Below are positions 1-64,000 of a stretch of 64,000 nt of DNA, in pieces. The stretch comes from Geothrix sp. GTDB lineage: Bacteria; Acidobacteriota; Holophagae; Holophagales; Holophagaceae. The notes below the pieces were generated by a model. That model was given only the letters and a program-made list of their open reading frames with translations, ran no database searches and was not told the origin of the DNA. The translations under genes and the position numbers were made by a program. The stretch lies in contig NZ_CP126625.1 of the NCBI RefSeq assembly GCF_030219325.1, positions 3,460,857 through 3,524,856 of the forward strand. Direction: 5' to 3'. Numbering within the stretch: the stretch's first letter is position 1; each line of letters opens with the position of its first letter.

Positions 1-343
1 AGTTGATGGGGTGGCTGTAGCCGAGCTCGAGCTTGAGCTTGGCGCCCTCCATGGCGGCCTTGTAGCCGACGCCGACGATGTCCAGTTCCTTCTTCCAGCC
101 CTCGGTCACGCCGGTGACGGCGTTGCCAAGCAGGGCACGGGTCAGGCCGTGGAAGGCCCGGTTCTGGGGTTCGTCATTGACGCGGGAGAGGACAACGGAG
201 TCGGCCTGGATGTCGAGCGTGATCCCGGCAGGGATCGGGCAGCTGAGCTTGCCCTTGGCGCCCTCGACAACGGCCTCGGACCCGGCGACTGTGACCTTCA
301 CGCCCTTGGGCAGCGTCACGGGCTTCTTTCCGATTCGAGACAT
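1..343 (-). CDS. rplF: 50S ribosomal protein L6 (partial, C-terminus beyond window)
   Basis: The minus-strand reading begins MSRIGKKPVTLPKGVKV at the ATG ending at 343, which is the canonical L6 N-terminus. About 114 residues are present, and the C-terminal half lies beyond the left edge. L6 binds 23S rRNA near the sarcin-ricin loop and factor-binding centre of the large subunit. It follows rpsH by about 48 bp in the usual spc order (L14-L24-L5-S14-S8-L6). Nothing unusual is seen in the visible part. Confidence 0.96.
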   Translation of the reverse strand, partial: MSRIGKKPVTLPKGVKVTVAGSEAVVEGAKGKLSCPIPAGITLDIQADSVVLSRVNDEPQNRAFHGLTRALLGNAVTGVTEGWKKELDIVGVGYKAAMEGAKLKLELGYSHPIN

Positions 344-391
344 GGGTGATTCCTTAGATGAGGGCGGAGGCTCCGCCCATTTCAGGATGGG

Positions 392-787
392 TTACCAGAC
401 GTGGGCGAGGACTTCGCCGCCGACGTTCTGCTTCTTGGCGTCCTTGCCCGTCAGGAGACCCTTCGGGGTGGACAGGATGGCAATGCCGAGGCCGCCGTGG
501 ACGTCCGTGATGTCCTGGGCGCCGGTGTAGATGCGCAGGCCGGGACGGGACACGCGGCGCAGGCCGTGGATCACGTTCTCCTTGTCCTTCACGTACTTCA
601 GGTTGACGATGAGGTACTCGCGGCCCTCATGCTCGACCTGCTTGAAGGAGTGGATGTAGCCCTCCTGCTTCAAGATGCCGCAAAGGCCGGCCTTGATCTT
701 GGAGGCGGGAACGACCACGGCATCGTGACCGGCCATGATGCCGTTGCGGATGCGGGTGAGGTAATCAGCGATGGGATCGGTATTCAT
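392..787 (-). CDS. rpsH: 30S ribosomal protein S8
   Basis: The 131-residue product starts MNTDPIADYLTRIRNG, the standard S8 start, and ends with the conserved GGEVLAHVW tail. S8 is a primary 16S rRNA-binding protein of the small-subunit body. In E. coli it is also the translational repressor of the spc operon, acting at the L5 region; no equivalent site is identified here. It lies between rpsN (12 bp upstream) and rplF in the conserved spc order. A purine-rich GGAG lies just upstream of the ATG. Confidence 0.97.
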   Translation of the reverse strand: MNTDPIADYLTRIRNGIMAGHDAVVVPASKIKAGLCGILKQEGYIHSFKQVEHEGREYLIVNLKYVKDKENVIHGLRRVSRPGLRIYTGAQDITDVHGGLGIAILSTPKGLLTGKDAKKQNVGGEVLAHVW

Positions 788-799
788 GGGTCCCCTCTC

Positions 800-985
800 C
801 TACCAGCTGCTCTTCTGGACGCCCGGCAGCTCGCCATTGAGGGCGAACTTGCGGAAGCACAGACGGCAAAGTTCAAACTTGCGCATGTAGCCCCGGGGCC
901 GGCCGCAGCACTTGCAACGATTGCGGTGCTGGGTCGAGAACTTCGGCTTGCGCGAATCCTTGACGATCTTGGAAATCTTGGCCAT
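800..985 (-). CDS. rpsN: 30S ribosomal protein S14, zinc-binding type (type Z)
   Basis: The 61-residue protein starts [16 protein letters not shown] and carries two CxxC pairs (C24/C27 and C40/C43), the zinc-ribbon of short zinc-type S14. It acts in the head of the 30S subunit. The start is the ATG at 983-985. An open frame continues upstream to 1255, but that extension overlaps rplE antisense to its coding phase and has no S14-like content. The gene lies between rplE and rpsH as usual. Confidence 0.96.
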
Positions 986-1002
986 CGGTATGATCTCCTT
1001 GG

Positions 1003-1566
1003 CTATTTGCGGAAGGGCATACCGAGGTGGGCCAGCAGGGCCCGCGCTTCGGCGTCGTTGGCGGCGGTGGTCACGAACGTGATGTTCATGCCCTTCATCT
1101 TGTCCACCTTGGAGTAGTCGATCTCCTGGAAGATCAGCTGGTCCTTGAGGCCCAGGGTGTAGTTGCCGCGGCCATCGAAGGACTTGGTGGGCACGCCGCG
1201 GAAGTCGCGGACGCGGGGCAGGGACAGGGTCACCAGGCGGTCGAAGAACTCCCACATGCGGGGACCGCGCAGGGTCACCATGCAGGCGATGGGCATGCCG
1301 GCGCGCAGCTTGAACTGGGCGACGCTCTTCTTGGCCTTGCGGACGACGGCCTTCTGGCCGGCGATGGCGGTGAGCTCGTCAACGGCCACATCCAGCACCT
1401 TGATGTTCTGGATGGCGTCGCCGACGCCCATGTTGATGACGATCTTCTGCAGGCGGGGCACCTGCATGGCGGAGGAGAAGGCGAACTCCTCCTTGAGCTT
1501 CGACACCACCTCCTGGTGGTAGCGAGCCTTGACGCGGGGCTCCGCGTGGCCTTGCGTGGCAGTCAT
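1003..1566 (-). CDS. rplE: 50S ribosomal protein L5
   Basis: A 187-residue product with the L5 core, including [11 protein letters not shown] near residue 45 and the conserved RDFRGV segment near residue 130. L5 binds 5S rRNA and contacts S13 and the P-site tRNA. The start chosen is the ATG at 1564-1566 ([10 protein letters not shown]), which has GGAGG five bases upstream. The frame stays open to 1656, but that extension is low-complexity and unlike L5. An unusually long 187-bp spacer separates it from rplX. Confidence 0.96.
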
Positions 1567-1753
1567 GGATTCCTCCATTTCCGAGGGGCGGCTATGCCCC
1601 AGGGGTTCGGGAGAGCGGGGGGGCTTGGGACGGCGGTCCGGCCCGTTTCCCCCCAACCTCGGTTGTCATGGCGCGGAATGCGCCGTGGATGCCCGCCCCG
1701 CGCACGGGGCAGAACGACCATCCTCCCACGAAAGCAGGAGGATGGAAAGCGAT
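1567..1753. other. Long spacer inside the spc operon with a 9-bp hairpin
   Basis: Other joints in this ribosomal operon are 0-80 bp, but rplX and rplE are 187 bp apart. Near the rplX end is a perfect 9-bp inverted repeat (1718-1726 with 1737-1745, loop 10 nt). GC-rich dyads follow around 1690-1712. There is no U tract, so this is not a clear intrinsic terminator. It could be an attenuator, a processing site or an internal regulatory site. I see no coding capacity with ribosomal protein similarity. Confidence 0.5.
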
Positions 1754-2032
1754 TTACTGAGGACGCTTGCGGGTGCCCTTGCCGGTCTTGGGATCCAGGA
1801 TCATGACGTTGGAGGCGTGGATGGACGCTTCCTTCTCGATGATCCCACCGCCCTCGCCGGTCTGGGGGTTGGGCTTGGTGGCCTTCTTGATGATGTTGAG
1901 GCCGGCCACGACGACGCGGTTGGAGGCGGGGCTGACCTTGGTGACGGTGCCCGTTTTGCCCTTTTCCTTGCCGGCGATGACGACGACCTGGTCGCCCTTC
2001 TTGAGCTTCATCTTGGTGGTGGTGGCTTCCAT
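1754..2032 (-). CDS. rplX: 50S ribosomal protein L24
   Basis: A 92-residue L24 with the KOW motif [16 protein letters not shown] at residues 11-26. L24 starts large-subunit assembly at the 5' end of 23S rRNA. The ATG at 2030-2032 overlaps the rplN stop by one base (TAATG), with GAGG just upstream, so translation is probably coupled. The six residues before the usual MKLKKGD start are extra compared with many L24 proteins, so the internal ATG at about 2011 is a less likely alternative. Confidence 0.96.
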
Positions 2033-2400
2033 TACAGCACCTCAGGGGCGAGGGAGACGATCTTCATGTACTTCCGCTCGCGCAGCTCACGGGCCACGGG
2101 GCCGAACACGCGGGTGCCGACGGGCTCGCCATCCTTCTTGATGATGACGGCGGCGTTCTCGTCGAAGCGGATGTACGAGCCATCCTTGCGGCGGTAGGCC
2201 TTGCGCTGGCGGACGATCACGGCCTGGACGACGGCCTTCTTCTTGACGGTGCCGCCGGGGATCGCTTCCTTGACGGAGGCGGTGATCACGTCGCCAAGCT
2301 GGGCGATCTTGCCCACACCACCGCCCAGGGGCAGGATGCAGCAGATCTTCTTGGCGCCGGAGTTGTCGGCGACGGTGAGCATGGTTCCCATCTGGATCAT
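2032..2400 (-). CDS. rplN: 50S ribosomal protein L14
   Basis: A full-length 122-residue L14 starting [18 protein letters not shown], with the conserved [13 protein letters not shown] segment near residue 95. It lies at the subunit interface and contributes to bridges with 16S rRNA. The gene begins 9 bp after rpsQ and overlaps the rplX start by one base. Composition and codon use match the neighbouring ribosomal genes. Confidence 0.97.
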
Positions 2401-2409
2401 TGGAGCTCC

Positions 2410-2667
2410 TTACTCGCCGGCCTTCTGGACGATCTCGAGGACGGCCCAGCGCTTGCGCTTGGAAAGGGGGCGGGTCTCCACGATCTTGACCACGTCGCCG
2501 ATGGAGCAGGCGTTGGTCTCGTCGTGGGCCATGAACTTGGCGGTCTGCTTGACGGTGCGGTGGTAGAGCGGGTGCTGGAACTTGCGCTCCACCTTCACCA
2601 CCACGGTCTTGTCGGCCTTATTGGAGACCACCACGCCGTTACGGGTCATCTTGTTTTCGAGGCTCAT
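2410..2667 (-). CDS. rpsQ: 30S ribosomal protein S17
   Basis: An 85-residue S17 with the OB-fold signature [18 protein letters not shown] at residues 11-28 and KFMAHDE in the middle. It is a primary 16S rRNA-binding protein needed for early 30S assembly. It lies between rpmC and rplN with 8- to 10-bp spacers, in the universal order. Nothing abnormal is seen. Confidence 0.97.
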
Positions 2668-2675
2668 GGGATCTC

Positions 2676-2876
2676 CTAGGCCAGCTTGGTAGCCAGGGCG
2701 GTTTTGACACGGGCGAGCTCACGGCGAGTCTTGCGGATCTCGGCGGTGTTCTCGACCTGGCCCACGGCGTGCTGGAAGCGGAGGGTGAAGCGCTTGGCGG
2801 CCAGTTCGGCTTCCAGCTGCGCGAGTTCCTCGACGCTCTTGCCGGTCAAATCGGAAAAGGGGTTCTTCTTGGTCAT
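2676..2876 (-). CDS. rpmC: 50S ribosomal protein L29
   Basis: A 66-residue L29 starting [18 protein letters not shown], with the helical [19 protein letters not shown] segment. L29 sits by the polypeptide exit tunnel and contributes to the docking site for trigger factor and SRP. Two starts are possible. The GTG at 2883-2885 overlaps the rplP stop but leaves almost no space after the GGAGGA ribosome-binding site. The ATG at 2874-2876 lies about 10 bases downstream of that GGAGG, so I chose it. Confidence 0.94.
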
Positions 2877-2881
2877 GGCTC

Positions 2882-3301
2882 TCACTCCTCCGGCGGCGTG
2901 CGCGTGATGAACTCGGACGCCACGGACAGCTTCATCTGGGCCAGGCGCAGGGCCTCGCGCGCGATCTCCTCGGTGACGCCTTCCATCTCGAAGAGGATGC
3001 GTCCGGGGCGGATCACCGCCACCCAGCCGTCCGGAGCCCCCTTGCCGGAACCCATGCGGGTTTCCGCGGGCTTCGAGGTGGTGGGACGGTCGGGGAAGAT
3101 GCGGATCCAGATCTTGCCGCCGCGCTTGATGTGGCGGGTCATGGCGATACGGGCGGCTTCGATCTCACGGTTGGTGAGCCAGCAGTGCTCCATCGCCTTG
3201 AGGCCGAAATCGCCGAAGGCGAGATCGTTGCCGCGGGTGGCGATGCCGCGGGTGCGGCCCTTCTGGACTTTGCGGTTCTTGACCTTCTTGGGCATCAACA
3301 T
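2882..3301 (-). CDS. rplP: 50S ribosomal protein L16
   Basis: A 139-residue L16 starting [15 protein letters not shown], with conserved [11 protein letters not shown] near residue 80 and the [11 protein letters not shown] loop near residue 100. L16 organises the A-site region of the peptidyl transferase centre and contacts tRNA. It lies 9 bp after rpsC, and its last codons contain the ribosome-binding site of rpmC. Confidence 0.97.
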
Positions 3302-3310
3302 GGATTCACC

Positions 3311-3958
3311 TCAGCGCTTCACGGTCTCGGCGACCAGGTCACCCAGGTTCACCCAGACCTTAATGCCGATGATCCCGTAGGTCGTGTGGGCTTCGGCAAA
3401 ACCGTAGTCAACGCCCGCGCGGATGGTCTGCAGGGGCATCTGGCCGGAGAGGTAGTCCTCGGTCCGGGCGATCTCGGCGCCGTTCAGGCGGCCGGAGACC
3501 TTGATCTTGAAGCCCTTGGCACCGAAGCGGATCGCGGCCTCCTCCGCCTTGCGCATGGCGCGGCGGAAGGCGATGCGGCGCTCGAGCTGCTGGGCGACGC
3601 CCTCGGCCACGAGCTGGGCATCGACCTCAGGCTTCTTGATCTCCTGGATGTCGACGGACACGGGACGGTTCAGGCGCTTCTGGAGATCCTCGCGGAGCTT
3701 GTCGATCTCGGCACCCTTGCGGCCGATGACGATGCCGGGGCGGGCGGTGTAGATGCGCACGGTGACCTTGTCGGCGGCGCGCTCGATGTCGATCTTCGAG
3801 ATCATCGCGTTCAGGCTGTGCAGCTGCTTCTTCAGTTCGCGGCGGAGCTTGATGTCCTCATGAAGCAACATGGCGTAGTCCCGCTTGGAGAACCACTTGC
3901 TGTGCCAGTTCTTCTGGTAGATGAGACGGAACCCGTACGGGTGGACCTTCTGACCCAT
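3311..3958 (-). CDS. rpsC: 30S ribosomal protein S3
   Basis: A 215-residue S3 starting [18 protein letters not shown]. The KH domain contains [16 protein letters not shown] near residues 75-90, and the C-terminal half has [12 protein letters not shown]3 is at the mRNA entry channel and contributes to helicase activity. The frame continues upstream to 4210, but that part is an out-of-phase shadow of rplV. The start is fixed by homology and by the 2-bp spacing from the rplV stop. Confidence 0.97.
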
Positions 3959-3960
3959 GA

Positions 3961-4317
3961 CTACTCCTCCCCGGCCGCGGACGCGAGCTGGATGGTGATG
4001 TGGCAGGTGCGCTTCTGGACCCGGTAGGCGCGACCCATGGGCGCAGGGCGGACGCGCTTCATGCGGAAGCCTTCGTCCACGAACGCGGTCTGCACCAGAA
4101 GCTGGTCCGGATTGACGGAGGGATTCTTGTCGATGGCGTTGGCCACGGCGGAATCGAGCAGCTTGCGGATGGGGGCGGCGGCGTACTTCTTGGCCTGCGC
4201 GAGCACCCACTGGGCCTCGCCGACGTGCTTGCCGCGGATCAGGTCCACCACGAGGCGGGCCTTCTGGGCCGAACCGCGCAGGTGGCGAACGGTGGCGGTG
4301 GAAACGATATCAGCCAT
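3961..4317 (-). CDS. rplV: 50S ribosomal protein L22
   Basis: A 118-residue L22 with [20 protein letters not shown] at residues 10-29 and the C-terminal beta-hairpin region [14 protein letters not shown]. The hairpin of L22 lines the peptide exit tunnel and is a known site of macrolide resistance changes; no resistance call is made here. The gene is 2 bp from both rpsS and rpsC, implying tight translational coupling. Confidence 0.97.
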
Positions 4318-4319
4318 CG

Positions 4320-4604
4320 CTACTTCCCCTTCGCCTTGGTGTCGGCCTTGCCAGCATGACCCTTGAAGGTGCGGGTCAGGGCGAATTCGCCCAGCTTGTG
4401 GCCGATCATGTTCTCGGTGACATACACAGGAATGAACTTGTTGCCGTTGTGAACGGCGAGGGTCAGTCCGATCATCTGCGGGACGACCGTGGACCGGCGG
4501 GACCAGGTCTTGATCACGCGCTTGTCGTTGGCGGCCGAGGCGACTTCCACCTTCTTCTGGAGGTGGGCGTCAATGAACGGGCCTTTTTTCAGGGATCGTG
4601 CCAT
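4320..4604 (-). CDS. rpsS: 30S ribosomal protein S19
   Basis: A 94-residue S19 starting [15 protein letters not shown], with the family motif [16 protein letters not shown] near residue 67. It forms a complex with S13 in the 30S head near the A site. It lies between rplB and rplV in the usual S10-operon order, with an 11-bp gap to rplB. Confidence 0.97.
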
Positions 4605-4615
4605 TGTCGTGTCTC

Positions 4616-5437
4616 CTAGTTGATCCGCTTGACGATGAACTTGTCCGTGCGACGGTTGCCACGGGTCTTGTATCCGCGAGTCGGCTGACCCCAGGGCGTC
4701 ACGGGGTGACGGCCACCGGAGGTGCGACCCTCGCCACCACCATGCGGGTGGTCGACGGGGTTCATGACCACGCCGCGGACGGTCGGGCGGATGCCCTTCC
4801 AGCGGGTGCGGCCGGCCTTGCCGATCTGGATGTTCTCGTGCTGCAGGTTGCCGACGGTGCCGATGGTCGCGTAGCAGTCCAGGTGGATCTTGCGGATCTC
4901 ACCGGAGGGCATGCGGAGCTGGGCGTAGTCGTCTTCCTTGGCCACGAGCTGGGCGAAGGTGCCGGCGGCGCGGGCGATCTGGCCACCCTTGCCGGGCTTC
5001 ATCTCGATGTTGTGGACGGTGTTGCCGACCGGGATGTTCCGCAGGGGGAGCGCGTTACCCACCAGGATGTCGGCGTTCTTGCCGGCCACCACGGTGCGGC
5101 CCACTTCCAGGCCATCGGGGGCCAGGATGTAGCGCTTCTCGCCGTCGGCGTAGACCAGCAGAGCGATGCGGGCGGTGCGGTTGGGGTCGTACTCGATGGT
5201 CGCGACCTTGGCCGGCACTTCCAGCTTGTTGCGCTTGAAGTCGATGATGCGGTACTGGCGCTTGTGGCCACCGCCGATGTGGCGGGTGGTGATCCGGCCG
5301 GTGTTGGAGCGGCCTCCAGTGCGGTTCCTCTTGGCAATCAACGAACGCTCAGGCGTGTCCGTGGTGATTTCCTCGAAGCCGAACTTGGACATGCCGCGCT
5401 GACCGGGGGTCGTGGGCTTGAGCTGCTTGATGCTCAT
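4616..5437 (-). CDS. rplB: 50S ribosomal protein L2
   Basis: A full-length 273-residue L2. The C-terminal region carries [18 protein letters not shown], including the histidine implicated in peptidyl transferase centre assembly. The N-terminus is [20 protein letters not shown]2 is needed for subunit association and tRNA binding. An 83-bp spacer separates it from rplW, longer than its other neighbours' spacers but without an evident terminator. Confidence 0.97.
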
Positions 5438-5520
5438 GGTTGTCCTCTTGCCTCAGGGTTGAAAGGGGCGGGCGATAGTGGGCAAAGCTTTTCCGTCCGC
5501 CGGAGTGAATCGAGTTCGCC

Positions 5521-5796
5521 TTACTCGGACGCGGGAGCGCCCTCGGCGAGTTCGACATAGGCCTTCTTGCGGGGATTGGAGGTCCCGACAAAGCGGCCCA
5601 GGCGCTTGGTCCGGCTGGGGATCCGCACGGTGCGGATGGCCTTCACCTTGGACTGGAGCAGGAGCTCCACAGCTTCCTTGATCTGGTGCTTGGTGGCCCA
5701 GGTGGCCACCTCGAACACCTGGATGTTCTTCTCGCGCAGGATCTGGCCCTTCTCGGTGAGGAGGGGCTTGCGGATCACGTCAAAGATCTTGGTCAT
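5521..5796 (-). CDS. rplW: 50S ribosomal protein L23
   Basis: A 91-residue L23 starting MTKIFDVIRKPLLTEKG, with the family segment FEVATWATKHQIKEAVE at residues 29-45. It lies at the tunnel exit and is the main docking site for trigger factor and SRP. The ATG overlaps the rplD stop (ATGA, 5793-5796), indicating coupled translation. The C-terminus ends in a short acidic stretch. Confidence 0.96.
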   Translation of the reverse strand: MTKIFDVIRKPLLTEKGQILREKNIQVFEVATWATKHQIKEAVELLLQSKVKAIRTVRIPSRTKRLGRFVGTSNPRKKAYVELAEGAPASE

Positions 5797-6428
5797 GGCT
5801 TCACCACCTCCTGGAGGGCCAGGACGGCTTCCTTGGAGAAGATCACCTGGTCGTACTTGAGGAGCTCATAGACGTTCACGCCCAGGCTCTCGACGGTCTG
5901 CAGCTTCGGGTTGTTGCCGGCGGCCAGCGTGAGCTTCTCGCTGGCCTCGGTGCCGACCAGAAGGGCGGAACCGGTGACGCCGAGCTTGCCGAGGGTCTGG
6001 ACCAGGGACTTGGTCTTGTGGGAGGCCACATCCCAGTTCTCGACCACCAGCATCTGGCCACTGGCGAGCTTGGCCGACAGCGCGTTGCGCAGGGCGGCGC
6101 GCCGGGCCTTCTTGGGGAAGGCATAGTCGTAGGAGCGGGGGTGCGGACCGTGGGTGGTGCCGCCGCCCTTCCACAGCGGGCTGCGGATGGAGCCCACTCG
6201 GGCGCGGCCGGTGCCCTTCTGCTTCCAGAGCTTCTTGCCGGAGCCGCTGACTTCCCACTTGTCCTTGGTCTTGGCGGTGCCGGAGCGCCGCTTGGCCAGG
6301 AAGTGGCGGACCGCCTCCCAGATCAGGTGCTGGTTCAGGTCTTCGAGCTTGAACACTTCGGGCAGCAGATCAACGGTGCCCGCGGGCTTGTTCTCGAGGT
6401 TGACGACGGGGTGCTGGAACGCTGCCAT
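5793..6428 (-). CDS. rplD: 50S ribosomal protein L4
   Basis: A 211-residue L4. The extended loop region KQKGTGRARVGSIRSPLWKGG lies near residues 64-84. L4 lines the exit tunnel and, in E. coli, also represses the S10 operon through its mRNA leader. The start is the ATG at 6426-6428 (MAAFQHPVVNLENK). The frame is open upstream to 6482, but that segment overlaps the rplC 3' end out of phase. rplC lies one base upstream. Confidence 0.95.
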   Translation of the reverse strand: MAAFQHPVVNLENKPAGTVDLLPEVFKLEDLNQHLIWEAVRHFLAKRRSGTAKTKDKWEVSGSGKKLWKQKGTGRARVGSIRSPLWKGGGTTHGPHPRSYDYAFPKKARRAALRNALSAKLASGQMLVVENWDVASHKTKSLVQTLGKLGVTGSALLVGTEASEKLTLAAGNNPKLQTVESLGVNVYELLKYDQVIFSKEAVLALQEVVKP

Positions 6429-6429
6429 C

Positions 6430-7056
6430 CTAGGCCTCCTGCTTGATGACGATGTACCCACCCTTGGGGCCGGGGACGGCACCCTTGATGAGCAGCAGGT
6501 TGTTCTCGACGTCCACCTTGGCGATCTCCAGGTTGCGCACGGTCACCTGGGCATCGCCCATGTGGCCGGCCATCTTCATGCCGGGGAAGACGCGGCTGGG
6601 GTAGCTGGACTGGCCGATGGAGCCAGGCGCGCGGTGGAACATGGAGCCGTGGGTCGCGCGGCCGCCGGCAAAGTGGTGCCGCTTGATGACGCCGGCGAAG
6701 CCCTTGCCCTTGCTGATGCCGGTGACGTTCACCTTGGTCTTCGCCTCGAAGGCGCTGGCCAGGACGCTGTCGCCGGGCTTGGAGGCGTCAGCCGCGTCCA
6801 CCTTGATCTCGCGGAGGACGCGGACCGGGGCGACGCCCTGCTTCTCGCAGTGGCCCTTCTCGGCCTTGGAGGCGCGCTTGCCGCCGTTGGGGTCCACGAA
6901 GCCGATCTGGACGGCCTCGTAGCCATCCTTGGCGGAGGTCTTGCGCTGGACGACGACGCAGGGGCCGGCCTGGATGACCGTCACGGGGACGATCTGGCCC
7001 TGCTCATTGAAGATCTGGGTCATCCCCAACTTCTTGCCGATGATTCCTTTGGACAT
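6430..7056 (-). CDS. rplC: 50S ribosomal protein L3
   Basis: A 208-residue L3 starting MSKGIIGKKLGMTQIF, with the conserved FAGVIKRHHFAGG and GSMFHRAPGSIG segments near residues 120-145. L3 starts large-subunit assembly and reaches the peptidyl transferase centre. It lies 14 bp after rpsJ and just before rplD, as in nearly all bacteria. Confidence 0.97.
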   Translation of the reverse strand: MSKGIIGKKLGMTQIFNEQGQIVPVTVIQAGPCVVVQRKTSAKDGYEAVQIGFVDPNGGKRASKAEKGHCEKQGVAPVRVLREIKVDAADASKPGDSVLASAFEAKTKVNVTGISKGKGFAGVIKRHHFAGGRATHGSMFHRAPGSIGQSSYPSRVFPGMKMAGHMGDAQVTVRNLEIAKVDVENNLLLIKGAVPGPKGGYIVIKQEA

Positions 7057-7070
7057 GGTCTCTCCCCCCT

Positions 7071-7397
7071 CTACCTGTTGCCCTGACGGCTGAAGACCTT
7101 GATCTCCACGTCGACGCCAGCGGGCAGGTCCAGGCGCATGAGGGTGTCCACGGTGTTCTGGGTCGGATTCAGGATGTCGAGCAGCCGCTTGTGCGTGCGG
7201 ATCTCGAACTGGTCCCGGCTCTTCTTGTCCACGTGGGGGGAACGGTTCACGGTGTACTTGTTCGTCCGGGTGGGGAGGGGAATGGGCCCCGCCACCGAGG
7301 CGCCCGTGCGCTTGGCGGTGTCCACGATCTCACGGGTGCTCTGATCGAGCAGACGGTGGTCGAAGGCACGCAAACGGATGCGGATGTTGTCTTTCAT
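7071..7397 (-). CDS. rpsJ: 30S ribosomal protein S10
   Basis: A 108-residue S10. The start is the ATG at 7395-7397 ([18 protein letters not shown]), preceded by GGAG seven bases upstream. Upstream in-frame codons to 7466 belong to the leader. Conserved parts include [20 protein letters not shown]10 is in the 30S head and also acts in NusB-S10 antitermination of rRNA transcription. It heads the S10-spc operon. Its promoter and a folded leader lie at about 7398-7514. Confidence 0.96.
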
Positions 7398-7407
7398 GCT
7401 CACTCCA

Positions 7408-7466
7408 TTGGGACGGGAACCGTCCATAGACGTGGGGCGCTGACCGCCCATGTAAATCCGTCCCAA
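7408..7466 (-). promoter_or_regulatory. Candidate folded leader of the S10 operon
   Basis: In the leader transcript upstream of rpsJ, a perfect 9-bp pairing (7408-7416 with 7458-7466) encloses about 41 nt that can form further GC-rich stems. The 3' arm ends next to the GGAG ribosome-binding site of rpsJ, so folding could change access to it. S10-operon leaders in gammaproteobacteria are bound by L4. Whether this one is autoregulated by any ribosomal protein is inference only. Confidence 0.4.
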
Positions 7467-7486
7467 CGACAGGGACAGGGCTGATC

Positions 7487-7514
7487 AGCATAACAAAAGC
7501 CGCTGGAAATACAA
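7487..7514 (-). promoter_or_regulatory. Candidate sigma-70-type promoter of the S10 operon
   Basis: Read on the minus strand, TTGTAT (7509-7514) and TATGCT (7487-7492) are separated by 16 bp. The predicted start is near 7480, giving a leader of about 80 nt before rpsJ. The same arrangement, TTGnnT then 16 bp then TAnnCT, occurs before rpsL and the rRNA operon in this window, which supports the call. Confidence 0.5.
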
Positions 7515-7647
7515 CGGCTATTTTGAGAAGAACGCACGACCACCCGTGGGCGGAAGCGGTTGGATCAAGAGGCCCGGCAACCTTGCGGTTCGGTGGATGG
7601 CCTCACCCCCGGAGGGGCTAAAACAATCAACTAAAGGTCTTGCCTTG

Positions 7648-7678
7648 CTCCAAAAACGAGTAGAGCCCGTTTTTGGAG
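7648..7678. terminator. Inverted-repeat hairpin after fusA
   Basis: A perfect 11-bp inverted repeat (CTCCAAAAACG at 7648-7658, CGTTTTTGGAG at 7668-7678) with a 9-nt loop lies just beyond the fusA stop. There is no downstream U tract, but the arms contain A5/T5 runs. Nearly the same arms occur at 32938-32970 after purH. It probably ends or processes the rpsL-rpsG-fusA transcript. Confidence 0.55.
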
Positions 7679-7688
7679 TGAAGAAGAA

Positions 7689-9797
<2,109 letters not shown>

Positions 9798-9856
9798 AGC
9801 GGCCTCCTGAAAGGATCAAAACGGAATCGGAGTCGGGACTGCTTCAAAGACCTTCG

Positions 9857-9889
9857 CGGAAGGAGCCGCCCAGGAGGCGGCTCCTTCCG
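9857..9889. terminator. Strong hairpin between rpsG and fusA
   Basis: A perfect 14-bp inverted repeat (9857-9870 with 9876-9889, 5-nt loop) fills most of the 105-bp gap between rpsG and fusA. On the minus strand it lies 13 bp after the rpsG stop. It lacks a clear U run, so partial termination or an RNA stability/processing function is as likely as full termination. fusA may therefore be expressed at a different level from rpsL-rpsG. Confidence 0.55.
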
Positions 9890-9902
9890 GTCAGATGGGC
9901 TG

Positions 9903-10373
9903 CTACCAGCGGAAGTGGGCGAAGGCCTTGTTGGCCTCGGCCATCTTGTGGACATCGTCCTTCTTCTTGATCGAGGCGCCGCGGAAGTTCATGGCATCCA
10001 GGATCTCGCCGGCCAACTTGTCGCGCATGGTGCGCTCGCCGCGGGAGGCGGAGTAGGTCTTCAGCCAGCGCATGGCCAGGGACTGGCGGCGGTTCTGGGG
10101 AACCTCCACGGGCACCTGGTAGGTGGCGCCGCCCACACGGCGGGACTTCACTTCCACCGAGGGCTTGATGTTGTTGAGGGCCTTCTGGAAGGCCTCCAGG
10201 GCCTCCTCGCCGGACTTCTTGGCGACGATCTCGAGTGCTCCGTAGAGGATGCGCTCGGCGGTGGCCTTCTTGCCCCGCTCCATGAGGATGTTCACGAACT
10301 TGGAGACGGTGAGGCTGTTGTAGACGGGATCCGGGAGGATCTCACGCTTGGCGGGTGCATTGCGACGAGCCAT
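9903..10373 (-). CDS. rpsG: 30S ribosomal protein S7
   Basis: A 156-residue S7 starting [20 protein letters not shown], with the family signature segment [20 protein letters not shown] at residues 29-48. S7 nucleates assembly of the 30S head and, in E. coli, represses the str operon. It lies 11 bp after rpsL and before fusA in the conserved order. Confidence 0.97.
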
Positions 10374-10384
10374 GGTCTACCTCC

Positions 10385-10783
10385 CTACTTCTTCTTGGCC
10401 GGCGCGGCGCCAGCCTTGGGGCGCTTGGCGCCGTACTTGGAACGGGACTGGTTGCGGCCGGCGACGCCGGTGGCGTCGAGGGTGCCGCGGACCACGTGGT
10501 AGCGCACGCCCGGCAGATCCTTCACGCGGCCGCCGCGGATGAGCACGATGCTGTGCTCCTGCAGGTTGTGGCCCACGCCCGGGATGTAGGTCGTGCACTC
10601 GATGCCGTTGGTGAGGCGCACACGGGCCACCTTGCGAAGCGCGGAGTTCGGCTTCTTGGGGGTGGTGGTGAACACGCGGGTGCACACGCCGCGCTTCTGC
10701 GGGCAGGCGTCGAGCGCGGGGCTCTTGGTCTTGTTGATGAACGTCTTCCGCCCGAAGCGGATCAGCTGATTGATGGTAGGCAC
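10385..10783 (-). CDS. rpsL: 30S ribosomal protein S12
   Basis: A 132-residue S12 starting [15 protein letters not shown]. The decoding-centre segments [12 protein letters not shown] (near residues 40-51) and [13 protein letters not shown] (near 91-103) are present. Lysines at the positions usually changed in streptomycin resistance appear wild type. The C-terminus is extended by a lysine/alanine-rich tail ending PAKKK. It is the first gene of the rpsL-rpsG-fusA transcript. Confidence 0.97.
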
Positions 10784-10901
10784 ACCATCCTCCTAGGAAG
10801 GCACCGGTGGATCCGGGCCTGGGCCCGAGAGGTTCGCCGGGCACGCCGGGGAACGTCGGACGGATGAAATCCTGCGCCGACCCACAGGGCCGGAACCATC
10901 T

Positions 10902-10929
10902 AGGCTATCGGAATGGCCCTGAAAGTCAA
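10902..10929 (-). promoter_or_regulatory. Candidate promoter of the rpsL-rpsG-fusA operon
   Basis: On the minus strand TTGACT (10924-10929) and TAGCCT (10902-10907) are 16 bp apart. The predicted start near 10895 would leave a GC-rich leader of about 110 nt before rpsL. Element sequence and spacing resemble the S10 and rRNA promoters in this window. Confidence 0.5.
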
Positions 10930-10953
10930 CGCATCAAGTGTGAATTGAGGCTA

Positions 10954-11225
10954 AGAGTGCCTAACAAAACCCCCACGGGGTCGCGCGAGGGTCGCCGGGC
11001 GAGCGAGGCGAGGAACGCGAGTCAAAGCGTAGCGGGTACTACGCGCGACGAGCGTGACGTGGCATCGCGACGCCCGCCGGCCCTCGCCCGGAGGGAGAAA
11101 GCCAGGTGGGCGCCCCGCGGCGTCACGGCCCTTGAACGATGTCCCGCATCGCCCTGCGGGCCCTTCCTTGCGGTGCATCCCACCTGGCTTTCTCGCGGCC
11201 TCGTCGGGGTTTTGTTGGGCACTCT
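10954..11225. repeat. Non-coding element with nested inverted repeats
   Basis: The outer arms (10954-10973 and 11206-11225) are 20-nt inverted repeats matching at 19 positions, with a core of AACAAAACCCC. Inner arms (11095-11110 and 11179-11194) are a perfect 16-bp inverted repeat. The material between is very GC-rich, with many short CG-rich dyads and no convincing gene. It fills most of the 445-bp gap between rpsL and the FmdB-like gene. It resembles a miniature palindromic element or a large bidirectional hairpin. No transposase is present. Confidence 0.6.
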
Positions 11226-11228
11226 AAA

Positions 11229-11495
11229 TCATCCAGCCAGGGGACAGCCGCAGCCCCCGGCGGCGCAGCCGTGGCCCGCCTTGGGCGCCTCGGCCGCCGG
11301 GGCCGCGGCGGGCTCGGAGGCCGCGCCCTTGTACCAGCCGGCCCCCGTGAGCGCGAAGGCGGCCACGGACAGCTGCCGCTTCATCCCCTCCTGGGCTCCG
11401 CAGCTGGGGCAGCCATGCGTGGTCGGCGCCGACAGGCTCTCCAGCTTCTCTTCGGGCTGGCCACAAGCTTCGCAACGGTATTCGTAGAGGGGCAT
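11229..11495 (-). CDS. FmdB-type zinc-ribbon protein
   Basis: An 88-residue protein starting MPLYEYRCEACGQPEEKLE, the typical start of the FmdB/CxxC-SSSS zinc-ribbon family. CxxC pairs occur at C8/C11 and in the later GCPSCG. The middle is alanine/proline-rich, and the tail HGCAAGGCGCPLAG adds four more cysteines, possibly a second metal site. Family members are small regulators or chaperones of uncertain function. It is monocistronic on the minus strand and ends next to the inverted-repeat element. Confidence 0.8.
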   Translation of the reverse strand: MPLYEYRCEACGQPEEKLESLSAPTTHGCPSCGAQEGMKRQLSVAAFALTGAGWYKGAASEPAAAPAAEAPKAGHGCAAGGCGCPLAG

Positions 11496-11550
11496 GGCAG
11501 ACTTCTCCTGGGAATCGTCCCCGAACCGATGATTTTATCCAGGTCCTTTG

Positions 11551-12039
11551 ATGCCGTCACTGACCCGTTTCTTCCAGACCCCCGAAGCCTTCCTCGCGGC
11601 CGTCCCCCGGCCGAAGACCCTCTGCTTCACCAATGGCTGCTTCGACCTGATCCATCCGGGCCACGTGCAGTACCTCGCCGATGCCCGGGCCCTGGGCGAC
11701 TTCCTGGTGGTGGGCCTCAACAGCGACGCTTCGGTGGCCCGGCTGAAGGGATCTTCCCGGCCCCTGCAGGACGAGGGGGCCCGCGCCGCCATCCTGCTGG
11801 GCCTGCGCAGCGTGGACGCCGTGGTGCGGTTCGACGAGGACACCCCCCTCGAACTCATCCGCGCCCTCCAGCCCGACGTGCTGGTGAAGGGCGGCGACTA
11901 CACGCCGGAGACCGTGGTGGGCCGCGATCTCGTGGAAGGCCGCGGCGGAAGGCTGGTGCTGATCCCCTTCCTGCCGGGCCACAGCACGTCGAAGATCGAG
12001 GCCCGGATCAAGTCAGGACGGGGCATCACTCTTGAATAG
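11551..12039 (+). CDS. D-glycero-beta-D-manno-heptose 1-phosphate nucleotidyltransferase (RfaE2/HldC-like)
   Basis: A 162-residue protein with a single cytidylyltransferase-like fold. It has [17 protein letters not shown] (residues 25-41), with the HxGH nucleotide-binding motif, and a late HSTSKI segment corresponding to the second nucleotide-binding motif. It matches the C-terminal half of bifunctional HldE. It would make ADP- or GDP-heptose for lipopolysaccharide core. No kinase half is fused or adjacent. I chose the ATG at 11551 over the TTG at 11548 because AGG lies seven bases upstream. A hairpin follows the stop. Confidence 0.82.
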
Positions 12040-12041
12040 CA

Positions 12042-12065
12042 AACGGGCCGCGGAAGCGGCCCGTT
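12042..12065. terminator. Bidirectional hairpin between convergent genes
   Basis: A perfect 10-bp GC-rich stem (12042-12051 with 12056-12065) with GGAA as the loop lies between the convergent heptose gene and glnN stops, 3 bp after the former. The plus-strand 3' side has TT and then C, a weak U tract. Its position suggests it serves both transcripts. Confidence 0.7.
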
Positions 12066-12083
12066 CTGCATGGGTGCGGACGA

Positions 12084-14243
12084 CTAGAGCAGCGGTGACA
12101 GCAGCTGCCAATACTTCGGCAGGGGCCACAGGTCGGCGTCGCAGGCATCCTCGAGGGCATCGAGCACTTCCCGGAGGGCGTGCTTGGACTGGTTGACGTC
12201 GGTGCCGAAGGCTTCGGTGCGGGCGTGCAGATCCTCGAGGCTTTCGGCCTTGGCCAGGGCGGCCTTCATGGCGGCCAGGCGGGCCTGGGCCTCACCTGCC
12301 AGGGTCGCCTGGGTCTGCAGCGCGGCCTTCAGGGTCTCGGGCACCGAGATGCCGGCGGCGGCCAGCTTGCCCAGGCTGTCGGCCCGGGCGCCGAGGTCGG
12401 CGGTCACGGAGGGCAGGATCTGGGTCTCGGCCATCTGGCGCAGGACCTGAGTCTCGATGGCGATGACCTTCTGGTACTCCTCGTGGCGGATGTGGAGCCG
12501 GGACTCCTGCTCACCCTCGGAGAGGATGCCGGGCTTGGCGAGCACGGCCTTGACCGCGGGCTCTTCCCAGATGTGGAGGGCGGCCACGGTGTCCTTGGCG
12601 TGGGGCAGACCACGGCGCTCGGCCTCGGCCTTCCACTCCTCGGAGTAGCCATTGCCCTCGAAGCGGATGGCCTTGGTCTCGATGATGGCCTGGCGCACCA
12701 CGGAGAGGACCGCCGCCTTGTGCTCCTTGCCGGCCTTGAGCTCGGCGTCCAGCTTGGCGTTCAGGTCGTCCAGGGCCTCGGCCACGGCGGCGTTGATCAC
12801 CGTCAAAGGCAGGGCGATGGGCTGGCTGGAGCCCACGGCGCGGAACTCGAACTTGTTGCCCGTGAAGGCGAAGGGGCTGGTGCGGTTGCGGTCCGTGGCG
12901 TCCTTCTCGATGCGGGGCAGGTTGCCGATGCCGAGGTCGATGATCCGCTGCACGGAGGCGTCCGCGGCGTCCCCCTTCTCGATGGCATCCAGGATGTGGT
13001 TCAGCTGGGCACCGAGGAAGGCGGACATGATGGCCGGGGGCGCCTCGTTGGCGCCCAGGCGGTGGTCGTTGCCCGCGAAGGCGATGGAGGCCCGCAGCAG
13101 GCCGCCGTGGGTGTGGATGGCCTTCAGAGTGGCGCTGAGGAAGTACAGGAACTGCAGGTTCTCCTCGGGCGTGTTGCCGGGCTCCAGCAGGTTCTGCCCT
13201 TCGTCCGTGGCGATGCTCCAGTTCACGTGCTTGCCGCTGCCGTTCACGCCGGCAAAGGGCTTCTCGTGCAGCAGGATGGCCAGGCTGTGGCGCTCGCCCA
13301 CGGACTTCAGGATCTCCATGAGCAGCTGGTTGTGGTCGCTGGCCAGGTTGGCGGCCTCGTAGATGGGGGCGATCTCGAACTGGTTGGGGGCCACCTCGTT
13401 GTGGCGGGTCTTGGCGGGGATGCCCAGCTTGAAGCACTCCAGCTCCACGTCCTGCATGAACCCGAGGACGCGCTCCTTGATGCTGCCGAAGTAGTGGTCC
13501 TCCATCTCCTGGCCCTTGGGGGGGCGGGCGCCCTGCAGGGTCCGGTTCGCGAAGAGCAGGTCGGGCCGCAGCCGGGCCAAGTCGAGATCCACGGCGAAGT
13601 ATTCCTGCTCAGGACCGCACTGGGCGACCACGGATTCCGCGTTCACGCCAAAGTGCTGGAGGGCCTTCCGAGCGCTGACGGAAACCACGTCCATGGAGCG
13701 GAGCAGCGGCACCTTGTGATCCAGCGCCTCGCCGTGGTACCCCACGAAGGCGGTGGGGATGCAGAGGGTCTTGCCCAGGGGGCCTTCCATGATGAAGGCC
13801 GGGCTGGCGGGGTCCCAGGCGGTGTAGCCGCGGGCCTCGAAGGTGGCGCGCAGACCGCCGCTGGGGAAGGAACTGGCGTCCGGCTCGCCCTGGATGAGCT
13901 GGCTGCCGCTGAAGCGCTCGATGACCGTGCCGGGCTCGTCCCAGGTGATGAAGGCGTCATGCTTCTCTGCGGTGGCGCCCGTCATGGGCAGGAACCAGTG
14001 GGTGAAGTGGGTGCAGCCCTGTTCCAGGGCCCACTCCTTCATGGCGAGCGCCACGCTCTTGGCCACTTCGGGCGACAGCGCCTCGCCGCGCTTCAGCGCC
14101 TGGCGGTAGGCCTTGTACACGTCCTTCTGCAGCCGTTCGCGCATGGTGCGCTCGCTGAACGTATTGCAGCCGAAGTACTGGCTGATCTTGATCTGATCCA
14201 GCCGTGAGATGCTGGAAGTGTCTGGCGCCTGCGCCTTGGCCAT
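12084..14243 (-). CDS. glnN: Glutamine synthetase type III
   Basis: A 719-residue type III glutamine synthetase (ATP-dependent glutamate + ammonia to glutamine), much longer than the roughly 450-residue type I enzyme. Conserved parts include CGPEQEYFAVD (near residue 205), RHNEVAPNQFEIAP and NGSGKHVNWSI (near 340-350) for metal and substrate binding, and NRTSPFAFTGNKFEFRAVGS near 450. The start is the ATG at 14241-14243 (MAKAQAPDTSS), with a G-run 5-6 bases upstream. The in-frame extension to 14546 crosses the promoter region and has no family similarity. It probably carries ammonia assimilation. No glnB or sigma-54 gene is nearby. Confidence 0.95.
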   Translation of the reverse strand: MAKAQAPDTSSISRLDQIKISQYFGCNTFSERTMRERLQKDVYKAYRQALKRGEALSPEVAKSVALAMKEWALEQGCTHFTHWFLPMTGATAEKHDAFITWDEPGTVIERFSGSQLIQGEPDASSFPSGGLRATFEARGYTAWDPASPAFIMEGPLGKTLCIPTAFVGYHGEALDHKVPLLRSMDVVSVSARKALQHFGVNAESVVAQCGPEQEYFAVDLDLARLRPDLLFANRTLQGARPPKGQEMEDHYFGSIKERVLGFMQDVELECFKLGIPAKTRHNEVAPNQFEIAPIYEAANLASDHNQLLMEILKSVGERHSLAILLHEKPFAGVNGSGKHVNWSIATDEGQNLLEPGNTPEENLQFLYFLSATLKAIHTHGGLLRASIAFAGNDHRLGANEAPPAIMSAFLGAQLNHILDAIEKGDAADASVQRIIDLGIGNLPRIEKDATDRNRTSPFAFTGNKFEFRAVGSSQPIALPLTVINAAVAEALDDLNAKLDAELKAGKEHKAAVLSVVRQAIIETKAIRFEGNGYSEEWKAEAERRGLPHAKDTVAALHIWEEPAVKAVLAKPGILSEGEQESRLHIRHEEYQKVIAIETQVLRQMAETQILPSVTADLGARADSLGKLAAAGISVPETLKAALQTQATLAGEAQARLAAMKAALAKAESLEDLHARTEAFGTDVNQSKHALREVLDALEDACDADLWPLPKYWQLLSPLL

Positions 14244-14562
14244 GTGTCCCCCCCTTGGACGAAAAGGCATGAATCCATATAGACCTGGACCGATGTCCGC
14301 CCAAGAAGGGCAGTCATCGGATTCCCACATCCACATGGACCCTGCGATCCACCCACAGGATAGCCGAACTCCGTTTGTGACAACAGGTTTTGATGCGTGT
14401 GAACGGGCCCTTTTTTTGCTCGGAAACCTCCAATGCCACCAGGAGGCATTGCCCCGCCCCGCGGCGCTGGCATGGGAACGGGTCGCCTTCGCCGAAGTAT
14501 TCGACCATCCGGATCCCGGACTCCGAATCCGTCGGTTTCTCGACAAGGGCTAGAATTGGGGC
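14244..14562. promoter_or_regulatory. Divergent intergenic region between glnN and nadA
   Basis: These 319 bp separate divergent genes. On the minus strand TTGTCA (14378-14383) and TATCCT (14357-14362), 15 bp apart, are a possible glnN promoter with a leader of about 110 nt. On the plus strand TAGAAT (14551-14556) could be a -10 box, but only six bases separate it from the nadA ATG, implying a leaderless message if used. I found no clear sigma-54 element, NtrC-like dyad or gene in the rest. Confidence 0.35.
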
Positions 14563-15531
14563 ATGGATCTCACGACCCCCTACGCTCCTGACCTCGAAAG
14601 CATCCCCGCGGGCATCGACCTGGTGGCCGAGATCCGACGCCTCAAGGCCGAGCGCAAGGCCGTGCTCCTGGCCCACTACTACCAGGAGCCCGAGATCCAG
14701 GATCTGGCGGACTTCGTGGGCGACAGCCTCCAGCTCAGCCAGCAGGCCGCCAAGGCCGATGCCGACGTCATCGCCTTCTGCGGCGTCCACTTCATGGCCG
14801 AGACCGCCAAGATCCTCAACCCCACGAAGACCGTGGTGATCCCCGACATGGACGCCGGCTGCAGCCTGGCGGACCGCTGCCCTGCGGATTACTTCGCCGA
14901 GTGGCTGAAGCAGTACCCCGACCACGACGTGGTGAGCTACATCAACTGCTCCGCCGGCGTGAAGGCCCTCAGCACGGTCATCTGCACCAGCAGCAACGCG
15001 GTGCGGGTGGTGGAGAGCCTGCCCAAGGAACGCAAGCTCGTATTCGCCCCCGACCGTCACCTGGGCAAGTGGGTGATGAAGCAGACGGGCCGCGACATGG
15101 TGCTGTTTCCGGGCTTCTGCATCGTCCACGAGCAGTTCACGGCCAAGCGGCTGGCCACGCTGAAGGCCCGGCACCCGGAGGCCAAGCTCATCGCCCATCC
15201 CGAGTGCGACGCCACCGTGAGCCAGCTGGCGGACTTCGTGGGCTCCACGGCGGCCCTGCTGAACTTCGTGGCCAAGGACAGCGCCAAGGCCTTCATCGTG
15301 GCCACCGAGGCGGGCATCCTCCACCAGATGCACCAGCGGCGCCCCGAGGCCGAGCTGATTCCCGCCCCCGCCGACAGCGGCTGCAACTGCAGCCTCTGCC
15401 CCTACATGAAGCTGAACAACCTGGAGAAGCTCTACCTCTGCCTGCGGGACCTGAAGCCGGAGATCCTCCTGGACGAGACCCTGAGGCGCCGCGCCCTCCA
15501 GCCCCTGGAGCGGATGCTGGCCCTGGGCTGA
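14563..15531 (+). CDS. nadA: Quinolinate synthase A
   Basis: A 322-residue quinolinate synthase, which condenses iminoaspartate with dihydroxyacetone phosphate in NAD biosynthesis using a 4Fe-4S cluster. Three conserved cysteine regions are present: YINCSAGVKAL (near 125-135), HPECDATV (near 209-216) and SGCNCSLCPYMKLNN (near 270-284). It also has the substrate-binding YYQEPEIQDLADFVGDS near residue 45. No nadB or nadC is adjacent. The following histidine kinase gene begins about 60 bp downstream. Confidence 0.95.
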   Translation: MDLTTPYAPDLESIPAGIDLVAEIRRLKAERKAVLLAHYYQEPEIQDLADFVGDSLQLSQQAAKADADVIAFCGVHFMAETAKILNPTKTVVIPDMDAGCSLADRCPADYFAEWLKQYPDHDVVSYINCSAGVKALSTVICTSSNAVRVVESLPKERKLVFAPDRHLGKWVMKQTGRDMVLFPGFCIVHEQFTAKRLATLKARHPEAKLIAHPECDATVSQLADFVGSTAALLNFVAKDSAKAFIVATEAGILHQMHQRRPEAELIPAPADSGCNCSLCPYMKLNNLEKLYLCLRDLKPEILLDETLRRRALQPLERMLALG

Positions 15532-15592
15532 TCGCCTGTCGACGCCCGAGGCCCAGGCGGTAACCTGAGGGGAACCTTCGCCCCGGGCCTCC

Positions 15593-17164
15593 ATGTATCG
15601 CCATCGAACCTCCCGCTACCGCGCCCTGCATCCCGGCATGGGCCCCTCACGCTGGCAGCGGCTCCAGCAGCGCAGCGGCATCGTGCTGCTGGCCCTCGCG
15701 GGCCTCGTCACGGCCGCGATGCTGATCGCGGCCCCCCGGCTCTACCGGCTGGATCAGCTGGACAAGGGGCGGAACACCTTCATGGAATCCCACTGGGTGG
15801 ACTTCGAGGCGGTCGAGCGGCACTGGAAGACCCTGCCCATCCTCCAGTCGGTCCGCACCGGCGACGAAGCCGATGTCAGGAGGTTCCTGGCCGACCAGCC
15901 CCTCGCGGTGGCCCTGCTGGACCGCTTTGATGGCCGCCGCCTCTGGATCCGCCAGGGGGACCGGCTGGTGGAACCCCGAGATCCCTCCCCCGCCCAGCAG
16001 TACCTCGGCTGGTTCTCCCATGCAGAGATGGCGCAACGCTTCGAATGGAATCCCCCCCGGGCGCAGGATCCCGACTTCGGGAAGGTCGCCACGGTGGTCC
16101 TCCTCTCGGACCGCTGGCTGGTCATCAAGCGGTGGCGGCCCGGATCACCCGAGGCCGAGCACGAACTGGGCAACGCCCTGGCCCCCGGCCGGACCCTTCG
16201 GATGGGGCTCGTCCGGGAGACGGATCTGGAGCGGTACGACCTGAAGCTGGAACCCTGGGGCGCCGAGCCCAACCTCCAGGTGGATCCGGAGCGGCTATCC
16301 ACCCTGCCCTTGGGCAGCGCCACCAAGACCAATGCCTTCGGCGATGGCTGGATGCTCGCCGGCGTGGGCTTCGACGATCAGCAGGCGGCCTTCCGGAAAC
16401 TGCTGCGGCGGCACTACTGGCTGGCCTCGGGCGTGTCTGCCCTGGTCGGCACGGCCATCCTCCTGGGGCTCTGGCTCCGGCACCGCAGCCGCCGCAAGGC
16501 GGTCCTCGACGCGGACCGCCTCGCCTCCATGACCCACAGCCTCAAGACACCCCTGGCCATCCTCAAATTCCGCTGCGATTCGCTCCGGCTGGGCCGGCTC
16601 AGCGCAGATCGTGCGGATGAGGAGCTCCTGAAGATCGGCGAGGAGGTGGACCACCTCACCACCATCATCGAGAGCGGCCTGCGGGTGATCCGCGGTGGCG
16701 GGCCCTCCGGCCCCCGCAACCAGGCGACCCGGGCCTGGTTCACGGAAGTCGCCGATGACCTCCGTCCCGCCTTCGAATTGGAGGACCGGCAGCTGGACCT
16801 GCGCCTGGCCGAGGAGGCCGGCCATGCCCCCCTGCCCTCCCTGCGGGCGGCCCTCCTCACCCTGCTGGAAAACGCCCTCGGCCACGGCCGGGGCCGCGTC
16901 ACCCTCCAGACCTGGCGCAACCGCCGGCGCTTCTGCATCCAGGTCAGCGACGAGGGCGAGGGACTCGAACCGCACCAGCTCAAGGCCCTCGGCAAGCCCT
17001 TCCAGCGGCTGCGCGAACAGGGCAAGGAAGGCTTCCAGCGCGAGGGCCAGGGCCTCGGCCTGAGCCTGCTCATCCAGGTGGCCGAGCAGGAAGGCTGGGG
17101 CCTCACCTTCTCCTCAGCCCCTGGAGAGGGCTTCGTCGCCCTGCTTGAGGTGCCTGCCGCGTGA
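15593..17164 (+). CDS. Membrane sensor histidine kinase
   Basis: A 523-residue kinase. TM helix 1 is at about residues 29-47, then a periplasmic domain of about 220 residues with no recognised fold, then TM 2 at about 274-295. The HisKA box MTHSLKTPL has its histidine near residue 315. The HATPase domain has an N box (LENALGHG, near 425), SDEGEGL (near 452) and GQGLGLSL (near 485). The probable partner is the OmpR-type regulator 295 bp downstream. The last 74 bp of the gene region, including the stop, are exactly duplicated downstream at 17278-17351. Confidence 0.9.
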   Translation: MYRHRTSRYRALHPGMGPSRWQRLQQRSGIVLLALAGLVTAAMLIAAPRLYRLDQLDKGRNTFMESHWVDFEAVERHWKTLPILQSVRTGDEADVRRFLADQPLAVALLDRFDGRRLWIRQGDRLVEPRDPSPAQQYLGWFSHAEMAQRFEWNPPRAQDPDFGKVATVVLLSDRWLVIKRWRPGSPEAEHELGNALAPGRTLRMGLVRETDLERYDLKLEPWGAEPNLQVDPERLSTLPLGSATKTNAFGDGWMLAGVGFDDQQAAFRKLLRRHYWLASGVSALVGTAILLGLWLRHRSRRKAVLDADRLASMTHSLKTPLAILKFRCDSLRLGRLSADRADEELLKIGEEVDHLTTIIESGLRVIRGGGPSGPRNQATRAWFTEVADDLRPAFELEDRQLDLRLAEEAGHAPLPSLRAALLTLLENALGHGRGRVTLQTWRNRRRFCIQVSDEGEGLEPHQLKALGKPFQRLREQGKEGFQREGQGLGLSLLIQVAEQEGWGLTFSSAPGEGFVALLEVPAA

Positions 17165-17166
17165 TC
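17093..17166 (+). repeat. 74-bp direct repeat, copy 1 (3' end of histidine kinase gene)
   Basis: This copy encodes the last 23 residues of the kinase (WGLTFSSAPGEGFVALL and on) plus the TGA stop. It is identical over all 74 bp to 17278-17351. Identity stops abruptly on both sides (A versus T before, G versus A after). Confidence 0.95.
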
Positions 17167-17277
17167 GAGTCCTCCATCATCCCGGTGAGGCCACGCTTCC
17201 CACCACCCCCCGATCGCACGCGACGTCTGTCGCGTGCTCCCGCTCCTCGCTCCGCTCGGTCGCGGAGGGGGCCCCGT
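17167..17277. other. 111-bp segment between the two 74-bp direct repeats
   Basis: A GC-rich non-coding insert. It contains a perfect 9-bp hairpin (17216-17224 with 17229-17237, loop GTCT) followed by CG-rich repetitive sequence. No gene is seen. Duplication of a gene end around an insert is what site-specific integration or a 185-bp tandem duplication would leave. The sequence alone cannot decide between them. Confidence 0.6.
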
Positions 17278-17351
17278 GGCTGGGGCCTCACCTTCTCCTC
17301 AGCCCCTGGAGAGGGCTTCGTCGCCCTGCTTGAGGTGCCTGCCGCGTGATC
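17278..17351 (+). repeat. 74-bp direct repeat, copy 2
   Basis: An exact copy of the kinase gene 3' end, including the stop codon, now outside any gene. Just after it the base composition changes to an AT-rich stretch of about 90 bp (17352-17446) that leads into the response regulator and probably holds its promoter. No box is clear enough to call. Confidence 0.95.
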
Positions 17352-17458
17352 ATTTGGACGGACAAAATTGCCCTTTTGTGTGGATATTTCCGCGATCGAA
17401 ATAATAGGCTTAGGAAATAAATCGTAATTTCAACTTGTCATTCCCAATGAAGGTCGCC

Positions 17459-18187
17459 ATGGTGAATCCACCGATCCTTGAGCGAGATTCCGTGACCCAC
17501 ATCCTCGTGGTGGAGGATGAGCCGTCCCTCTGCCAGCTCCTCGTCAACAACCTGAGCTTCGAAGGCTATTCCGTGGAGGCGGCCGGGGACGGTGTGCCCG
17601 CGCTCGCAGCCCATGCCGCCCACCGGGCGGATCTGATCGTCCTGGACCTGATGCTGCCCCAGATGGATGGGTTCGAGGTGCTCCGGACCCTCCGGGAGCG
17701 CAAGGATGAGGTGCCGGTGCTGATGCTGACGGCCCGCGGCGAGGAGACGGACCGCGTGCAGGGCCTAAGCCTCGGTGCCGACGACTACCTGGTGAAGCCC
17801 TTCTCGGTGCTCGAGCTGATGGCCCGGGTGAAGGCCATCCTCCGCCGCACGCGCCCCGTGGACCGCCCCCCCCTGCTGCGCTCGGGCCCCTTCCGGTTCG
17901 ATCTGCCCCGGCTGGAGGCGCGGCGCGACGGCCGCCTGCTGGAGTTGACGCCGCGCGAGTTCCGCCTGCTGGAGATCCTCATCACCCACCCGGGTCGCAC
18001 CCACAGCCGGAAGGAACTGCTGCAGCTGGCCTGGGAGCAGGATGCCCGGCCCAGCGCCCGGACCGTGGACGTCCACATCGCCAACCTGCGGCGGAAGCTG
18101 GGCGAGGAGCTGGGCTCGCCCTGGATCACCACCGTGGGCGGAGAGGGCTACCGCTGGATCACCCAAGTGGAAGCCGAACCCGCCTAG
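17459..18187 (+). CDS. OmpR/PhoB-family response regulator
   Basis: A 242-residue regulator. The receiver has VVEDEPS at the N-terminus, phospho-acceptor DLMLPQMDG (aspartate near residue 62), LTARGEE and KPFS. The C-terminal winged helix contains LTPREFRLLEIL (near 167) and RTVDVHIANLRRKLG. It probably answers to the kinase encoded at 15593-17164. The start is the ATG at 17459, with GAAGG about five bases upstream. TTG 17435 and ATG 17447 are in frame but lack a ribosome-binding site. Confidence 0.9.
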   Translation: MVNPPILERDSVTHILVVEDEPSLCQLLVNNLSFEGYSVEAAGDGVPALAAHAAHRADLIVLDLMLPQMDGFEVLRTLRERKDEVPVLMLTARGEETDRVQGLSLGADDYLVKPFSVLELMARVKAILRRTRPVDRPPLLRSGPFRFDLPRLEARRDGRLLELTPREFRLLEILITHPGRTHSRKELLQLAWEQDARPSARTVDVHIANLRRKLGEELGSPWITTVGGEGYRWITQVEAEPA

Positions 18188-18228
18188 AGCCGTTGGCCCT
18201 GAATGCTGGATCCAGGCCAGAATGGGGC

Positions 18229-19557
18229 ATGACGCCCTGGAACCCCCACAGCTGGCAGCGCTTCCCGGCCCAACAGCAGCCGGCCTATGACGACCCCTCC
18301 GAGCTGGAGGGGATCCTGGCGCGCCTGCGCCGGATGCCCCCGCTTGTCGTGCCCGAGGAGGTGGACCGGCTCCGCGGCCTGCTGGCCGAAGCCGCCGCCG
18401 GACGCCGCTTCCTGCTCCAGGGCGGGGACTGTGCCGAGCAGTTCAAGGACTGCACGCCAGCGTCCATCGAAGGCAAGCTGCGCGTCCTGCTCCAGATGTC
18501 CGTGGCCCTCACCCATGGGGGACGCAAGCCCGTCGTCCGGGTGGGCCGCATCGCCGGCCAGTTCGCCAAACCTCGCAGCAAGCCCACGGAGATGGTCCGG
18601 GGCCGCGAGCTGCCCAGCTACCGGGGCGACCTCATCAACGGCCTGGAGGCCGAGGAGGCCTCCCGCCGGCCCGACCCGGGACGCATGCTGGAGGCCTACT
18701 TCCACGCCTCCGCCACGCTGAACCACCTCCGGGCCCTCACCGCCGGGGGCTTCGCCGACCTCCACCACCCCGAGCGCTGGGAGCTGCCGGGCGGCACGGG
18801 CGAGGTGCCTGCCTATCGCCGCACCCTCGACCAGGTGCGCGAGTCGCTGGATTTCCTCGAGGCCCTCGGCGGCGTCCAGCGGGACGTGCTCGAGCGCATC
18901 GACTTCTTCACCAGCCACGAGGCCCTGCTGCTGCCCTATGAGGAGGCCCTCACCCGCTGGATCCACGAGGACGGCAGCTACTACAACCTGGGGGCGCACA
19001 CGCTCTGGGTGGGCGAGCGCACCCGCCAGCTGGACGGCGCCCACATCGAGTACCTCCGCGGCATCCGCAACCCCATCGGCGTGAAGGTGGGGCCCAGCGC
19101 CACGCCGGAACACCTGGTGGACCTGCTGGCCCGGCTCGATCCGGACCGGGAACCCGGCCGCATCACCCTGATCTCCCGCTTCGGTGCCTCGAAAATCCAG
19201 GCGGCGCTGCCGCCGCTCCTGGAGGCCGTGCGGGCCACGGATCACCCGGTGCTCTGGAGCTGCGATCCCATGCATGGCAACGGCACGGAAAGCGCTGCGG
19301 GGCTCAAGACCCGGGAGTTCAGCGCCATCCTCTCCGAGCTGCGCCAGGCCTTCGAGATCCACCGCGCCCACGGTTCCCACCTGGGCGGCGTGCACATCGA
19401 GCTCACCGGCGAGGCCGTCACCGAGTGCACCGGCGGCACGGAGGGCCTTTCGGAGGCGGACCTGGCCAAGGCCTACGAGACCGGCTGCGACCCCCGCCTC
19501 AATGGCACACAAAGCCTGGAGATGGCCTTCCTCATCGCCGAGATGATGCGGGGCTGA
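18229..19557 (+). CDS. 3-deoxy-7-phosphoheptulonate (DAHP) synthase, class II
   Basis: A 442-residue class II (plant/Mycobacterium-type) DAHP synthase, the entry step of the shikimate pathway from phosphoenolpyruvate and erythrose 4-phosphate. Motifs are QGGDCAEQFKDCTP (near residue 63), RVGRIAGQFAKPRS (near 103) and CDPMHGNGTES (near 345). The start is the ATG at 18229 (MTPWNPHSWQ), the normal class II N-terminus. The upstream in-frame codons to 18193 are excluded. No other shikimate gene is adjacent. Confidence 0.95.
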   Translation: MTPWNPHSWQRFPAQQQPAYDDPSELEGILARLRRMPPLVVPEEVDRLRGLLAEAAAGRRFLLQGGDCAEQFKDCTPASIEGKLRVLLQMSVALTHGGRKPVVRVGRIAGQFAKPRSKPTEMVRGRELPSYRGDLINGLEAEEASRRPDPGRMLEAYFHASATLNHLRALTAGGFADLHHPERWELPGGTGEVPAYRRTLDQVRESLDFLEALGGVQRDVLERIDFFTSHEALLLPYEEALTRWIHEDGSYYNLGAHTLWVGERTRQLDGAHIEYLRGIRNPIGVKVGPSATPEHLVDLLARLDPDREPGRITLISRFGASKIQAALPPLLEAVRATDHPVLWSCDPMHGNGTESAAGLKTREFSAILSELRQAFEIHRAHGSHLGGVHIELTGEAVTECTGGTEGLSEADLAKAYETGCDPRLNGTQSLEMAFLIAEMMRG

Positions 19558-19584
19558 CCCAGCGCCCCAATCGCTCAGCGGGAT

Positions 19585-20334
19585 CTATTGCACGGTGGGA
19601 TGCACACCCTCTGGCCCCAACCGCAGCGCCAGCTGATCGAACCCGGCGCTGAGGTGCACCTCTGCCCCCCCCATGAGTTCGGAGAAGGGCTTCAGCTTCG
19701 GCGGCGGGAGCAGCATCACTTCGCCCGCCCGCAGCAGCGGGAGCTCCAGCCCCTCCCATGCCTTCAGGGGCGCGCTGCGACGGGCAGCGCCCACCTTCAG
19801 CTCCAGCTGTCCTGTGGGCCATTCATCCGTCAGCCAGGCGCCGAGAATGGCGCTCCCGGCCTCCTCCAGCGCGAGGCAGTAGCCGGCCATGCCGCCCCCG
19901 GCCAGACCCACGGCCGCCAAGCCGGGCTGGGGCGGGGCCGACAGCTCCGCTCCGGGCCCCCGCACGACCAGCCGATCCAACCAGAGTCCATCCAGGCGCC
20001 GCAGGGCCGTCGGCCGGGCCAGGCAGGGCAGCAGCTCCACGGCTTCCAGCGGCGGCGCCAGGGTGGCCGGCAGGGTGCCCCGCCGATCCCATTTTTCCGC
20101 ATAGGCCAAGGTCTGGCGGGCACGGGCCAGGGCCCTGGGGCCTCCTTCCAGCACACGGCGCAGGCTGGCGGGCACCAGCGCCTCGGCCAGGCGCTCGGGT
20201 TCCCCCTCGCCAAGCTTGCGCAGGCGCACCACCTCGATGCGGTTCAGATCCGCCAGCCGGCCGGAGGCGAGGCGCGCCACCAGGGCCCGCCGTTCGGCCG
20301 GGCCCTCGGCCCAGGCAGCGCTTCCCAGCAACAT
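19585..20334 (-). CDS. Hypothetical protein, unrecognised
   Basis: A 249-residue product of unknown family. The N-terminus MLLGSAAWAEGPAERRAL is too short for a normal signal peptide. The rest is leucine/alanine-rich and probably alpha/beta, with a glycine-rich VGLAGGGMAGYCLAL near residue 135 and proline-rich MLLPPPKLKPFSEL near 205. The ATG overlaps the stop of the upstream thioesterase gene by one base (TGATG), so the two are co-transcribed and probably co-translated. No catalytic motif is evident. Confidence 0.6.
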   Translation of the reverse strand: MLLGSAAWAEGPAERRALVARLASGRLADLNRIEVVRLRKLGEGEPERLAEALVPASLRRVLEGGPRALARARQTLAYAEKWDRRGTLPATLAPPLEAVELLPCLARPTALRRLDGLWLDRLVVRGPGAELSAPPQPGLAAVGLAGGGMAGYCLALEEAGSAILGAWLTDEWPTGQLELKVGAARRSAPLKAWEGLELPLLRAGEVMLLPPPKLKPFSELMGGAEVHLSAGFDQLALRLGPEGVHPTVQ

Positions 20335-20729
20335 CACGCCTGGGCCTCCAGCCAGTCCCGCGTGGCGGGGGCCAGGGGCTTGGGCCGGTTGGTGGTGAAG
20401 TCGAGCATGACCTGGACGGTCTTGCCTTCGGCGAAGAGGTCGCCGCCGAGCCCCTTGGTGATCCGGTAGCTCAGCTCGAAGGAACTGTTTCCCGCCTTGG
20501 TGCAGTGCAGTTCCACCCGCACATCGTCGCCCAGCAGGATCGGCATGCGGTAGTCCACCTCGACGCGGGCGATGAGGAAGCCCTCCTCCTGGAACTTCCG
20601 GCCGCCCAGGAAGCTGCGCCACCACTGGAAGCGCGCCTGCTCCATGTAGCTGACCACCACGGCATTGTTCACATGCCCCATGGCGTCCAGATCGCTGAAC
20701 CGCACCTCGATGGGATGGGAAAAGGGCAT
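20334..20729 (-). CDS. Acyl-CoA thioesterase, 4-hydroxybenzoyl-CoA thioesterase/YbgC-like hotdog fold
   Basis: A 131-residue hotdog protein starting MPFSHPIEVRFSDLDAMGHV. The RFSDLDAMGHVNNAVVVSYME segment (residues 10-30) matches the active-site motif of the 4HBT family, with the aspartate near residue 15. It would hydrolyse an acyl-CoA; the substrate is unknown. It is divergent from the DCC-type gene (42 bp apart) and coupled to the unknown gene after it. Confidence 0.85.
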   Translation of the reverse strand: MPFSHPIEVRFSDLDAMGHVNNAVVVSYMEQARFQWWRSFLGGRKFQEEGFLIARVEVDYRMPILLGDDVRVELHCTKAGNSSFELSYRITKGLGGDLFAEGKTVQVMLDFTTNRPKPLAPATRDWLEAQA

Positions 20730-20771
20730 GGGGCCTCCGGAGCTTCAACCTTACCGCCAACCCATGACATC

Positions 20772-21149
20772 ATGCGGCCGATGCCCGCCCCCCTCCTTCT
20801 CGCCTACGACCCCGCCTGCACCCTCTGCTGCCGCATGGCCCTCTGGCTGGCCCGACGGGACCGCCAGGGTCTCCTGCTCATCCTCCCGGTGCGGGACCCC
20901 GAGCTGCTGGTCCTGGCGCCGGAGCTGGGCGGCCGCCCCGTCGAGAAGGAGATCCACGGCCTGGACCTGGGCACGCGGGAGGTCCGGGCCGGGGCCGAGT
21001 TGCTGCGACCTATCGCCCAACGCCTGCCGGGTTGGCGGTGGGTCGCCCCGGTCCTGGCCATCCCGGGGTTTCCCAGGCTGCTCAACCGCTTCTACCTCCA
21101 CTGGGCCGCCTGGCGCTTCCGGCGCACCGGCCGCCAGCCCTTCGCGTAG
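20772..21149 (+). CDS. DCC-type (DUF393/YuxK-like) thiol-disulfide family protein
   Basis: A 125-residue protein with YDPACTLCCRMALWL near residues 13-27. This carries the DxxCxxC motif that gives the DCC family its name and suggests a thioredoxin-like redox fold. The middle and C-terminus (RPIAQRLPGWRWVAPV and the final FYLHWAAWRFR) fit the family. The exact start is uncertain: ATG 20772 or ATG 20781, neither with a good ribosome-binding site. A CPBP protease gene follows 9 bp later. Confidence 0.75.
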   Translation: MRPMPAPLLLAYDPACTLCCRMALWLARRDRQGLLLILPVRDPELLVLAPELGGRPVEKEIHGLDLGTREVRAGAELLRPIAQRLPGWRWVAPVLAIPGFPRLLNRFYLHWAAWRFRRTGRQPFA

Positions 21150-21158
21150 CCTGGAGGC

Positions 21159-22496
21159 ATGGCCTCAGAATCCCCTGCCTCCTGGCACCCCCATCGCAGC
21201 TGGGCCGATCCCCTGATCGCCCTGCTGGCCCTGCTGGCCCTGCTGGCGGCTGGGTTCACCCTCCGCGTCCGGCAGCAGGGGGCCAGGCGACCCGCCGAGC
21301 GGGCCGGACTCCAGGGGCGCTTGCTGGAAGTGGCGCTGGCCGGCCCCAGGGCCTTCACGGGACGCCCCGTGGCGGCGAAGGAGTGGACCAAGGCCGAAAG
21401 ACAGCTGAAGGAACCCTGGGACCGTGCCCTCCTGGCCGTCCTCAAGGCAGAGCTGGGCGACCCGGCGGCCCCGGCCCTGGATGACCCCGGTGCGGCACGG
21501 GTGGGACCGGCTTGGGAACGATTCCGGCGCGCCTATCTCGCCGCCTATGCCGGAGCCCCTCTGCCCACCGCCGGAGACCGCCTCGACGTCCACCGCCGCC
21601 TCGGGGACGGCTATGCGGCCGACCTGCTCGAGGCCCGTCTCCTGGATCGTGAAGGCGGAGGGGAGACCCTCCGGGCCAGGGCACGGGCGGCCCTGCTGAC
21701 CCGGCTGGCCGGGCTGGGCCTCCTTGGCCTGGGAGTCCTGGCCCTTGCGGCGGCCGGGCTCGCGGTCGGCATCTACCTGCTGGTGACCCGGCACAAGGAA
21801 CCGGCCCTTCCGCTGCCCGCCTGGTCGCTCTCAGGCCGTGCCTGCGCCCTGGTCCTGCTCGGCTGGTTCCTGACCTTCTTCCTCTCCGGAAACCTGGTGG
21901 GACTCCTGCTCCATCCCTGGCCAAGCCTGCGGTGGCTGGCCCTGCCCCTGGGCTACCTCTTCCATGCCGCCTTCGGGGTCCTGTTCCTCTGCTCCGCGGA
22001 AGGTCTCTCCTTCGGCGAGCTGTGGCAGCGCGTCGCCCCGGGGAGGGCAGGGCGGGATCTCGCCTGGGGCGGCGCCTTCCTGGCCCTGGCGGTTCTGCTG
22101 GTCATCCTCGTCGCCCTCGTCTCGAACCTGATCCTGCGGCCGGAGCAGAGTCCCCAGCGGGACCTCCAGGAGCTGCTGCGCAGCCTGTCGGGCTGGGGTC
22201 CGGGCCTGGCGCTGTTCCTGACGGTCGCTGGCCTGGCACCCTTCTTCGAGGAGCTGCTCTTCCGGGGTTTCCTGATGCCCGTGCTGGCCCGGAAGCAACG
22301 GATGGCGGTGGCCCTCGTCCTCTCCGCCCTGCTCTTCGCGGCCATCCATCTGCAGCCCGCGGGTCTGCCGGTCCTCGGCACCCTGGGCCTGGTGATGGGC
22401 CTGGCCCTGCGGCATACCGGCAGCCTGCGGACTCCGATCCTGGTCCACGCCTGCTGGAACGGGAGCCTGTTCCTCCTGATGCGGGCCTTTGCCTAG
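21159..22496 (+). CDS. CPBP-family intramembrane metalloprotease
   Basis: A 445-residue multi-pass membrane protein. One TM helix near residues 20-36 is followed by a soluble region to about 180, then several TM helices. The C-terminal domain carries the CPBP (CAAX protease/Abi) motifs FFEELLFRGF (glutamates near 363-364), FAAIH (near 393) and HACWNGSLF (near 430). The family includes prenyl-protein proteases and immunity or membrane-processing proteins. The substrate is unknown. It converges on the kinase gene with a 17-bp gap. Confidence 0.85.
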   Translation: MASESPASWHPHRSWADPLIALLALLALLAAGFTLRVRQQGARRPAERAGLQGRLLEVALAGPRAFTGRPVAAKEWTKAERQLKEPWDRALLAVLKAELGDPAAPALDDPGAARVGPAWERFRRAYLAAYAGAPLPTAGDRLDVHRRLGDGYAADLLEARLLDREGGGETLRARARAALLTRLAGLGLLGLGVLALAAAGLAVGIYLLVTRHKEPALPLPAWSLSGRACALVLLGWFLTFFLSGNLVGLLLHPWPSLRWLALPLGYLFHAAFGVLFLCSAEGLSFGELWQRVAPGRAGRDLAWGGAFLALAVLLVILVALVSNLILRPEQSPQRDLQELLRSLSGWGPGLALFLTVAGLAPFFEELLFRGFLMPVLARKQRMAVALVLSALLFAAIHLQPAGLPVLGTLGLVMGLALRHTGSLRTPILVHACWNGSLFLLMRAFA

Positions 22497-22513
22497 GCCT
22501 GTCGCCGGAGCGG

Positions 22514-23746
22514 CTAGGTCGTCAGGTGGACCCGTGAGAGAACCGGCGCGAGCCACCAGAACAGCTGGAGCAGCACGAAGACGAAGACCACCCACTTGAG
22601 GATGGTCACCCAGTCGGTCTCATCGGGCCCGGGTTCGGTCGAGGCCTTCCGGGAGGCCAGGAACGTCTCCACCGGATCCTCCGCCAGGGTGATCTTCACG
22701 GGCTGGCTCTGGCGCAGGCGGGCCTCCGTGGCCTGGGGGCCGCTGTCCTCCCCATTTGCCTGGGTGAGTCCGGCCGGAAGGCGGAACCGCGCCGTGGACA
22801 CGCTGCTGCCGTCGTCATCCTGGCCCAGGGCCGCGAAGAGGCGGGCCCGCATGCTGGCCGGCCCGGGCAGGGCGTCGATGAGCTCCTCCATGAACTCCGG
22901 CAGGGTGGTGTAGCGGTCGTCCGGATCCACGGACAGGGCCCGCTGGAACACGGCGCCCAGACGGGGTGGCAGGTCGGCCGGGATGGCGATGGGCTCCTGC
23001 AGGATGTGGATGATGATCTCCGTGAGCCCGCCCCCCGGGTGGGGCAGCTGGCCCGTGAGCAGTTCGAAGGCCGTCGCCGCGAAGCTGTAGCGGTCCGAGG
23101 ACGGGGTCCCCTCACCGCCCTTCAGCACCTCAGGCGGAGCATAGGCCGGTGAACCCAGGAAGTCCCCGGTGACCGTCAGGCGCAGCGCGAGGGTCTGGGC
23201 ATAGCCGTCCTGGACGCCCTCATCCAGCATCGGCGCATCCAGGGGATGCTGGGGATTCACGCTCATGTGCCCCATGCTGCGGGCGATGCCGAAGTCCATG
23301 AGCTTGGCCCGGCCCTCCTCACTCAGGAGGATGTTGTCGGGCTTCACGTCGCGGTGGACGATGGCGCGCCGGTGGGCGGCCCTCAGGGCCCGCATGGCCT
23401 GGATCAACACCTTCGCGGAGGTCTCCTGATCGAGGTTCTTCTCCTTGATGTGCTTGCCGAGGCTCTTCCCCTCCACGTACTCCATGGCCAGGAAAGGCCC
23501 CAGGTCCTCTTCCACGCCCACGTCGAAGATGGTCACCAGGTTCGGATGGTTCAGCTGGGCGCTGATCTCGGCTTCCCGCCGGAAGCGCAGCATGGCCTGG
23601 TGCCGGGCGCTGCCGGCCACCCGGATGACCTTGATGGCCACCCGCCGCTTGAGGAGGGGATCCTCCGCCAGGTAGACGGTCCCCATGCCGCCCTGTCCGA
23701 TGGGCCGCAGGACCTGGTACCTGCCGATGGTTTTCGGGTCTGCCAT
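22514..23746 (-). CDS. Serine/threonine protein kinase (PknB-type) with C-terminal membrane anchor
   Basis: A 410-residue Hanks-type kinase. It shows IGQGGMGTVYLAED (glycine loop, near 16-29), VAIKVIR (catalytic lysine near 38), HRDVKPDNILL (catalytic loop near 128) and MDFGIARS (Mg-binding DFG near 147). The kinase domain ends near 275. A linker with no extra sensor domain follows, then one TM helix near 385-402. It phosphorylates proteins on Ser/Thr at the membrane; the targets are unknown. No phosphatase gene is adjacent. Confidence 0.92.
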   Translation of the reverse strand: MADPKTIGRYQVLRPIGQGGMGTVYLAEDPLLKRRVAIKVIRVAGSARHQAMLRFRREAEISAQLNHPNLVTIFDVGVEEDLGPFLAMEYVEGKSLGKHIKEKNLDQETSAKVLIQAMRALRAAHRRAIVHRDVKPDNILLSEEGRAKLMDFGIARSMGHMSVNPQHPLDAPMLDEGVQDGYAQTLALRLTVTGDFLGSPAYAPPEVLKGGEGTPSSDRYSFAATAFELLTGQLPHPGGGLTEIIIHILQEPIAIPADLPPRLGAVFQRALSVDPDDRYTTLPEFMEELIDALPGPASMRARLFAALGQDDDGSSVSTARFRLPAGLTQANGEDSGPQATEARLRQSQPVKITLAEDPVETFLASRKASTEPGPDETDWVTILKWVVFVFVLLQLFWWLAPVLSRVHLTT

Positions 23747-23821
23747 GGAAAGGAAATTCTAACCAGGAGACCCCCTCCCCAAGTCGAGATAGAATGGAGG
23801 ATTCGACATTCTGGAGTGCCC

Positions 23822-24397
23822 ATGGCCGCCCTGCTCGAAGCCATCGAGATCAAACGCAAGATGTTCTTCGAACTCGAAGAGACGCCCTTCCACTGCCTGG
23901 ACGTGGAGATCTCCACGCCCACGGCCCGCGGCGGCCAGACCCTGGTGCGCATCAAGATGCGGAACCTGCTCACCCGGGCCGTGTTCGACAAGACCTTCAA
24001 GGCCGGCGACAAGTTCAAGGAGCCCGACCTGGTCCTCACGCCCGCCAGCTACCTCTACAGCGACGGCGAAGGCTCCCACTTCATGGATCAGGAGACCTAC
24101 GAGACCCACACCCTGGGTGAAACCCTCATGGGCGACGCCCTCGACTACCTCACAGAGGGCCTCATCGTCCAGATCCAGAAGTACAACGGCAATCCCATCG
24201 GCCTCCAGATGCCCACCACGGTGGAACTGGCCGTCACCTACACCGAGCCCGGCGCCCGCGGGGACACGGCCAGCGGCAACGTCACCAAGCCCGCCAAGCT
24301 GGAGACCGGCATCGAGATCAAGGTGCCCCTCTTCATCAAGGAGGGCGAGAAGGTGAAGGTGAGCACCGAGACCGGCGAATTCGGCGGTCGCGCCTGA
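23822..24397 (+). CDS. efpL: Elongation factor P-like protein, EfpL (YeiP) type
   Basis: A 191-residue three-domain EF-P homologue. Such proteins relieve ribosome stalling at proline-rich and related sequences. In the domain I loop, where classical EF-P has PGKG with a modified lysine, this protein has STPTARGGQT (residues 31-40) with arginine near 36. That matches the PTARG loop of the YeiP/EfpL subgroup rather than canonical EF-P. The C-terminal domain has TGIEIKVPLFIKEGEKVKV. No lysine-modification gene (epmA, epmB) is nearby. The subgroup call rests on that loop. Confidence 0.88.
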   Translation: MAALLEAIEIKRKMFFELEETPFHCLDVEISTPTARGGQTLVRIKMRNLLTRAVFDKTFKAGDKFKEPDLVLTPASYLYSDGEGSHFMDQETYETHTLGETLMGDALDYLTEGLIVQIQKYNGNPIGLQMPTTVELAVTYTEPGARGDTASGNVTKPAKLETGIEIKVPLFIKEGEKVKVSTETGEFGGRA

Positions 24398-24494
24398 TGC
24401 TTGGCGAAGGGGACCGCCTGCTCCCGGTGGTCGCGCTGCGTCCCCCTCGCACTCCCCGCGCGCTGCTCGGGCAAAGCCCGACCAGAGCCGCCGC

Positions 24495-25634
24495 ATGACC
24501 CGCAAGTTCCGCCTCGGCCAAAGCCGGGAGGCCCAGGACATGGACCACCGGGAGGCCTATTCCCGGGAGCGGGGCGGGGAGAGCAAGCGACGGCAGCAGC
24601 ATGCCGAGCGATTGGAGACCGGCATCGAGGCCCACGATGCCGAGGCCCTGCTCCGGCTGCCCGATCCAGCTCCCTGGATGCACCTGCCCGAGGCCATCCT
24701 GATCCAGCGGCACAGCCAGTGGGTCGATCTGGAGTTGGAGGACCGCACCGTGATGCGGGCGACGCTGGGCGGAAAGCTCAAGGGCGTGCGCCTGGTCTGC
24801 GGCGACCGGGTGCGCTACTCCGCGGTGCCCGTCGAACCGGAGGATCCGAAGCTGCCGGCCCATGTCCCCACCCGCGGCGACGGGGGTTCCCCCGAGGCGC
24901 AGGTGGTGGCCGTGATGCCCCGGAAAACCCTGCTCAGGCGCGGCGGCATCGATGACCGCGAGCCCTGGCAGCTCATCTGCGCCAATGCCGACGAGCTGTG
25001 GATCTGTGCCGCGGTGGTGGATCCGCCTCTGCGACCAGGCCTCCTGGAGCGGGCCCAGTTGCTCGCGCTCGATGCCGGGCTCACCTTCCGCGTCATCGTC
25101 ACCAAGCGGGACCGGGCATCCAAGAAGGACACCCTGCCCGAGCTGGATCCCCTGCGCGAGCAGGGCGTGGCCATCCACGAGACCTCCGCCCTCAACGGCG
25201 AAGGCGTCGGGACCCTCCACGGGCTGCTGCCGGGAAAGGTGGTGGTCCTGCTCGGCCACAGCGGCGTCGGCAAGAGCACCCTGGTGAACGCCCTCCATCC
25301 CGTGGCCGCCCTGAAGACCGGGGGCCTCACCAAGTTCGGCACGGGCAAGCAGACCACCACCGCCTCGCGCTGGCTGGCCCTGGCAGCGGGGGGGACCCTG
25401 GTGGATACTCCCGGGATCCGCACCCTCAGCGTGCGCGGGCTCGACCGCTCGCTGCTGGCGCGGGTCTTCCCCGAGTTCCCGACCGAGGTCCTCGAGGGTC
25501 CCATGGCCTTCGATGCGGAGGACGAGGGGACCCTCGATCGCCTAGAGCTGGACTACCCGGAGCGCCTTCAGAGCCTCCAGCGGCTCTGGCAGGAGATGGA
25601 GGACCGCAACCCGAACCAGAATGTGTGGCGGTAG
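24495..25634 (+). CDS. rsgA: Ribosome small subunit-dependent GTPase A
   Basis: A 379-residue circularly permuted GTPase that helps 30S maturation. An N-terminal OB domain is followed by VTKRD (G4, near 201), GHSGVGKSTLVN (G1, near 254) and DTPGIR (G3, near 303). An unusual N-terminal charged stretch of about 60 residues precedes the OB domain. The C-terminal zinc knuckle of typical RsgA (Cys-Cys-His-Cys) is absent. At that place the sequence is FPEFPTEVLEGPMAF, with no cysteine or histidine. Confidence 0.9.
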   Translation: MTRKFRLGQSREAQDMDHREAYSRERGGESKRRQQHAERLETGIEAHDAEALLRLPDPAPWMHLPEAILIQRHSQWVDLELEDRTVMRATLGGKLKGVRLVCGDRVRYSAVPVEPEDPKLPAHVPTRGDGGSPEAQVVAVMPRKTLLRRGGIDDREPWQLICANADELWICAAVVDPPLRPGLLERAQLLALDAGLTFRVIVTKRDRASKKDTLPELDPLREQGVAIHETSALNGEGVGTLHGLLPGKVVVLLGHSGVGKSTLVNALHPVAALKTGGLTKFGTGKQTTTASRWLALAAGGTLVDTPGIRTLSVRGLDRSLLARVFPEFPTEVLEGPMAFDAEDEGTLDRLELDYPERLQSLQRLWQEMEDRNPNQNVWR

Positions 25635-25749
25635 CGGAATCCAGTCCAGGCGCGGGAAGCGGGGATTGCAGCTGTGACATTCATTACGAGTGTAGGGATT
25701 TCGGAAGGTAAGGATTGCCTGCCTGAATAATCCGCGAAACACTCGATTC

Positions 25750-27459
25750 ATGCACAACCGCACGGGCGCCAGAGCCTCCTTCGCCGCCCTGTGGGAGGCA
25801 CACCCCGCCATCCTCTCCGGCCTGTGGGCGCTCCTGGCCGCCAATGCCCTGCTGCCCCTGGCCTACCGGATCCACCCCCTCGCCAGAACCCTCGATTTCC
25901 TGTCCGTGTTCATCCTGGCCTTCGGGGCCGCAGGACTCGCCTGGCGGCGTTCGCGCCGCGAAGGTCCGGCCGCCTTTGGTCTGCTCGGACTGGGGGCCGC
26001 CCTGGGTGGGCTTCGCTACGCCCCGACCCTGCTTCACCTGCCCCATGCACCGCTCCTGGGTCCGGCCATTTCGATCCTGTCCCTGGTGGCCCTCGGGGGA
26101 GGCTTCCTCCTCTGGCCCCAGCAGGCGCGGATGCCCAGGGACCGGATCCGGACCTTTCTCGATGGCATCGCCATCGCGACTTCGCTCTTCACCCTGGCCT
26201 GGATGGCCACCGGCTCCATGGCCTCCGTGGGGCGCCTGTCCCGGGGCATGGTGCTGCTCTACATGATCCAGATCGGGGCCTGCCTGGCCGTGTTGACCCT
26301 CTGGCTGCTCCAGGAGACCCGCCTGGCCCTGCCCGAGCAGGCCCAGGCCAAGCGCTTCGTCCGGTGGTCCCTGGTGGTCCTCCTCGCCTACAGCTCCATC
26401 GTGGTGCTGCTCCGGATCACCGGACACTACATCCAGAACTACCTCGGCGACGCCGCCGAAGTCCTCCACCAGACGGCCAATGCCCTGCTCGTCCTCGCGG
26501 CCCTGAGTCCCGCCACCACCCCAGCCTCTCTGCCCCAGCGGGAGAAGCCGTCCGTGCTCCGGGCCCTCATCCCCACCATGGTGTCGCTGGCCGTCCTGGC
26601 CCTGGCCGCCATCCAGATCTTCCGACCCCAGGGTGAGGCCCCCCGGGCCCTGCTGGCACTCGGATCGATCCTGATGGCCGTCCTGGTGCTGAGACACGGG
26701 CTGCTGATCCTGGACCTGGAACGGCTGTCCCAGGGCCTTGAGGACCGCGTGGAGGTGCGCACCCGCGAGCTCGAGGCCCACCATCGCGAAGCCTTGAACA
26801 GCCTGCGGGTCCGGATGATGGCGGGGCTGGCGGCCGGTCTCGCCCACGACCTCAACAACATCCTCGGGATCCTCCGGATGCGGCTGGAGCTCCTGCGGGA
26901 ATCCTGCAGCCCCACCCAGCTCCAGACGGTGGAGATCCTGGAGGATGCCTCGGAACGGGCCATCAGCATGACCCGGCGGATCCTGGAGAGCGGGCGCTTC
27001 CAGGACCTGGCTCCGGTCCGCGTCTCCCTGCCGCAGTGGCTCGCCGAACAGGAGGGCCTGTGGAGGGCGCTCCTCCGTCCCGGCCAGCGCCTGGAGATCC
27101 ACGCCGGGGAAGGGCTCTGGGTGGTGGCGGATCCGCAATCGCTGGACCAGATCCTCCAGAACCTGGTCTCGAACGCCCGCGATGCCATGGGACCCGGTGG
27201 CATCCTCCGGATCAGCGCGGGCCCCCGATCCGGCGCCGTCCGCCTCGACGTGCGGGATGACGGACCCGGCATCCCGCCGGGTCAGCTCGATCAGCTCTTC
27301 GAACCCTTCTACACGACCAAGCCCTCCGGGACGGGGCTGGGTCTGGCCACCGTCCGTAACCTCGTGCTCCAGAACCGGGGGGCCATCCAGGTCGAGAGCG
27401 CCCCCGGCCAGGGCACGGTCTTCTCCATCGATCTGCCGGTCCCCGCCGAAGCCCCCTGA
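25750..27459 (+). CDS. Polytopic membrane sensor histidine kinase (orphan)
   Basis: A 569-residue kinase. The N-terminal half (to about 320) contains about eight hydrophobic helices with short loops, so the sensor is in the membrane. A short coiled coil follows (EDRVEVRTRELEAHHREAL). The HisKA box GLAHDLNNILGIL has its histidine near 365. The HATPase domain has NLVSNARDAM (near 471), DDGPGIPP and GTGLGLATVRNLV. No response regulator gene is adjacent, so the partner is elsewhere. It begins 115 bp after rsgA and is closely followed by the acyltransferase gene. Confidence 0.9.
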   Translation: MHNRTGARASFAALWEAHPAILSGLWALLAANALLPLAYRIHPLARTLDFLSVFILAFGAAGLAWRRSRREGPAAFGLLGLGAALGGLRYAPTLLHLPHAPLLGPAISILSLVALGGGFLLWPQQARMPRDRIRTFLDGIAIATSLFTLAWMATGSMASVGRLSRGMVLLYMIQIGACLAVLTLWLLQETRLALPEQAQAKRFVRWSLVVLLAYSSIVVLLRITGHYIQNYLGDAAEVLHQTANALLVLAALSPATTPASLPQREKPSVLRALIPTMVSLAVLALAAIQIFRPQGEAPRALLALGSILMAVLVLRHGLLILDLERLSQGLEDRVEVRTRELEAHHREALNSLRVRMMAGLAAGLAHDLNNILGILRMRLELLRESCSPTQLQTVEILEDASERAISMTRRILESGRFQDLAPVRVSLPQWLAEQEGLWRALLRPGQRLEIHAGEGLWVVADPQSLDQILQNLVSNARDAMGPGGILRISAGPRSGAVRLDVRDDGPGIPPGQLDQLFEPFYTTKPSGTGLGLATVRNLVLQNRGAIQVESAPGQGTVFSIDLPVPAEAP

Positions 27460-27470
27460 TAGCCTGGGGC

Positions 27471-28418
27471 ATGCAGGACCGCATGCAGTCCGATTCCAGG
27501 GTCATGGATCTCGTCTACGGCGCGGTCTTCGGGTCGCTGTTCCCCCTCTTCCACTTCGCGGCCCGGTCCTTCACTCGGCGGGAGCGCGGCCATGAGATCG
27601 CGGACCAGATCGCCAACGCCTTCATGGTCCTCCGCCCCAGGTACCTGGAGGCCATCCTCGGCAACACCGCACAGGTGCTGGGCCTGAGGCCGACCCATGC
27701 AAGGGTGGAGCAGACCGCGCACGAGATGGTGCGCCAGCATGCCCGGGCCTGGGTGGACTTCTTCCACTTCGGCCAGCGGCCTGTGGAGGAGGCCCTGGCC
27801 CAATTCGCCAGCCTGGAGGGGATGGACCGCTTCGATGCCGTGCTGGCCGAGGGCCGGGGGGCCATCCTGCTCACGGCCCACGCGGGCAACTTCGAACTGG
27901 GGGGCATCCTCCTGCGGTCCCGGAACCTGAAGGTCCACGCGGTCTACAAGCCCGACCGGTTCGCCGCCGTGGAGCGGCTCCGCGAGGGCATGCGGGCTCA
28001 GGGAGGCGTGGTGGGCATCCCGGTGGATGGCGTGGGGTTTTCGACCCTGCCCCTGGTGCGGCTGCTGAGAGAGGGCGCCCTGGTCGGCATGCAGGGGGAC
28101 CGGGACTTCAGCTTGAACGGCGTGCCCATGCCCTTCTTCGGACGAGAGGTCCCCTTCCCCCGGGGCCCCTGGGAGCTGGCGGCCATGACCGGCGCGCCGA
28201 TCATCACCAGCTTCTTCTACACGGACGGGGACCGCCGCTTCCACGCCCACTTCGGGGAGCCCATCCGGATCGAAGGCGGGCGGGGCGAGCGCATGGCGGC
28301 CATCCAGGCGGGCATGCGCTCCTATGTGGCGGATCTGGAGGCCTTGATCCGCCGCCATCCCAGCCAGTGGTACTGCTTCTATCCCTTCTGGGACGACCCG
28401 GCACGAGTGGTGCCATGA
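27471..28418 (+). CDS. Lysophospholipid / lipid A acyltransferase (LpxL/HtrB-like)
   Basis: A 315-residue LPLAT-family acyltransferase. The HAGNFE motif (HxxxxE, near residue 136) is the catalytic site of LpxL/LpxM lipid A late acyltransferases, and GDRDFSLNGVPMPFFGRE (near 205-222) matches the second conserved block. It would add secondary acyl chains to lipid A or a related lipid at the inner membrane. The gene starts 11 bp after the histidine kinase stop. A hairpin overlaps its own stop codon. Confidence 0.82.
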   Translation: MQDRMQSDSRVMDLVYGAVFGSLFPLFHFAARSFTRRERGHEIADQIANAFMVLRPRYLEAILGNTAQVLGLRPTHARVEQTAHEMVRQHARAWVDFFHFGQRPVEEALAQFASLEGMDRFDAVLAEGRGAILLTAHAGNFELGGILLRSRNLKVHAVYKPDRFAAVERLREGMRAQGGVVGIPVDGVGFSTLPLVRLLREGALVGMQGDRDFSLNGVPMPFFGREVPFPRGPWELAAMTGAPIITSFFYTDGDRRFHAHFGEPIRIEGGRGERMAAIQAGMRSYVADLEALIRRHPSQWYCFYPFWDDPARVVP

Positions 28419-28447
28419 GCAGATCAGGGCTTTGCGCTGATCTGCTC
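28417..28447. terminator. Hairpin after the acyltransferase gene
   Basis: A perfect 11-bp inverted repeat (28417-28427 with 28437-28447, 9-nt loop) starts inside the acyltransferase stop codon. No U tract follows on the plus strand. It probably stabilises or terminates the transcript. A REP-like dyad lies just after it. Confidence 0.5.
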
Positions 28448-28452
28448 GGGGG

Positions 28453-28486
28453 TCCGGGGGTGTGCGCGCAGCGAGAGACCCCCGGA
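28453..28486. repeat. REP-like palindrome, copy A
   Basis: A 34-bp imperfect palindrome running from TCCGGGGGTGTGCGCG to CCCCCGGA. A 33-bp relative with the same ends and the same TGTRCGCG interior lies at 54109-54141. Both are intergenic and just after gene ends. Confidence 0.45.
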
Positions 28487-28584
28487 GGATTCCGAAGTCG
28501 CGCCGGGTTCCCGGTCATAGGATGATTGATCCAGGCTCAGGCCTTTCTGGGTTCGTTTCCCGATTCACTCAAGGAGTCCCTTCC

Positions 28585-29358
28585 ATGCGCGGTGCCCTTC
28601 CCCTGTCCCTCCTGCTCGCAGCCACCCTGGGCTGCCAGTCCAAGAAATCCGATGCCGTCGTGGCCGCGCCGACCACCGGCGCCCTGCCGGCCGCAGGCGC
28701 CCCCGCCCCGGGCCAGGGCCTCACCGGCAAGGTGCTCGAGCGGATCGATGCCGCCCCCTACTGCTACCTCCGCCTTCAGACCGCCCGCGGCGAAGTCTGG
28801 GCCGCGGTCCCCGAGGCCAAGATCGAGAAGGGCACCGAGGTGACCATCGTCAATCCGATGCTCATGAACAACTTCGAGTCCAAGACCCTGAACCGCACCT
28901 TCGCCGAGATCTTCTTCGGCAACCTCGCCCCCGCCGGCGGTGCCGCGCCTGCCGCCGCGGCCATGCCCGCGGCCCCCCAGGCGGGCGGCGCACCCGCGCA
29001 GTCCGGCGCCCCCGTGGTCCCCAAGGAGGCGGTGAAGGTGGACAAGGCCGCCGGCGCGGATGCCCGCACCGTGGCCGAAGTCTGGGCCCAGAAGGGCGGC
29101 CTCAAGGAGAAGTCCGTCACCATCCGCGGCCAGGTGGTCAAGTACAACCCCGGCGTCATGGGCAAGAACTGGATCCACATCCAGGACGGCAGCGGCGAGG
29201 CCAGCAAGGGCAACCACGACATCACCATCACCAGCCAGGATCCCGCCGCCAAGGGTGACGTGGTCACCGTGAAGGGCGTCGTGCGCCTGGACAAGGACTT
29301 CGGCGCGGGCTACGTCTACCCGCTCATCGTCGAGGACGCCAAGGTGGTGAAGAAGTAG
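28585..29358 (+). CDS. Lipoprotein with NrfJ/OB-fold-like domains
   Basis: A 257-residue predicted lipoprotein. The signal MRGALPLSLLLAATLGC has its lipobox cysteine at 17. After an Ala/Pro linker, a first small domain (near 50-100) has YCYLRLQTARGEVWAAVPE, like periplasmic NrfJ-type beta domains. A low-complexity Ala/Pro/Gly linker follows. A second OB-fold-like domain (near 170-257) has WIHIQDGSGE and ITSQDPAAKGDVVTVKG. Similar proteins accompany cytochrome genes in metal reducers; a role in redox or metal handling is inference. The start has AAGGAG eight bases upstream. Confidence 0.7.
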   Translation: MRGALPLSLLLAATLGCQSKKSDAVVAAPTTGALPAAGAPAPGQGLTGKVLERIDAAPYCYLRLQTARGEVWAAVPEAKIEKGTEVTIVNPMLMNNFESKTLNRTFAEIFFGNLAPAGGAAPAAAAMPAAPQAGGAPAQSGAPVVPKEAVKVDKAAGADARTVAEVWAQKGGLKEKSVTIRGQVVKYNPGVMGKNWIHIQDGSGEASKGNHDITITSQDPAAKGDVVTVKGVVRLDKDFGAGYVYPLIVEDAKVVKK

Positions 29359-29374
29359 GTCCAGTACCCTCCTG

Positions 29375-29409
29375 AATGAAAGCGGGCGCCCAGGGCGCCC
29401 GCTTTCATT
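29375..29409. terminator. Strong bidirectional terminator
   Basis: A perfect 16-bp stem (29375-29390 with 29394-29409) with a CAG loop and A/T-rich ends lies between the convergent lipoprotein gene and nuoG. The plus-strand side ends in CATTTTA and the minus-strand side in TTCATT, so it can terminate in both directions. Confidence 0.85.
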
Positions 29410-29425
29410 TTAGTGGAACTCCGGA

Positions 29426-30874
29426 CTAGACGGCGGCGGGAACGGCGGCCAGTTCCTTCACCCAGGCCGGCACGGTGCGGACGCCCTTGGGCGCCTGCAG
29501 GGCCTTCTGGTAGCGCCTCAGCTCACCATCGTGGTTGACGATGAAGTCGCTCTCCTCGGCCACGTTCGTGATGGGCAGCCAGGCCGTGGCCGAGCGGCCG
29601 AGGCTGGAGGCTTCGGCCTCGAGCACCAGGCTGAAGGCGGCGGCCTTCAGGATCTGGCCCAGCAGCTCCGATTCCTTGATGCTCGTGAAGGCGGCGTCGT
29701 GCAGGAGCACCACGGCCTTGACCTCGCCACCCTGCACCTTGCCGAGCAGCTCTTCGAGGGCCCCGAACCGGAATCCGCGCTCCATGAAACCACGGCGGTT
29801 CAGGATGCCGTCCGCGCTGGTCTGGTACTTGGGCAGCACCACCGAAATGGTCTTGTCGCCGCTGCCGTAGCGCAGATCGGCCGAGGCGGCCAGCTCGCCC
29901 AGGCGCTGGGCCGCGTCGCAGCCGAAGGTGCCCTGGCCGACGACGGCCACCGGTCCGGCGGCCTGCAGGGCCTCACGGACGGCCTCCGCGGAGGCGGCCA
30001 CGCCCTTCAGGGTAGGGAGGGGCGCCGCTCCCGTGCGGTTGTACTGCGCGTAGGCATAGCGCTCCTCGTCGCTGATGAAGTGGGTCGTCTCCTTGCCCTC
30101 CAGAGGCCGCGGGCGGAAGCGGTGGATCTGGTTGCCTTCGTGATCGATCCAGATGGGATTGCCCAGGGCCGAGTGGCGGCTGATGGAAGGCACGCTCTTG
30201 AGGTACCAGACACGCTTCTTGAAGCGGAAGTCGCGGCTCGTCAGCGCGCCCACGGGGCAGAGGTCCACCACGTTCCCGGCGAAGGGGTTCTGGTCCATGC
30301 TCTTGCCGGTGAAAGTGGTGACTTCCAGGTGCGAGCCGCGGGAGGCCACGGTCAGCTCGCCGCCACCGCTGATCTCCCGGGTGAAGCGCACGCAGCGGGT
30401 GCAGTGGATGCAGCGGTTCTTGTCGATGACGATCTTGGCGCCCAGGTCCTCGTAGCGGTAGCGCCGCTTCACCTCGCCCATGCGGGAGTCGCCGCTGCCG
30501 TAGTGGTACGAATAGTCCTGCAGCTTGCATTCCCCGGCCTGGTCGCAGATGGGGCAGTCCAGCGGGTGGTTGATGAGCAGGAACTCCATCACGCCGGCCC
30601 GGGCGTCGGCCACGGCGGGCGTGTTGGTGAAGACCTCCATCACCACGGCCTCGGGGTTGTCCTTGGGCGCAGGGGGCACCGTGGTGGTGCAGCTGGTGGC
30701 CAGCTTGGGCTGGCCCTTGATCTCCACCAGGCACATGCGGCAGGTGGCCACGGGCGTGAGGGCCGGGTGGTAGCAGTAGTGGGGGATGTCGATGCCCACC
30801 GTGCGGCAGGCGTCCAGCACGAGGGTGCCGGGGGTCACGCTCAGTTCAACGTCGTTGATCTTGATCGTCGGCAT
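29426..30874 (-). CDS. nuoG: NADH-quinone oxidoreductase subunit G, short form
   Basis: A 482-residue NuoG. The N-terminal 2Fe-2S ferredoxin domain has C34, C45, C48 and C62. The second cluster has H103, C107, C110 and C116 (HPLDCPICDQAGEC). A 4Fe-4S site has C155, C158, C161 and C205. The molybdopterin-like domain after about residue 230 is short, with VAVVGQGTFGCDAAQ recognisable, whereas many NuoG proteins exceed 700 residues. It is the only nuo gene in view: both flanking genes are unrelated. In complex I it passes electrons from NuoF to NuoI. Confidence 0.85.
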   Translation of the reverse strand: MPTIKINDVELSVTPGTLVLDACRTVGIDIPHYCYHPALTPVATCRMCLVEIKGQPKLATSCTTTVPPAPKDNPEAVVMEVFTNTPAVADARAGVMEFLLINHPLDCPICDQAGECKLQDYSYHYGSGDSRMGEVKRRYRYEDLGAKIVIDKNRCIHCTRCVRFTREISGGGELTVASRGSHLEVTTFTGKSMDQNPFAGNVVDLCPVGALTSRDFRFKKRVWYLKSVPSISRHSALGNPIWIDHEGNQIHRFRPRPLEGKETTHFISDEERYAYAQYNRTGAAPLPTLKGVAASAEAVREALQAAGPVAVVGQGTFGCDAAQRLGELAASADLRYGSGDKTISVVLPKYQTSADGILNRRGFMERGFRFGALEELLGKVQGGEVKAVVLLHDAAFTSIKESELLGQILKAAAFSLVLEAEASSLGRSATAWLPITNVAEESDFIVNHDGELRRYQKALQAPKGVRTVPAWVKELAAVPAAV

Positions 30875-30933
30875 GGGCCCACTCCAGGCCTTCCAGGATG
30901 GGGCTTGGAGCCTGGAAGGTAAAGGTGGCCGCT

Positions 30934-31272
30934 TCAGCCCCTTCCGAGGGCGCCCACCATGCAGCGCCGGCAGAAGTCCAGGAAATCCTCCAGATCCGGG
31001 ATATCCACATTCACTGTGGCGGGGATCACATTCGGAATCACCACCTGCTTGCGGAGTTCGCCAGTGGCCTCAAGGGAGAACACGAACCAGGCGAGCCGGT
31101 CCTTCTCCGAAGACAGGGTGAGACTCACCACCTTGGTTTCGAAGAACAGGTCGGGTGCCCCGCCATCCTCCGGCGTCCTCCACTCGGGGATGTGGCTGCG
31201 CTTGACGAATTCCGCCTTCAGCTGCTCCAGGGTGTGCTGGACCGTGAACTGCACTTCAACCTGGACATCCAT
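30934..31272 (-). CDS. Hypothetical small protein
   Basis: A 112-residue protein starting MDVQVEVQFTVQHTLEQL, with AGGAGG five bases before the ATG at 31270-31272. No signal peptide or TM helix is seen, so it is probably cytosolic. The alternating hydrophobic segments DLFFETKVVSLTLSS and LAWFVFSLEA suggest a beta-rich fold. The C-terminus has DFCRRCMVG, a possible metal- or redox-active CxxC. It lies 59 bp upstream of nuoG on the same strand and is divergent from purH. I do not recognise the family. Confidence 0.6.
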   Translation of the reverse strand: MDVQVEVQFTVQHTLEQLKAEFVKRSHIPEWRTPEDGGAPDLFFETKVVSLTLSSEKDRLAWFVFSLEATGELRKQVVIPNVIPATVNVDIPDLEDFLDFCRRCMVGALGRG

Positions 31273-31386
31273 CCCGGCCTCCTGATGCCACCCTTTTCGG
31301 CCGGATCCGCCGGAACCCAAACCCTGACATCCGTCCCTTCCGGAAGCGCCAGATACATGGGAAAATCAAGGGTTCAGGGGGCGGAC

Positions 31387-32931
31387 ATGCCGACGGCATT
31401 GATCTCGGTGTACGACAAGTCGGGGCTCCTGCCCCTGGCGGAGGGCCTGCTGGCCCAGGGCTGGAGGCTCCTGGCCACGGGCGGCACCCTGCGAACCCTC
31501 CAGGAGGCCAAGTTCGAGGCCATCGAGGTCGCCGCCTACACGGGCGCCCCGGAGTGCTTCGACGGTCGCGTGAAGACACTCCACCCCCGCATCCACGGCG
31601 GCCTCCTCTACCGGCGCGATCTGGCGGACCATGTCGCGGACGCCAAGGCCCAAGGCATCGAGCCCATCGACCTGGTGGTGATCAACCTCTACCCCTTCGA
31701 GGCCACCATCGCCCGGGAGGGCGTCACCCCCGCCGAGGCCATCGAGCAGATCGACATCGGCGGCCCGAGCATGATCCGCAGCGCCTCGAAGAACCACGCC
31801 TCGGTGACGGTCCTGACCGATCCGGGCCAGTACGGGCCCTACCTCGAGAAGCTCCAGGCCGGCACCTGGAGCCTGGAGGACCGTCGTCACTGCGCCCTGG
31901 AGGCCTTCCGCCGCACGGCCGCCTACGATGCCGCCATCTCGGGCTGGATGGAGCGGGAGCTGACTTCGCCGACCTCCACCGATCTGTCCCACCACCTCTG
32001 CGTCAACCTGGTCCAAAAGCAGGGGCTGCGCTACGGGGAGAATCCCCACCAGCCGGCCGCCTTCTATGTGAAACCCGGCCGCAAGGCGGAGGGCATGGCC
32101 GCCTGCCACCAGCACCAGGGCAAGGAGCTGAGCTTCAACAACCTGCTGGATGCCGACGCCTGCGCCCGCCTGGTCTGGCAGTTTCCGGCCCCGGCCTGCG
32201 TCATCGTCAAGCACAACAACCCCTGCGGCGTAGGCCAGGGGCCCCACGCCCTGGAGGCCTTCATGCGGGCCCAGGCCGGCGACCCCGTCAGCGCCTTCGG
32301 CGGCATCGTCGCCTTCAACCGCCCCGTGGGCGTCGAGGTGGCCAAGGTCATGGCCCAGAACTTCTGGGAGGTCATCCTGGCCCCCGCCTTCACCGGTGAG
32401 GCCCTGGAAGTGTTCGCCGCCAAGAAGCAGCTGCGCATCCTCCAGACGCCCGACCACTGGCCCCAGAGCGCCGAGGGCCTGGACACCCGCTCCATCGGCG
32501 GCGGCTACCTGGTGCAGCGGGCGGACGACGCCTTCGTGCCCTTCGAGGATTGGGAGATGAAGGCCAGCGGCCCCGGTACCCCCCCCAAGCCCGAGGACCT
32601 CATGCTGGCGCAGCGTGTGGCCAAGGCGGTCAAGTCCAACGCCATCGTGCTGGTGAAGGACGGCGCCACCGTGGGCATCGGCGCGGGCCAGATGAGCCGC
32701 GTGGACTCCGTGGAGATCGCCTGCCGCAAGGCCGGCGATCGCGCCAAGGGCGCGGTGCTGGGTAGCGACGCCTTCTTCCCCTTCGCCGACGGCCTCGAAG
32801 TGGCTGCCAGCCACGGTGTATCGGCCTTCGTGGAGCCCGGTGGCAGCCTGCGCGACAAGGAAGTCATCGAAGCCGCCCAGAAGCTCGGCGTGTGGCTCTT
32901 CTTCACCGGCATGCGGCACTTCCGTCATTAG
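31387..32931 (+). CDS. purH: Bifunctional AICAR formyltransferase / IMP cyclohydrolase
   Basis: A 514-residue PurH carrying out the last two steps of IMP synthesis. The N-terminal IMP cyclohydrolase (MGS-like) domain has SVYDKSG, the RVKTLHPRIHGGLLYRRD block (near 66-83) and IDIGGPSMIRSA. The C-terminal AICARFT domain has RYGENPHQ (near 217), VKHNNPCGVG (near 275) and SDAFFPFADG. The start is the ATG at 31387 (MPTALISVYDKSG), with a G-run upstream. The frame to 30898 is only an extension. It is followed by a hairpin. Confidence 0.96.
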   Translation: MPTALISVYDKSGLLPLAEGLLAQGWRLLATGGTLRTLQEAKFEAIEVAAYTGAPECFDGRVKTLHPRIHGGLLYRRDLADHVADAKAQGIEPIDLVVINLYPFEATIAREGVTPAEAIEQIDIGGPSMIRSASKNHASVTVLTDPGQYGPYLEKLQAGTWSLEDRRHCALEAFRRTAAYDAAISGWMERELTSPTSTDLSHHLCVNLVQKQGLRYGENPHQPAAFYVKPGRKAEGMAACHQHQGKELSFNNLLDADACARLVWQFPAPACVIVKHNNPCGVGQGPHALEAFMRAQAGDPVSAFGGIVAFNRPVGVEVAKVMAQNFWEVILAPAFTGEALEVFAAKKQLRILQTPDHWPQSAEGLDTRSIGGGYLVQRADDAFVPFEDWEMKASGPGTPPKPEDLMLAQRVAKAVKSNAIVLVKDGATVGIGAGQMSRVDSVEIACRKAGDRAKGAVLGSDAFFPFADGLEVAASHGVSAFVEPGGSLRDKEVIEAAQKLGVWLFFTGMRHFRH

Positions 32932-32937
32932 TCTCCT

Positions 32938-32970
32938 GCTCCAAAAACGGGCGTTGCCCGTTTTTGGAGC
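32938..32970. terminator. Inverted-repeat hairpin between purH and alaS
   Basis: A perfect 15-bp stem (32938-32952 with 32956-32970, 3-nt loop). The core CTCCAAAAACG / CGTTTTTGGAG is identical to the hairpin after fusA at 7648-7678. No separate U tract follows. It is probably a terminator for purH. Confidence 0.65.
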
Positions 32971-33003
32971 TATGAACAGATCTTCGTCTGAGTCTGGATC
33001 CAA

Positions 33004-35625
<2,622 letters not shown>

Positions 35626-35688
35626 CCCAGAGTCACCCCCGGCCCTCCGCCGTCCGAAACAGATCAGTGACCCAGGGAGGACGTCCTT

Positions 35689-38007
35689 TTGCTTCCCATC
35701 CGCCGGCTGCTGCTGCGGGACCTTCTGGTCCTCATGGCCGGCCTGTCCACCTTGATCCTGGGCCTCGCCTGGTGGAGCCAGCAGCAAGCCTTGAAGCGCC
35801 AGGCCTCCGCCCGCACCGAATCGGCCCTGCACCATCTGGAGACCGTGCTTCACCTCGAATTGAAGGCCTCCCAATCCCTGGGCGAGGTGGTACAGGGTTG
35901 GTGGCTGAACGGGGCCCTGGATCCCACCCACCCGGAGGAGGCCGCACGTCTGATCCTCCCCCTGCTCACGGCCCAGCAGAGCATCACCAGCCTCAACCTC
36001 GCCCTCCAGGACGGACCCTCCCTGCTCTTTCTCCGGCGGAGTGACGCCTGGTTCATGCGGGAACTGGTCCAGCCGGGCCCCCAGGCCAGCATCCGGTGGC
36101 ACCGCCTGGGCAGACCCGGCGATCGCATGACCAGCGAGCCCTGGACCCCCATGGACTATGATCCCCGCACCCGGCCCTGGTACCAGGCCGGAGCCACCGG
36201 GACAGGGCCGTCCTGGACCGAACCCTACACCTTCTACACCACCAAGGATCCCGGCATCACCTGCACCTTCCCCATCCGCAATGCCAAGGGGCTGCTCGGG
36301 GTCGCGGCCCTGGACTTCCTCCTGGATGACCTGACGGCCGGCGTCTGGTCCGCCCAGCCGACACCCCGCAGCCGCTGCCTGGTGGTGGACCCTGGCGGGC
36401 GGGCGGTCATCCTCCCGAACGATCCAGCCTTCCAGACGCCCGCCTTGCGGCGGGAGGCCTTCCTGAGCCCTGTGGGATCCGGCTTCCTGGAAGCCCAGTC
36501 CGGACTCCTCAGGGCCCCCCTGGGCCGGACCCAGACCTTCCACCATCAGGGAGACGCGATGATCGGCCTGATCACGGAGTTCGCCTCCCTTCCCGGCATC
36601 CACTGGCGCCTGCTGATGACCGTCCCGGAGGAGGACCTGCTCGGCCCGGCCCGATTCCGGCTCTGGACCCTGTTCGGCATGGCCCTCCTCAGCCTGGGTC
36701 TGGCGGCCTGGCGCATCATCCACATCGCCCGCCGCGTTGCGGGGCCCATCTCCCAGCTCAGCGCGGCCGCCGAGGCGCTCGGCCTGGGCGAGACGCCCCC
36801 ACCCATCCACTCCCGCATCCTCGAGATCCGCAGCCTTGACCGGGCCCTGCGCCAGGCCGGCGAAAGCCTCCTCGATCAAGCCCGGCTCCAGCGCCAGCTG
36901 GAACACAGCCAACGCATGGAGACGGTCGGCACCCTGGCCGGAGGCATCGCCCATGACGTGAACAATCAGCTGGCGGCCATCCTGGGACAGCTGCACCTCT
37001 GCCGCGAGACCCTGCCCGAGGGCCATTCCGCGCTCAACCGGATCCAGCGCGCGGAGGAAGCCACCCGCCGCTGTGCCCAGACCACCAAGGCCCTGCTCTC
37101 CTTCAGCCATCAATCCCGCCCCGAGCTCCAGCCCCTGGATCTCAATGCCCTCGTCCAGAACACGGCCGCGGTCCTGGAACCTCTGCTGGGGGGCCGGATC
37201 CGGCTGCGCTGCCAGCTGACGCCGGACCTCCCCCCGATCTCGGGGGACGCGGTGCAACTGGAGCAGGTCCTCATGAACCTCGGGGTGAACGCCAGGGACG
37301 CCATGCCTGAAGGGGGCCACCTGAGCCTGAGCACGCTCGTGGGGGATGATGGCCGGATCCTCCTCGACATCCAGGACACGGGATCGGGCATTCCTGAGGC
37401 CCTCCTGCCTCGGCTGTTCGAACCCTTCGTCACCACCAAGGAGCACGGGAAGGGGACGGGCCTGGGGCTCGCGATGGTGTTCTCCATCCTGAAGGCCCAT
37501 GGCGGGGAGATCCGCGCCGAGAACATGGCCGAAGGGGGGGCCCGGTTCCGGGTGAGCCTGCCCCCGGCGGACTGTGCCGAGGTTCCGGTGGCGAAGGGGC
37601 CAGACCGGCTCAAAGCCGCTTCTCCAAGCCTGGCGGGGCGTCGCATCCTGGTCGTGGAGGATGAACCGCTCCTGCGCGAGATGCTCGCGGACGCCCTGAC
37701 GCTGGCCCGGATGCAGGTGACGACCGCCCCGGATGGCACCTTGGCCTGGAAGGCCTGGCAGCAGGCCCGGGGATTCGACCTGGTGATCAGTGACCAGCGG
37801 ATGCCGGACTGCACGGGACTGGAGCTGATGGCCCTCATCCGGGGGTGCGGCTCCGAGGTCCCCTTCATCCTGGTCAGCGGGCAGGGCCTTGAAAGCGTGG
37901 AGGGTCAGCTTTCCGCGGATCAGCGAGTCCGCTTCCTGCCCAAGCCCTTCGAGCTGCCCAGGCTCCTTCCCATCATGGAAGAGATGCTGAGTCCCCGGAA
38001 GGACTGA
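35689..38007 (+). CDS. Hybrid sensor histidine kinase with Cache-like periplasmic domain and receiver
   Basis: A 772-residue hybrid kinase. TM 1 is at about 10-28. A periplasmic Cache-like sensor follows, with a ligand-domain segment PWYQAGATGTGPSWTEPYT near 164-182. TM 2 is at about 322-345 and leads to a HAMP-like helix. HisKA is GGIAHDVNNQLAAIL (histidine near 421). HATPase has NLGVNARDAMPEGG and GKGTGLGLAMVFSI. The C-terminal receiver (near 650-772) has VVEDEPLL, DLVISDQRMPD (aspartate near 700) and KPFE. The start is TTG at 35689, with GGGAGG eight bases before it. It converges on the cytochrome operon with a 6-bp gap. Confidence 0.9.
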   Translation: MLPIRRLLLRDLLVLMAGLSTLILGLAWWSQQQALKRQASARTESALHHLETVLHLELKASQSLGEVVQGWWLNGALDPTHPEEAARLILPLLTAQQSITSLNLALQDGPSLLFLRRSDAWFMRELVQPGPQASIRWHRLGRPGDRMTSEPWTPMDYDPRTRPWYQAGATGTGPSWTEPYTFYTTKDPGITCTFPIRNAKGLLGVAALDFLLDDLTAGVWSAQPTPRSRCLVVDPGGRAVILPNDPAFQTPALRREAFLSPVGSGFLEAQSGLLRAPLGRTQTFHHQGDAMIGLITEFASLPGIHWRLLMTVPEEDLLGPARFRLWTLFGMALLSLGLAAWRIIHIARRVAGPISQLSAAAEALGLGETPPPIHSRILEIRSLDRALRQAGESLLDQARLQRQLEHSQRMETVGTLAGGIAHDVNNQLAAILGQLHLCRETLPEGHSALNRIQRAEEATRRCAQTTKALLSFSHQSRPELQPLDLNALVQNTAAVLEPLLGGRIRLRCQLTPDLPPISGDAVQLEQVLMNLGVNARDAMPEGGHLSLSTLVGDDGRILLDIQDTGSGIPEALLPRLFEPFVTTKEHGKGTGLGLAMVFSILKAHGGEIRAENMAEGGARFRVSLPPADCAEVPVAKGPDRLKAASPSLAGRRILVVEDEPLLREMLADALTLARMQVTTAPDGTLAWKAWQQARGFDLVISDQRMPDCTGLELMALIRGCGSEVPFILVSGQGLESVEGQLSADQRVRFLPKPFELPRLLPIMEEMLSPRKD

Positions 38008-38013
38008 GGGGCC

Positions 38014-38994
38014 TCACTTCGTGGCGGACCCGCCCTTCTCGTGGCACCCGAGACAGGTGGCCAGCTTGGCATCGGGGCTCCGCCAGTACACGCTGTCCTG
38101 GTTGCCGAAATCCTTCTGCAGATTCGCAGGTACCCGGCCCCAGTAGAAGGCGAAGGCCGTGGTCCCATCGCCCTTGGTCTCCTTCATGTAGAGAGGGCCG
38201 GGCTCGGTGCTGGGCTTGCCCTTCTCGTCGGTGAAGGTGGACATGACCGCGTACGCGCCGGGAGGCAGGGGCTTGCCGGCCTTGTAGGCGTCGATGCCCG
38301 AGGCCGAGACCCAGACCCGGCGCCAGCGGTCGCCATGGGCCTTGCTCCGCGCCGGAGCGGTTTCCGCAGGCTCGAGGCTGGCGTAGTCCAGGGCCCGGAT
38401 CGGCAGCTCGGCCTCGGCATCGTTGCGCTTGGCCTTCTCAACCTCCGCGGCGGCCTTGTTCGTCTCCTCGTTGCCGAAGACCATGATGCCGCCCAGTTTC
38501 CCGCTGAAGCCCCAGCAACCCAGCCAGAGGAACCCGACCAGGAGGGCTGGCGCTCCAACCCCGCGTTCCCAGAAGCGGCGACCGGCATGGCGATGCTCCT
38601 GGCCTGCGGAGCCGGGGCCGAAGTCCCGCCTCCAGACGCGCCAGAGCATGAAGACGCAGACGCCCCCGATGAGGAACCCGGCCGTGGCCGCGAGGATGTG
38701 GATCTGCAGGATCTTCTGCAGCACCTGCTTCTCATTGGCCACCACGGGAAGGAACCCCGAAGGGCTGATCAGGTTGATCTGCCGGCCCCATATCAGCCCG
38801 CTGAACAAGGCGATGGTGCTGCCGAGCCACCCGATGACCGCCAGGAAGAAGGAGGTCCCGGCGAGGATCTTCCCGTGCCTCGGATGGAAGGAGGCCAGCA
38901 TGGCCAGGGGCAGGACGGCCACGAGGCCGAGGGGGATGTGGACGAAGGCCGGGTGTTCCCGCGCGATGAACTCGAGCAGTGGGGATGCGCTCAT
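38014..38994 (-). CDS. Membrane protein with C-terminal P460-like haem domain
   Basis: A 326-residue fusion. The N-terminal part (1-180) has four or five TM helices of the DUF2231-like type (HPAFVHIPLGLVAVLPL at the start). The C-terminal periplasmic domain has VWVSASGIDAYKAGKPLPPG, FAFYWGRVPANL and a haem-binding CLGCH near 315-319 in KLATCLGCHEKG. The pattern of cytochrome P460-type domains is seen there. It is the last gene of the four-gene run and lies 12 bp after the barrel gene. It may bring a haem domain to the inner membrane for quinone or periplasmic electron transfer. The P460 label is by pattern only. Confidence 0.65.
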   Translation of the reverse strand: MSASPLLEFIAREHPAFVHIPLGLVAVLPLAMLASFHPRHGKILAGTSFFLAVIGWLGSTIALFSGLIWGRQINLISPSGFLPVVANEKQVLQKILQIHILAATAGFLIGGVCVFMLWRVWRRDFGPGSAGQEHRHAGRRFWERGVGAPALLVGFLWLGCWGFSGKLGGIMVFGNEETNKAAAEVEKAKRNDAEAELPIRALDYASLEPAETAPARSKAHGDRWRRVWVSASGIDAYKAGKPLPPGAYAVMSTFTDEKGKPSTEPGPLYMKETKGDGTTAFAFYWGRVPANLQKDFGNQDSVYWRSPDAKLATCLGCHEKGGSATK

Positions 38995-39006
38995 GGGACT
39001 CCCGGA

Positions 39007-39876
39007 CTAGAAGACGCGCGTCACGTTGAAGCCGAGGGACCAGTTGCCCGACAACCTCGGACCGCCTCCGTAGTCGCCGCTCATCACCTGGTTCGCGGTG
39101 GTGCCGCTGGCGTTGGTGCCGACCAGGGTGAACCGGTGCTTGAAGGTCTTGTAGGAGAACCCGACGGCAAATCCGTTCTGGTAGGTGGTGCCGTCGGTGA
39201 TGCCGCCGGGGGCGGCCTTGGCGAACTTCGAGGGCCGGGGATAGTACTCGCTGACGAAGGAGAACTTCTCCGTGAATCCGATGCGCAGGCCCAGGCCCAG
39301 GTTCAAGACACCGCCCGTGTTGGCCTTGGTGTTGGGCGTCTGGCCCGGCGGCACGGCCAGGATGGTGTCGGTCGTCGTGGTCTTGGTGATGTAGCTGGGC
39401 ACCAGCGAGAAGATGATGTCATCCGTGATGAAGATCTCCACTGGGACCTGCAGGGCCAATCCGGAAATGCCCACCTTCCCGAGGGGCGTCGTCGTCTCCT
39501 TCACCACCTCGTCGAAGCGCTCGGCACGGACCGCCATGCGTACCCGTTCACCGTTCAGCACCTGCTCCTGCAGGCCGAAGGTGAAGGTCTTGTTGTCGGC
39601 CGTGCGGTAGATGAAGGCATTCAGTCCGGGAATGGGCTTGATCCCGAAGGTGAAGCCCAATCCCGCGTAGGTGTACCCATCCAGGCCGTAGACGTCCTTG
39701 CCATGGTCCTTTACCGGCTGCACGAAGCGGTGGGTGAACACCACGCCGATGTCCCAGTACTGCATCCGCTCCGCCGATGGCAGGTTGATCACCAGCGGGT
39801 ATTCGGACGATTCAGCGCGAAGCGCTCCCCCAGCCAGGAGGGCGCAGGCAAGCAGGGGAGCGGTCTTCCTAGTCAT
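39007..39876 (-). CDS. Outer-membrane beta-barrel protein (DUF5777-like)
   Basis: A 289-residue exported protein. The signal peptide MTRKTAPLLACALLAGGALRA probably ends near residue 21. The rest is alternating strands rich in aromatic residues, such as VVFTHRFVQPVKDHG and GYTYAGLGFTFGIKP, ending in the outer-membrane signature phenylalanine (NVTRVF). The pattern suggests 12-14 strands and the DUF5777 family. It lies between two cytochrome genes, 16 bp and 12 bp apart. It is too small for known decahaem-conduit porins, so a conduit role is only a hypothesis. Confidence 0.65.
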   Translation of the reverse strand: MTRKTAPLLACALLAGGALRAESSEYPLVINLPSAERMQYWDIGVVFTHRFVQPVKDHGKDVYGLDGYTYAGLGFTFGIKPIPGLNAFIYRTADNKTFTFGLQEQVLNGERVRMAVRAERFDEVVKETTTPLGKVGISGLALQVPVEIFITDDIIFSLVPSYITKTTTTDTILAVPPGQTPNTKANTGGVLNLGLGLRIGFTEKFSFVSEYYPRPSKFAKAAPGGITDGTTYQNGFAVGFSYKTFKHRFTLVGTNASGTTANQVMSGDYGGGPRLSGNWSLGFNVTRVF

Positions 39877-39892
39877 CGGATCTCCAGAACCA

Positions 39893-40243
39893 TTACTTGG
39901 CCGCGAACTTGCGCATGATGGGGATCATCTTCTCGACGTCGGCCTGGGTCATCTTGTCCTTGAAGGCGGGCATCTTGTCCTTGCCCTCCAGGGTGATCTT
40001 GACCCAGTCGCTGTCCTTCTTCTTGTTGGCCTTCCGGCTGTCCGTGAAGTCGAAGCCGTTGTCGGGAAGCGGCTTGCCGCTGTTGTCGCGGCCGCTGCCG
40101 TTGGCGCCATGGCAGCGGGCGCAGGCGTCCGACCAGTACTTCTGGTAGTCGCTGCCCGAGAACTTGGGCAGGTCCTTGGCGGGATCGCCCGCCAGGAGCG
40201 ACGCGCCGGCCAGGAGCAGGGCGGAAAGGGTGATGCGACTCAT
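39893..40243 (-). CDS. Monohaem c-type cytochrome
   Basis: A 116-residue periplasmic class I cytochrome c. The signal peptide MSRITLSALLLAGASLLAG is followed by CARCH at 41-45 and a methionine axial ligand candidate in KMPAFKDKM (M91). The small size and single haem suit an electron shuttle between the inner membrane and outer-membrane partners. It lies 39 bp after the multihaem lipoprotein gene and 16 bp before the barrel gene, on the same transcript by spacing. Confidence 0.88.
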   Translation of the reverse strand: MSRITLSALLLAGASLLAGDPAKDLPKFSGSDYQKYWSDACARCHGANGSGRDNSGKPLPDNGFDFTDSRKANKKKDSDWVKITLEGKDKMPAFKDKMTQADVEKMIPIMRKFAAK

Positions 40244-40282
40244 GGGAATCCTCCTGAAGGAGTGGTGGAAAGGCGTGGGGAT

Positions 40283-43200
40283 TCAGTTCCAGACGTTCCC
40301 GGTGGTGGTGTGCCCCTGGCCATGGCAGCTGAGGGCGCAGCCGCCCCGACCGATGGTGGCGTTCACCGTGTAGGTGAGGGCGCCGGTGGCGGGCTGGGAG
40401 CCCCCGCCGAACTTGATGGTGTCGCTGGAAAGCTGGTCCGGCGCCTGGCGGACCCCGGAGTTGTCCAGGTACTTGAAGTGGTTCTGGGCGCCCTGGGTGG
40501 CCTGGGTCATGACATGGCAGTAGTCACAGGTCTGGTTGTGGGCGCCGGGATTGTTGTGGCGGCCCGTGGCGTCGTTGAACTGCGTGGCGGTGCTGGCGAT
40601 CTTGTGGCAGGCGACGCAGTAGGTCGTGGCGTTCACGGTGATCGTGCCCGTCTGCCAGCCAGGGGTCGTCTGTCCGCCGTGGCAGCTCACATTGGAGCAG
40701 GTGAAGGCCGAGGCGCTGGCCGTGGTGCCCGCCGCCCCACTCTGCGCGTTGAAGGTGGGGTCGATGGACACGGAGGCCGGACCGGCGGTCACGGGCGTGG
40801 CCAGGCGCTTGTTGGCATTGCTGTAGTGGGTCTGGGCTGAATCATAGGGCACGGAGCCCACGTGGCAAGCCTCGCAGTCGGGATAGGCCGAGGCGGTGAG
40901 CGAGGCCGGCAGGGCCGGGGTCGTGCGGGTGAAGGTGATCAGGTTCAGGTGCTTCGGATGGGCCCCCGCGAGGTTGGGCCAGGCCGCGCCGGTGGGCCCG
41001 GCCTTGGTGAAGTTGGCCCCGGTGTGGCAGGAGAGGCAGGTGCCAGCTCCCAGGCCTGTGGTGAGCGGCGAGCCGAGGGTGTGGCAGACGGTGCACACGG
41101 GGCCCGTCTTGGTGGTGGTGCCGCTCTGGTCATGGCAGGTGGCGCATTCCAGGTTGAACTGGGCCAGGGTCACGGTCTGGTGGGAATAGCCGGCCGTGCT
41201 GGTGGCCGTGCTCAGGAAGGGCACGGGGTGGGCCACGCCAGATCCCTTGGGTGCGGCCCAGTGGTTGGTGGCGGGCACATGGTTCTGGCTGTGGCAGGTC
41301 AACGCGCAGCCGCCGTCCCCTTCGGTGAAGGGTGCGGTGGTCACGTCGTAGGTGGCGGCCCCGGTGATGGGATAGGTGGTGTTCGTGAGCTTGAACTTGA
41401 TGGTGCCGCTGGGCAGCTTGTTGGTGCTGCTGACCGCCGGCGTGTTGAGCTCCGCGAAGTGGTTCACGGCGCCCAGATTCGTGTTGGCGGCACTCATGTC
41501 GTGGCAGATGGTGCAGTCCAGCTGGCCCGCGGAGGCGTGCGTGCCGTAGGAATGGCGGCCCACGGCGTCGTTGAACTGCGAGGTGGTGGTGCCGCCGTTG
41601 ATGGCGTGGCAGAGGGAGCACTGGCTGGTGGAGGCGATGGTGCCCGTGCGCCAGTTGGGCGTGGCCTGCCCGCCGTGGCAGCTGGTGTTGGAGCAGGTGA
41701 GGGCGGACACGTTGAACACTGCCGTGCCGAGGCTCTGGGCGTTGTAGGTGGCGTCGATGTTCACGCTGGCGGGGCCCGTGGGTGGCGTGCTCCGGGCATT
41801 GGCGTTGGCATAGTGGGTGGCCGTGCCGGCGCCGCTGCCGGCGTGGCAGGTGTCACAGCTCAAGGTGGTCTTCAAGGCCATGTGCTTGGCGTGGGCGCCG
41901 GCAATGGCGGGGAAGGTGGTCCCCGTGGGCCCGGCGGGCATGCCGGAGGTCCCCGCGTGACAGGACAGGCAGGTCCCGGTGCCGGTGCCGACCACGGTCG
42001 GGTCGGCTGCGGTGTGGCAGACCGAGCAGAGGGGCGCACCCTGGGTGGGCGAGGTGCCGGTGACGGCGTGGCACGAGCTGCAATCCGAGGCGAAGGTGGC
42101 CGCAGTCGCCGTAAGGTGGCCGTTGCCCTGGGTGGTGGCCTGCCCGCCGAGGAAGGGCACGGGGTGGGGGGCGCCGGAGGACTGCCAGGTATCGAGGGGA
42201 GCGCCCGCGTGGATGTGGGTGTGGCAGGTGAGGGCGCATCCGCCATTGCCCTGGGTGCTCGAGGTCACGGCGTAGGTGCCGGCGCCGGTCACGATCAGGG
42301 GATCGAAGGCGATGGTTCCGCTGGGCAGCTGGTCCGCAGGCGCGCCCGTGGCCGTGCCATCGACGGCCCCGGTGTTGAGGTACTTGAAGTGGGCCAAGGC
42401 CCCGGGGGAGCCATTGCCCATGTTGTGGCAGGTGGTGCAGGCGATGGCGTTGGCGGCCTTGGTGGCATCGTGGGTTCCGATGCTGTGGCGGCCGAAGGCG
42501 TCGTTGTACTGGGTGATGGTCCCGGCGCTGGCCGCCACCGCATGGCAGACCGTGCATTGGGTGGCGGAATTGATGGTGCCGTTCTGCCAGCCCGGCGTGG
42601 CCTGGCCACCGTGGCAGCTCACGTTGGAGCAGGTGAGCGAGGAGGGGCTGAAAGCGGGATTGCCGCCCGTCTTGGCCATGAACAGGAGGTTGATGGCGAC
42701 GCTGGCAGGGCCGGCGGGTGTGCCCACCCGCGCGTTGGCGTTGGCGTAGTGCGTGGCCGTGCCCGTGCCGCTGCCCGCGTGGCAGGTGTCACAGGTCAGC
42801 TGGGTGGCCAGGGCCATGTGCTTGGCGTGGGCGCCGGCGATGCTCGGGAAGCCTGAGCCCGTGGGCCCGGCAGGCAGCCCCGCGGCCCCAGCGTGGCAGG
42901 AGCGGCAGGTCCCGGCATTCGTTCCCGCGATGGTCGGATCCGCCAACTGGTGGCAGACGTTGCAGAGTGGGGCCCCGGCCTTGGGGGGCGCGCCGGAGTA
43001 GGCGTGGCAGGTGGCGCAATCGGCGGTGAAAGCCGCCGCCGTCACGGTCAGGTGGCCATTCCCGCTGGTGTCGGTCTGGCCCTGCAGGAAGGGGACCGGG
43101 TGCGGAGCCGTGTTGGCGCCGTGGCACATGGTCGCGTTGTAGCAGCCTGGCTGGGTGCCCGCAGGGGCGGGCGTGGAGGGATGGCCAGCCGGATTGTTGG

Positions 43201-43744
43201 CAGAGCCGGGGTAGTGGCACTGGGCGCAGACGGCGGCATTGGACGGATCCGTGCTGCTATGGGTCCAGGTCACCACACCGCCGTTCCAGGGCTTCGCAGG
43301 GTGGGGGGCGCTCACCCCATGACAGGTGAAGCAGGTGCTGGCGGAGGGGCCGCCGGAAAAGTCCCCGCCGTGGCAGATCTGGCAGGACACCAGGCTGCCG
43401 CCCGAGACGGCATTCATGGCCATCTTCGCGCGCGAACCATGGATGGCCGGATCGGCGAAGCCTGGCGTGGACTGGTGATGACACCCGGTGGTCATGCAGG
43501 TGGGTACGCCGCTGCCGACCTTGAGAACGGAAATCTCGTGACATCGCGTGCAGGCATCCACGCCCAAGACCGCTTGCCCAGGGTGCTCAGTGATCCATCC
43601 GGCCTTGTGGTAGTTGCCGTAGTACTGAGCGGTACCGGCTCCCTTGTTGCCCCCACAGCCCATGAGCGCAAGCGTGGAAACCAGGAGGAAACCAAGAACC
43701 CCCGACAGACTCGTCGTGCAGTTCCAACTCCAAGTCCTGTTCAT
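40283..43744 (-). CDS. Giant multihaem c-type cytochrome lipoprotein (about 30 candidate haem sites)
   Basis: A 1153-residue lipoprotein. The signal ends in the lipobox LMGC (cysteine 30). I count 22 CXXCH, four CX4CH (such as CSNVSCH), three CX3CH (CALTCH, CALSCH) and one CX5CH motif. Residues 213-512, 525-822 and 838-1145 are three copies of one module. Each has the order four CXXCH, one CX4CH followed by HGGQ.TP.W, two CXXCH, one CX3CH. The CX4CH-CXXCH block matches the Geobacter-type C4xC/C2xCH motif family. It is probably anchored in the outer membrane for extracellular electron transfer. The start is the ATG at 43742-43744; the extension to 43963 lacks similarity. Confidence 0.9.
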   Translation of the reverse strand: MNRTWSWNCTTSLSGVLGFLLVSTLALMGCGGNKGAGTAQYYGNYHKAGWITEHPGQAVLGVDACTRCHEISVLKVGSGVPTCMTTGCHHQSTPGFADPAIHGSRAKMAMNAVSGGSLVSCQICHGGDFSGGPSASTCFTCHGVSAPHPAKPWNGGVVTWTHSSTDPSNAAVCAQCHYPGSANNPAGHPSTPAPAGTQPGCYNATMCHGANTAPHPVPFLQGQTDTSGNGHLTVTAAAFTADCATCHAYSGAPPKAGAPLCNVCHQLADPTIAGTNAGTCRSCHAGAAGLPAGPTGSGFPSIAGAHAKHMALATQLTCDTCHAGSGTGTATHYANANARVGTPAGPASVAINLLFMAKTGGNPAFSPSSLTCSNVSCHGGQATPGWQNGTINSATQCTVCHAVAASAGTITQYNDAFGRHSIGTHDATKAANAIACTTCHNMGNGSPGALAHFKYLNTGAVDGTATGAPADQLPSGTIAFDPLIVTGAGTYAVTSSTQGNGGCALTCHTHIHAGAPLDTWQSSGAPHPVPFLGGQATTQGNGHLTATAATFASDCSSCHAVTGTSPTQGAPLCSVCHTAADPTVVGTGTGTCLSCHAGTSGMPAGPTGTTFPAIAGAHAKHMALKTTLSCDTCHAGSGAGTATHYANANARSTPPTGPASVNIDATYNAQSLGTAVFNVSALTCSNTSCHGGQATPNWRTGTIASTSQCSLCHAINGGTTTSQFNDAVGRHSYGTHASAGQLDCTICHDMSAANTNLGAVNHFAELNTPAVSSTNKLPSGTIKFKLTNTTYPITGAATYDVTTAPFTEGDGGCALTCHSQNHVPATNHWAAPKGSGVAHPVPFLSTATSTAGYSHQTVTLAQFNLECATCHDQSGTTTKTGPVCTVCHTLGSPLTTGLGAGTCLSCHTGANFTKAGPTGAAWPNLAGAHPKHLNLITFTRTTPALPASLTASAYPDCEACHVGSVPYDSAQTHYSNANKRLATPVTAGPASVSIDPTFNAQSGAAGTTASASAFTCSNVSCHGGQTTPGWQTGTITVNATTYCVACHKIASTATQFNDATGRHNNPGAHNQTCDYCHVMTQATQGAQNHFKYLDNSGVRQAPDQLSSDTIKFGGGSQPATGALTYTVNATIGRGGCALSCHGQGHTTTGNVWN
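40286..43108 (-). repeat. Three tandem coding repeats of an eight-haem-site module
   Basis: Within the cytochrome gene, modules at about 42173-43108, 41234-42172 and 40286-41233 (in the order of translation) encode the same series of haem motifs with clear residue similarity. Shared landmarks include APHPVPFL or AHPVPFL at the start, HAKHM or HPKHL, THYANAN or THYSNAN, and the GGCALTCH or GGCALSCH end. Copies 1 and 2 are closer to each other than to copy 3, which suggests stepwise duplication. Confidence 0.85.
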
Positions 43745-44082
43745 TGAAGACACCCAAGAAGGCAGGCAACTCGAACGCGAGGCACTGACGGTGGAAGGGC
43801 GGAATGTTATGACACGAAGCGGGTTCAATGTCATGGGCTTGTGCTGATGGGCGCCGTGCAGCGGATGTGGGCGATAAGAATATCCCCGCCCACCCGGAAG
43901 GGCAAAGAAGCCCTGAAAAAAAACCTGGACCGTCTGGGATCGGGTCCAAGGTGGTGCATCCAATGACTATCCCCCCTGGGGTCGCCTGTGCCCATATCCC
44001 GATTGGATCCTTGTTCTTAGACCATTCGATCTAGTGGCTAACCGTTGATCCATCCCTGCTGATGGCCTAACCTTCAGCTTCG
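43745..44082. promoter_or_regulatory. Divergent control region between the cytochrome operon and the propeller kinase
   Basis: These 338 bp contain no convincing gene and are less GC-rich than the flanks, with an A8 run near 43917. Near the cytochrome side a short dyad ATGACA (43809-43814) / TGTCAT (43829-43834), 26 bp end to end, overlaps a possible minus-strand promoter (ATGACA, 17 bp, CATAAC). It could be an operator for the NarL-type regulator encoded nearby, which is inference only. No terminator is seen. Confidence 0.35.
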
Positions 44083-47055
44083 ATGCGGACTCGAGTGGCA
44101 GGAAACCGATCTTCCCTGGGGGAGGCCTTGCGATGCCTTGTCATCGCGCTGCCATGGGTATGGTCTTCCGTCACGGCCTTCGCCCTCGATCCGTCCAGGC
44201 CGCTCGCGGCCCATGCCCACCACATCTGGCGCAGCGAAGATGGCCTGCTCCAGGACACGGTCTCGGCGCTGCTCGAGTCCAGGGATGGCTTCCTCTGGAT
44301 CGGTACCGAGGCGGGTCTGGTCCGATTCGATGGCGCCACCTTCGACCACTATTCCCGTCTCAGCCTCCCCCGGTTCGAACACAACGACATCCAGTGCCTG
44401 GCCGAAGGTACCGACGGGGCCATCTGGATCGGCACCTCCGAGCAGGGCCTTTATCGCTTCCACCAGGGGGAGATCCGCGCCTTCGGCTCGGCGGAGGGGC
44501 TGCCCGATCAGCCCATCCGCCGCCTGCTCCGCGACCGCAGCGGGACGCTGTGGGCAGCCCCCATGGAGGGGCCCCTGCTCCGTTTCGACGGGGCCCGGTT
44601 CCAGACCGTGCCCACGGATGCGGCCCGGTTGCGCATCCGCGTCCTCACCATGGACGCGGAGGGAGCGCTCTGGGTGGGAACGGCCGGGTCCGGCCTTTGG
44701 CGCCTCCGGGAGGGCCGCCTCGTGCTGGCCGCCCTGACTGCGGACGAGATCACGGCCCTCGCGGTCGAGGCTGACGGCCAGGTCCTGGCGGGCACCCGCA
44801 CCCATGGCCTGCTGGCGCTCTCGGAGGGACGCCTGGAGGTCCCCGCCTGGGCGAAGCGGCTCCCGCCCAAACCCGTTTGTTCCCTGATGCGGGACCGGCA
44901 GGGGAGCCTCTGGATCGGTCTGGAGCAGGGCGGGCTCTTCCGTCGGAACCCGGAGGGCCGACTGGAGCCCTCCCCCAGTCCCCTCGGCGCCCGGTGGACG
45001 CCGCTGTCTCTGCTGGAGGACAGCTCTGGCGCTTTCTGGGCCGGAAGCGAGGACCGGGGGCTGCGGGTGATCTACCCGGTTCCCTTCCAGCCCCTGCCCG
45101 TGGTGGGTGTCGAGCCGGAGGAACCCGCCTGGATGGTCTGCCAGGACGCCCAGGGAATCATCTGGTGCCTCACGGGGGATCAGACCCTGGGGCGCGTTCA
45201 ACAGGGCCGCGTCGAACCGGTCCGCCCTGGCGTCCCCCTGGGCGGTCCCATCAGCTGCCTCTGGCCCCGCCGCAGCGGCGGGTTGTGGATCGGCACCCGC
45301 ACCGGCGAGCTATGGGCCATGGAGCAAGGGCAGTTCCACCGCGTACGGTGGGCCGAGGATCCCCACCCCGATGCCATCGTGTCGCTCTTCGAGGACGGCC
45401 AGAGACACTTGTGGGTGGCCACCTCGCGCCAGGGTCTGATCCAGTGCACGCCTGGGACCCCGCCGGTCCGATTCCCCGCCATCCAGGGGGTGGTGGCCAT
45501 GGCCGGTGGCGGCCCTGGCCCCCTGTACCTGGCGAGTCGCACTCAGGGTCTGGGCCTGCTCGAATCCAGCCAGGTCCGCTGGCTGGGCCGGTCCGAAGGC
45601 CTGGGCTCCAACGGCGTGAATGCCCTGCACCTGGACAGCGAGGGTTCTCTGTGGGTCGGCACCATGGACGGCCTGCGCCGCTACGTGGACGGCGCGTTCC
45701 AGACCTTCGGCGGACGCCCTGGCCCCCTGCTCCTGGCCATCCACGCCATTCTGGAGGACTCCGCCCACCGAATGTGGCTCAGCACCGGCCAGGGCGTGCT
45801 TCAGGTCCCCCGCAGCGCGCTCATCCGGAGCCTCAGGGTCGCCGAACCCGTTCCCGGGATCCTCTTCGACCACCACGACGGCATGCCCTCCCGCGAGACC
45901 AACGGCGGTCCCCAGCCCGTAGCCTGGCTCACGCGGGAGGGGGAGCTCTACTTCCCCACCAGCCGGGGGCTGACCCGCCTGGATGGACGCGCTGCAGTAC
46001 CTCCGGGCACGCCCTTGCGCCTCCACATCCTCAAGGCGGAAGGCGACGAGATCATCCTCCCCGAGACACGGCCGATCCAGGTCCCCCCCGGCACCCATCG
46101 ATTCGAGGTGTATTACACGGCCACCTCGCTGACGCGCTCCGACAAGCTCCGGTTCCGCTACCGGCTCGAGGGCCTGGAGCATGCCTGGAACGAGGTGGGA
46201 GACCGGCGGTTCTCCGCCTACTCCAATGTGCCCCCCGGGTCCTACCGATTCGTGCTCCAGGCCTGGCGCCTCGGTGATGAGGCCCCACCGAAGCAGGTGA
46301 CGGTCGATGTCCACGTCCAGCCCTTCTTCTACCAGCGCCCGGTCTTCTGGGGCCTGGGCGCCATCCTGGGCCTGGCGTTCGGCTGGTGGCTGCTCCGCCT
46401 GCGGCTCCAGCAGGCGGAGGCGCGCTCCGCGGTGCTCGGCGAGCGCAACCGCATGGCCCGGGAGATCCACGACCACCTGGCCCAGGGTTTCACGGGCGTC
46501 CTGCTCCAACTGGAGGCGGCCGAGGCCAGGCTCACCCGCATGCAGGGTGATCCAGCGCCGGTCCTGACCCGACTGGACCATGCCCGCAATCTCGCGGTGG
46601 CGAGCCTCCAGGAGGCGCGCCGGTCCGTCATGGTGCTCCGCCCGAGGAAGCCCGAGGGAACCGACCTCCTGGGCGCCCTCCGCCTGCTCACGGACCGGCT
46701 GCTGGCGGGAACGGACATCCAGGTCGAGCTGGCCGTGATGGGGAAGCCGAGGGCCCTGAGGGAAAACCTGGAGGAGGAACTCCTGCGCATGGCCCAGGAA
46801 CTGATGACGAACGCCCTCCGCCATGGCAAGGCTCGCTGGGTGCGGGTGGTGCTCGAGTTCGAACCCAGGCGGGTGCGCATCAACGTCGAGGATGACGGGA
46901 AGGGCTTCGACCCCACGGCCGCCGTCGCCGGCTATGGCATGCGCAGCATCCGTGAAAGCATCAGCAAACTCCAAGGGCACCTGGACATCGACAGCAGCCA
47001 GGGCCTCGGATCCCGCATCACCATCACCCTACCCACCCGGAGGTGGCGTCCATGA
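44083..47055 (+). CDS. Beta-propeller sensor histidine kinase (Reg_prop/Y_Y_Y, NarX-type transmitter)
   Basis: A 990-residue kinase. A hydrophobic N-terminus (near 15-35) is followed by many propeller repeats ending in GxLWIGT-like strands, such as GFLWIGTEAGLVRFDG, out to about residue 640. A Y_Y_Y domain (near 665-745) has RFRYRLEGLEHAWNEVG and SNVPPGSYRF. One TM helix lies near 754-775. HisKA_3 has RNRMAREIHDHLAQG (histidine near 796), then HATPase with ELMTNALRHG and EDDGKGF. The gene overlaps the next regulator gene by 4 bp and is divergent from the multihaem operon. Confidence 0.93.
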   Translation: MRTRVAGNRSSLGEALRCLVIALPWVWSSVTAFALDPSRPLAAHAHHIWRSEDGLLQDTVSALLESRDGFLWIGTEAGLVRFDGATFDHYSRLSLPRFEHNDIQCLAEGTDGAIWIGTSEQGLYRFHQGEIRAFGSAEGLPDQPIRRLLRDRSGTLWAAPMEGPLLRFDGARFQTVPTDAARLRIRVLTMDAEGALWVGTAGSGLWRLREGRLVLAALTADEITALAVEADGQVLAGTRTHGLLALSEGRLEVPAWAKRLPPKPVCSLMRDRQGSLWIGLEQGGLFRRNPEGRLEPSPSPLGARWTPLSLLEDSSGAFWAGSEDRGLRVIYPVPFQPLPVVGVEPEEPAWMVCQDAQGIIWCLTGDQTLGRVQQGRVEPVRPGVPLGGPISCLWPRRSGGLWIGTRTGELWAMEQGQFHRVRWAEDPHPDAIVSLFEDGQRHLWVATSRQGLIQCTPGTPPVRFPAIQGVVAMAGGGPGPLYLASRTQGLGLLESSQVRWLGRSEGLGSNGVNALHLDSEGSLWVGTMDGLRRYVDGAFQTFGGRPGPLLLAIHAILEDSAHRMWLSTGQGVLQVPRSALIRSLRVAEPVPGILFDHHDGMPSRETNGGPQPVAWLTREGELYFPTSRGLTRLDGRAAVPPGTPLRLHILKAEGDEIILPETRPIQVPPGTHRFEVYYTATSLTRSDKLRFRYRLEGLEHAWNEVGDRRFSAYSNVPPGSYRFVLQAWRLGDEAPPKQVTVDVHVQPFFYQRPVFWGLGAILGLAFGWWLLRLRLQQAEARSAVLGERNRMAREIHDHLAQGFTGVLLQLEAAEARLTRMQGDPAPVLTRLDHARNLAVASLQEARRSVMVLRPRKPEGTDLLGALRLLTDRLLAGTDIQVELAVMGKPRALRENLEEELLRMAQELMTNALRHGKARWVRVVLEFEPRRVRINVEDDGKGFDPTAAVAGYGMRSIRESISKLQGHLDIDSSQGLGSRITITLPTRRWRP

Positions 47056-47696
47056 CCACAACCCCGTCAGACCGGATCCGCCTGCTCATCGTCGACGATC
47101 ACCCCATCGTTCGCGACGGCCTGGTGTCCATTCTCCACGAAGGCGAGCCCGACCTCGAGGTGGTGGGAGAGGCTGGCGACGGCAGGGAGGCCGTGGAAAT
47201 CTGGCGGACCCTCCGTCCCTCCGTGACGATCATGGACCTCCAGCTTCCGGGCCAGACGGGCGTGGAGGCCATCAAGGCCATCCGCCGCGAAGACCCGGAG
47301 GCCAAGATCCTCGTCCTCACCACCTTCGACGGTGACGCGGACATCCAGCGGGCACTGGAGGCAGGTGCCCGCGGCTACCTCCTCAAGAGCGTGCGGCGGG
47401 CCATCCTCATTGAGGCCGTGCGCGCCGTCGACGCGGGCCACCGCTACCTTCCCCCGGCCACCGCCGCCCGCCTGGTGGAGGCCATGGAGTCCGAGCGCCT
47501 CACCCCGCGTGAACTCGACGTGCTCAAGCTGCTGGCCGAAGGCCAACGCAACCGGGAGATCGCGGATGTCCTGGGACTGGCCGAGCCCACCGTGAAGATC
47601 CACGTGAACAACCTGCTGCGGAAGCTTCAGGCCAAGGATCGCACCGAGGCCGCGGTGATCGCCCTCAAGCGGGGGCTGATCCACCTCGGGCAGTAG
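47052..47696 (+). CDS. NarL/FixJ-family response regulator
   Basis: A 214-residue regulator. The receiver has VDDHPIVRDGL, phospho-acceptor VTIMDLQLPGQ (aspartate near 62) and KSVRRA. A LuxR-type helix-turn-helix follows, LTPRELDVLKLLAEG and PTVKIHVNNLLRKL (near 150-195). The ATG overlaps the kinase stop (ATGA at 47052-47055), so the two form a co-translated pair. It is the most probable regulator of the divergent cytochrome operon, by position only. Confidence 0.93.
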   Translation: MTTTPSDRIRLLIVDDHPIVRDGLVSILHEGEPDLEVVGEAGDGREAVEIWRTLRPSVTIMDLQLPGQTGVEAIKAIRREDPEAKILVLTTFDGDADIQRALEAGARGYLLKSVRRAILIEAVRAVDAGHRYLPPATAARLVEAMESERLTPRELDVLKLLAEGQRNREIADVLGLAEPTVKIHVNNLLRKLQAKDRTEAAVIALKRGLIHLGQ

Positions 47697-47707
47697 CCGG
47701 GCTGGAC

Positions 47708-48037
47708 CTAGCGTTTGAACGTGAAGAACACCGCCCCCACCAGGCAGAGCCCTGCCCAGAGGTGGTTCAGGTGCAACCGCTCCCGCATCCAGGCCACCGT
47801 GAACACCGCGAAGACCAGGAGCGTGACGACCTCCTGGATGACCTTCAGCTGGGGCAGGCTGAAGCGCCCGTACCCGAGGCGGTTGGCGGGCACCATGAGG
47901 GTGTATTCGAAGAACGCGATGCCCCAGCTCACCAGGATGGCGACCCACAGGGAACTGTCCCGGTGATGCTTCAGGTGGCCGTACCAGGCGAAGGTCATGA
48001 AAATGTTGCTGAGCACCAGCAGGACAACCGTGCGCAT
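47708..48037 (-). CDS. DUF486 family small membrane protein
   Basis: A 109-residue protein with four TM helices. The segments NIFMTFAWYGHLKH, SWGIAFFEYTLMVPANRLGYG and the final LCLVGAVFFTFKR match DUF486 (DMT-like) proteins. These resemble small multidrug-resistance transporters, but the function is unknown. It converges on the NarL-type gene with an 11-bp gap and follows rny by 27 bp. Confidence 0.85.
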   Translation of the reverse strand: MRTVVLLVLSNIFMTFAWYGHLKHHRDSSLWVAILVSWGIAFFEYTLMVPANRLGYGRFSLPQLKVIQEVVTLLVFAVFTVAWMRERLHLNHLWAGLCLVGAVFFTFKR

Positions 48038-48064
48038 GGTCTCGCCCTCCCTGGGGGGTGACGC

Positions 48065-49705
48065 CTAGCGGGCGATCTCCACGGCGCGCAGTTCGCGCAT
48101 GACCGTGACCTTGATCTGACCGGGGTACTGCATCTCGGACTCGATGCGGCGCGAGACGTCCTTGGCGATCCAGTAGGCCTGGTCGTCGTTGACGGAGCCG
48201 GCGTCCACCAGGATGCGGATCTCGCGACCGGCCTGCATGGCGAAGCTCTTCTGCACGCCCTTGTAGCTGTTGGCGATGCCCTCGAGCTGCTCGAGACGCT
48301 TGACGTAGGTCTCCAGCATCTCGCGGCGGGCGCCGGGTCGGGCTGCGCTGAGGGCGTCGGCGGCGGTGATGAGCATGGCCTCCACCGTGCGGGGCTCGAA
48401 GTCCCCGTGGTGGCAGCTCATGGCGTGGATGACCTCTTCCTTCTCTCCGTAGCGCTGCATGAGCTGCATGCCGATCTCGATGTGGGTGCCTTCGACTTCC
48501 CGGTCGATGGCCTTGCCGATGTCGTGGAAGAGCCCCGCGCGGCGCGCCAACCTCGCGTCCGAGCCCATCTCACCGGCCATGTACTCGGCGATCCGGGCCA
48601 CCTCCTTGGTGTGCTCCAGCACGTTCTGGCCGTACGAGGTGCGGTAGTTCAGCCGACCCACGAGCTTGTGAAGTTTCGGATGGACGTCCGGAAAGCCCAG
48701 CTCGATGCAGGCGGCCTCGCCGATCTCCTTGAGGTGCTGGTCCATGTCCACCTTGACCTTCTCCACCACCTCCTCGATGCGGGCGGGGTGGATGCGGCCA
48801 TCGGCCAGGAGCTTGAGGATGGCCTGGCGGGCCACTTCGCGGCGGATGGGATCGAAGCTGGAGACGACGATGCTCTCCGGCGTGTCATCCACGATGAGGT
48901 CACAGCCCGTGGCCTTTTCCAGGGCCCTGATATTGCGGCCTTCCCGGCCGATGATGCGGCCCTTGAGGTCGTCGCTGGGCAGCTGGACGGAACTCACGGC
49001 CTGCTCGGCCACCACGTCGGAAGCCACCCGCTGGATGGCGGCGCCGATGGTCCAGCGGGCCTTCTTGGCGGCGTCTTCCACGGCCTCGTCCTCGATGCGC
49101 CGCACCATCTTGGCCGCGTCCATCTTGGCGGAGTACTCCAGCTGCGAGATCAGTTCCTTCTTGGCGTCGTCCCGGGTGAGGCCGGCGATCTCCTCGAGCC
49201 GCCGGGCCTGCTCCTCGACCAGCTGCTTGGCCTCCGCCTGCTTCGCCTCCAGCTTCTCAATCTCGGCCTTGCGCTTTTCCGACAGGACTTCGAGGTCCTT
49301 GGCCTTCTGATCCACCTGCTGGACCTTCTTGTCGAGGCCCTCCTCCTTGGACTGGAGGCCCTGCTCCTTCGCCTGGATCCGCTGCTCCTGCTTCTCCAGG
49401 TTGTTCTGGCGCTCGGTGAGGAGCTTCTCGGCTTCCTGGCGGGCCTGGAGGGCCTGTTCCTTGGCCTTGAGCTCGGATTCCTTCCGGACCGACTCGGCGT
49501 CCTTCGCCCCGCGCTCCATCAGCCGCTGGGCTTCGCGCTTGGCTTCCTCAAGCAGCCTCTCCCGTTCGGCCTTGATGTCCGATTCCGCGTTCGCCTTCGC
49601 CTGGGAGGCATCGGCCGTGGCCTTCTGGGCCCGCAGGGCCATGAGCAGGCCCACGCCCGCAGCCGCGAAGAACAGCAAGAGGAAGATCCAACTGATCAGA
49701 TTCAT
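48065..49705 (-). CDS. rny: Ribonuclease Y
   Basis: A 546-residue RNase Y, a membrane-anchored endoribonuclease that starts mRNA decay. An N-terminal TM helix (near 4-22) is followed by a long coiled coil to about 200, a KH domain with IIGREGRNIRALEKATG (near 250-266), and an HD domain with HDIGKAIDREVEGTH (near 365). The start is the ATG at 49703-49705 (MNLISWIF), with GGAG seven bases upstream. The frame to 49732 lacks a ribosome-binding site. zapA and a candidate structured RNA lie upstream. Confidence 0.95.
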   Translation of the reverse strand: MNLISWIFLLLFFAAAGVGLLMALRAQKATADASQAKANAESDIKAERERLLEEAKREAQRLMERGAKDAESVRKESELKAKEQALQARQEAEKLLTERQNNLEKQEQRIQAKEQGLQSKEEGLDKKVQQVDQKAKDLEVLSEKRKAEIEKLEAKQAEAKQLVEEQARRLEEIAGLTRDDAKKELISQLEYSAKMDAAKMVRRIEDEAVEDAAKKARWTIGAAIQRVASDVVAEQAVSSVQLPSDDLKGRIIGREGRNIRALEKATGCDLIVDDTPESIVVSSFDPIRREVARQAILKLLADGRIHPARIEEVVEKVKVDMDQHLKEIGEAACIELGFPDVHPKLHKLVGRLNYRTSYGQNVLEHTKEVARIAEYMAGEMGSDARLARRAGLFHDIGKAIDREVEGTHIEIGMQLMQRYGEKEEVIHAMSCHHGDFEPRTVEAMLITAADALSAARPGARREMLETYVKRLEQLEGIANSYKGVQKSFAMQAGREIRILVDAGSVNDDQAYWIAKDVSRRIESEMQYPGQIKVTVMRELRAVEIAR

Positions 49706-49805
49706 GGGGCGACTCCAAGGAAGAGGATCCAAAGAGCCACCAGCACCCGATATGAAAATCCCCGCTCAGTCGTGGAGGCGTGCCGAGTTCCCTAGTGTAT
49801 AGGGG

Positions 49806-49934
49806 GGAGACCAGGATCCCTGGCTAAGGCGCGCCGTCGCGCGGAACGCACAGGACAGGGGGAAGGGCTCCCTAGTCGACTTACGGAACAAGCGCTTGGC
49901 CATAATCACGGGCCTCGCAGGGAGATCAGTCTCC
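49806..49934 (-). ncRNA. ssrS: Candidate structured RNA between zapA and rny (possibly 6S RNA)
   Basis: On the minus strand GGAGAC (49929-49934) pairs with GTCTCC (49806-49811). Next TCCCTG pairs with CAGGGA, then AGG with CCT, across small internal loops including a symmetric 5 x 5 one. The centre can form an apical hairpin with GGGA/TCCC. A long rod with a central open region, located after zapA, fits 6S RNA, which in many bacteria is downstream of zapA. The length (about 129 nt) is short for 6S, and the 5' arm overlaps the zapA stop. The gene symbol is tentative. Confidence 0.4.
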
Positions 49935-50285
49935 GTCCTCGTCAAGGAGTGGCACGGGGGCGGAAGGTTCGTCCGGAACATCGCTCAGAAGCTTGGAAAG
50001 GGTCTGTTCCAGGTTGTGGGTGTGCTGGTTGGCTTCCCGTTCCAGACGCGCCACACGGTGCGCCAGGTTCAGGGCGCCCAGGAGGTACCAGGACGGAGTG
50101 TCGAGGCCCTTCGGGACGCTCCCCCATCTTAGCTGGCATTGGGAGTCCATGTCCTGAAAGGTGTCCTCCAGAATCTGCAGGGCCGCCACCAGGGTTTCCG
50201 GCTGATCCGTCTGGATCTGCAGGGAGCGGCCCTGGACCGTCACCGTGACCGGTCGGGTGCCCGGCAGCGGGACCTGGGCCTTCAT
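49926..50285 (-). CDS. zapA: Cell division protein ZapA
   Basis: A 119-residue ZapA-like protein that binds FtsZ and supports Z-ring bundling. The N-terminal globular part has VTVQGRSLQIQTDQPETLVAA, and the C-terminal half is helical (NLAHRVARLEREANQHTHNLE). The gene overlaps the upstream coiled-coil gene by 4 bp, so the two are co-translated, as expected for a ZapA-ZapB-like pair. The C-terminal tail is acidic. Confidence 0.8.
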   Translation of the reverse strand: MKAQVPLPGTRPVTVTVQGRSLQIQTDQPETLVAALQILEDTFQDMDSQCQLRWGSVPKGLDTPSWYLLGALNLAHRVARLEREANQHTHNLEQTLSKLLSDVPDEPSAPVPLLDEDGD

Positions 50286-50518
50286 CCCAGGGCCTCCAGG
50301 GCCCGGAGGATGGCCCCCACCTGGTCCTTCACGGCCTCGCGGTCCTTCTCCAGGACCGCCTTTTCGGCCAGGGCCTCCTCCAGGCTGGCCCGGAGGGACT
50401 GGAGCTCTTGGTCACCGGCAGCCCCGGCGGCCTTCAGCGCATCCAGTTCCTCTTTCAGCTGGTTCCGTTGCTGGACCAGGGCCTGCATCTTCGATTCGAG
50501 CTGTTTCAACAGGTCCAT
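50282..50518 (-). CDS. ZapB-like coiled-coil cell division protein
   Basis: A 78-residue, almost entirely coiled-coil protein (MDLLKQLESKMQALVQQRNQ and on), rich in Leu, Glu, Gln and Lys. Its size, heptad pattern and 4-bp overlap with zapA suggest a ZapB-like partner that joins ZapA at the septum. The sequence is too simple to prove homology. It follows pheT by 21 bp. Confidence 0.65.
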   Translation of the reverse strand: MDLLKQLESKMQALVQQRNQLKEELDALKAAGAAGDQELQSLRASLEEALAEKAVLEKDREAVKDQVGAILRALEALG

Positions 50519-50539
50519 GGACGCCTCGTGAAGCCCATC

Positions 50540-52462
50540 TTACGCCCGGAGCCTGGCCCCGAGCGACTCCGCCGCGGCCAGGGCCGCCGCCACCCAGCCG
50601 TCCACCTCTTCGCCCACGAGGGTCCGGTCCGCCTGGAAGCGCATGCGCATGAGCCAGGCCTGGCGGCCCTCCGGCAGGCTCTTGTGGCGGAAGACGTCCA
50701 CGCAGCGCAGGTCCTGGAGGGTGTCCTTGGGAAGCACGGCCCTCATCGCCACGGTCAGGGCCTCATGGGACTGGCCCAGGTCGACCAGGAGCGACAGGTC
50801 GCGCTCCACCAAGGGGAAGCGGCTGAAGGGACGGAAGGCCGGGATGATCCGCGCGCCTTCCCGGGGCAGGCTCTCCACCGGCACTTCAAACCCGAAGAGC
50901 CCCTCGCCGAGCGCCCGCAGCGGCGGCAGACCTTCCCATCCCAGGTCTCTCGCGATCCCGCTGAGATCGGCTTCGCGGACCGCCCGGGCAGGGCTCAGGT
51001 GGTCCTCCCCACCCAGGGTGCCGCCCCAGGCCACGCCCAGCATGAACTGCTCGACGGGGCCGGCGGGACCGCTGCCGTAGACCGGAGCCAGCTCGAACAG
51101 CCGCACCTCGCGGGCACCCTGCCGGAGATTCTGATTGGCGGTGGCCTGCAGGCTGGGAAGCAGCGAGCCGCGCATGACCGAGTACTCCTGGCCAAGGGAA
51201 TTGACCAGGGTGCGGCCCTCCGCCCCGTTCCCGGGGGCGGCGAAGGCAGCGTCCACCTCAGGGCTGATGAAGCCGTAGGTCACGGTCTGGTGGAAACCCA
51301 GCTGGGCCAACCGGCGGGCTAGGCGCTGCCGCTGGAGGTAGGCCGGCGCGAGGGGCTCCGGCGGGCCCTCCAGGGAGGGGAGTGCCGAGGGGATGTGCTC
51401 GTAGCCCCGGAGACGCAGCACTTCTTCTGCGAGATCCTCGGGGATCGCGAGGTCGTGTCGCCACGAAGGCGGCGTGATCTGGAGGGTGCCGCCGTCGAGG
51501 TCAGCCGCACAGCCCAGCCACCTGAGTGCTTCGGCCGCATCAGCCAAGGACAGGGGCTCCCCGGCAATGCGGGCGAGCAGCGTTCCCGTCAAGGGCACGG
51601 GTGCGGCACCAGCAGGAGCCGTGCCGGCGGTCCAGGCTCCCACCAGGGTTGCCTGGCACCAGGCCTGGAGGCGACCCACGAGCAGATTGCGCGCCACCAC
51701 GGCCATGTGGGGATCGGCCCCCCGTCCGAATCGATGCGAGGCGTCGGTGTGGAGGCTGTGGCGCCGCGCCGCAGCCTTCACGGGTTTCGGATCGAACCAG
51801 GCGCTCTCCAGCAGCACGCGCGTCGTGGCTTCAGTGACCTTGGTGCCGTCCCCGCCCATGACGCCCGCCAGTGCGATGGGACCCGCCTCGTCGGCGATGA
51901 CGAGGTCCTGCTCCACCAGCTTCCGCTCGACCCCATCCAGGGTCACCAGCGTTTCCCCGGCCTTGGCCCAGCGCACCGAGACGGCTCCCCGGATGCGGTC
52001 GGCATCGAAGGCGTGGGTGGGATGGCCATGGCGGTGCAGCAGCTCGTTGGAGGCATCCACGGCCGGAAGCCGCTTGGGCGTGGCCTCGAGCGCCAGGAGG
52101 AAGGACTGGATGTCGGCTGGCGTCGTGCCCGGCCCCAGCTCGAGCACGGCCGTGCTGTAGATGGGGCAGGCCGGGCTCTCGAGGCGCACCTCGACCACCG
52201 GCTTTCCCTCAGCAAGCGTGGGCATGGCGATCGGCGTCAGCGACTGCCGAAGCCGTGCCGCGACTTCGCGCGCCATGCCGCGATGCGACATGGCATCGCC
52301 CCGGTTCGCGGTGATGTCCACATCCAGCACGTCGCCACCCTCCCGGGAGGCGATGCCATCCACGGGAAAACCAAGGGAGGCCAGCAGCTCGGAAAGCTGG
52401 CGGGTCTCCAGGGCAGCGGCAGCAGGGATCTCCTGGGCCAGGGCCTTCCGCTCGATCCACAT
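50540..52462 (-). CDS. pheT: Phenylalanine-tRNA ligase beta subunit, short form
   Basis: A 640-residue PheT, the beta subunit of the heterotetrameric enzyme. The B3/B4 editing region (near 95-270) has HRHGHPTHAFDADRI, the B5 domain has SWRHDLAIPEDLAEEVLR, and the FDX-ACB domain forms the last 95 residues (FSRFPLVERDLSLL). The usual N-terminal EMAP II-like tRNA-binding domain is missing: the protein goes from a short start (MWIERKALAQEI) straight to the DVDITANRGDAMSHRGMARE region. The ATG overlaps the pheS stop by one base. Frame extension to 52588 is out-of-phase pheS. Confidence 0.93.
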   Translation of the reverse strand: MWIERKALAQEIPAAAALETRQLSELLASLGFPVDGIASREGGDVLDVDITANRGDAMSHRGMAREVAARLRQSLTPIAMPTLAEGKPVVEVRLESPACPIYSTAVLELGPGTTPADIQSFLLALEATPKRLPAVDASNELLHRHGHPTHAFDADRIRGAVSVRWAKAGETLVTLDGVERKLVEQDLVIADEAGPIALAGVMGGDGTKVTEATTRVLLESAWFDPKPVKAAARRHSLHTDASHRFGRGADPHMAVVARNLLVGRLQAWCQATLVGAWTAGTAPAGAAPVPLTGTLLARIAGEPLSLADAAEALRWLGCAADLDGGTLQITPPSWRHDLAIPEDLAEEVLRLRGYEHIPSALPSLEGPPEPLAPAYLQRQRLARRLAQLGFHQTVTYGFISPEVDAAFAAPGNGAEGRTLVNSLGQEYSVMRGSLLPSLQATANQNLRQGAREVRLFELAPVYGSGPAGPVEQFMLGVAWGGTLGGEDHLSPARAVREADLSGIARDLGWEGLPPLRALGEGLFGFEVPVESLPREGARIIPAFRPFSRFPLVERDLSLLVDLGQSHEALTVAMRAVLPKDTLQDLRCVDVFRHKSLPEGRQAWLMRMRFQADRTLVGEEVDGWVAAALAAAESLGARLRA

Positions 52463-53532
52463 CAGTCCAGCCCTCCCATGGCCCTGAGGAAGCGCTGATC
52501 GTTCTCGAAGAACAGGCGCAGGTCGGGCGTCTGACTCAGCATCATCGCCATGCGCTCGACGCCCATGCCGAAGGCCCAGCCGGACCATTCAGTCGGATCG
52601 ATGCCGGCGTACTTCAAGACATTGGGATGGATCAGGCCCGCGCCCAGGATCTCGACCCAGCCCGACCCCTTGCACACGCGGCAGCCCTGGGCGCCGCAGA
52701 GCGGGCAGCTCACGTCCACCTCGCAGCCCGGCTCCACGAAGGGGAAGTAGGAGGGCCGCAGGCGGATCTCGGTGTGGGGCCCGAAGAGCGCGCGGAGCGC
52801 GTACTCCAGGGTGCCCTTCAGGTGCTGCATGCCGATGCCGTGGCCCACGAGCATGCCCTCCACCTGGTGGAACATGGGGCTGTGGGTGGGATCGATCTCG
52901 TCCTTGCGGTACACGCGGCCCGGCGCGAGGAAGCGGATGCCGCCACGCGCGGCCAGTTCGGGCGCCACGCGCAGGAGCGTGCGCACCTGCACGGGGCTCG
53001 TGTGCGTACGGAGCAGGAGTTCCGGATGGGCCGCCAGGTAGAAGGTATCCGAGCTGGCCTTGGCCGGATGGTCCTCGGGGATGTTCAGGCCATCGAAGTT
53101 GTGGGCCTCGGTCTCCACCTCGGGCCCTTCCTCCACGTGGAAACCCAGGGGACGGAACACATCCACCAGTCGATCCATGAGGCGGTTCAGCGGATGCAGC
53201 GCGCCCCGGGCCGGCACGGGCGGCGGCAGGGTGGGATCCCAGCGGTCGGCCAGGGAAGCCAGCTGCTTCTTAGCGGCCTCAAGCTCGAGCTGGCGGGCCT
53301 TCAGGCCCTCCTCCCACTGCTGCTTCAATGCATTGATGGCGGCGCCGAGCTCGCGCTTCTGCTCCTTGGGTGCGCCTTTGAGCAGATCCATGAGTACCGC
53401 CGCGTGGCTGCCTTCGCGGCCGACGTAGACCCCCTTGAGGCGCAGGAGGGAATCCAGGTCGACGCAGGCGGACAGCGCCTGCGGGAAGACGCGTCCGGCC
53501 TCGACGATCTCGACGGGAAGCAGCTGATCCAT
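52462..53532 (-). CDS. pheS: Phenylalanine-tRNA ligase alpha subunit
   Basis: A 356-residue PheS catalytic subunit. The N-terminal coiled-coil tRNA-binding arm (near 60-110) is followed by class II motif 2 (RVYRKDEIDPTHSPMFHQVEG, near 200-220) and motif 3 (GWAFGMGVERMAMM, near 325). A four-cysteine insertion CPLCGAQGCRVCKGSGW near 275-291 is typical of many bacterial PheS proteins. It follows rplT and a terminator-like hairpin on the same strand, as in the infC-rpmI-rplT-pheST arrangement. Confidence 0.96.
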   Translation of the reverse strand: MDQLLPVEIVEAGRVFPQALSACVDLDSLLRLKGVYVGREGSHAAVLMDLLKGAPKEQKRELGAAINALKQQWEEGLKARQLELEAAKKQLASLADRWDPTLPPPVPARGALHPLNRLMDRLVDVFRPLGFHVEEGPEVETEAHNFDGLNIPEDHPAKASSDTFYLAAHPELLLRTHTSPVQVRTLLRVAPELAARGGIRFLAPGRVYRKDEIDPTHSPMFHQVEGMLVGHGIGMQHLKGTLEYALRALFGPHTEIRLRPSYFPFVEPGCEVDVSCPLCGAQGCRVCKGSGWVEILGAGLIHPNVLKYAGIDPTEWSGWAFGMGVERMAMMLSQTPDLRLFFENDQRFLRAMGGLD

Positions 53533-53563
53533 GGAACCCTCGGGGCAGGTGTCTCAAAACAGG

Positions 53564-53587
53564 GAAAGGCCGCTCGCGCGGCCTTTC
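53564..53587 (-). terminator. Hairpin between rplT and pheS
   Basis: A perfect 10-bp stem (53564-53573 with 53578-53587, loop TCGC) lies after rplT. On the minus strand the 3' side continues CCCTGTTTTG, a modest U run. It can terminate or attenuate read-through from infC-rpmI-rplT into pheST. E. coli also has a control point here, but through a leader peptide that I do not see. Confidence 0.65.
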
Positions 53588-53612
53588 GGGTGTCTGCGAT
53601 GGTGCGTCGCGT

Positions 53613-53960
53613 TCAGCCCTTGGCCACGGCCACGAGCTTGGTAAACGCTTCGGGATTGCGTACGGCGAGATCCGCGAGGATCTTGCGGTCGAGGTCCACG
53701 GAAGCCTTCTTCAGGCCGCCCATGAACTTGGAATAGCTGGTGCCGTTCTGGCCGCAGGCGGCGCTGATGCGCACCACCCAGAGGCGGCGGAAGTCGCGCT
53801 TCTTGACCTTGCGGTCGCGGTAGGCGTAGCCGAGGGCCTTCTCGACGGCTTCCTTGGCGGAACGGTACAGGCGGGACTTGGCACCGTAGAAGCCCTTGGC
53901 GAACTTCATCATGCGCTTGCGGCGCTGCGCGCGCTTGAAACCACGTTTGACGCGAGTCAT
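53613..53960 (-). CDS. rplT: 50S ribosomal protein L20
   Basis: A 115-residue L20 starting [18 protein letters not shown], with the family segment [20 protein letters not shown] (near 24-43) and [15 protein letters not shown]20 is required for early 50S assembly and in many bacteria represses its own operon by binding mRNA structures. The 191-bp gap before it contains an 8-bp hairpin (54039-54046 with 54053-54060) and a REP-like dyad. Confidence 0.97.
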
Positions 53961-54108
53961 GTTGCTTCCTTTCCTCGAGGCAGCTCAGAAAGAGCGTTTG
54001 AAGGCCTCATCGGGGGTGACCTCAGCCACCGGGTTGAACCTTCGATTCTAGGATCGAAGGCTGTTTAGAACAAGCGCCGAACAGGCTTTGCCTGCGAGGT
54101 GCGCGGGA

Positions 54109-54141
54109 TCCGGGGTGTACGCGTATGCGCGGAACCCCGGA
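54109..54141. repeat. REP-like palindrome, copy B
   Basis: A 33-bp imperfect palindrome from TCCGGGGTGTACGCG to CCCCGGA, related in ends and interior to 28453-28486. It lies 10 bp after the rpmI stop, in the rpmI-rplT gap. It might also act as an mRNA structure in this operon. Confidence 0.45.
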
Positions 54142-54151
54142 GAGAATTGAC

Positions 54152-54355
54152 TCAGGCGTAAGGCAGCATCGCGGCGACGGCCTTCTGGTCGGCCTTCGAA
54201 ACCATCCGGCCCATGTCCAGCTGGCGCTTCCGCTTGGCGGTCTTCTTCGTCAGGATGTGCCGCTGGTGCGAGCAGCCGCGCTTGAACTTGCCGCCGGCGG
54301 TCTTCTTGAAGCGCTTCTGGGCGCCCTTGTGGGTCTTGATCTTGTATCCGCTCAT
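54152..54355 (-). CDS. rpmI: 50S ribosomal protein L35
   Basis: A 67-residue basic protein starting [19 protein letters not shown], with the L35 signature [20 protein letters not shown] and [14 protein letters not shown]. The start is the ATG at 54353-54355, 7 bp after infC. The frame continues upstream to 54574, but only as an out-of-phase reading of infC. Confidence 0.97.
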
Positions 54356-54362
54356 GGGTTCC

Positions 54363-54950
54363 TCACTGGATCGGGGCTTCGGTTGCTGGTGTTTCGGCCT
54401 TGGCTGGCTTGGGCTTCTTGGGTGCTTTCGGGACTTCGATGATCTTGGGAGCGAGAATCGCGTGCATGTCGCGACCATCAATGCCGGCACCCTTTTCCAC
54501 GATGGCCTTGTCGCCGACGCGCTGGATGACTTCCTCGATGATCCGGTAGCCGATGTCTCGGTGGACGACTTCACGTCCGCGGAACATGACCACCACTTTG
54601 ACTTTGTCTTCCTCCTCCAGGAACCGCAGGATGTGTTTCACTTTGAAATCGAAGTCGTGGTCATCGGTCTTGGGTCGGAACTTCACTTCCTTGACGACGA
54701 TGTTTTTCTGTTTCGCACGGGCGGCGTGTTCCCGCTTGGCTTCCATGAATTTGTACTTGCCGTAGTCCATGATTCGGCAGACTGGCGGCTGTGCGTTTCC
54801 GGCGACTTCCACCAGATCGAGACCACGCTCTTCTGCGATCCGGATGGCCTGGTGAGGAGGCATCACGCCAAGCTGTTCGCCATCTTCGGAGATGACGCGG
54901 ACCTCTTGGGCCCGGATGCCGTCGTTGATGCGGGTCTCGTTCGGACGAAT
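54363..54950 (-). CDS. infC: Translation initiation factor IF-3 with AUU start codon
   Basis: A 195-residue IF-3 that keeps 30S free and checks the start codon and initiator tRNA. The reading begins at ATT (54948-54950), giving (I/M)[17 protein letters not shown], the exact family N-terminus. GGGGAGG stands five bases upstream. There is no ATG/GTG/TTG until 28 codons later, which would delete conserved residues. AUU lets IF-3 discriminate against its own start and so autoregulate, as known in E. coli. The C-terminal domain has [16 protein letters not shown] and a Lys/Pro/Ala tail. Confidence 0.95.
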
Positions 54951-55024
54951 GGTTCCTCCCCTAGTTGCACAAGGACAAAAAGTCTAACACTTGACTTGAC
55001 CTTCGCCAAGCACGGAAAACCAAA

Positions 55025-56938
55025 TCAGCGTTGGCGATCCTTGACCTCGGCCGCCAGGGCCTGGAGGAATCCCTCCAGGGGCTGGACGCCCAGGTCACCC
55101 CGGTGCCGATGGCGCACGGAGACTGTGCCCGCCTCGGCTTCGCGGTCCCCAATGACCAGCATGTAGGGCACCTTGGCCAGCTGAGCTTCACGGATCTTGG
55201 CCTTCAGGCTCTCATTGCGGGCATCCAACTCGGCCCGCAGGCCCAGCGCCTTGGCGCGGGCGGCCGCTTCGGTGGAGAAGGCGTTGGCCCGGTCGGTGAT
55301 GGGCAGGATGGCGACCTGCACCGGGGCCAGCCAGGCCGGGAAGGCTCCCGCGGTGTGCTCCACCAGGATGCCCATGAAGCGCTCGAGGCTGCCCAGGATG
55401 GCCCGGTGCAGCATGATGGGCCGTCCCTCGCCACCGTCGGGGCGGGTGTAGTTCAGGTCGAAACGCTCCGGCAGCATGTAGTCCACCTGGAGGGTGCCCA
55501 GCTGCCAGGGGCGCTTGAGGGCATCCAGGATCTGGAACTCGATCTTGGGGCCATAGAAGGCACCCTCGCCCGGATTCAGGGTGAAGGGCATGCCGGCCTC
55601 GTTCAGGGCTTCGCTCAGGGCGTTTTCCGCCGCATCCCAGATCTCGTCCGAGCCGAGCCGCTTTTCAGGTCGGGTGCTCAGGGCCACGCGCATGCCGTCG
55701 AAGCCAAAGGTATCGTAGACCTCCTTCAACAGCGCGAGGAAGTCGGCCATCTCGGTCTTGATCTGCTCCGGCGTGCAGTAGATGTGGGCGTCGTCCTGGC
55801 AGAAGGTCCGCACGCGCGTCAGGCCATGGGTGACGCCGCTCCGCTCGTAGCGATGCAGGCGGCCGAAATCGGCGTAGCGGATGGGCAGGTCACGGTAGCT
55901 GTGCTTCTGGGCACCGAACATGATGCAGTGCCCGGGGCAGTTCATGGGCTTCACCGCGTACTCCCGCTCTTCGGCGGTGGTGAAGTACATGTTCTCGGCG
56001 TAGTTGTCGTAGTGGCCGCTGGTCTTCCAGAGGGCCACGTCCAGGATCTGGGGGGTGATCACTTCGCTATAGCCGTACTTGAAGTAGAGCTCGCGGATGT
56101 AGGTCACCAGCTCGTTGTAGACCTGGGTACCCTTGGGATGGAAGAAGGGAGAGGCCGGCGCTTCCGGATGGAAGGAGTAGAGGCCCAGCTCCTTGCCCAG
56201 CTTGCGGTGATCCCGGGCCTTGGCCTCCTCCAGGCGCTTCAGGTGCTCATCCAGTTCCTTCTGGCTGTGGAAGGCGGTGCCGTAGATGCGGCTGAGCATC
56301 TGGTTCTTCTCGTCGCCCTTCCAGTAGGCGCCGGCGATGCTGAGCAGCTTGAAGGCCTTCAACTTCGCGGTGCTGGGGACGTGGGGGCCGCGGCAGAGGT
56401 CGTAGAAATCCCCCTGGCGGTACCCGCTGATGATGTCGCCGGAGGGGATGCTGGAGACCACCTCGACCTTGAGGGGCTCGCCCATCTCGGTGAAGCGCGC
56501 CACGGCGGCATCCCGGCTCAGGTCTTCCCGGACCACCTCGACGCCCTCGGCCACGATCTTGGCCATCTCGGCCTCGATGGCCGGCAGGTCCTCGGGCGTA
56601 AAGGGCTTCTCCACCCAGAAGTCGTAGTAGAAACCATCCTCGATGACCGGGCCGATGCCGACCTTGGCGCCCGGGTACAGCCGCTTGACCGCGTGGGCCA
56701 GGAGGTGGGCCGTGGAGTGGCGGATGAGCTCCAAGCTTTCCGGGGCCTTGTTGGTGACGATCTCAACCTTGACCCCATCCACGAGGGGAGCCTTCAGGTC
56801 GGCCAGGTGGCCATCCACCTTGATGGCCAGCGCCGCCTCGAGGAGCCTGGCACCGATCCCACCGGCCAGATCGGCCCCAGTGGCACCCTCGGGCAGCTGC
56901 CGAAGGGAGTCGTCTGGAAGGCGGACCTCGATGGACAT
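55025..56938 (-). CDS. thrS: Threonine-tRNA ligase
   Basis: A 637-residue class II synthetase. It has an N-terminal TGS domain (MSIEVRLPDDSLRQLPEG), an editing domain with HSTAHLLAHAVKRL (zinc-type HxxxH, near 71-84), and the catalytic core with MNCPGHCIMFG (near 335), RVRTFCQDDAHIYC (near 376) and GSLERFMGILVEHTAG (near 510). The C-terminal anticodon-binding domain is complete. The start is the ATG at 56936-56938, with GAGG six bases upstream. A possible promoter (TTGATG, about 16 bp, TGATAA) lies in the gap after the rRNA terminator. infC follows after 74 bp. Confidence 0.96.
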   Translation of the reverse strand: MSIEVRLPDDSLRQLPEGATGADLAGGIGARLLEAALAIKVDGHLADLKAPLVDGVKVEIVTNKAPESLELIRHSTAHLLAHAVKRLYPGAKVGIGPVIEDGFYYDFWVEKPFTPEDLPAIEAEMAKIVAEGVEVVREDLSRDAAVARFTEMGEPLKVEVVSSIPSGDIISGYRQGDFYDLCRGPHVPSTAKLKAFKLLSIAGAYWKGDEKNQMLSRIYGTAFHSQKELDEHLKRLEEAKARDHRKLGKELGLYSFHPEAPASPFFHPKGTQVYNELVTYIRELYFKYGYSEVITPQILDVALWKTSGHYDNYAENMYFTTAEEREYAVKPMNCPGHCIMFGAQKHSYRDLPIRYADFGRLHRYERSGVTHGLTRVRTFCQDDAHIYCTPEQIKTEMADFLALLKEVYDTFGFDGMRVALSTRPEKRLGSDEIWDAAENALSEALNEAGMPFTLNPGEGAFYGPKIEFQILDALKRPWQLGTLQVDYMLPERFDLNYTRPDGGEGRPIMLHRAILGSLERFMGILVEHTAGAFPAWLAPVQVAILPITDRANAFSTEAAARAKALGLRAELDARNESLKAKIREAQLAKVPYMLVIGDREAEAGTVSVRHRHRGDLGVQPLEGFLQALAAEVKDRQR

Positions 56939-56978
56939 GGGTTCCTCAGAACAAGAAATGAATTTTATCAGTAAATGA

Positions 56979-57008
56979 CTCCGGGCCATCAAATGTGATG
57001 GCCCGGAG
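56979..57008 (-). terminator. Terminator of the rRNA operon
   Basis: A perfect 13-bp GC-rich stem (56979-56991 with 56996-57008) with a 4-nt loop lies 10 bp after the 3' end of 5S rRNA. On the minus strand it is followed by TCATTTACTG, a short U-rich stretch. It separates the rRNA operon from thrS. Confidence 0.8.
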
Positions 57009-57017
57009 GGGTTTTAA

Positions 57018-57133
57018 CGTCGCAGCGACCTACTTTTCCACGCATGTGATGCGCAGTATCATCGGCCCTCCAGGTCTTAACGGCCGTGTTCGGGATGGGA
57101 ACGGGTGTGACCCCTGGGGAAAAGCCACGACGA
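57018..57133 (-). rRNA. rrf: 5S ribosomal RNA
   Basis: About 116 nt on the minus strand. The conserved CCCATCCCGAACACGG loop C/helix region is present, and the ends pair (CGTCG with CGACG). It follows 23S rRNA by about 80 nt. The ends are estimated to within a few bases. Confidence 0.93.
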
Positions 57134-57193
57134 AGGGTTAGAAGGCGAGAAGGGTTTAAGGCGAAGCTCTGTAGAGCGTTCGTGGGTATGTCG

Positions 57194-57215
57194 AATGTTA
57201 TTGATTGATGAAAGG
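57194..57215 (-). other. 23S rRNA processing stem, 3' arm
   Basis: These 22 nt are complementary at about 20 positions to 60147-60168 at the 5' side of 23S rRNA. A further CGTGGGT (57181-57187) pairs with ACCCACG near 60178. Together they form the long stem by which pre-23S rRNA is cut out, normally by RNase III. Confidence 0.7.
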
Positions 57216-60148
<2,933 letters not shown>

Positions 60149-60364
60149 TTCCATCAATGAATAACATTGACTTCAGACCCACGAGAGTATTTCGATTTCG
60201 CTAAACTTGCCTCGCCTTAAGCCCACAGCGTCACTTCAACGCCATGGATCACCCTTCTCTATTCCTTCTATTTAAATGTCAAACAACTCTGCCTTTCGGC
60301 CACCGACCCTTGAATCGGTCTTGAGCTGGATTCAAACCTCGAAAGGTCTCAACTCAACTCAAAT

Positions 60365-60442
<78 letters not shown>

Positions 60443-60465
60443 GTGTTCCTTGCTCCATTCGGCGC

Positions 60466-60541
60466 TGGTGGACCCGACCGGGTTCGAACCGACGACCTCC
60501 TGGATGCAAACCAGGCGCTCTCCCAGCTGAGCTACGGGCCC
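60466..60541 (-). tRNA. tRNA-Ala (TGC)
   Basis: A 76-nt tRNA with encoded CCA. The acceptor GGGCCCG pairs with CGGGTCC with one G-U pair, and the anticodon loop TTTGCAT carries anticodon TGC. The T arm has GGTTCGAACCC. In transcription order it precedes tRNA-Ile in the spacer (16S-Ala-Ile-23S), 23 bp upstream. Confidence 0.97.
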
Positions 60542-60578
60542 AGTTACAGACGCCCAAACACGCTCGTCAAAGATTGCA

Positions 60579-60602
60579 CGAGCGTCTTTAAAAACCGGAT
60601 AG
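60579..60602 (-). other. 16S rRNA processing stem, 3' arm
   Basis: These 24 nt are complementary at 23 of 24 positions to 62319-62342 in the leader. Together they form the stem closing the pre-16S rRNA for RNase III cleavage. Confidence 0.8.
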
Positions 60603-60654
60603 ATATTGCGATCGGAAGCGTTGACCTATCGTCATCTCATTGAGACGACTCTCC

Positions 60655-62197
<1,543 letters not shown>

Positions 62198-62521
62198 TCA
62201 TTCTGAACTCTCATCCCAAATCCTTAGACTTGGAAAAAATGCTCTGGTCGAAAAATTGTTCTGAATTCTGATCGACATCCTTAGACGCCAACCAAAACCC
62301 TCAAAGGCTTCCTATCTTCTATCCGGTTTTCAAAGACGCTCGCCATGCTCTCCGCATGACTCCGAACAGCCTCTCAGCCATCCTCGCACCCCACAGCCTC
62401 AACTGCGCAGGACATTCAGACTAACACCAGGGCCCCCAGATGCAAGAGAAAAATTTACGCAAGGGGCACCAATCCTTCATCGGGGGCCATCCTTCGGCCA
62501 TCATGGGCCATCGGAGAGGCC
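62198..62521 (-). promoter_or_regulatory. rRNA operon leader and promoter region
   Basis: On the minus strand TTGCAT (62440-62445) and TAGTCT (62418-62423) are 16 bp apart, with an AT-rich tract (TAAATTTTTCTC) just upstream that could be an UP element. The leader of about 215 nt contains the 5' arm of the 16S processing stem (62319-62342). The remaining plus-strand side is the short promoter region of galU, where no clear box was found. Confidence 0.6.
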
Positions 62522-63394
62522 ATGAAGACGCTACGCAAAGCCGTCATTCCCGTCGCGGGCCTGGGCACCCGCTTCCTGCCCGCGACCAAGGCCCAACCCA
62601 AGGAAATGCTGCCTTTGGTGGACACGCCCGTCATCCAGTACGTCGTGGAAGAGGCCATCCGGGCCGGGGTTGAGAGCCTGGTGCTGGTCACTGGGCGAGG
62701 CAAGGCCGCCATCGAGAACCATTTCGACGTCGCCTTCGAACTGGAGGACACCTTGCGCCGCCGCGGCAAGCAGGAGGAACTCGCGGTGGTACAGGGCATC
62801 AGTCATCTCGCCCATTTCGCGTATGTGCGCCAGGGTGAGCCGCTGGGGCTCGGCCACGCCGTGCTTTGCGCCCGCTACGCGGTCGGTGATGAACCCTTCG
62901 CCCTGCTTCTTGGCGATGACGTCTTCGACGAGCGGGATTCGGCCCTGGACGCCCTGATCGCCGCATACGGTTCATCCGGAAAGTCCGTCGTCGGCGTCCA
63001 GGAAGTGCCACCCGAACACGTTTCCCGGTACGGCATCGTCAACGCCCCCGGCAGCCAGCGAGATGTTTGGGATGTGACAACTATTGTCGAAAAGCCATCT
63101 CCCAAGGATGCTCCCAGCCGCTGGGCCGTCGTGGGCCGCTACGTGCTGGAGCCGCGCGTTTTCGATCACCTCGCGGCCCTGGAGCCAGGCGTGGGCGGGG
63201 AGTACCAGCTCACCGACGCGTTGGCGGCCCTCGCCCGGGAAGGCCGGCTGGTCGCCGCACCGATCCCCGCCAAGCGCTATGACACCGGCAACAAGCTCGA
63301 CTACCTGAAGGCCAACGTGGAGTTCGCCCTCAAGCGGGAAGATCTTCGCGAGGACTTCACCACCTACCTGAAAGAGCTGTCCTGCGGCCTCTAG
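62522..63394 (+). CDS. galU: UTP-glucose-1-phosphate uridylyltransferase
   Basis: A 290-residue GalU that makes UDP-glucose for envelope polysaccharides. The nucleotide-binding signature VAGLGTRFLPATKAQPKEML (residues 11-30) is complete. Also present are LGLGHAVLCAR (near 107), LLGDDVFDE and VGGEYQLTDAL (near 223). The start has GGAGAGG upstream. Its stop overlaps the convergent P-type ATPase gene stop by 4 bp, sharing a CTAG. Confidence 0.95.
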   Translation: MKTLRKAVIPVAGLGTRFLPATKAQPKEMLPLVDTPVIQYVVEEAIRAGVESLVLVTGRGKAAIENHFDVAFELEDTLRRRGKQEELAVVQGISHLAHFAYVRQGEPLGLGHAVLCARYAVGDEPFALLLGDDVFDERDSALDALIAAYGSSGKSVVGVQEVPPEHVSRYGIVNAPGSQRDVWDVTTIVEKPSPKDAPSRWAVVGRYVLEPRVFDHLAALEPGVGGEYQLTDALAALAREGRLVAAPIPAKRYDTGNKLDYLKANVEFALKREDLREDFTTYLKELSCGL

Positions 63395-64000
63395 CGCCGC
63401 AGCCTCAGCGCGTTCAGCACCACCGTCAGCGAACTGAGGCCCATGGCCGCGCCAGCCAGCATGGGCCCGCCGAAGCGCTCGAGCTGTCCGAAGGCCGCCA
63501 GGGGCACCAGCAGCAGGTTGTAGCCAAGCGCCCAACCGAGGTTCTGCTTGATCACGCGCTGCGTACGCAGGGCGAGGCGCCTGGCCGTCAGAACCGGTTC
63601 CAGTCCGGCCCGCAGCAGCACCAGCGGTGCCGCCGCCATCGCCGCCCCGGTGCCCTGCCCGCCCGCGCCCGAACCCATGGCGATCCCGCAATCCGCCTGG
63701 GCCAGCGCCGGGGCATCGTTGACGCCGTCGCCCACGAAGCCGACCACCGCCCCACTCGCTTGCATCCCCCTGAGGTGGGACAGCTTCCCCTCAGGCCGGA
63801 CCTCAGCGGTCACGCGCGTGATCCCCGCGGCCCTGGCCATGAGCCCAGCGGGCCCACTCCGGTCACCCGTCAGGAGGTGGAGCTTCAGCCCCTGGCGCTC
63901 CAGGTCCGCCACCACGCTGGGTGCCTCTGCCCGCAATCGGTCGCCCAGAATGAAGACCCCCTGGAGCCCCGCCTCGTTTGCCAACCCCACCGCGATCCCA
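63391..64000 (-). CDS. Heavy-metal P-type ATPase (partial, C-terminal part)
   Basis: The frame is open to the right edge, so the N-terminus is beyond the window. About 202 residues are visible. The P-domain has LHLLTGDRSGPAGLMARAAG and the hinge motif FVGDGVNDAPALAQADCGIAMGSG. Then come the last two TM helices, with NLGWALGYNLLLVPLAAFG and MGLSSLTVVLNALRLRR. These match the IB (copper/heavy metal) class, where YN and MxxSS occur in TM7 and TM8. It would pump Cu or a related ion across the inner membrane. The DKTG site and metal-binding domains are not visible. Confidence 0.9.
   Translation of the reverse strand, partial: GIAVGLANEAGLQGVFILGDRLRAEAPSVVADLERQGLKLHLLTGDRSGPAGLMARAAGITRVTAEVRPEGKLSHLRGMQASGAVVGFVGDGVNDAPALAQADCGIAMGSGAGGQGTGAAMAAAPLVLLRAGLEPVLTARRLALRTQRVIKQNLGWALGYNLLLVPLAAFGQLERFGGPMLAGAAMGLSSLTVVLNALRLRR

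Follow-up and report, generated by a model that had tools for sequence, protein, structure and literature searches.

The window analysed here, a 64,000-nucleotide stretch of Geothrix sp. DNA, carries on its minus strand an open reading frame that runs from an ATG at 43744 to a stop at 40283 and encodes a 1153-residue multihaem cytochrome with 30 haem-type sites; plus-strand frame 1 across 40283-43744 is interrupted by stops. The preliminary description of this DNA placed the gene at the same coordinates, to which the minus strand can be added, and its site counts are exact: 22 CXXCH, 4 CX4CH, 3 CX3CH, and 1 CX5CH, making 30 distinct CH ends. Across 2000 shuffles of the protein, each class averaged 0.17 to 0.19 sites and the total never exceeded 5. 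The polypeptide begins with a signal peptide and lipobox recognized by pattern (LMGC, Cys30; 43655-43744, minus strand), and the lipobox pattern recurs in 12 of the 12 orthologues that possess an N-terminus, a 13th being truncated. The cytochrome is predicted to be a lipoprotein and probably resides at the cell surface. Pfam Cytochrome_C7 matches portions of it, while a match to the Pfam MtrC/MtrF domain (E 2.4e-19) was not counted as a sign of membership, as closely spaced haem motifs can inflate such scores.

The operon and its neighbors

The cytochrome gene is the first of a four-gene operon and is followed, on the same strand, by genes for a one-haem cytochrome c, a DUF5777 barrel, and a P460-like membrane protein. 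The cytochrome c (39893-40243, minus strand) has 116 residues and a single CXXCH, the histidine of which is the only one in the protein, so that its haem is presumably His/Met-ligated. The DUF5777 membrane β-barrel protein (39007-39876, minus strand), identified by domain match, comprises 289 residues, ends in phenylalanine, and yields 10 candidate strands in a crude amphipathicity scan. The third partner (38014-38994, minus strand) has one CXXCH near its C-terminus and, by a simple scan, three hydrophobic stretches; its DUF2231 and P460-like matches both fall under the Pfam cut-off. Divergently oriented on the plus strand are a propeller-type histidine kinase (44083-47055), conserved beside the operon in Geothrix loci, and an adjoining NarL/LuxR-type response regulator (47043-47696). 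A riboswitch was considered and set aside, since Rfam gave no match close to the operon and yielded tRNAs alone for six related loci; promoter and terminator scans, which returned 1 and 4 sites versus 0.5 and 2.7 in shuffles, were not used.

In 77 genomes of the family, with adjacency taken from coordinates, a DUF5777 gene adjoins the cytochrome in 38 of the 41 that bear the module described below, across six genera, and also occurs in 14 of the 36 that lack it. Of 75 named loci, 30 have all three partner genes next to the cytochrome, counts that depend on the sampling of a one-genome-per-species collection.

A repeated eight-site module

The array consists of a six-site N-terminal cap (residues 31-208; 43121-43654, minus strand) and three eight-site modules, also on the minus strand: module 1 (residues 213-512; 42209-43108), module 2 (residues 525-822; 41279-42172), and module 3 (residues 837-1145; 40310-41236), the last being of a terminal type. 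The cap, defined by its motif order (X2-X4-X2-X2-X2-X5), holds the fourth CX4CH and the sole CX5CH of the protein, whereas each module, delimited by alignment and by a tree of modules, displays four CXXCH, one CX4CH, two CXXCH, and one CX3CH in that order. The module tree contains 73 copies out of 25 chosen proteins, with distant rows on long branches.

Motif order and module alignments bear out the 24-site array plus six-site cap proposed at the outset, and the triple repeat reflects common descent rather than ancestry limited to the haem motifs. With module 3 compared over residues 838-1145, the closest pair is modules 1 and 2, as had been suggested, at 64% identity compared with 56% (1-3) and 53% (2-3). 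When the haem motifs are masked, identity is still 61% (1-2), 52% (1-3), and 49% (2-3), with z values of 77, 53, and 44, respectively, against 500 shuffles in which the masked motif blocks were held in position. The earlier picture of a defined module with fixed variant spacings that grew by internal duplication is therefore supported well beyond the motifs. By the same measure, the case for the cap being one more, degenerate module is weak (masked z of 2.6, 6.6, and -0.3 against modules 1, 2, and 3).

Conservation was assessed in an alignment of 134 module copies, retained from 138 extracted after four truncated or near-duplicate rows were dropped; a smaller alignment holds 17 rows chosen from 87 modules by dissimilarity. 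The cysteine and histidine columns at seven sites are invariant across the 134 copies, including both Cys columns and the His column of CX4CH (134/134), a figure owed in part to ascertainment, the scan pattern having been placed on that site. At the last site, the CH is kept in 131-132 copies and a recognizable CX3CH or CX4CH in 116. Under a CX2-5CH rule, one of the first four sites is missing in 5 rows and the last in 18, although their Cys/His columns still align. Eight histidines outside the motifs (distal histidines) are retained in 129, 129, 134, 134, 134, 132, 131, and 134 of the copies, as bis-histidine ligation would need, and a ninth is present in 101. Each haem would be held by its own CXnCH site and by one of the eight conserved distal histidines of its module. 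The eight-site module, with its sites and histidines, is here described as one putative unit.

A haem-free AlphaFold2 model of module 2 reaches a pLDDT of 86.2 and a pTM of 0.81; a full-length model built on 14 rows was discarded (pLDDT 26). Foldseek matched the module model to nothing in the PDB at E values up to 10, so that there is no solved relative showing how the haems stack, and VIA returned nothing. Haem-packed proteins have little regular structure, and the missing matches are for this reason not taken to prove a new fold. These searches also bear on whether the protein is a polymerizing nanowire subunit like OmcS, OmcE, or OmcZ, its tandem modules being a fused row of protomers. With its eight haem sites and conserved histidine pairs, the module recalls OmcZ, an octahaem cytochrome, but neither PDB sequence searches nor Foldseek listed OmcS, OmcE, or OmcZ, and the lipobox suggests anchoring rather than a free filament, making this explanation very unlikely.

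Module number among relatives

The preliminary description treated the array as fixed and suggested a search for homologues with other module numbers; complete open reading frames with 1, 2, 3, 4, 5, 6, and 7 modules were found, with up to 71 sites. Cytochromes beside the same three partner genes have 14 to 49 sites. The genome that supplies the 30-site gene also encodes a six-module, 54-site paralogue, and none of the three partner genes was found within the stretches examined around the 54- and 71-site paralogues. Among named Geothrix at the conserved locus, G. rubra, G. paludis, G. campi, G. terrae, and G. oryzisoli have 17-site alleles, and G. limicola has a 30-site allele.

The lone module of a 14-site gene (L096) resembles module 1 to approximately residue 185 and module 3 thereafter, which fits an origin by deletion between repeats. 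An ancestral single module that was later split by insertion is also possible, given that G. paludis (L102) has a similar pattern, that L098 does not clearly do so, and that in L133 and L140 cap-like genes combine a CX5CH site with a single module.

Added modules would increase capacity stepwise if the haems acted chiefly as a capacitor for electrons, whether on the cell surface or in the periplasm, with haem number rather than reach being what varies. Available portions of the literature describe GSU1996 as a capacitor (PMC10138318) and raise storage as a role of PCC3 haems (PMC10734462). Such a charge store is nonetheless improbable here, as the protein is a predicted lipoprotein whose operon also encodes a membrane barrel and two further haem proteins, and storage alone leaves the fixed place of the cap and the terminal half-module unaccounted for.

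A variable middle at a conserved Geothrix locus

In 23 loci at a conserved Geothrix position, the cap and the C-terminal half-module are constant, while the middle contains 4, 7, 10, or 20 sites. A flank tree was built from four flanking genes in the 23 loci that hold all four; the downstream hybrid kinase, which matches at only 68% between the window and L108 and is absent from the nucleotide alignment, was excluded. Haem-number labels are clustered on this tree (6 changes versus a shuffled mean of 10.4) and the 17-site form is a single group, so that much of the variation in haem number is vertical. The 20-site middles, however, do not follow their flanking genes. The window (30 sites) is sister to L108 (20 sites) and L086 (30 sites) is sister to L110 (20 sites), each with support of 100/100, and the label "20" takes 4 changes, every one forced by starred branches. 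The L108 and L110 middles share 87% identity, compared with 43% for the middles of L108 and the window, although the flanking genes of L108 and L110 sit in different starred clades.

The overall clustering of labels would also be expected if nothing had been exchanged, the middle evolving fast in place and modules being gained and lost separately in each lineage. The cap and C-terminal half likewise diverge beyond the flanking genes (0.72 and 0.75, window versus L108). That account is quite improbable in view of the closely similar L108 and L110 middles and of DNA similarity that, in three comparisons (two involving L110), stops at residue 208-209 and returns near the last CX4CH site. Array length would instead be altered by unequal recombination together with exchange of the middle between strains.

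Exchange of the middle under attack, for instance as a phage receptor, would make the cytochrome a diversifying surface protein and its haem number a side effect. The discordance between the middle and its flanks is in keeping with this idea, the eight flanking proteins being 90 to 98% identical between the window and L108, and a 2026 paper, in the text available from it, gives raised mutation and exchange rates for cytochromes and refers to Shewanella OmcA as a target of phage (PMC12977616). Against it, conservation across copies is nearly complete at the haem-site Cys/His columns and at the eight distal histidines, meaning that change occurs within strict limits, and this origin of the variation is judged somewhat unlikely.

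Proposed function

The likeliest role of the protein is in extracellular electron transfer, as a haem wire of adjustable length at the cell surface, provided that its sites are occupied and its haems form a continuous chain. The fixed six-haem cap and four-haem C-terminal half-module would enclose an expandable middle of eight-haem modules, and electrons would travel along the covalently joined array, linking the outer membrane with acceptors or donors that lie outside it. The cytochrome would probably be a surface lipoprotein and the outermost part of a four-gene system in which the membrane haem protein, the one-haem cytochrome c, and the DUF5777 barrel accompany the multihaem rod.

Several observations count against the surface wire. 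At 289 residues the barrel seems too small to sheathe a multihaem protein, and the small operon cytochrome has a single haem, so that the crossing of the outer membrane lacks an account in this explanation. The module model has no PDB match, the 54- and 71-site paralogues lack nearby partner genes in the stretches examined, DUF5777 genes occur in genomes of the family that have no module, and much of the variation in haem number is vertical. In addition, secreted redox mediators are reported for Geothrix fermentans in the accessible part of PMC5732950.

A broader reading, tentative and held with less than even confidence, is that the covalent haem wires of Holophagaceae are built to set lengths, with a fixed six-haem foot, a fixed four-haem tip, and an exchangeable middle, and that length or reach is itself a selected and exchanged trait. 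One locus with one operon chassis would offer steps of 14, 17, 20, and 30 haems, related operons would extend from 18 to 49, and stand-alone paralogues would reach 54 and 71.

Although sequences of giant multihaem cytochromes are already known, their internal units are seldom this clear; the repeat unit here has eight sites, eight strongly conserved distal histidines, and a confident haem-free model. The natural series of one to seven copies, some of them allelic at a single conserved locus of named Geothrix strains, would let reach, rate, and storage be related to haem number, and it offers a candidate for a poorly known Geothrix electron transfer route.

Comparison with known systems

The domain model TIGR01904 (GSu_C4xC__C2xCH) matches three stretches of the protein at 54.4 bits versus a cut-off of 27 (E 7.9e-15) and also matches the L091, L118, L137, and L151 proteins. 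As in these CxxxxCH/CxxCH domain cytochromes, the CX4CH-CXXCH core of each module scores above the curated cut-off, but the 73-position domain spans just part of a module of ~300 residues.

In MtrCAB and OmcB-type conduits, a surface multihaem cytochrome is partnered by an outer-membrane barrel. Compared with MtrCAB and OmbB-OmaB-OmcB, the operon genes include no multihaem cytochrome able to sit inside a barrel. The porins of PCC3 systems are much larger than the 289-residue DUF5777 barrel, which differs from them in this respect. PCC3 cytochromes, as described in the available sections of PMC5566968 and PMC10734462, are very large, repeat-rich surface proteins with 10 to 35 haems in Gallionellaceae and up to 85 elsewhere, and their clusters include an adjoining barrel, a periplasmic cytochrome of ~21 haems, and an inner-membrane protein that has five helices and carries two HX13H motifs. 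The present cytochromes are similar in having many haem sites in variable number (14 to 49) beside conserved partner genes. They differ in that the operon encodes a 116-residue cytochrome with one CXXCH and no periplasmic multihaem cytochrome, and motif and hydrophobicity scans of its membrane protein found neither an HX13H motif nor a five-helix arrangement.

Haem number also varies between close relatives among large Burkholderiales cytochromes, the adjoining porin being 97.6 to 97.7% identical (PMC7399161); that porin is OmbB-like, and the available part of the source describes no defined module or exchanged middle. The Geobacter GSU1996 type comprises four tandem trihaem domains in a periplasmic protein with one His/Met haem per domain, according to the accessible text of PMC10138318. 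It shares with the present protein the tandem arrangement of homologous haem domains in a single chain, but here the modules have eight sites and conserved extra histidines, and the protein is a predicted lipoprotein. On these likenesses, the 30-site cytochrome may be placed among the relatives of the TIGR01904, PCC3, and GSU1996-type cytochromes.

Architecture of the cytochrome and its module

The multihaem cytochrome gene of the window (positions 43744 to 40283, minus strand) encodes a 1153-residue protein that has a lipoprotein-type signal recognized by sequence pattern (LMGC, Cys30), 30 haem-type CXnCH sites, and 36 other histidines, amounting to about 37 residues per site past the signal. 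The count of 30 haem sites in the preliminary description is borne out, with shuffled versions of the protein reaching at most five sites in 2000 trials. The protein matches NCBIfam TIGR01904 above cut-off and the Pfam families Mtrc-MtrF_II-IV_dom, Cytochrom_c3_2, and Cytochrome_C7, the latter being read as general multihaem similarity.

A six-site N-terminal cap precedes three eight-site modules. The modules (residues 213-512, 525-822, and 838-1145) can be aligned end to end, and with the haem motifs masked they still share 61, 52, and 49% identity (z = 77, 53, and 44); they are related beyond their haem motifs, as had been proposed, rather than alike in these motifs only. Among 87 complete modules from the window and same-genus genomes, the CH ends of all eight sites and eight other histidines are invariant; the last site keeps its first cysteine in 82 modules, and a ninth histidine likewise occurs in 82. 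A wider set of 134 modules extends to Desulfobacterota and Nitrospirota and is biased towards the CX4CH site because the scan pattern used for collection spanned it. In this set, the Cys, Cys, and His columns are invariant at seven sites, the last CH is present in 131-132 modules, and the eight histidines are present in 129-134. The commonest spacing is 2-2-2-2-4-2-2-3 (99/134), and CX4CH serves as the last site in 11; by a CX2-5CH rule, the last site is absent in 18 and one of the first four in 5. Eight sites with eight conserved partner histidines per module are what would be expected from bis-histidine ligation of eight haems.

AlphaFold2 predicts a haem-free fold for module 2 from 134 alignment rows (pLDDT 86.2, pTM 0.81), for which Foldseek returned no match in the PDB at E up to 10. 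The full-length cytochrome yielded no reliable model.

Length series and module history

The search for homologues with one, two, or four modules, suggested at the outset, recovered all of these within a series of one to seven. Complete frames in named Holophagaceae-type loci contain one module (14 sites, L096; 17 sites, eight loci; 18 sites, L116; 20 sites, four loci), three (30 sites, 12 loci; 31 sites, L119 and L121; 33 sites, L122), four (41 sites, L115), five (49 sites, L118), six (54 sites, L085), or seven (71 sites, L091). Two-module frames lie on Deltaproteobacteria-labelled contigs (L126, 24 sites; L120, 23 sites with an incomplete second match). Nitrospirota (L137: 8 sites in 280 residues) and Geobacteraceae (L151: 7 sites in 300 residues) have genes with a single module and no full cap. 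Many of these loci are metagenome bins, and long single frames are therefore provisional, including the 2672-residue frame of the 71-site gene (L091:4814-12832), which comprises a cap, a module, a second cap, and six further modules. It is flanked by tRNA genes on both sides.

The window's own genome (3.73 Mb, single contig) also encodes a six-module, 54-site paralogue in a 2134-codon frame (L044:9060-15464; C1 about 3597059-3603463). It has a lipobox-like LFGC, and the three partner genes described below are absent from the 18-kb stretch around it. The same type of gene is found in a second Holophagaceae genome (L085, read also as L046).

In a tree of 73 modules, the terminal, penultimate, and first-type modules form three clades (100/100, 100/96, and 100/99), with distant rows placed with little certainty on long branches. 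Expansion seems to proceed via copying of the first-type module while the last two stay in place, because the 54-site protein consists of four first-type, one penultimate, and one terminal module.

Several further loci contain related genes. Two contigs, one of them named Geobacteraceae (L131, L133), carry four consecutive genes for large CX4CH cytochromes, of which the first encodes one module and a cap-like part with a CX5CH site. A Bacillota-labelled contig (L106) has a DUF5777 gene and a module that shares 50% identity with window module 1; it is probably a mis-labelled Holophagaceae bin. A sequence with weak similarity (33%) to the cap plus the first module (L045; G000 C1 466211-467551) has two in-frame stops and may be read either as a degraded copy or as two adjoining genes.

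Discordance of the middle with its flanks

The window and 22 named loci contain all four flanking genes used for comparison. Their cytochromes have 30 (11 loci), 20 (4), 17 (7), or 14 sites (1). When each of the 23 genes is divided at its CX5CH site and immediately ahead of its last CX4CH site, the result is always a six-site cap and a four-site C-terminal part around a middle of 20, 10, 7, or 4 sites. The flanking-gene tree pairs the 30-site window with the 20-site L108, and the 30-site L086 with the 20-site L110 (each 100/100), such that the 20-site label requires four changes. L108 and L110 nevertheless share 87% identity in their middles, versus 43% for the window and L108. Across all labels there is clustering on the flanking-gene tree, with 6 changes compared with a mean of 10.4 in shuffles (none of 200 was as low), and the 17-site loci form one group; discordance is therefore demonstrated for just the 20- and 30-site forms.

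In three BLAST comparisons, two with L110, nucleotide similarity is lost at residue 208-209 and returns at about residue 991 to 1023; these numbers derive from BLAST coordinates and gene starts, and the BLAST ends are approximate breakpoints. Because of this inexactness, and because the cap and C-half diverge more than the flanking genes, the exchanged tract may be larger than the middle, or fast change may account for the pattern.

Operon and distribution

Directly downstream of the cytochrome are a one-haem cytochrome c (gap of 39 bases), a DUF5777 beta-barrel protein (16 bases), and a membrane protein with one CXXCH and sub-threshold DUF2231 and P460 matches (12 bases). Genes for a propeller histidine kinase and for a NarL-type regulator diverge from the operon on its upstream side. 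Of 75 named loci, 30 have all three partners beside the cytochrome; paralogue loci, short contigs, and distant phyla are among the rest. The module is present in 41 of 77 Holophagaceae genomes; DUF5777 occurs in 39 of these 41 versus 14 of the 36 module-free genomes and, counted from coordinates, adjoins the cytochrome in 38 (exceptions G034, G307, and G345). In a phylum-wide draw of 297 Acidobacteriota genomes, with up to eight candidates scored per genome, at least 18 have the module (E up to 1e-20), all 18 being Holophagaceae.

Elsewhere in the window, the operon adjoins a hybrid histidine kinase (35689-38007), whose best match in L108 is 68% identical versus 90 to 98% for other L108 flanks; this stretch seems to be missing from L108. 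An rRNA operon (5S, 23S, 16S) with two tRNAs occupies 57017-62198 (minus strand), and about 1-10800 is filled by what we take to be clustered ribosomal protein genes, including an EF-G-like gene. One match each to ResB and Cytochrom_C_asm in the genome fits cytochrome maturation by system II.

Proposed role and comparison with known systems

Geothrix respires Fe(III) and electrodes. Electrons would most likely be exchanged among the membrane haem protein, the one-haem cytochrome, and the multihaem cytochrome, a surface rod whose haems would conduct towards or away from solid substrates. Transfer to the rod would occur at the barrel, and this outer-membrane crossing is the weakest point of the proposed path. 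According to PMC11748539, Holophaga and Geothrix are implicated in extracellular electron transfer, and PMC5732950 has G. fermentans also using secreted mediators.

The available excerpts of the open-licence PMC literature contained no description of the eight-site module family, its one-to-seven series, the DUF5777 operon, or a middle that is exchanged. Those excerpts do provide precedents for individual features: PCC3 for surface cytochromes that are large, rich in repeats, and variable in haem number (PMC5566968, PMC10734462), the large Burkholderiales cytochromes for variation in haem number next to a nearly identical porin (PMC7399161), and the Geobacter GSU1996 type for tandem haem domains within one chain (PMC10138318).
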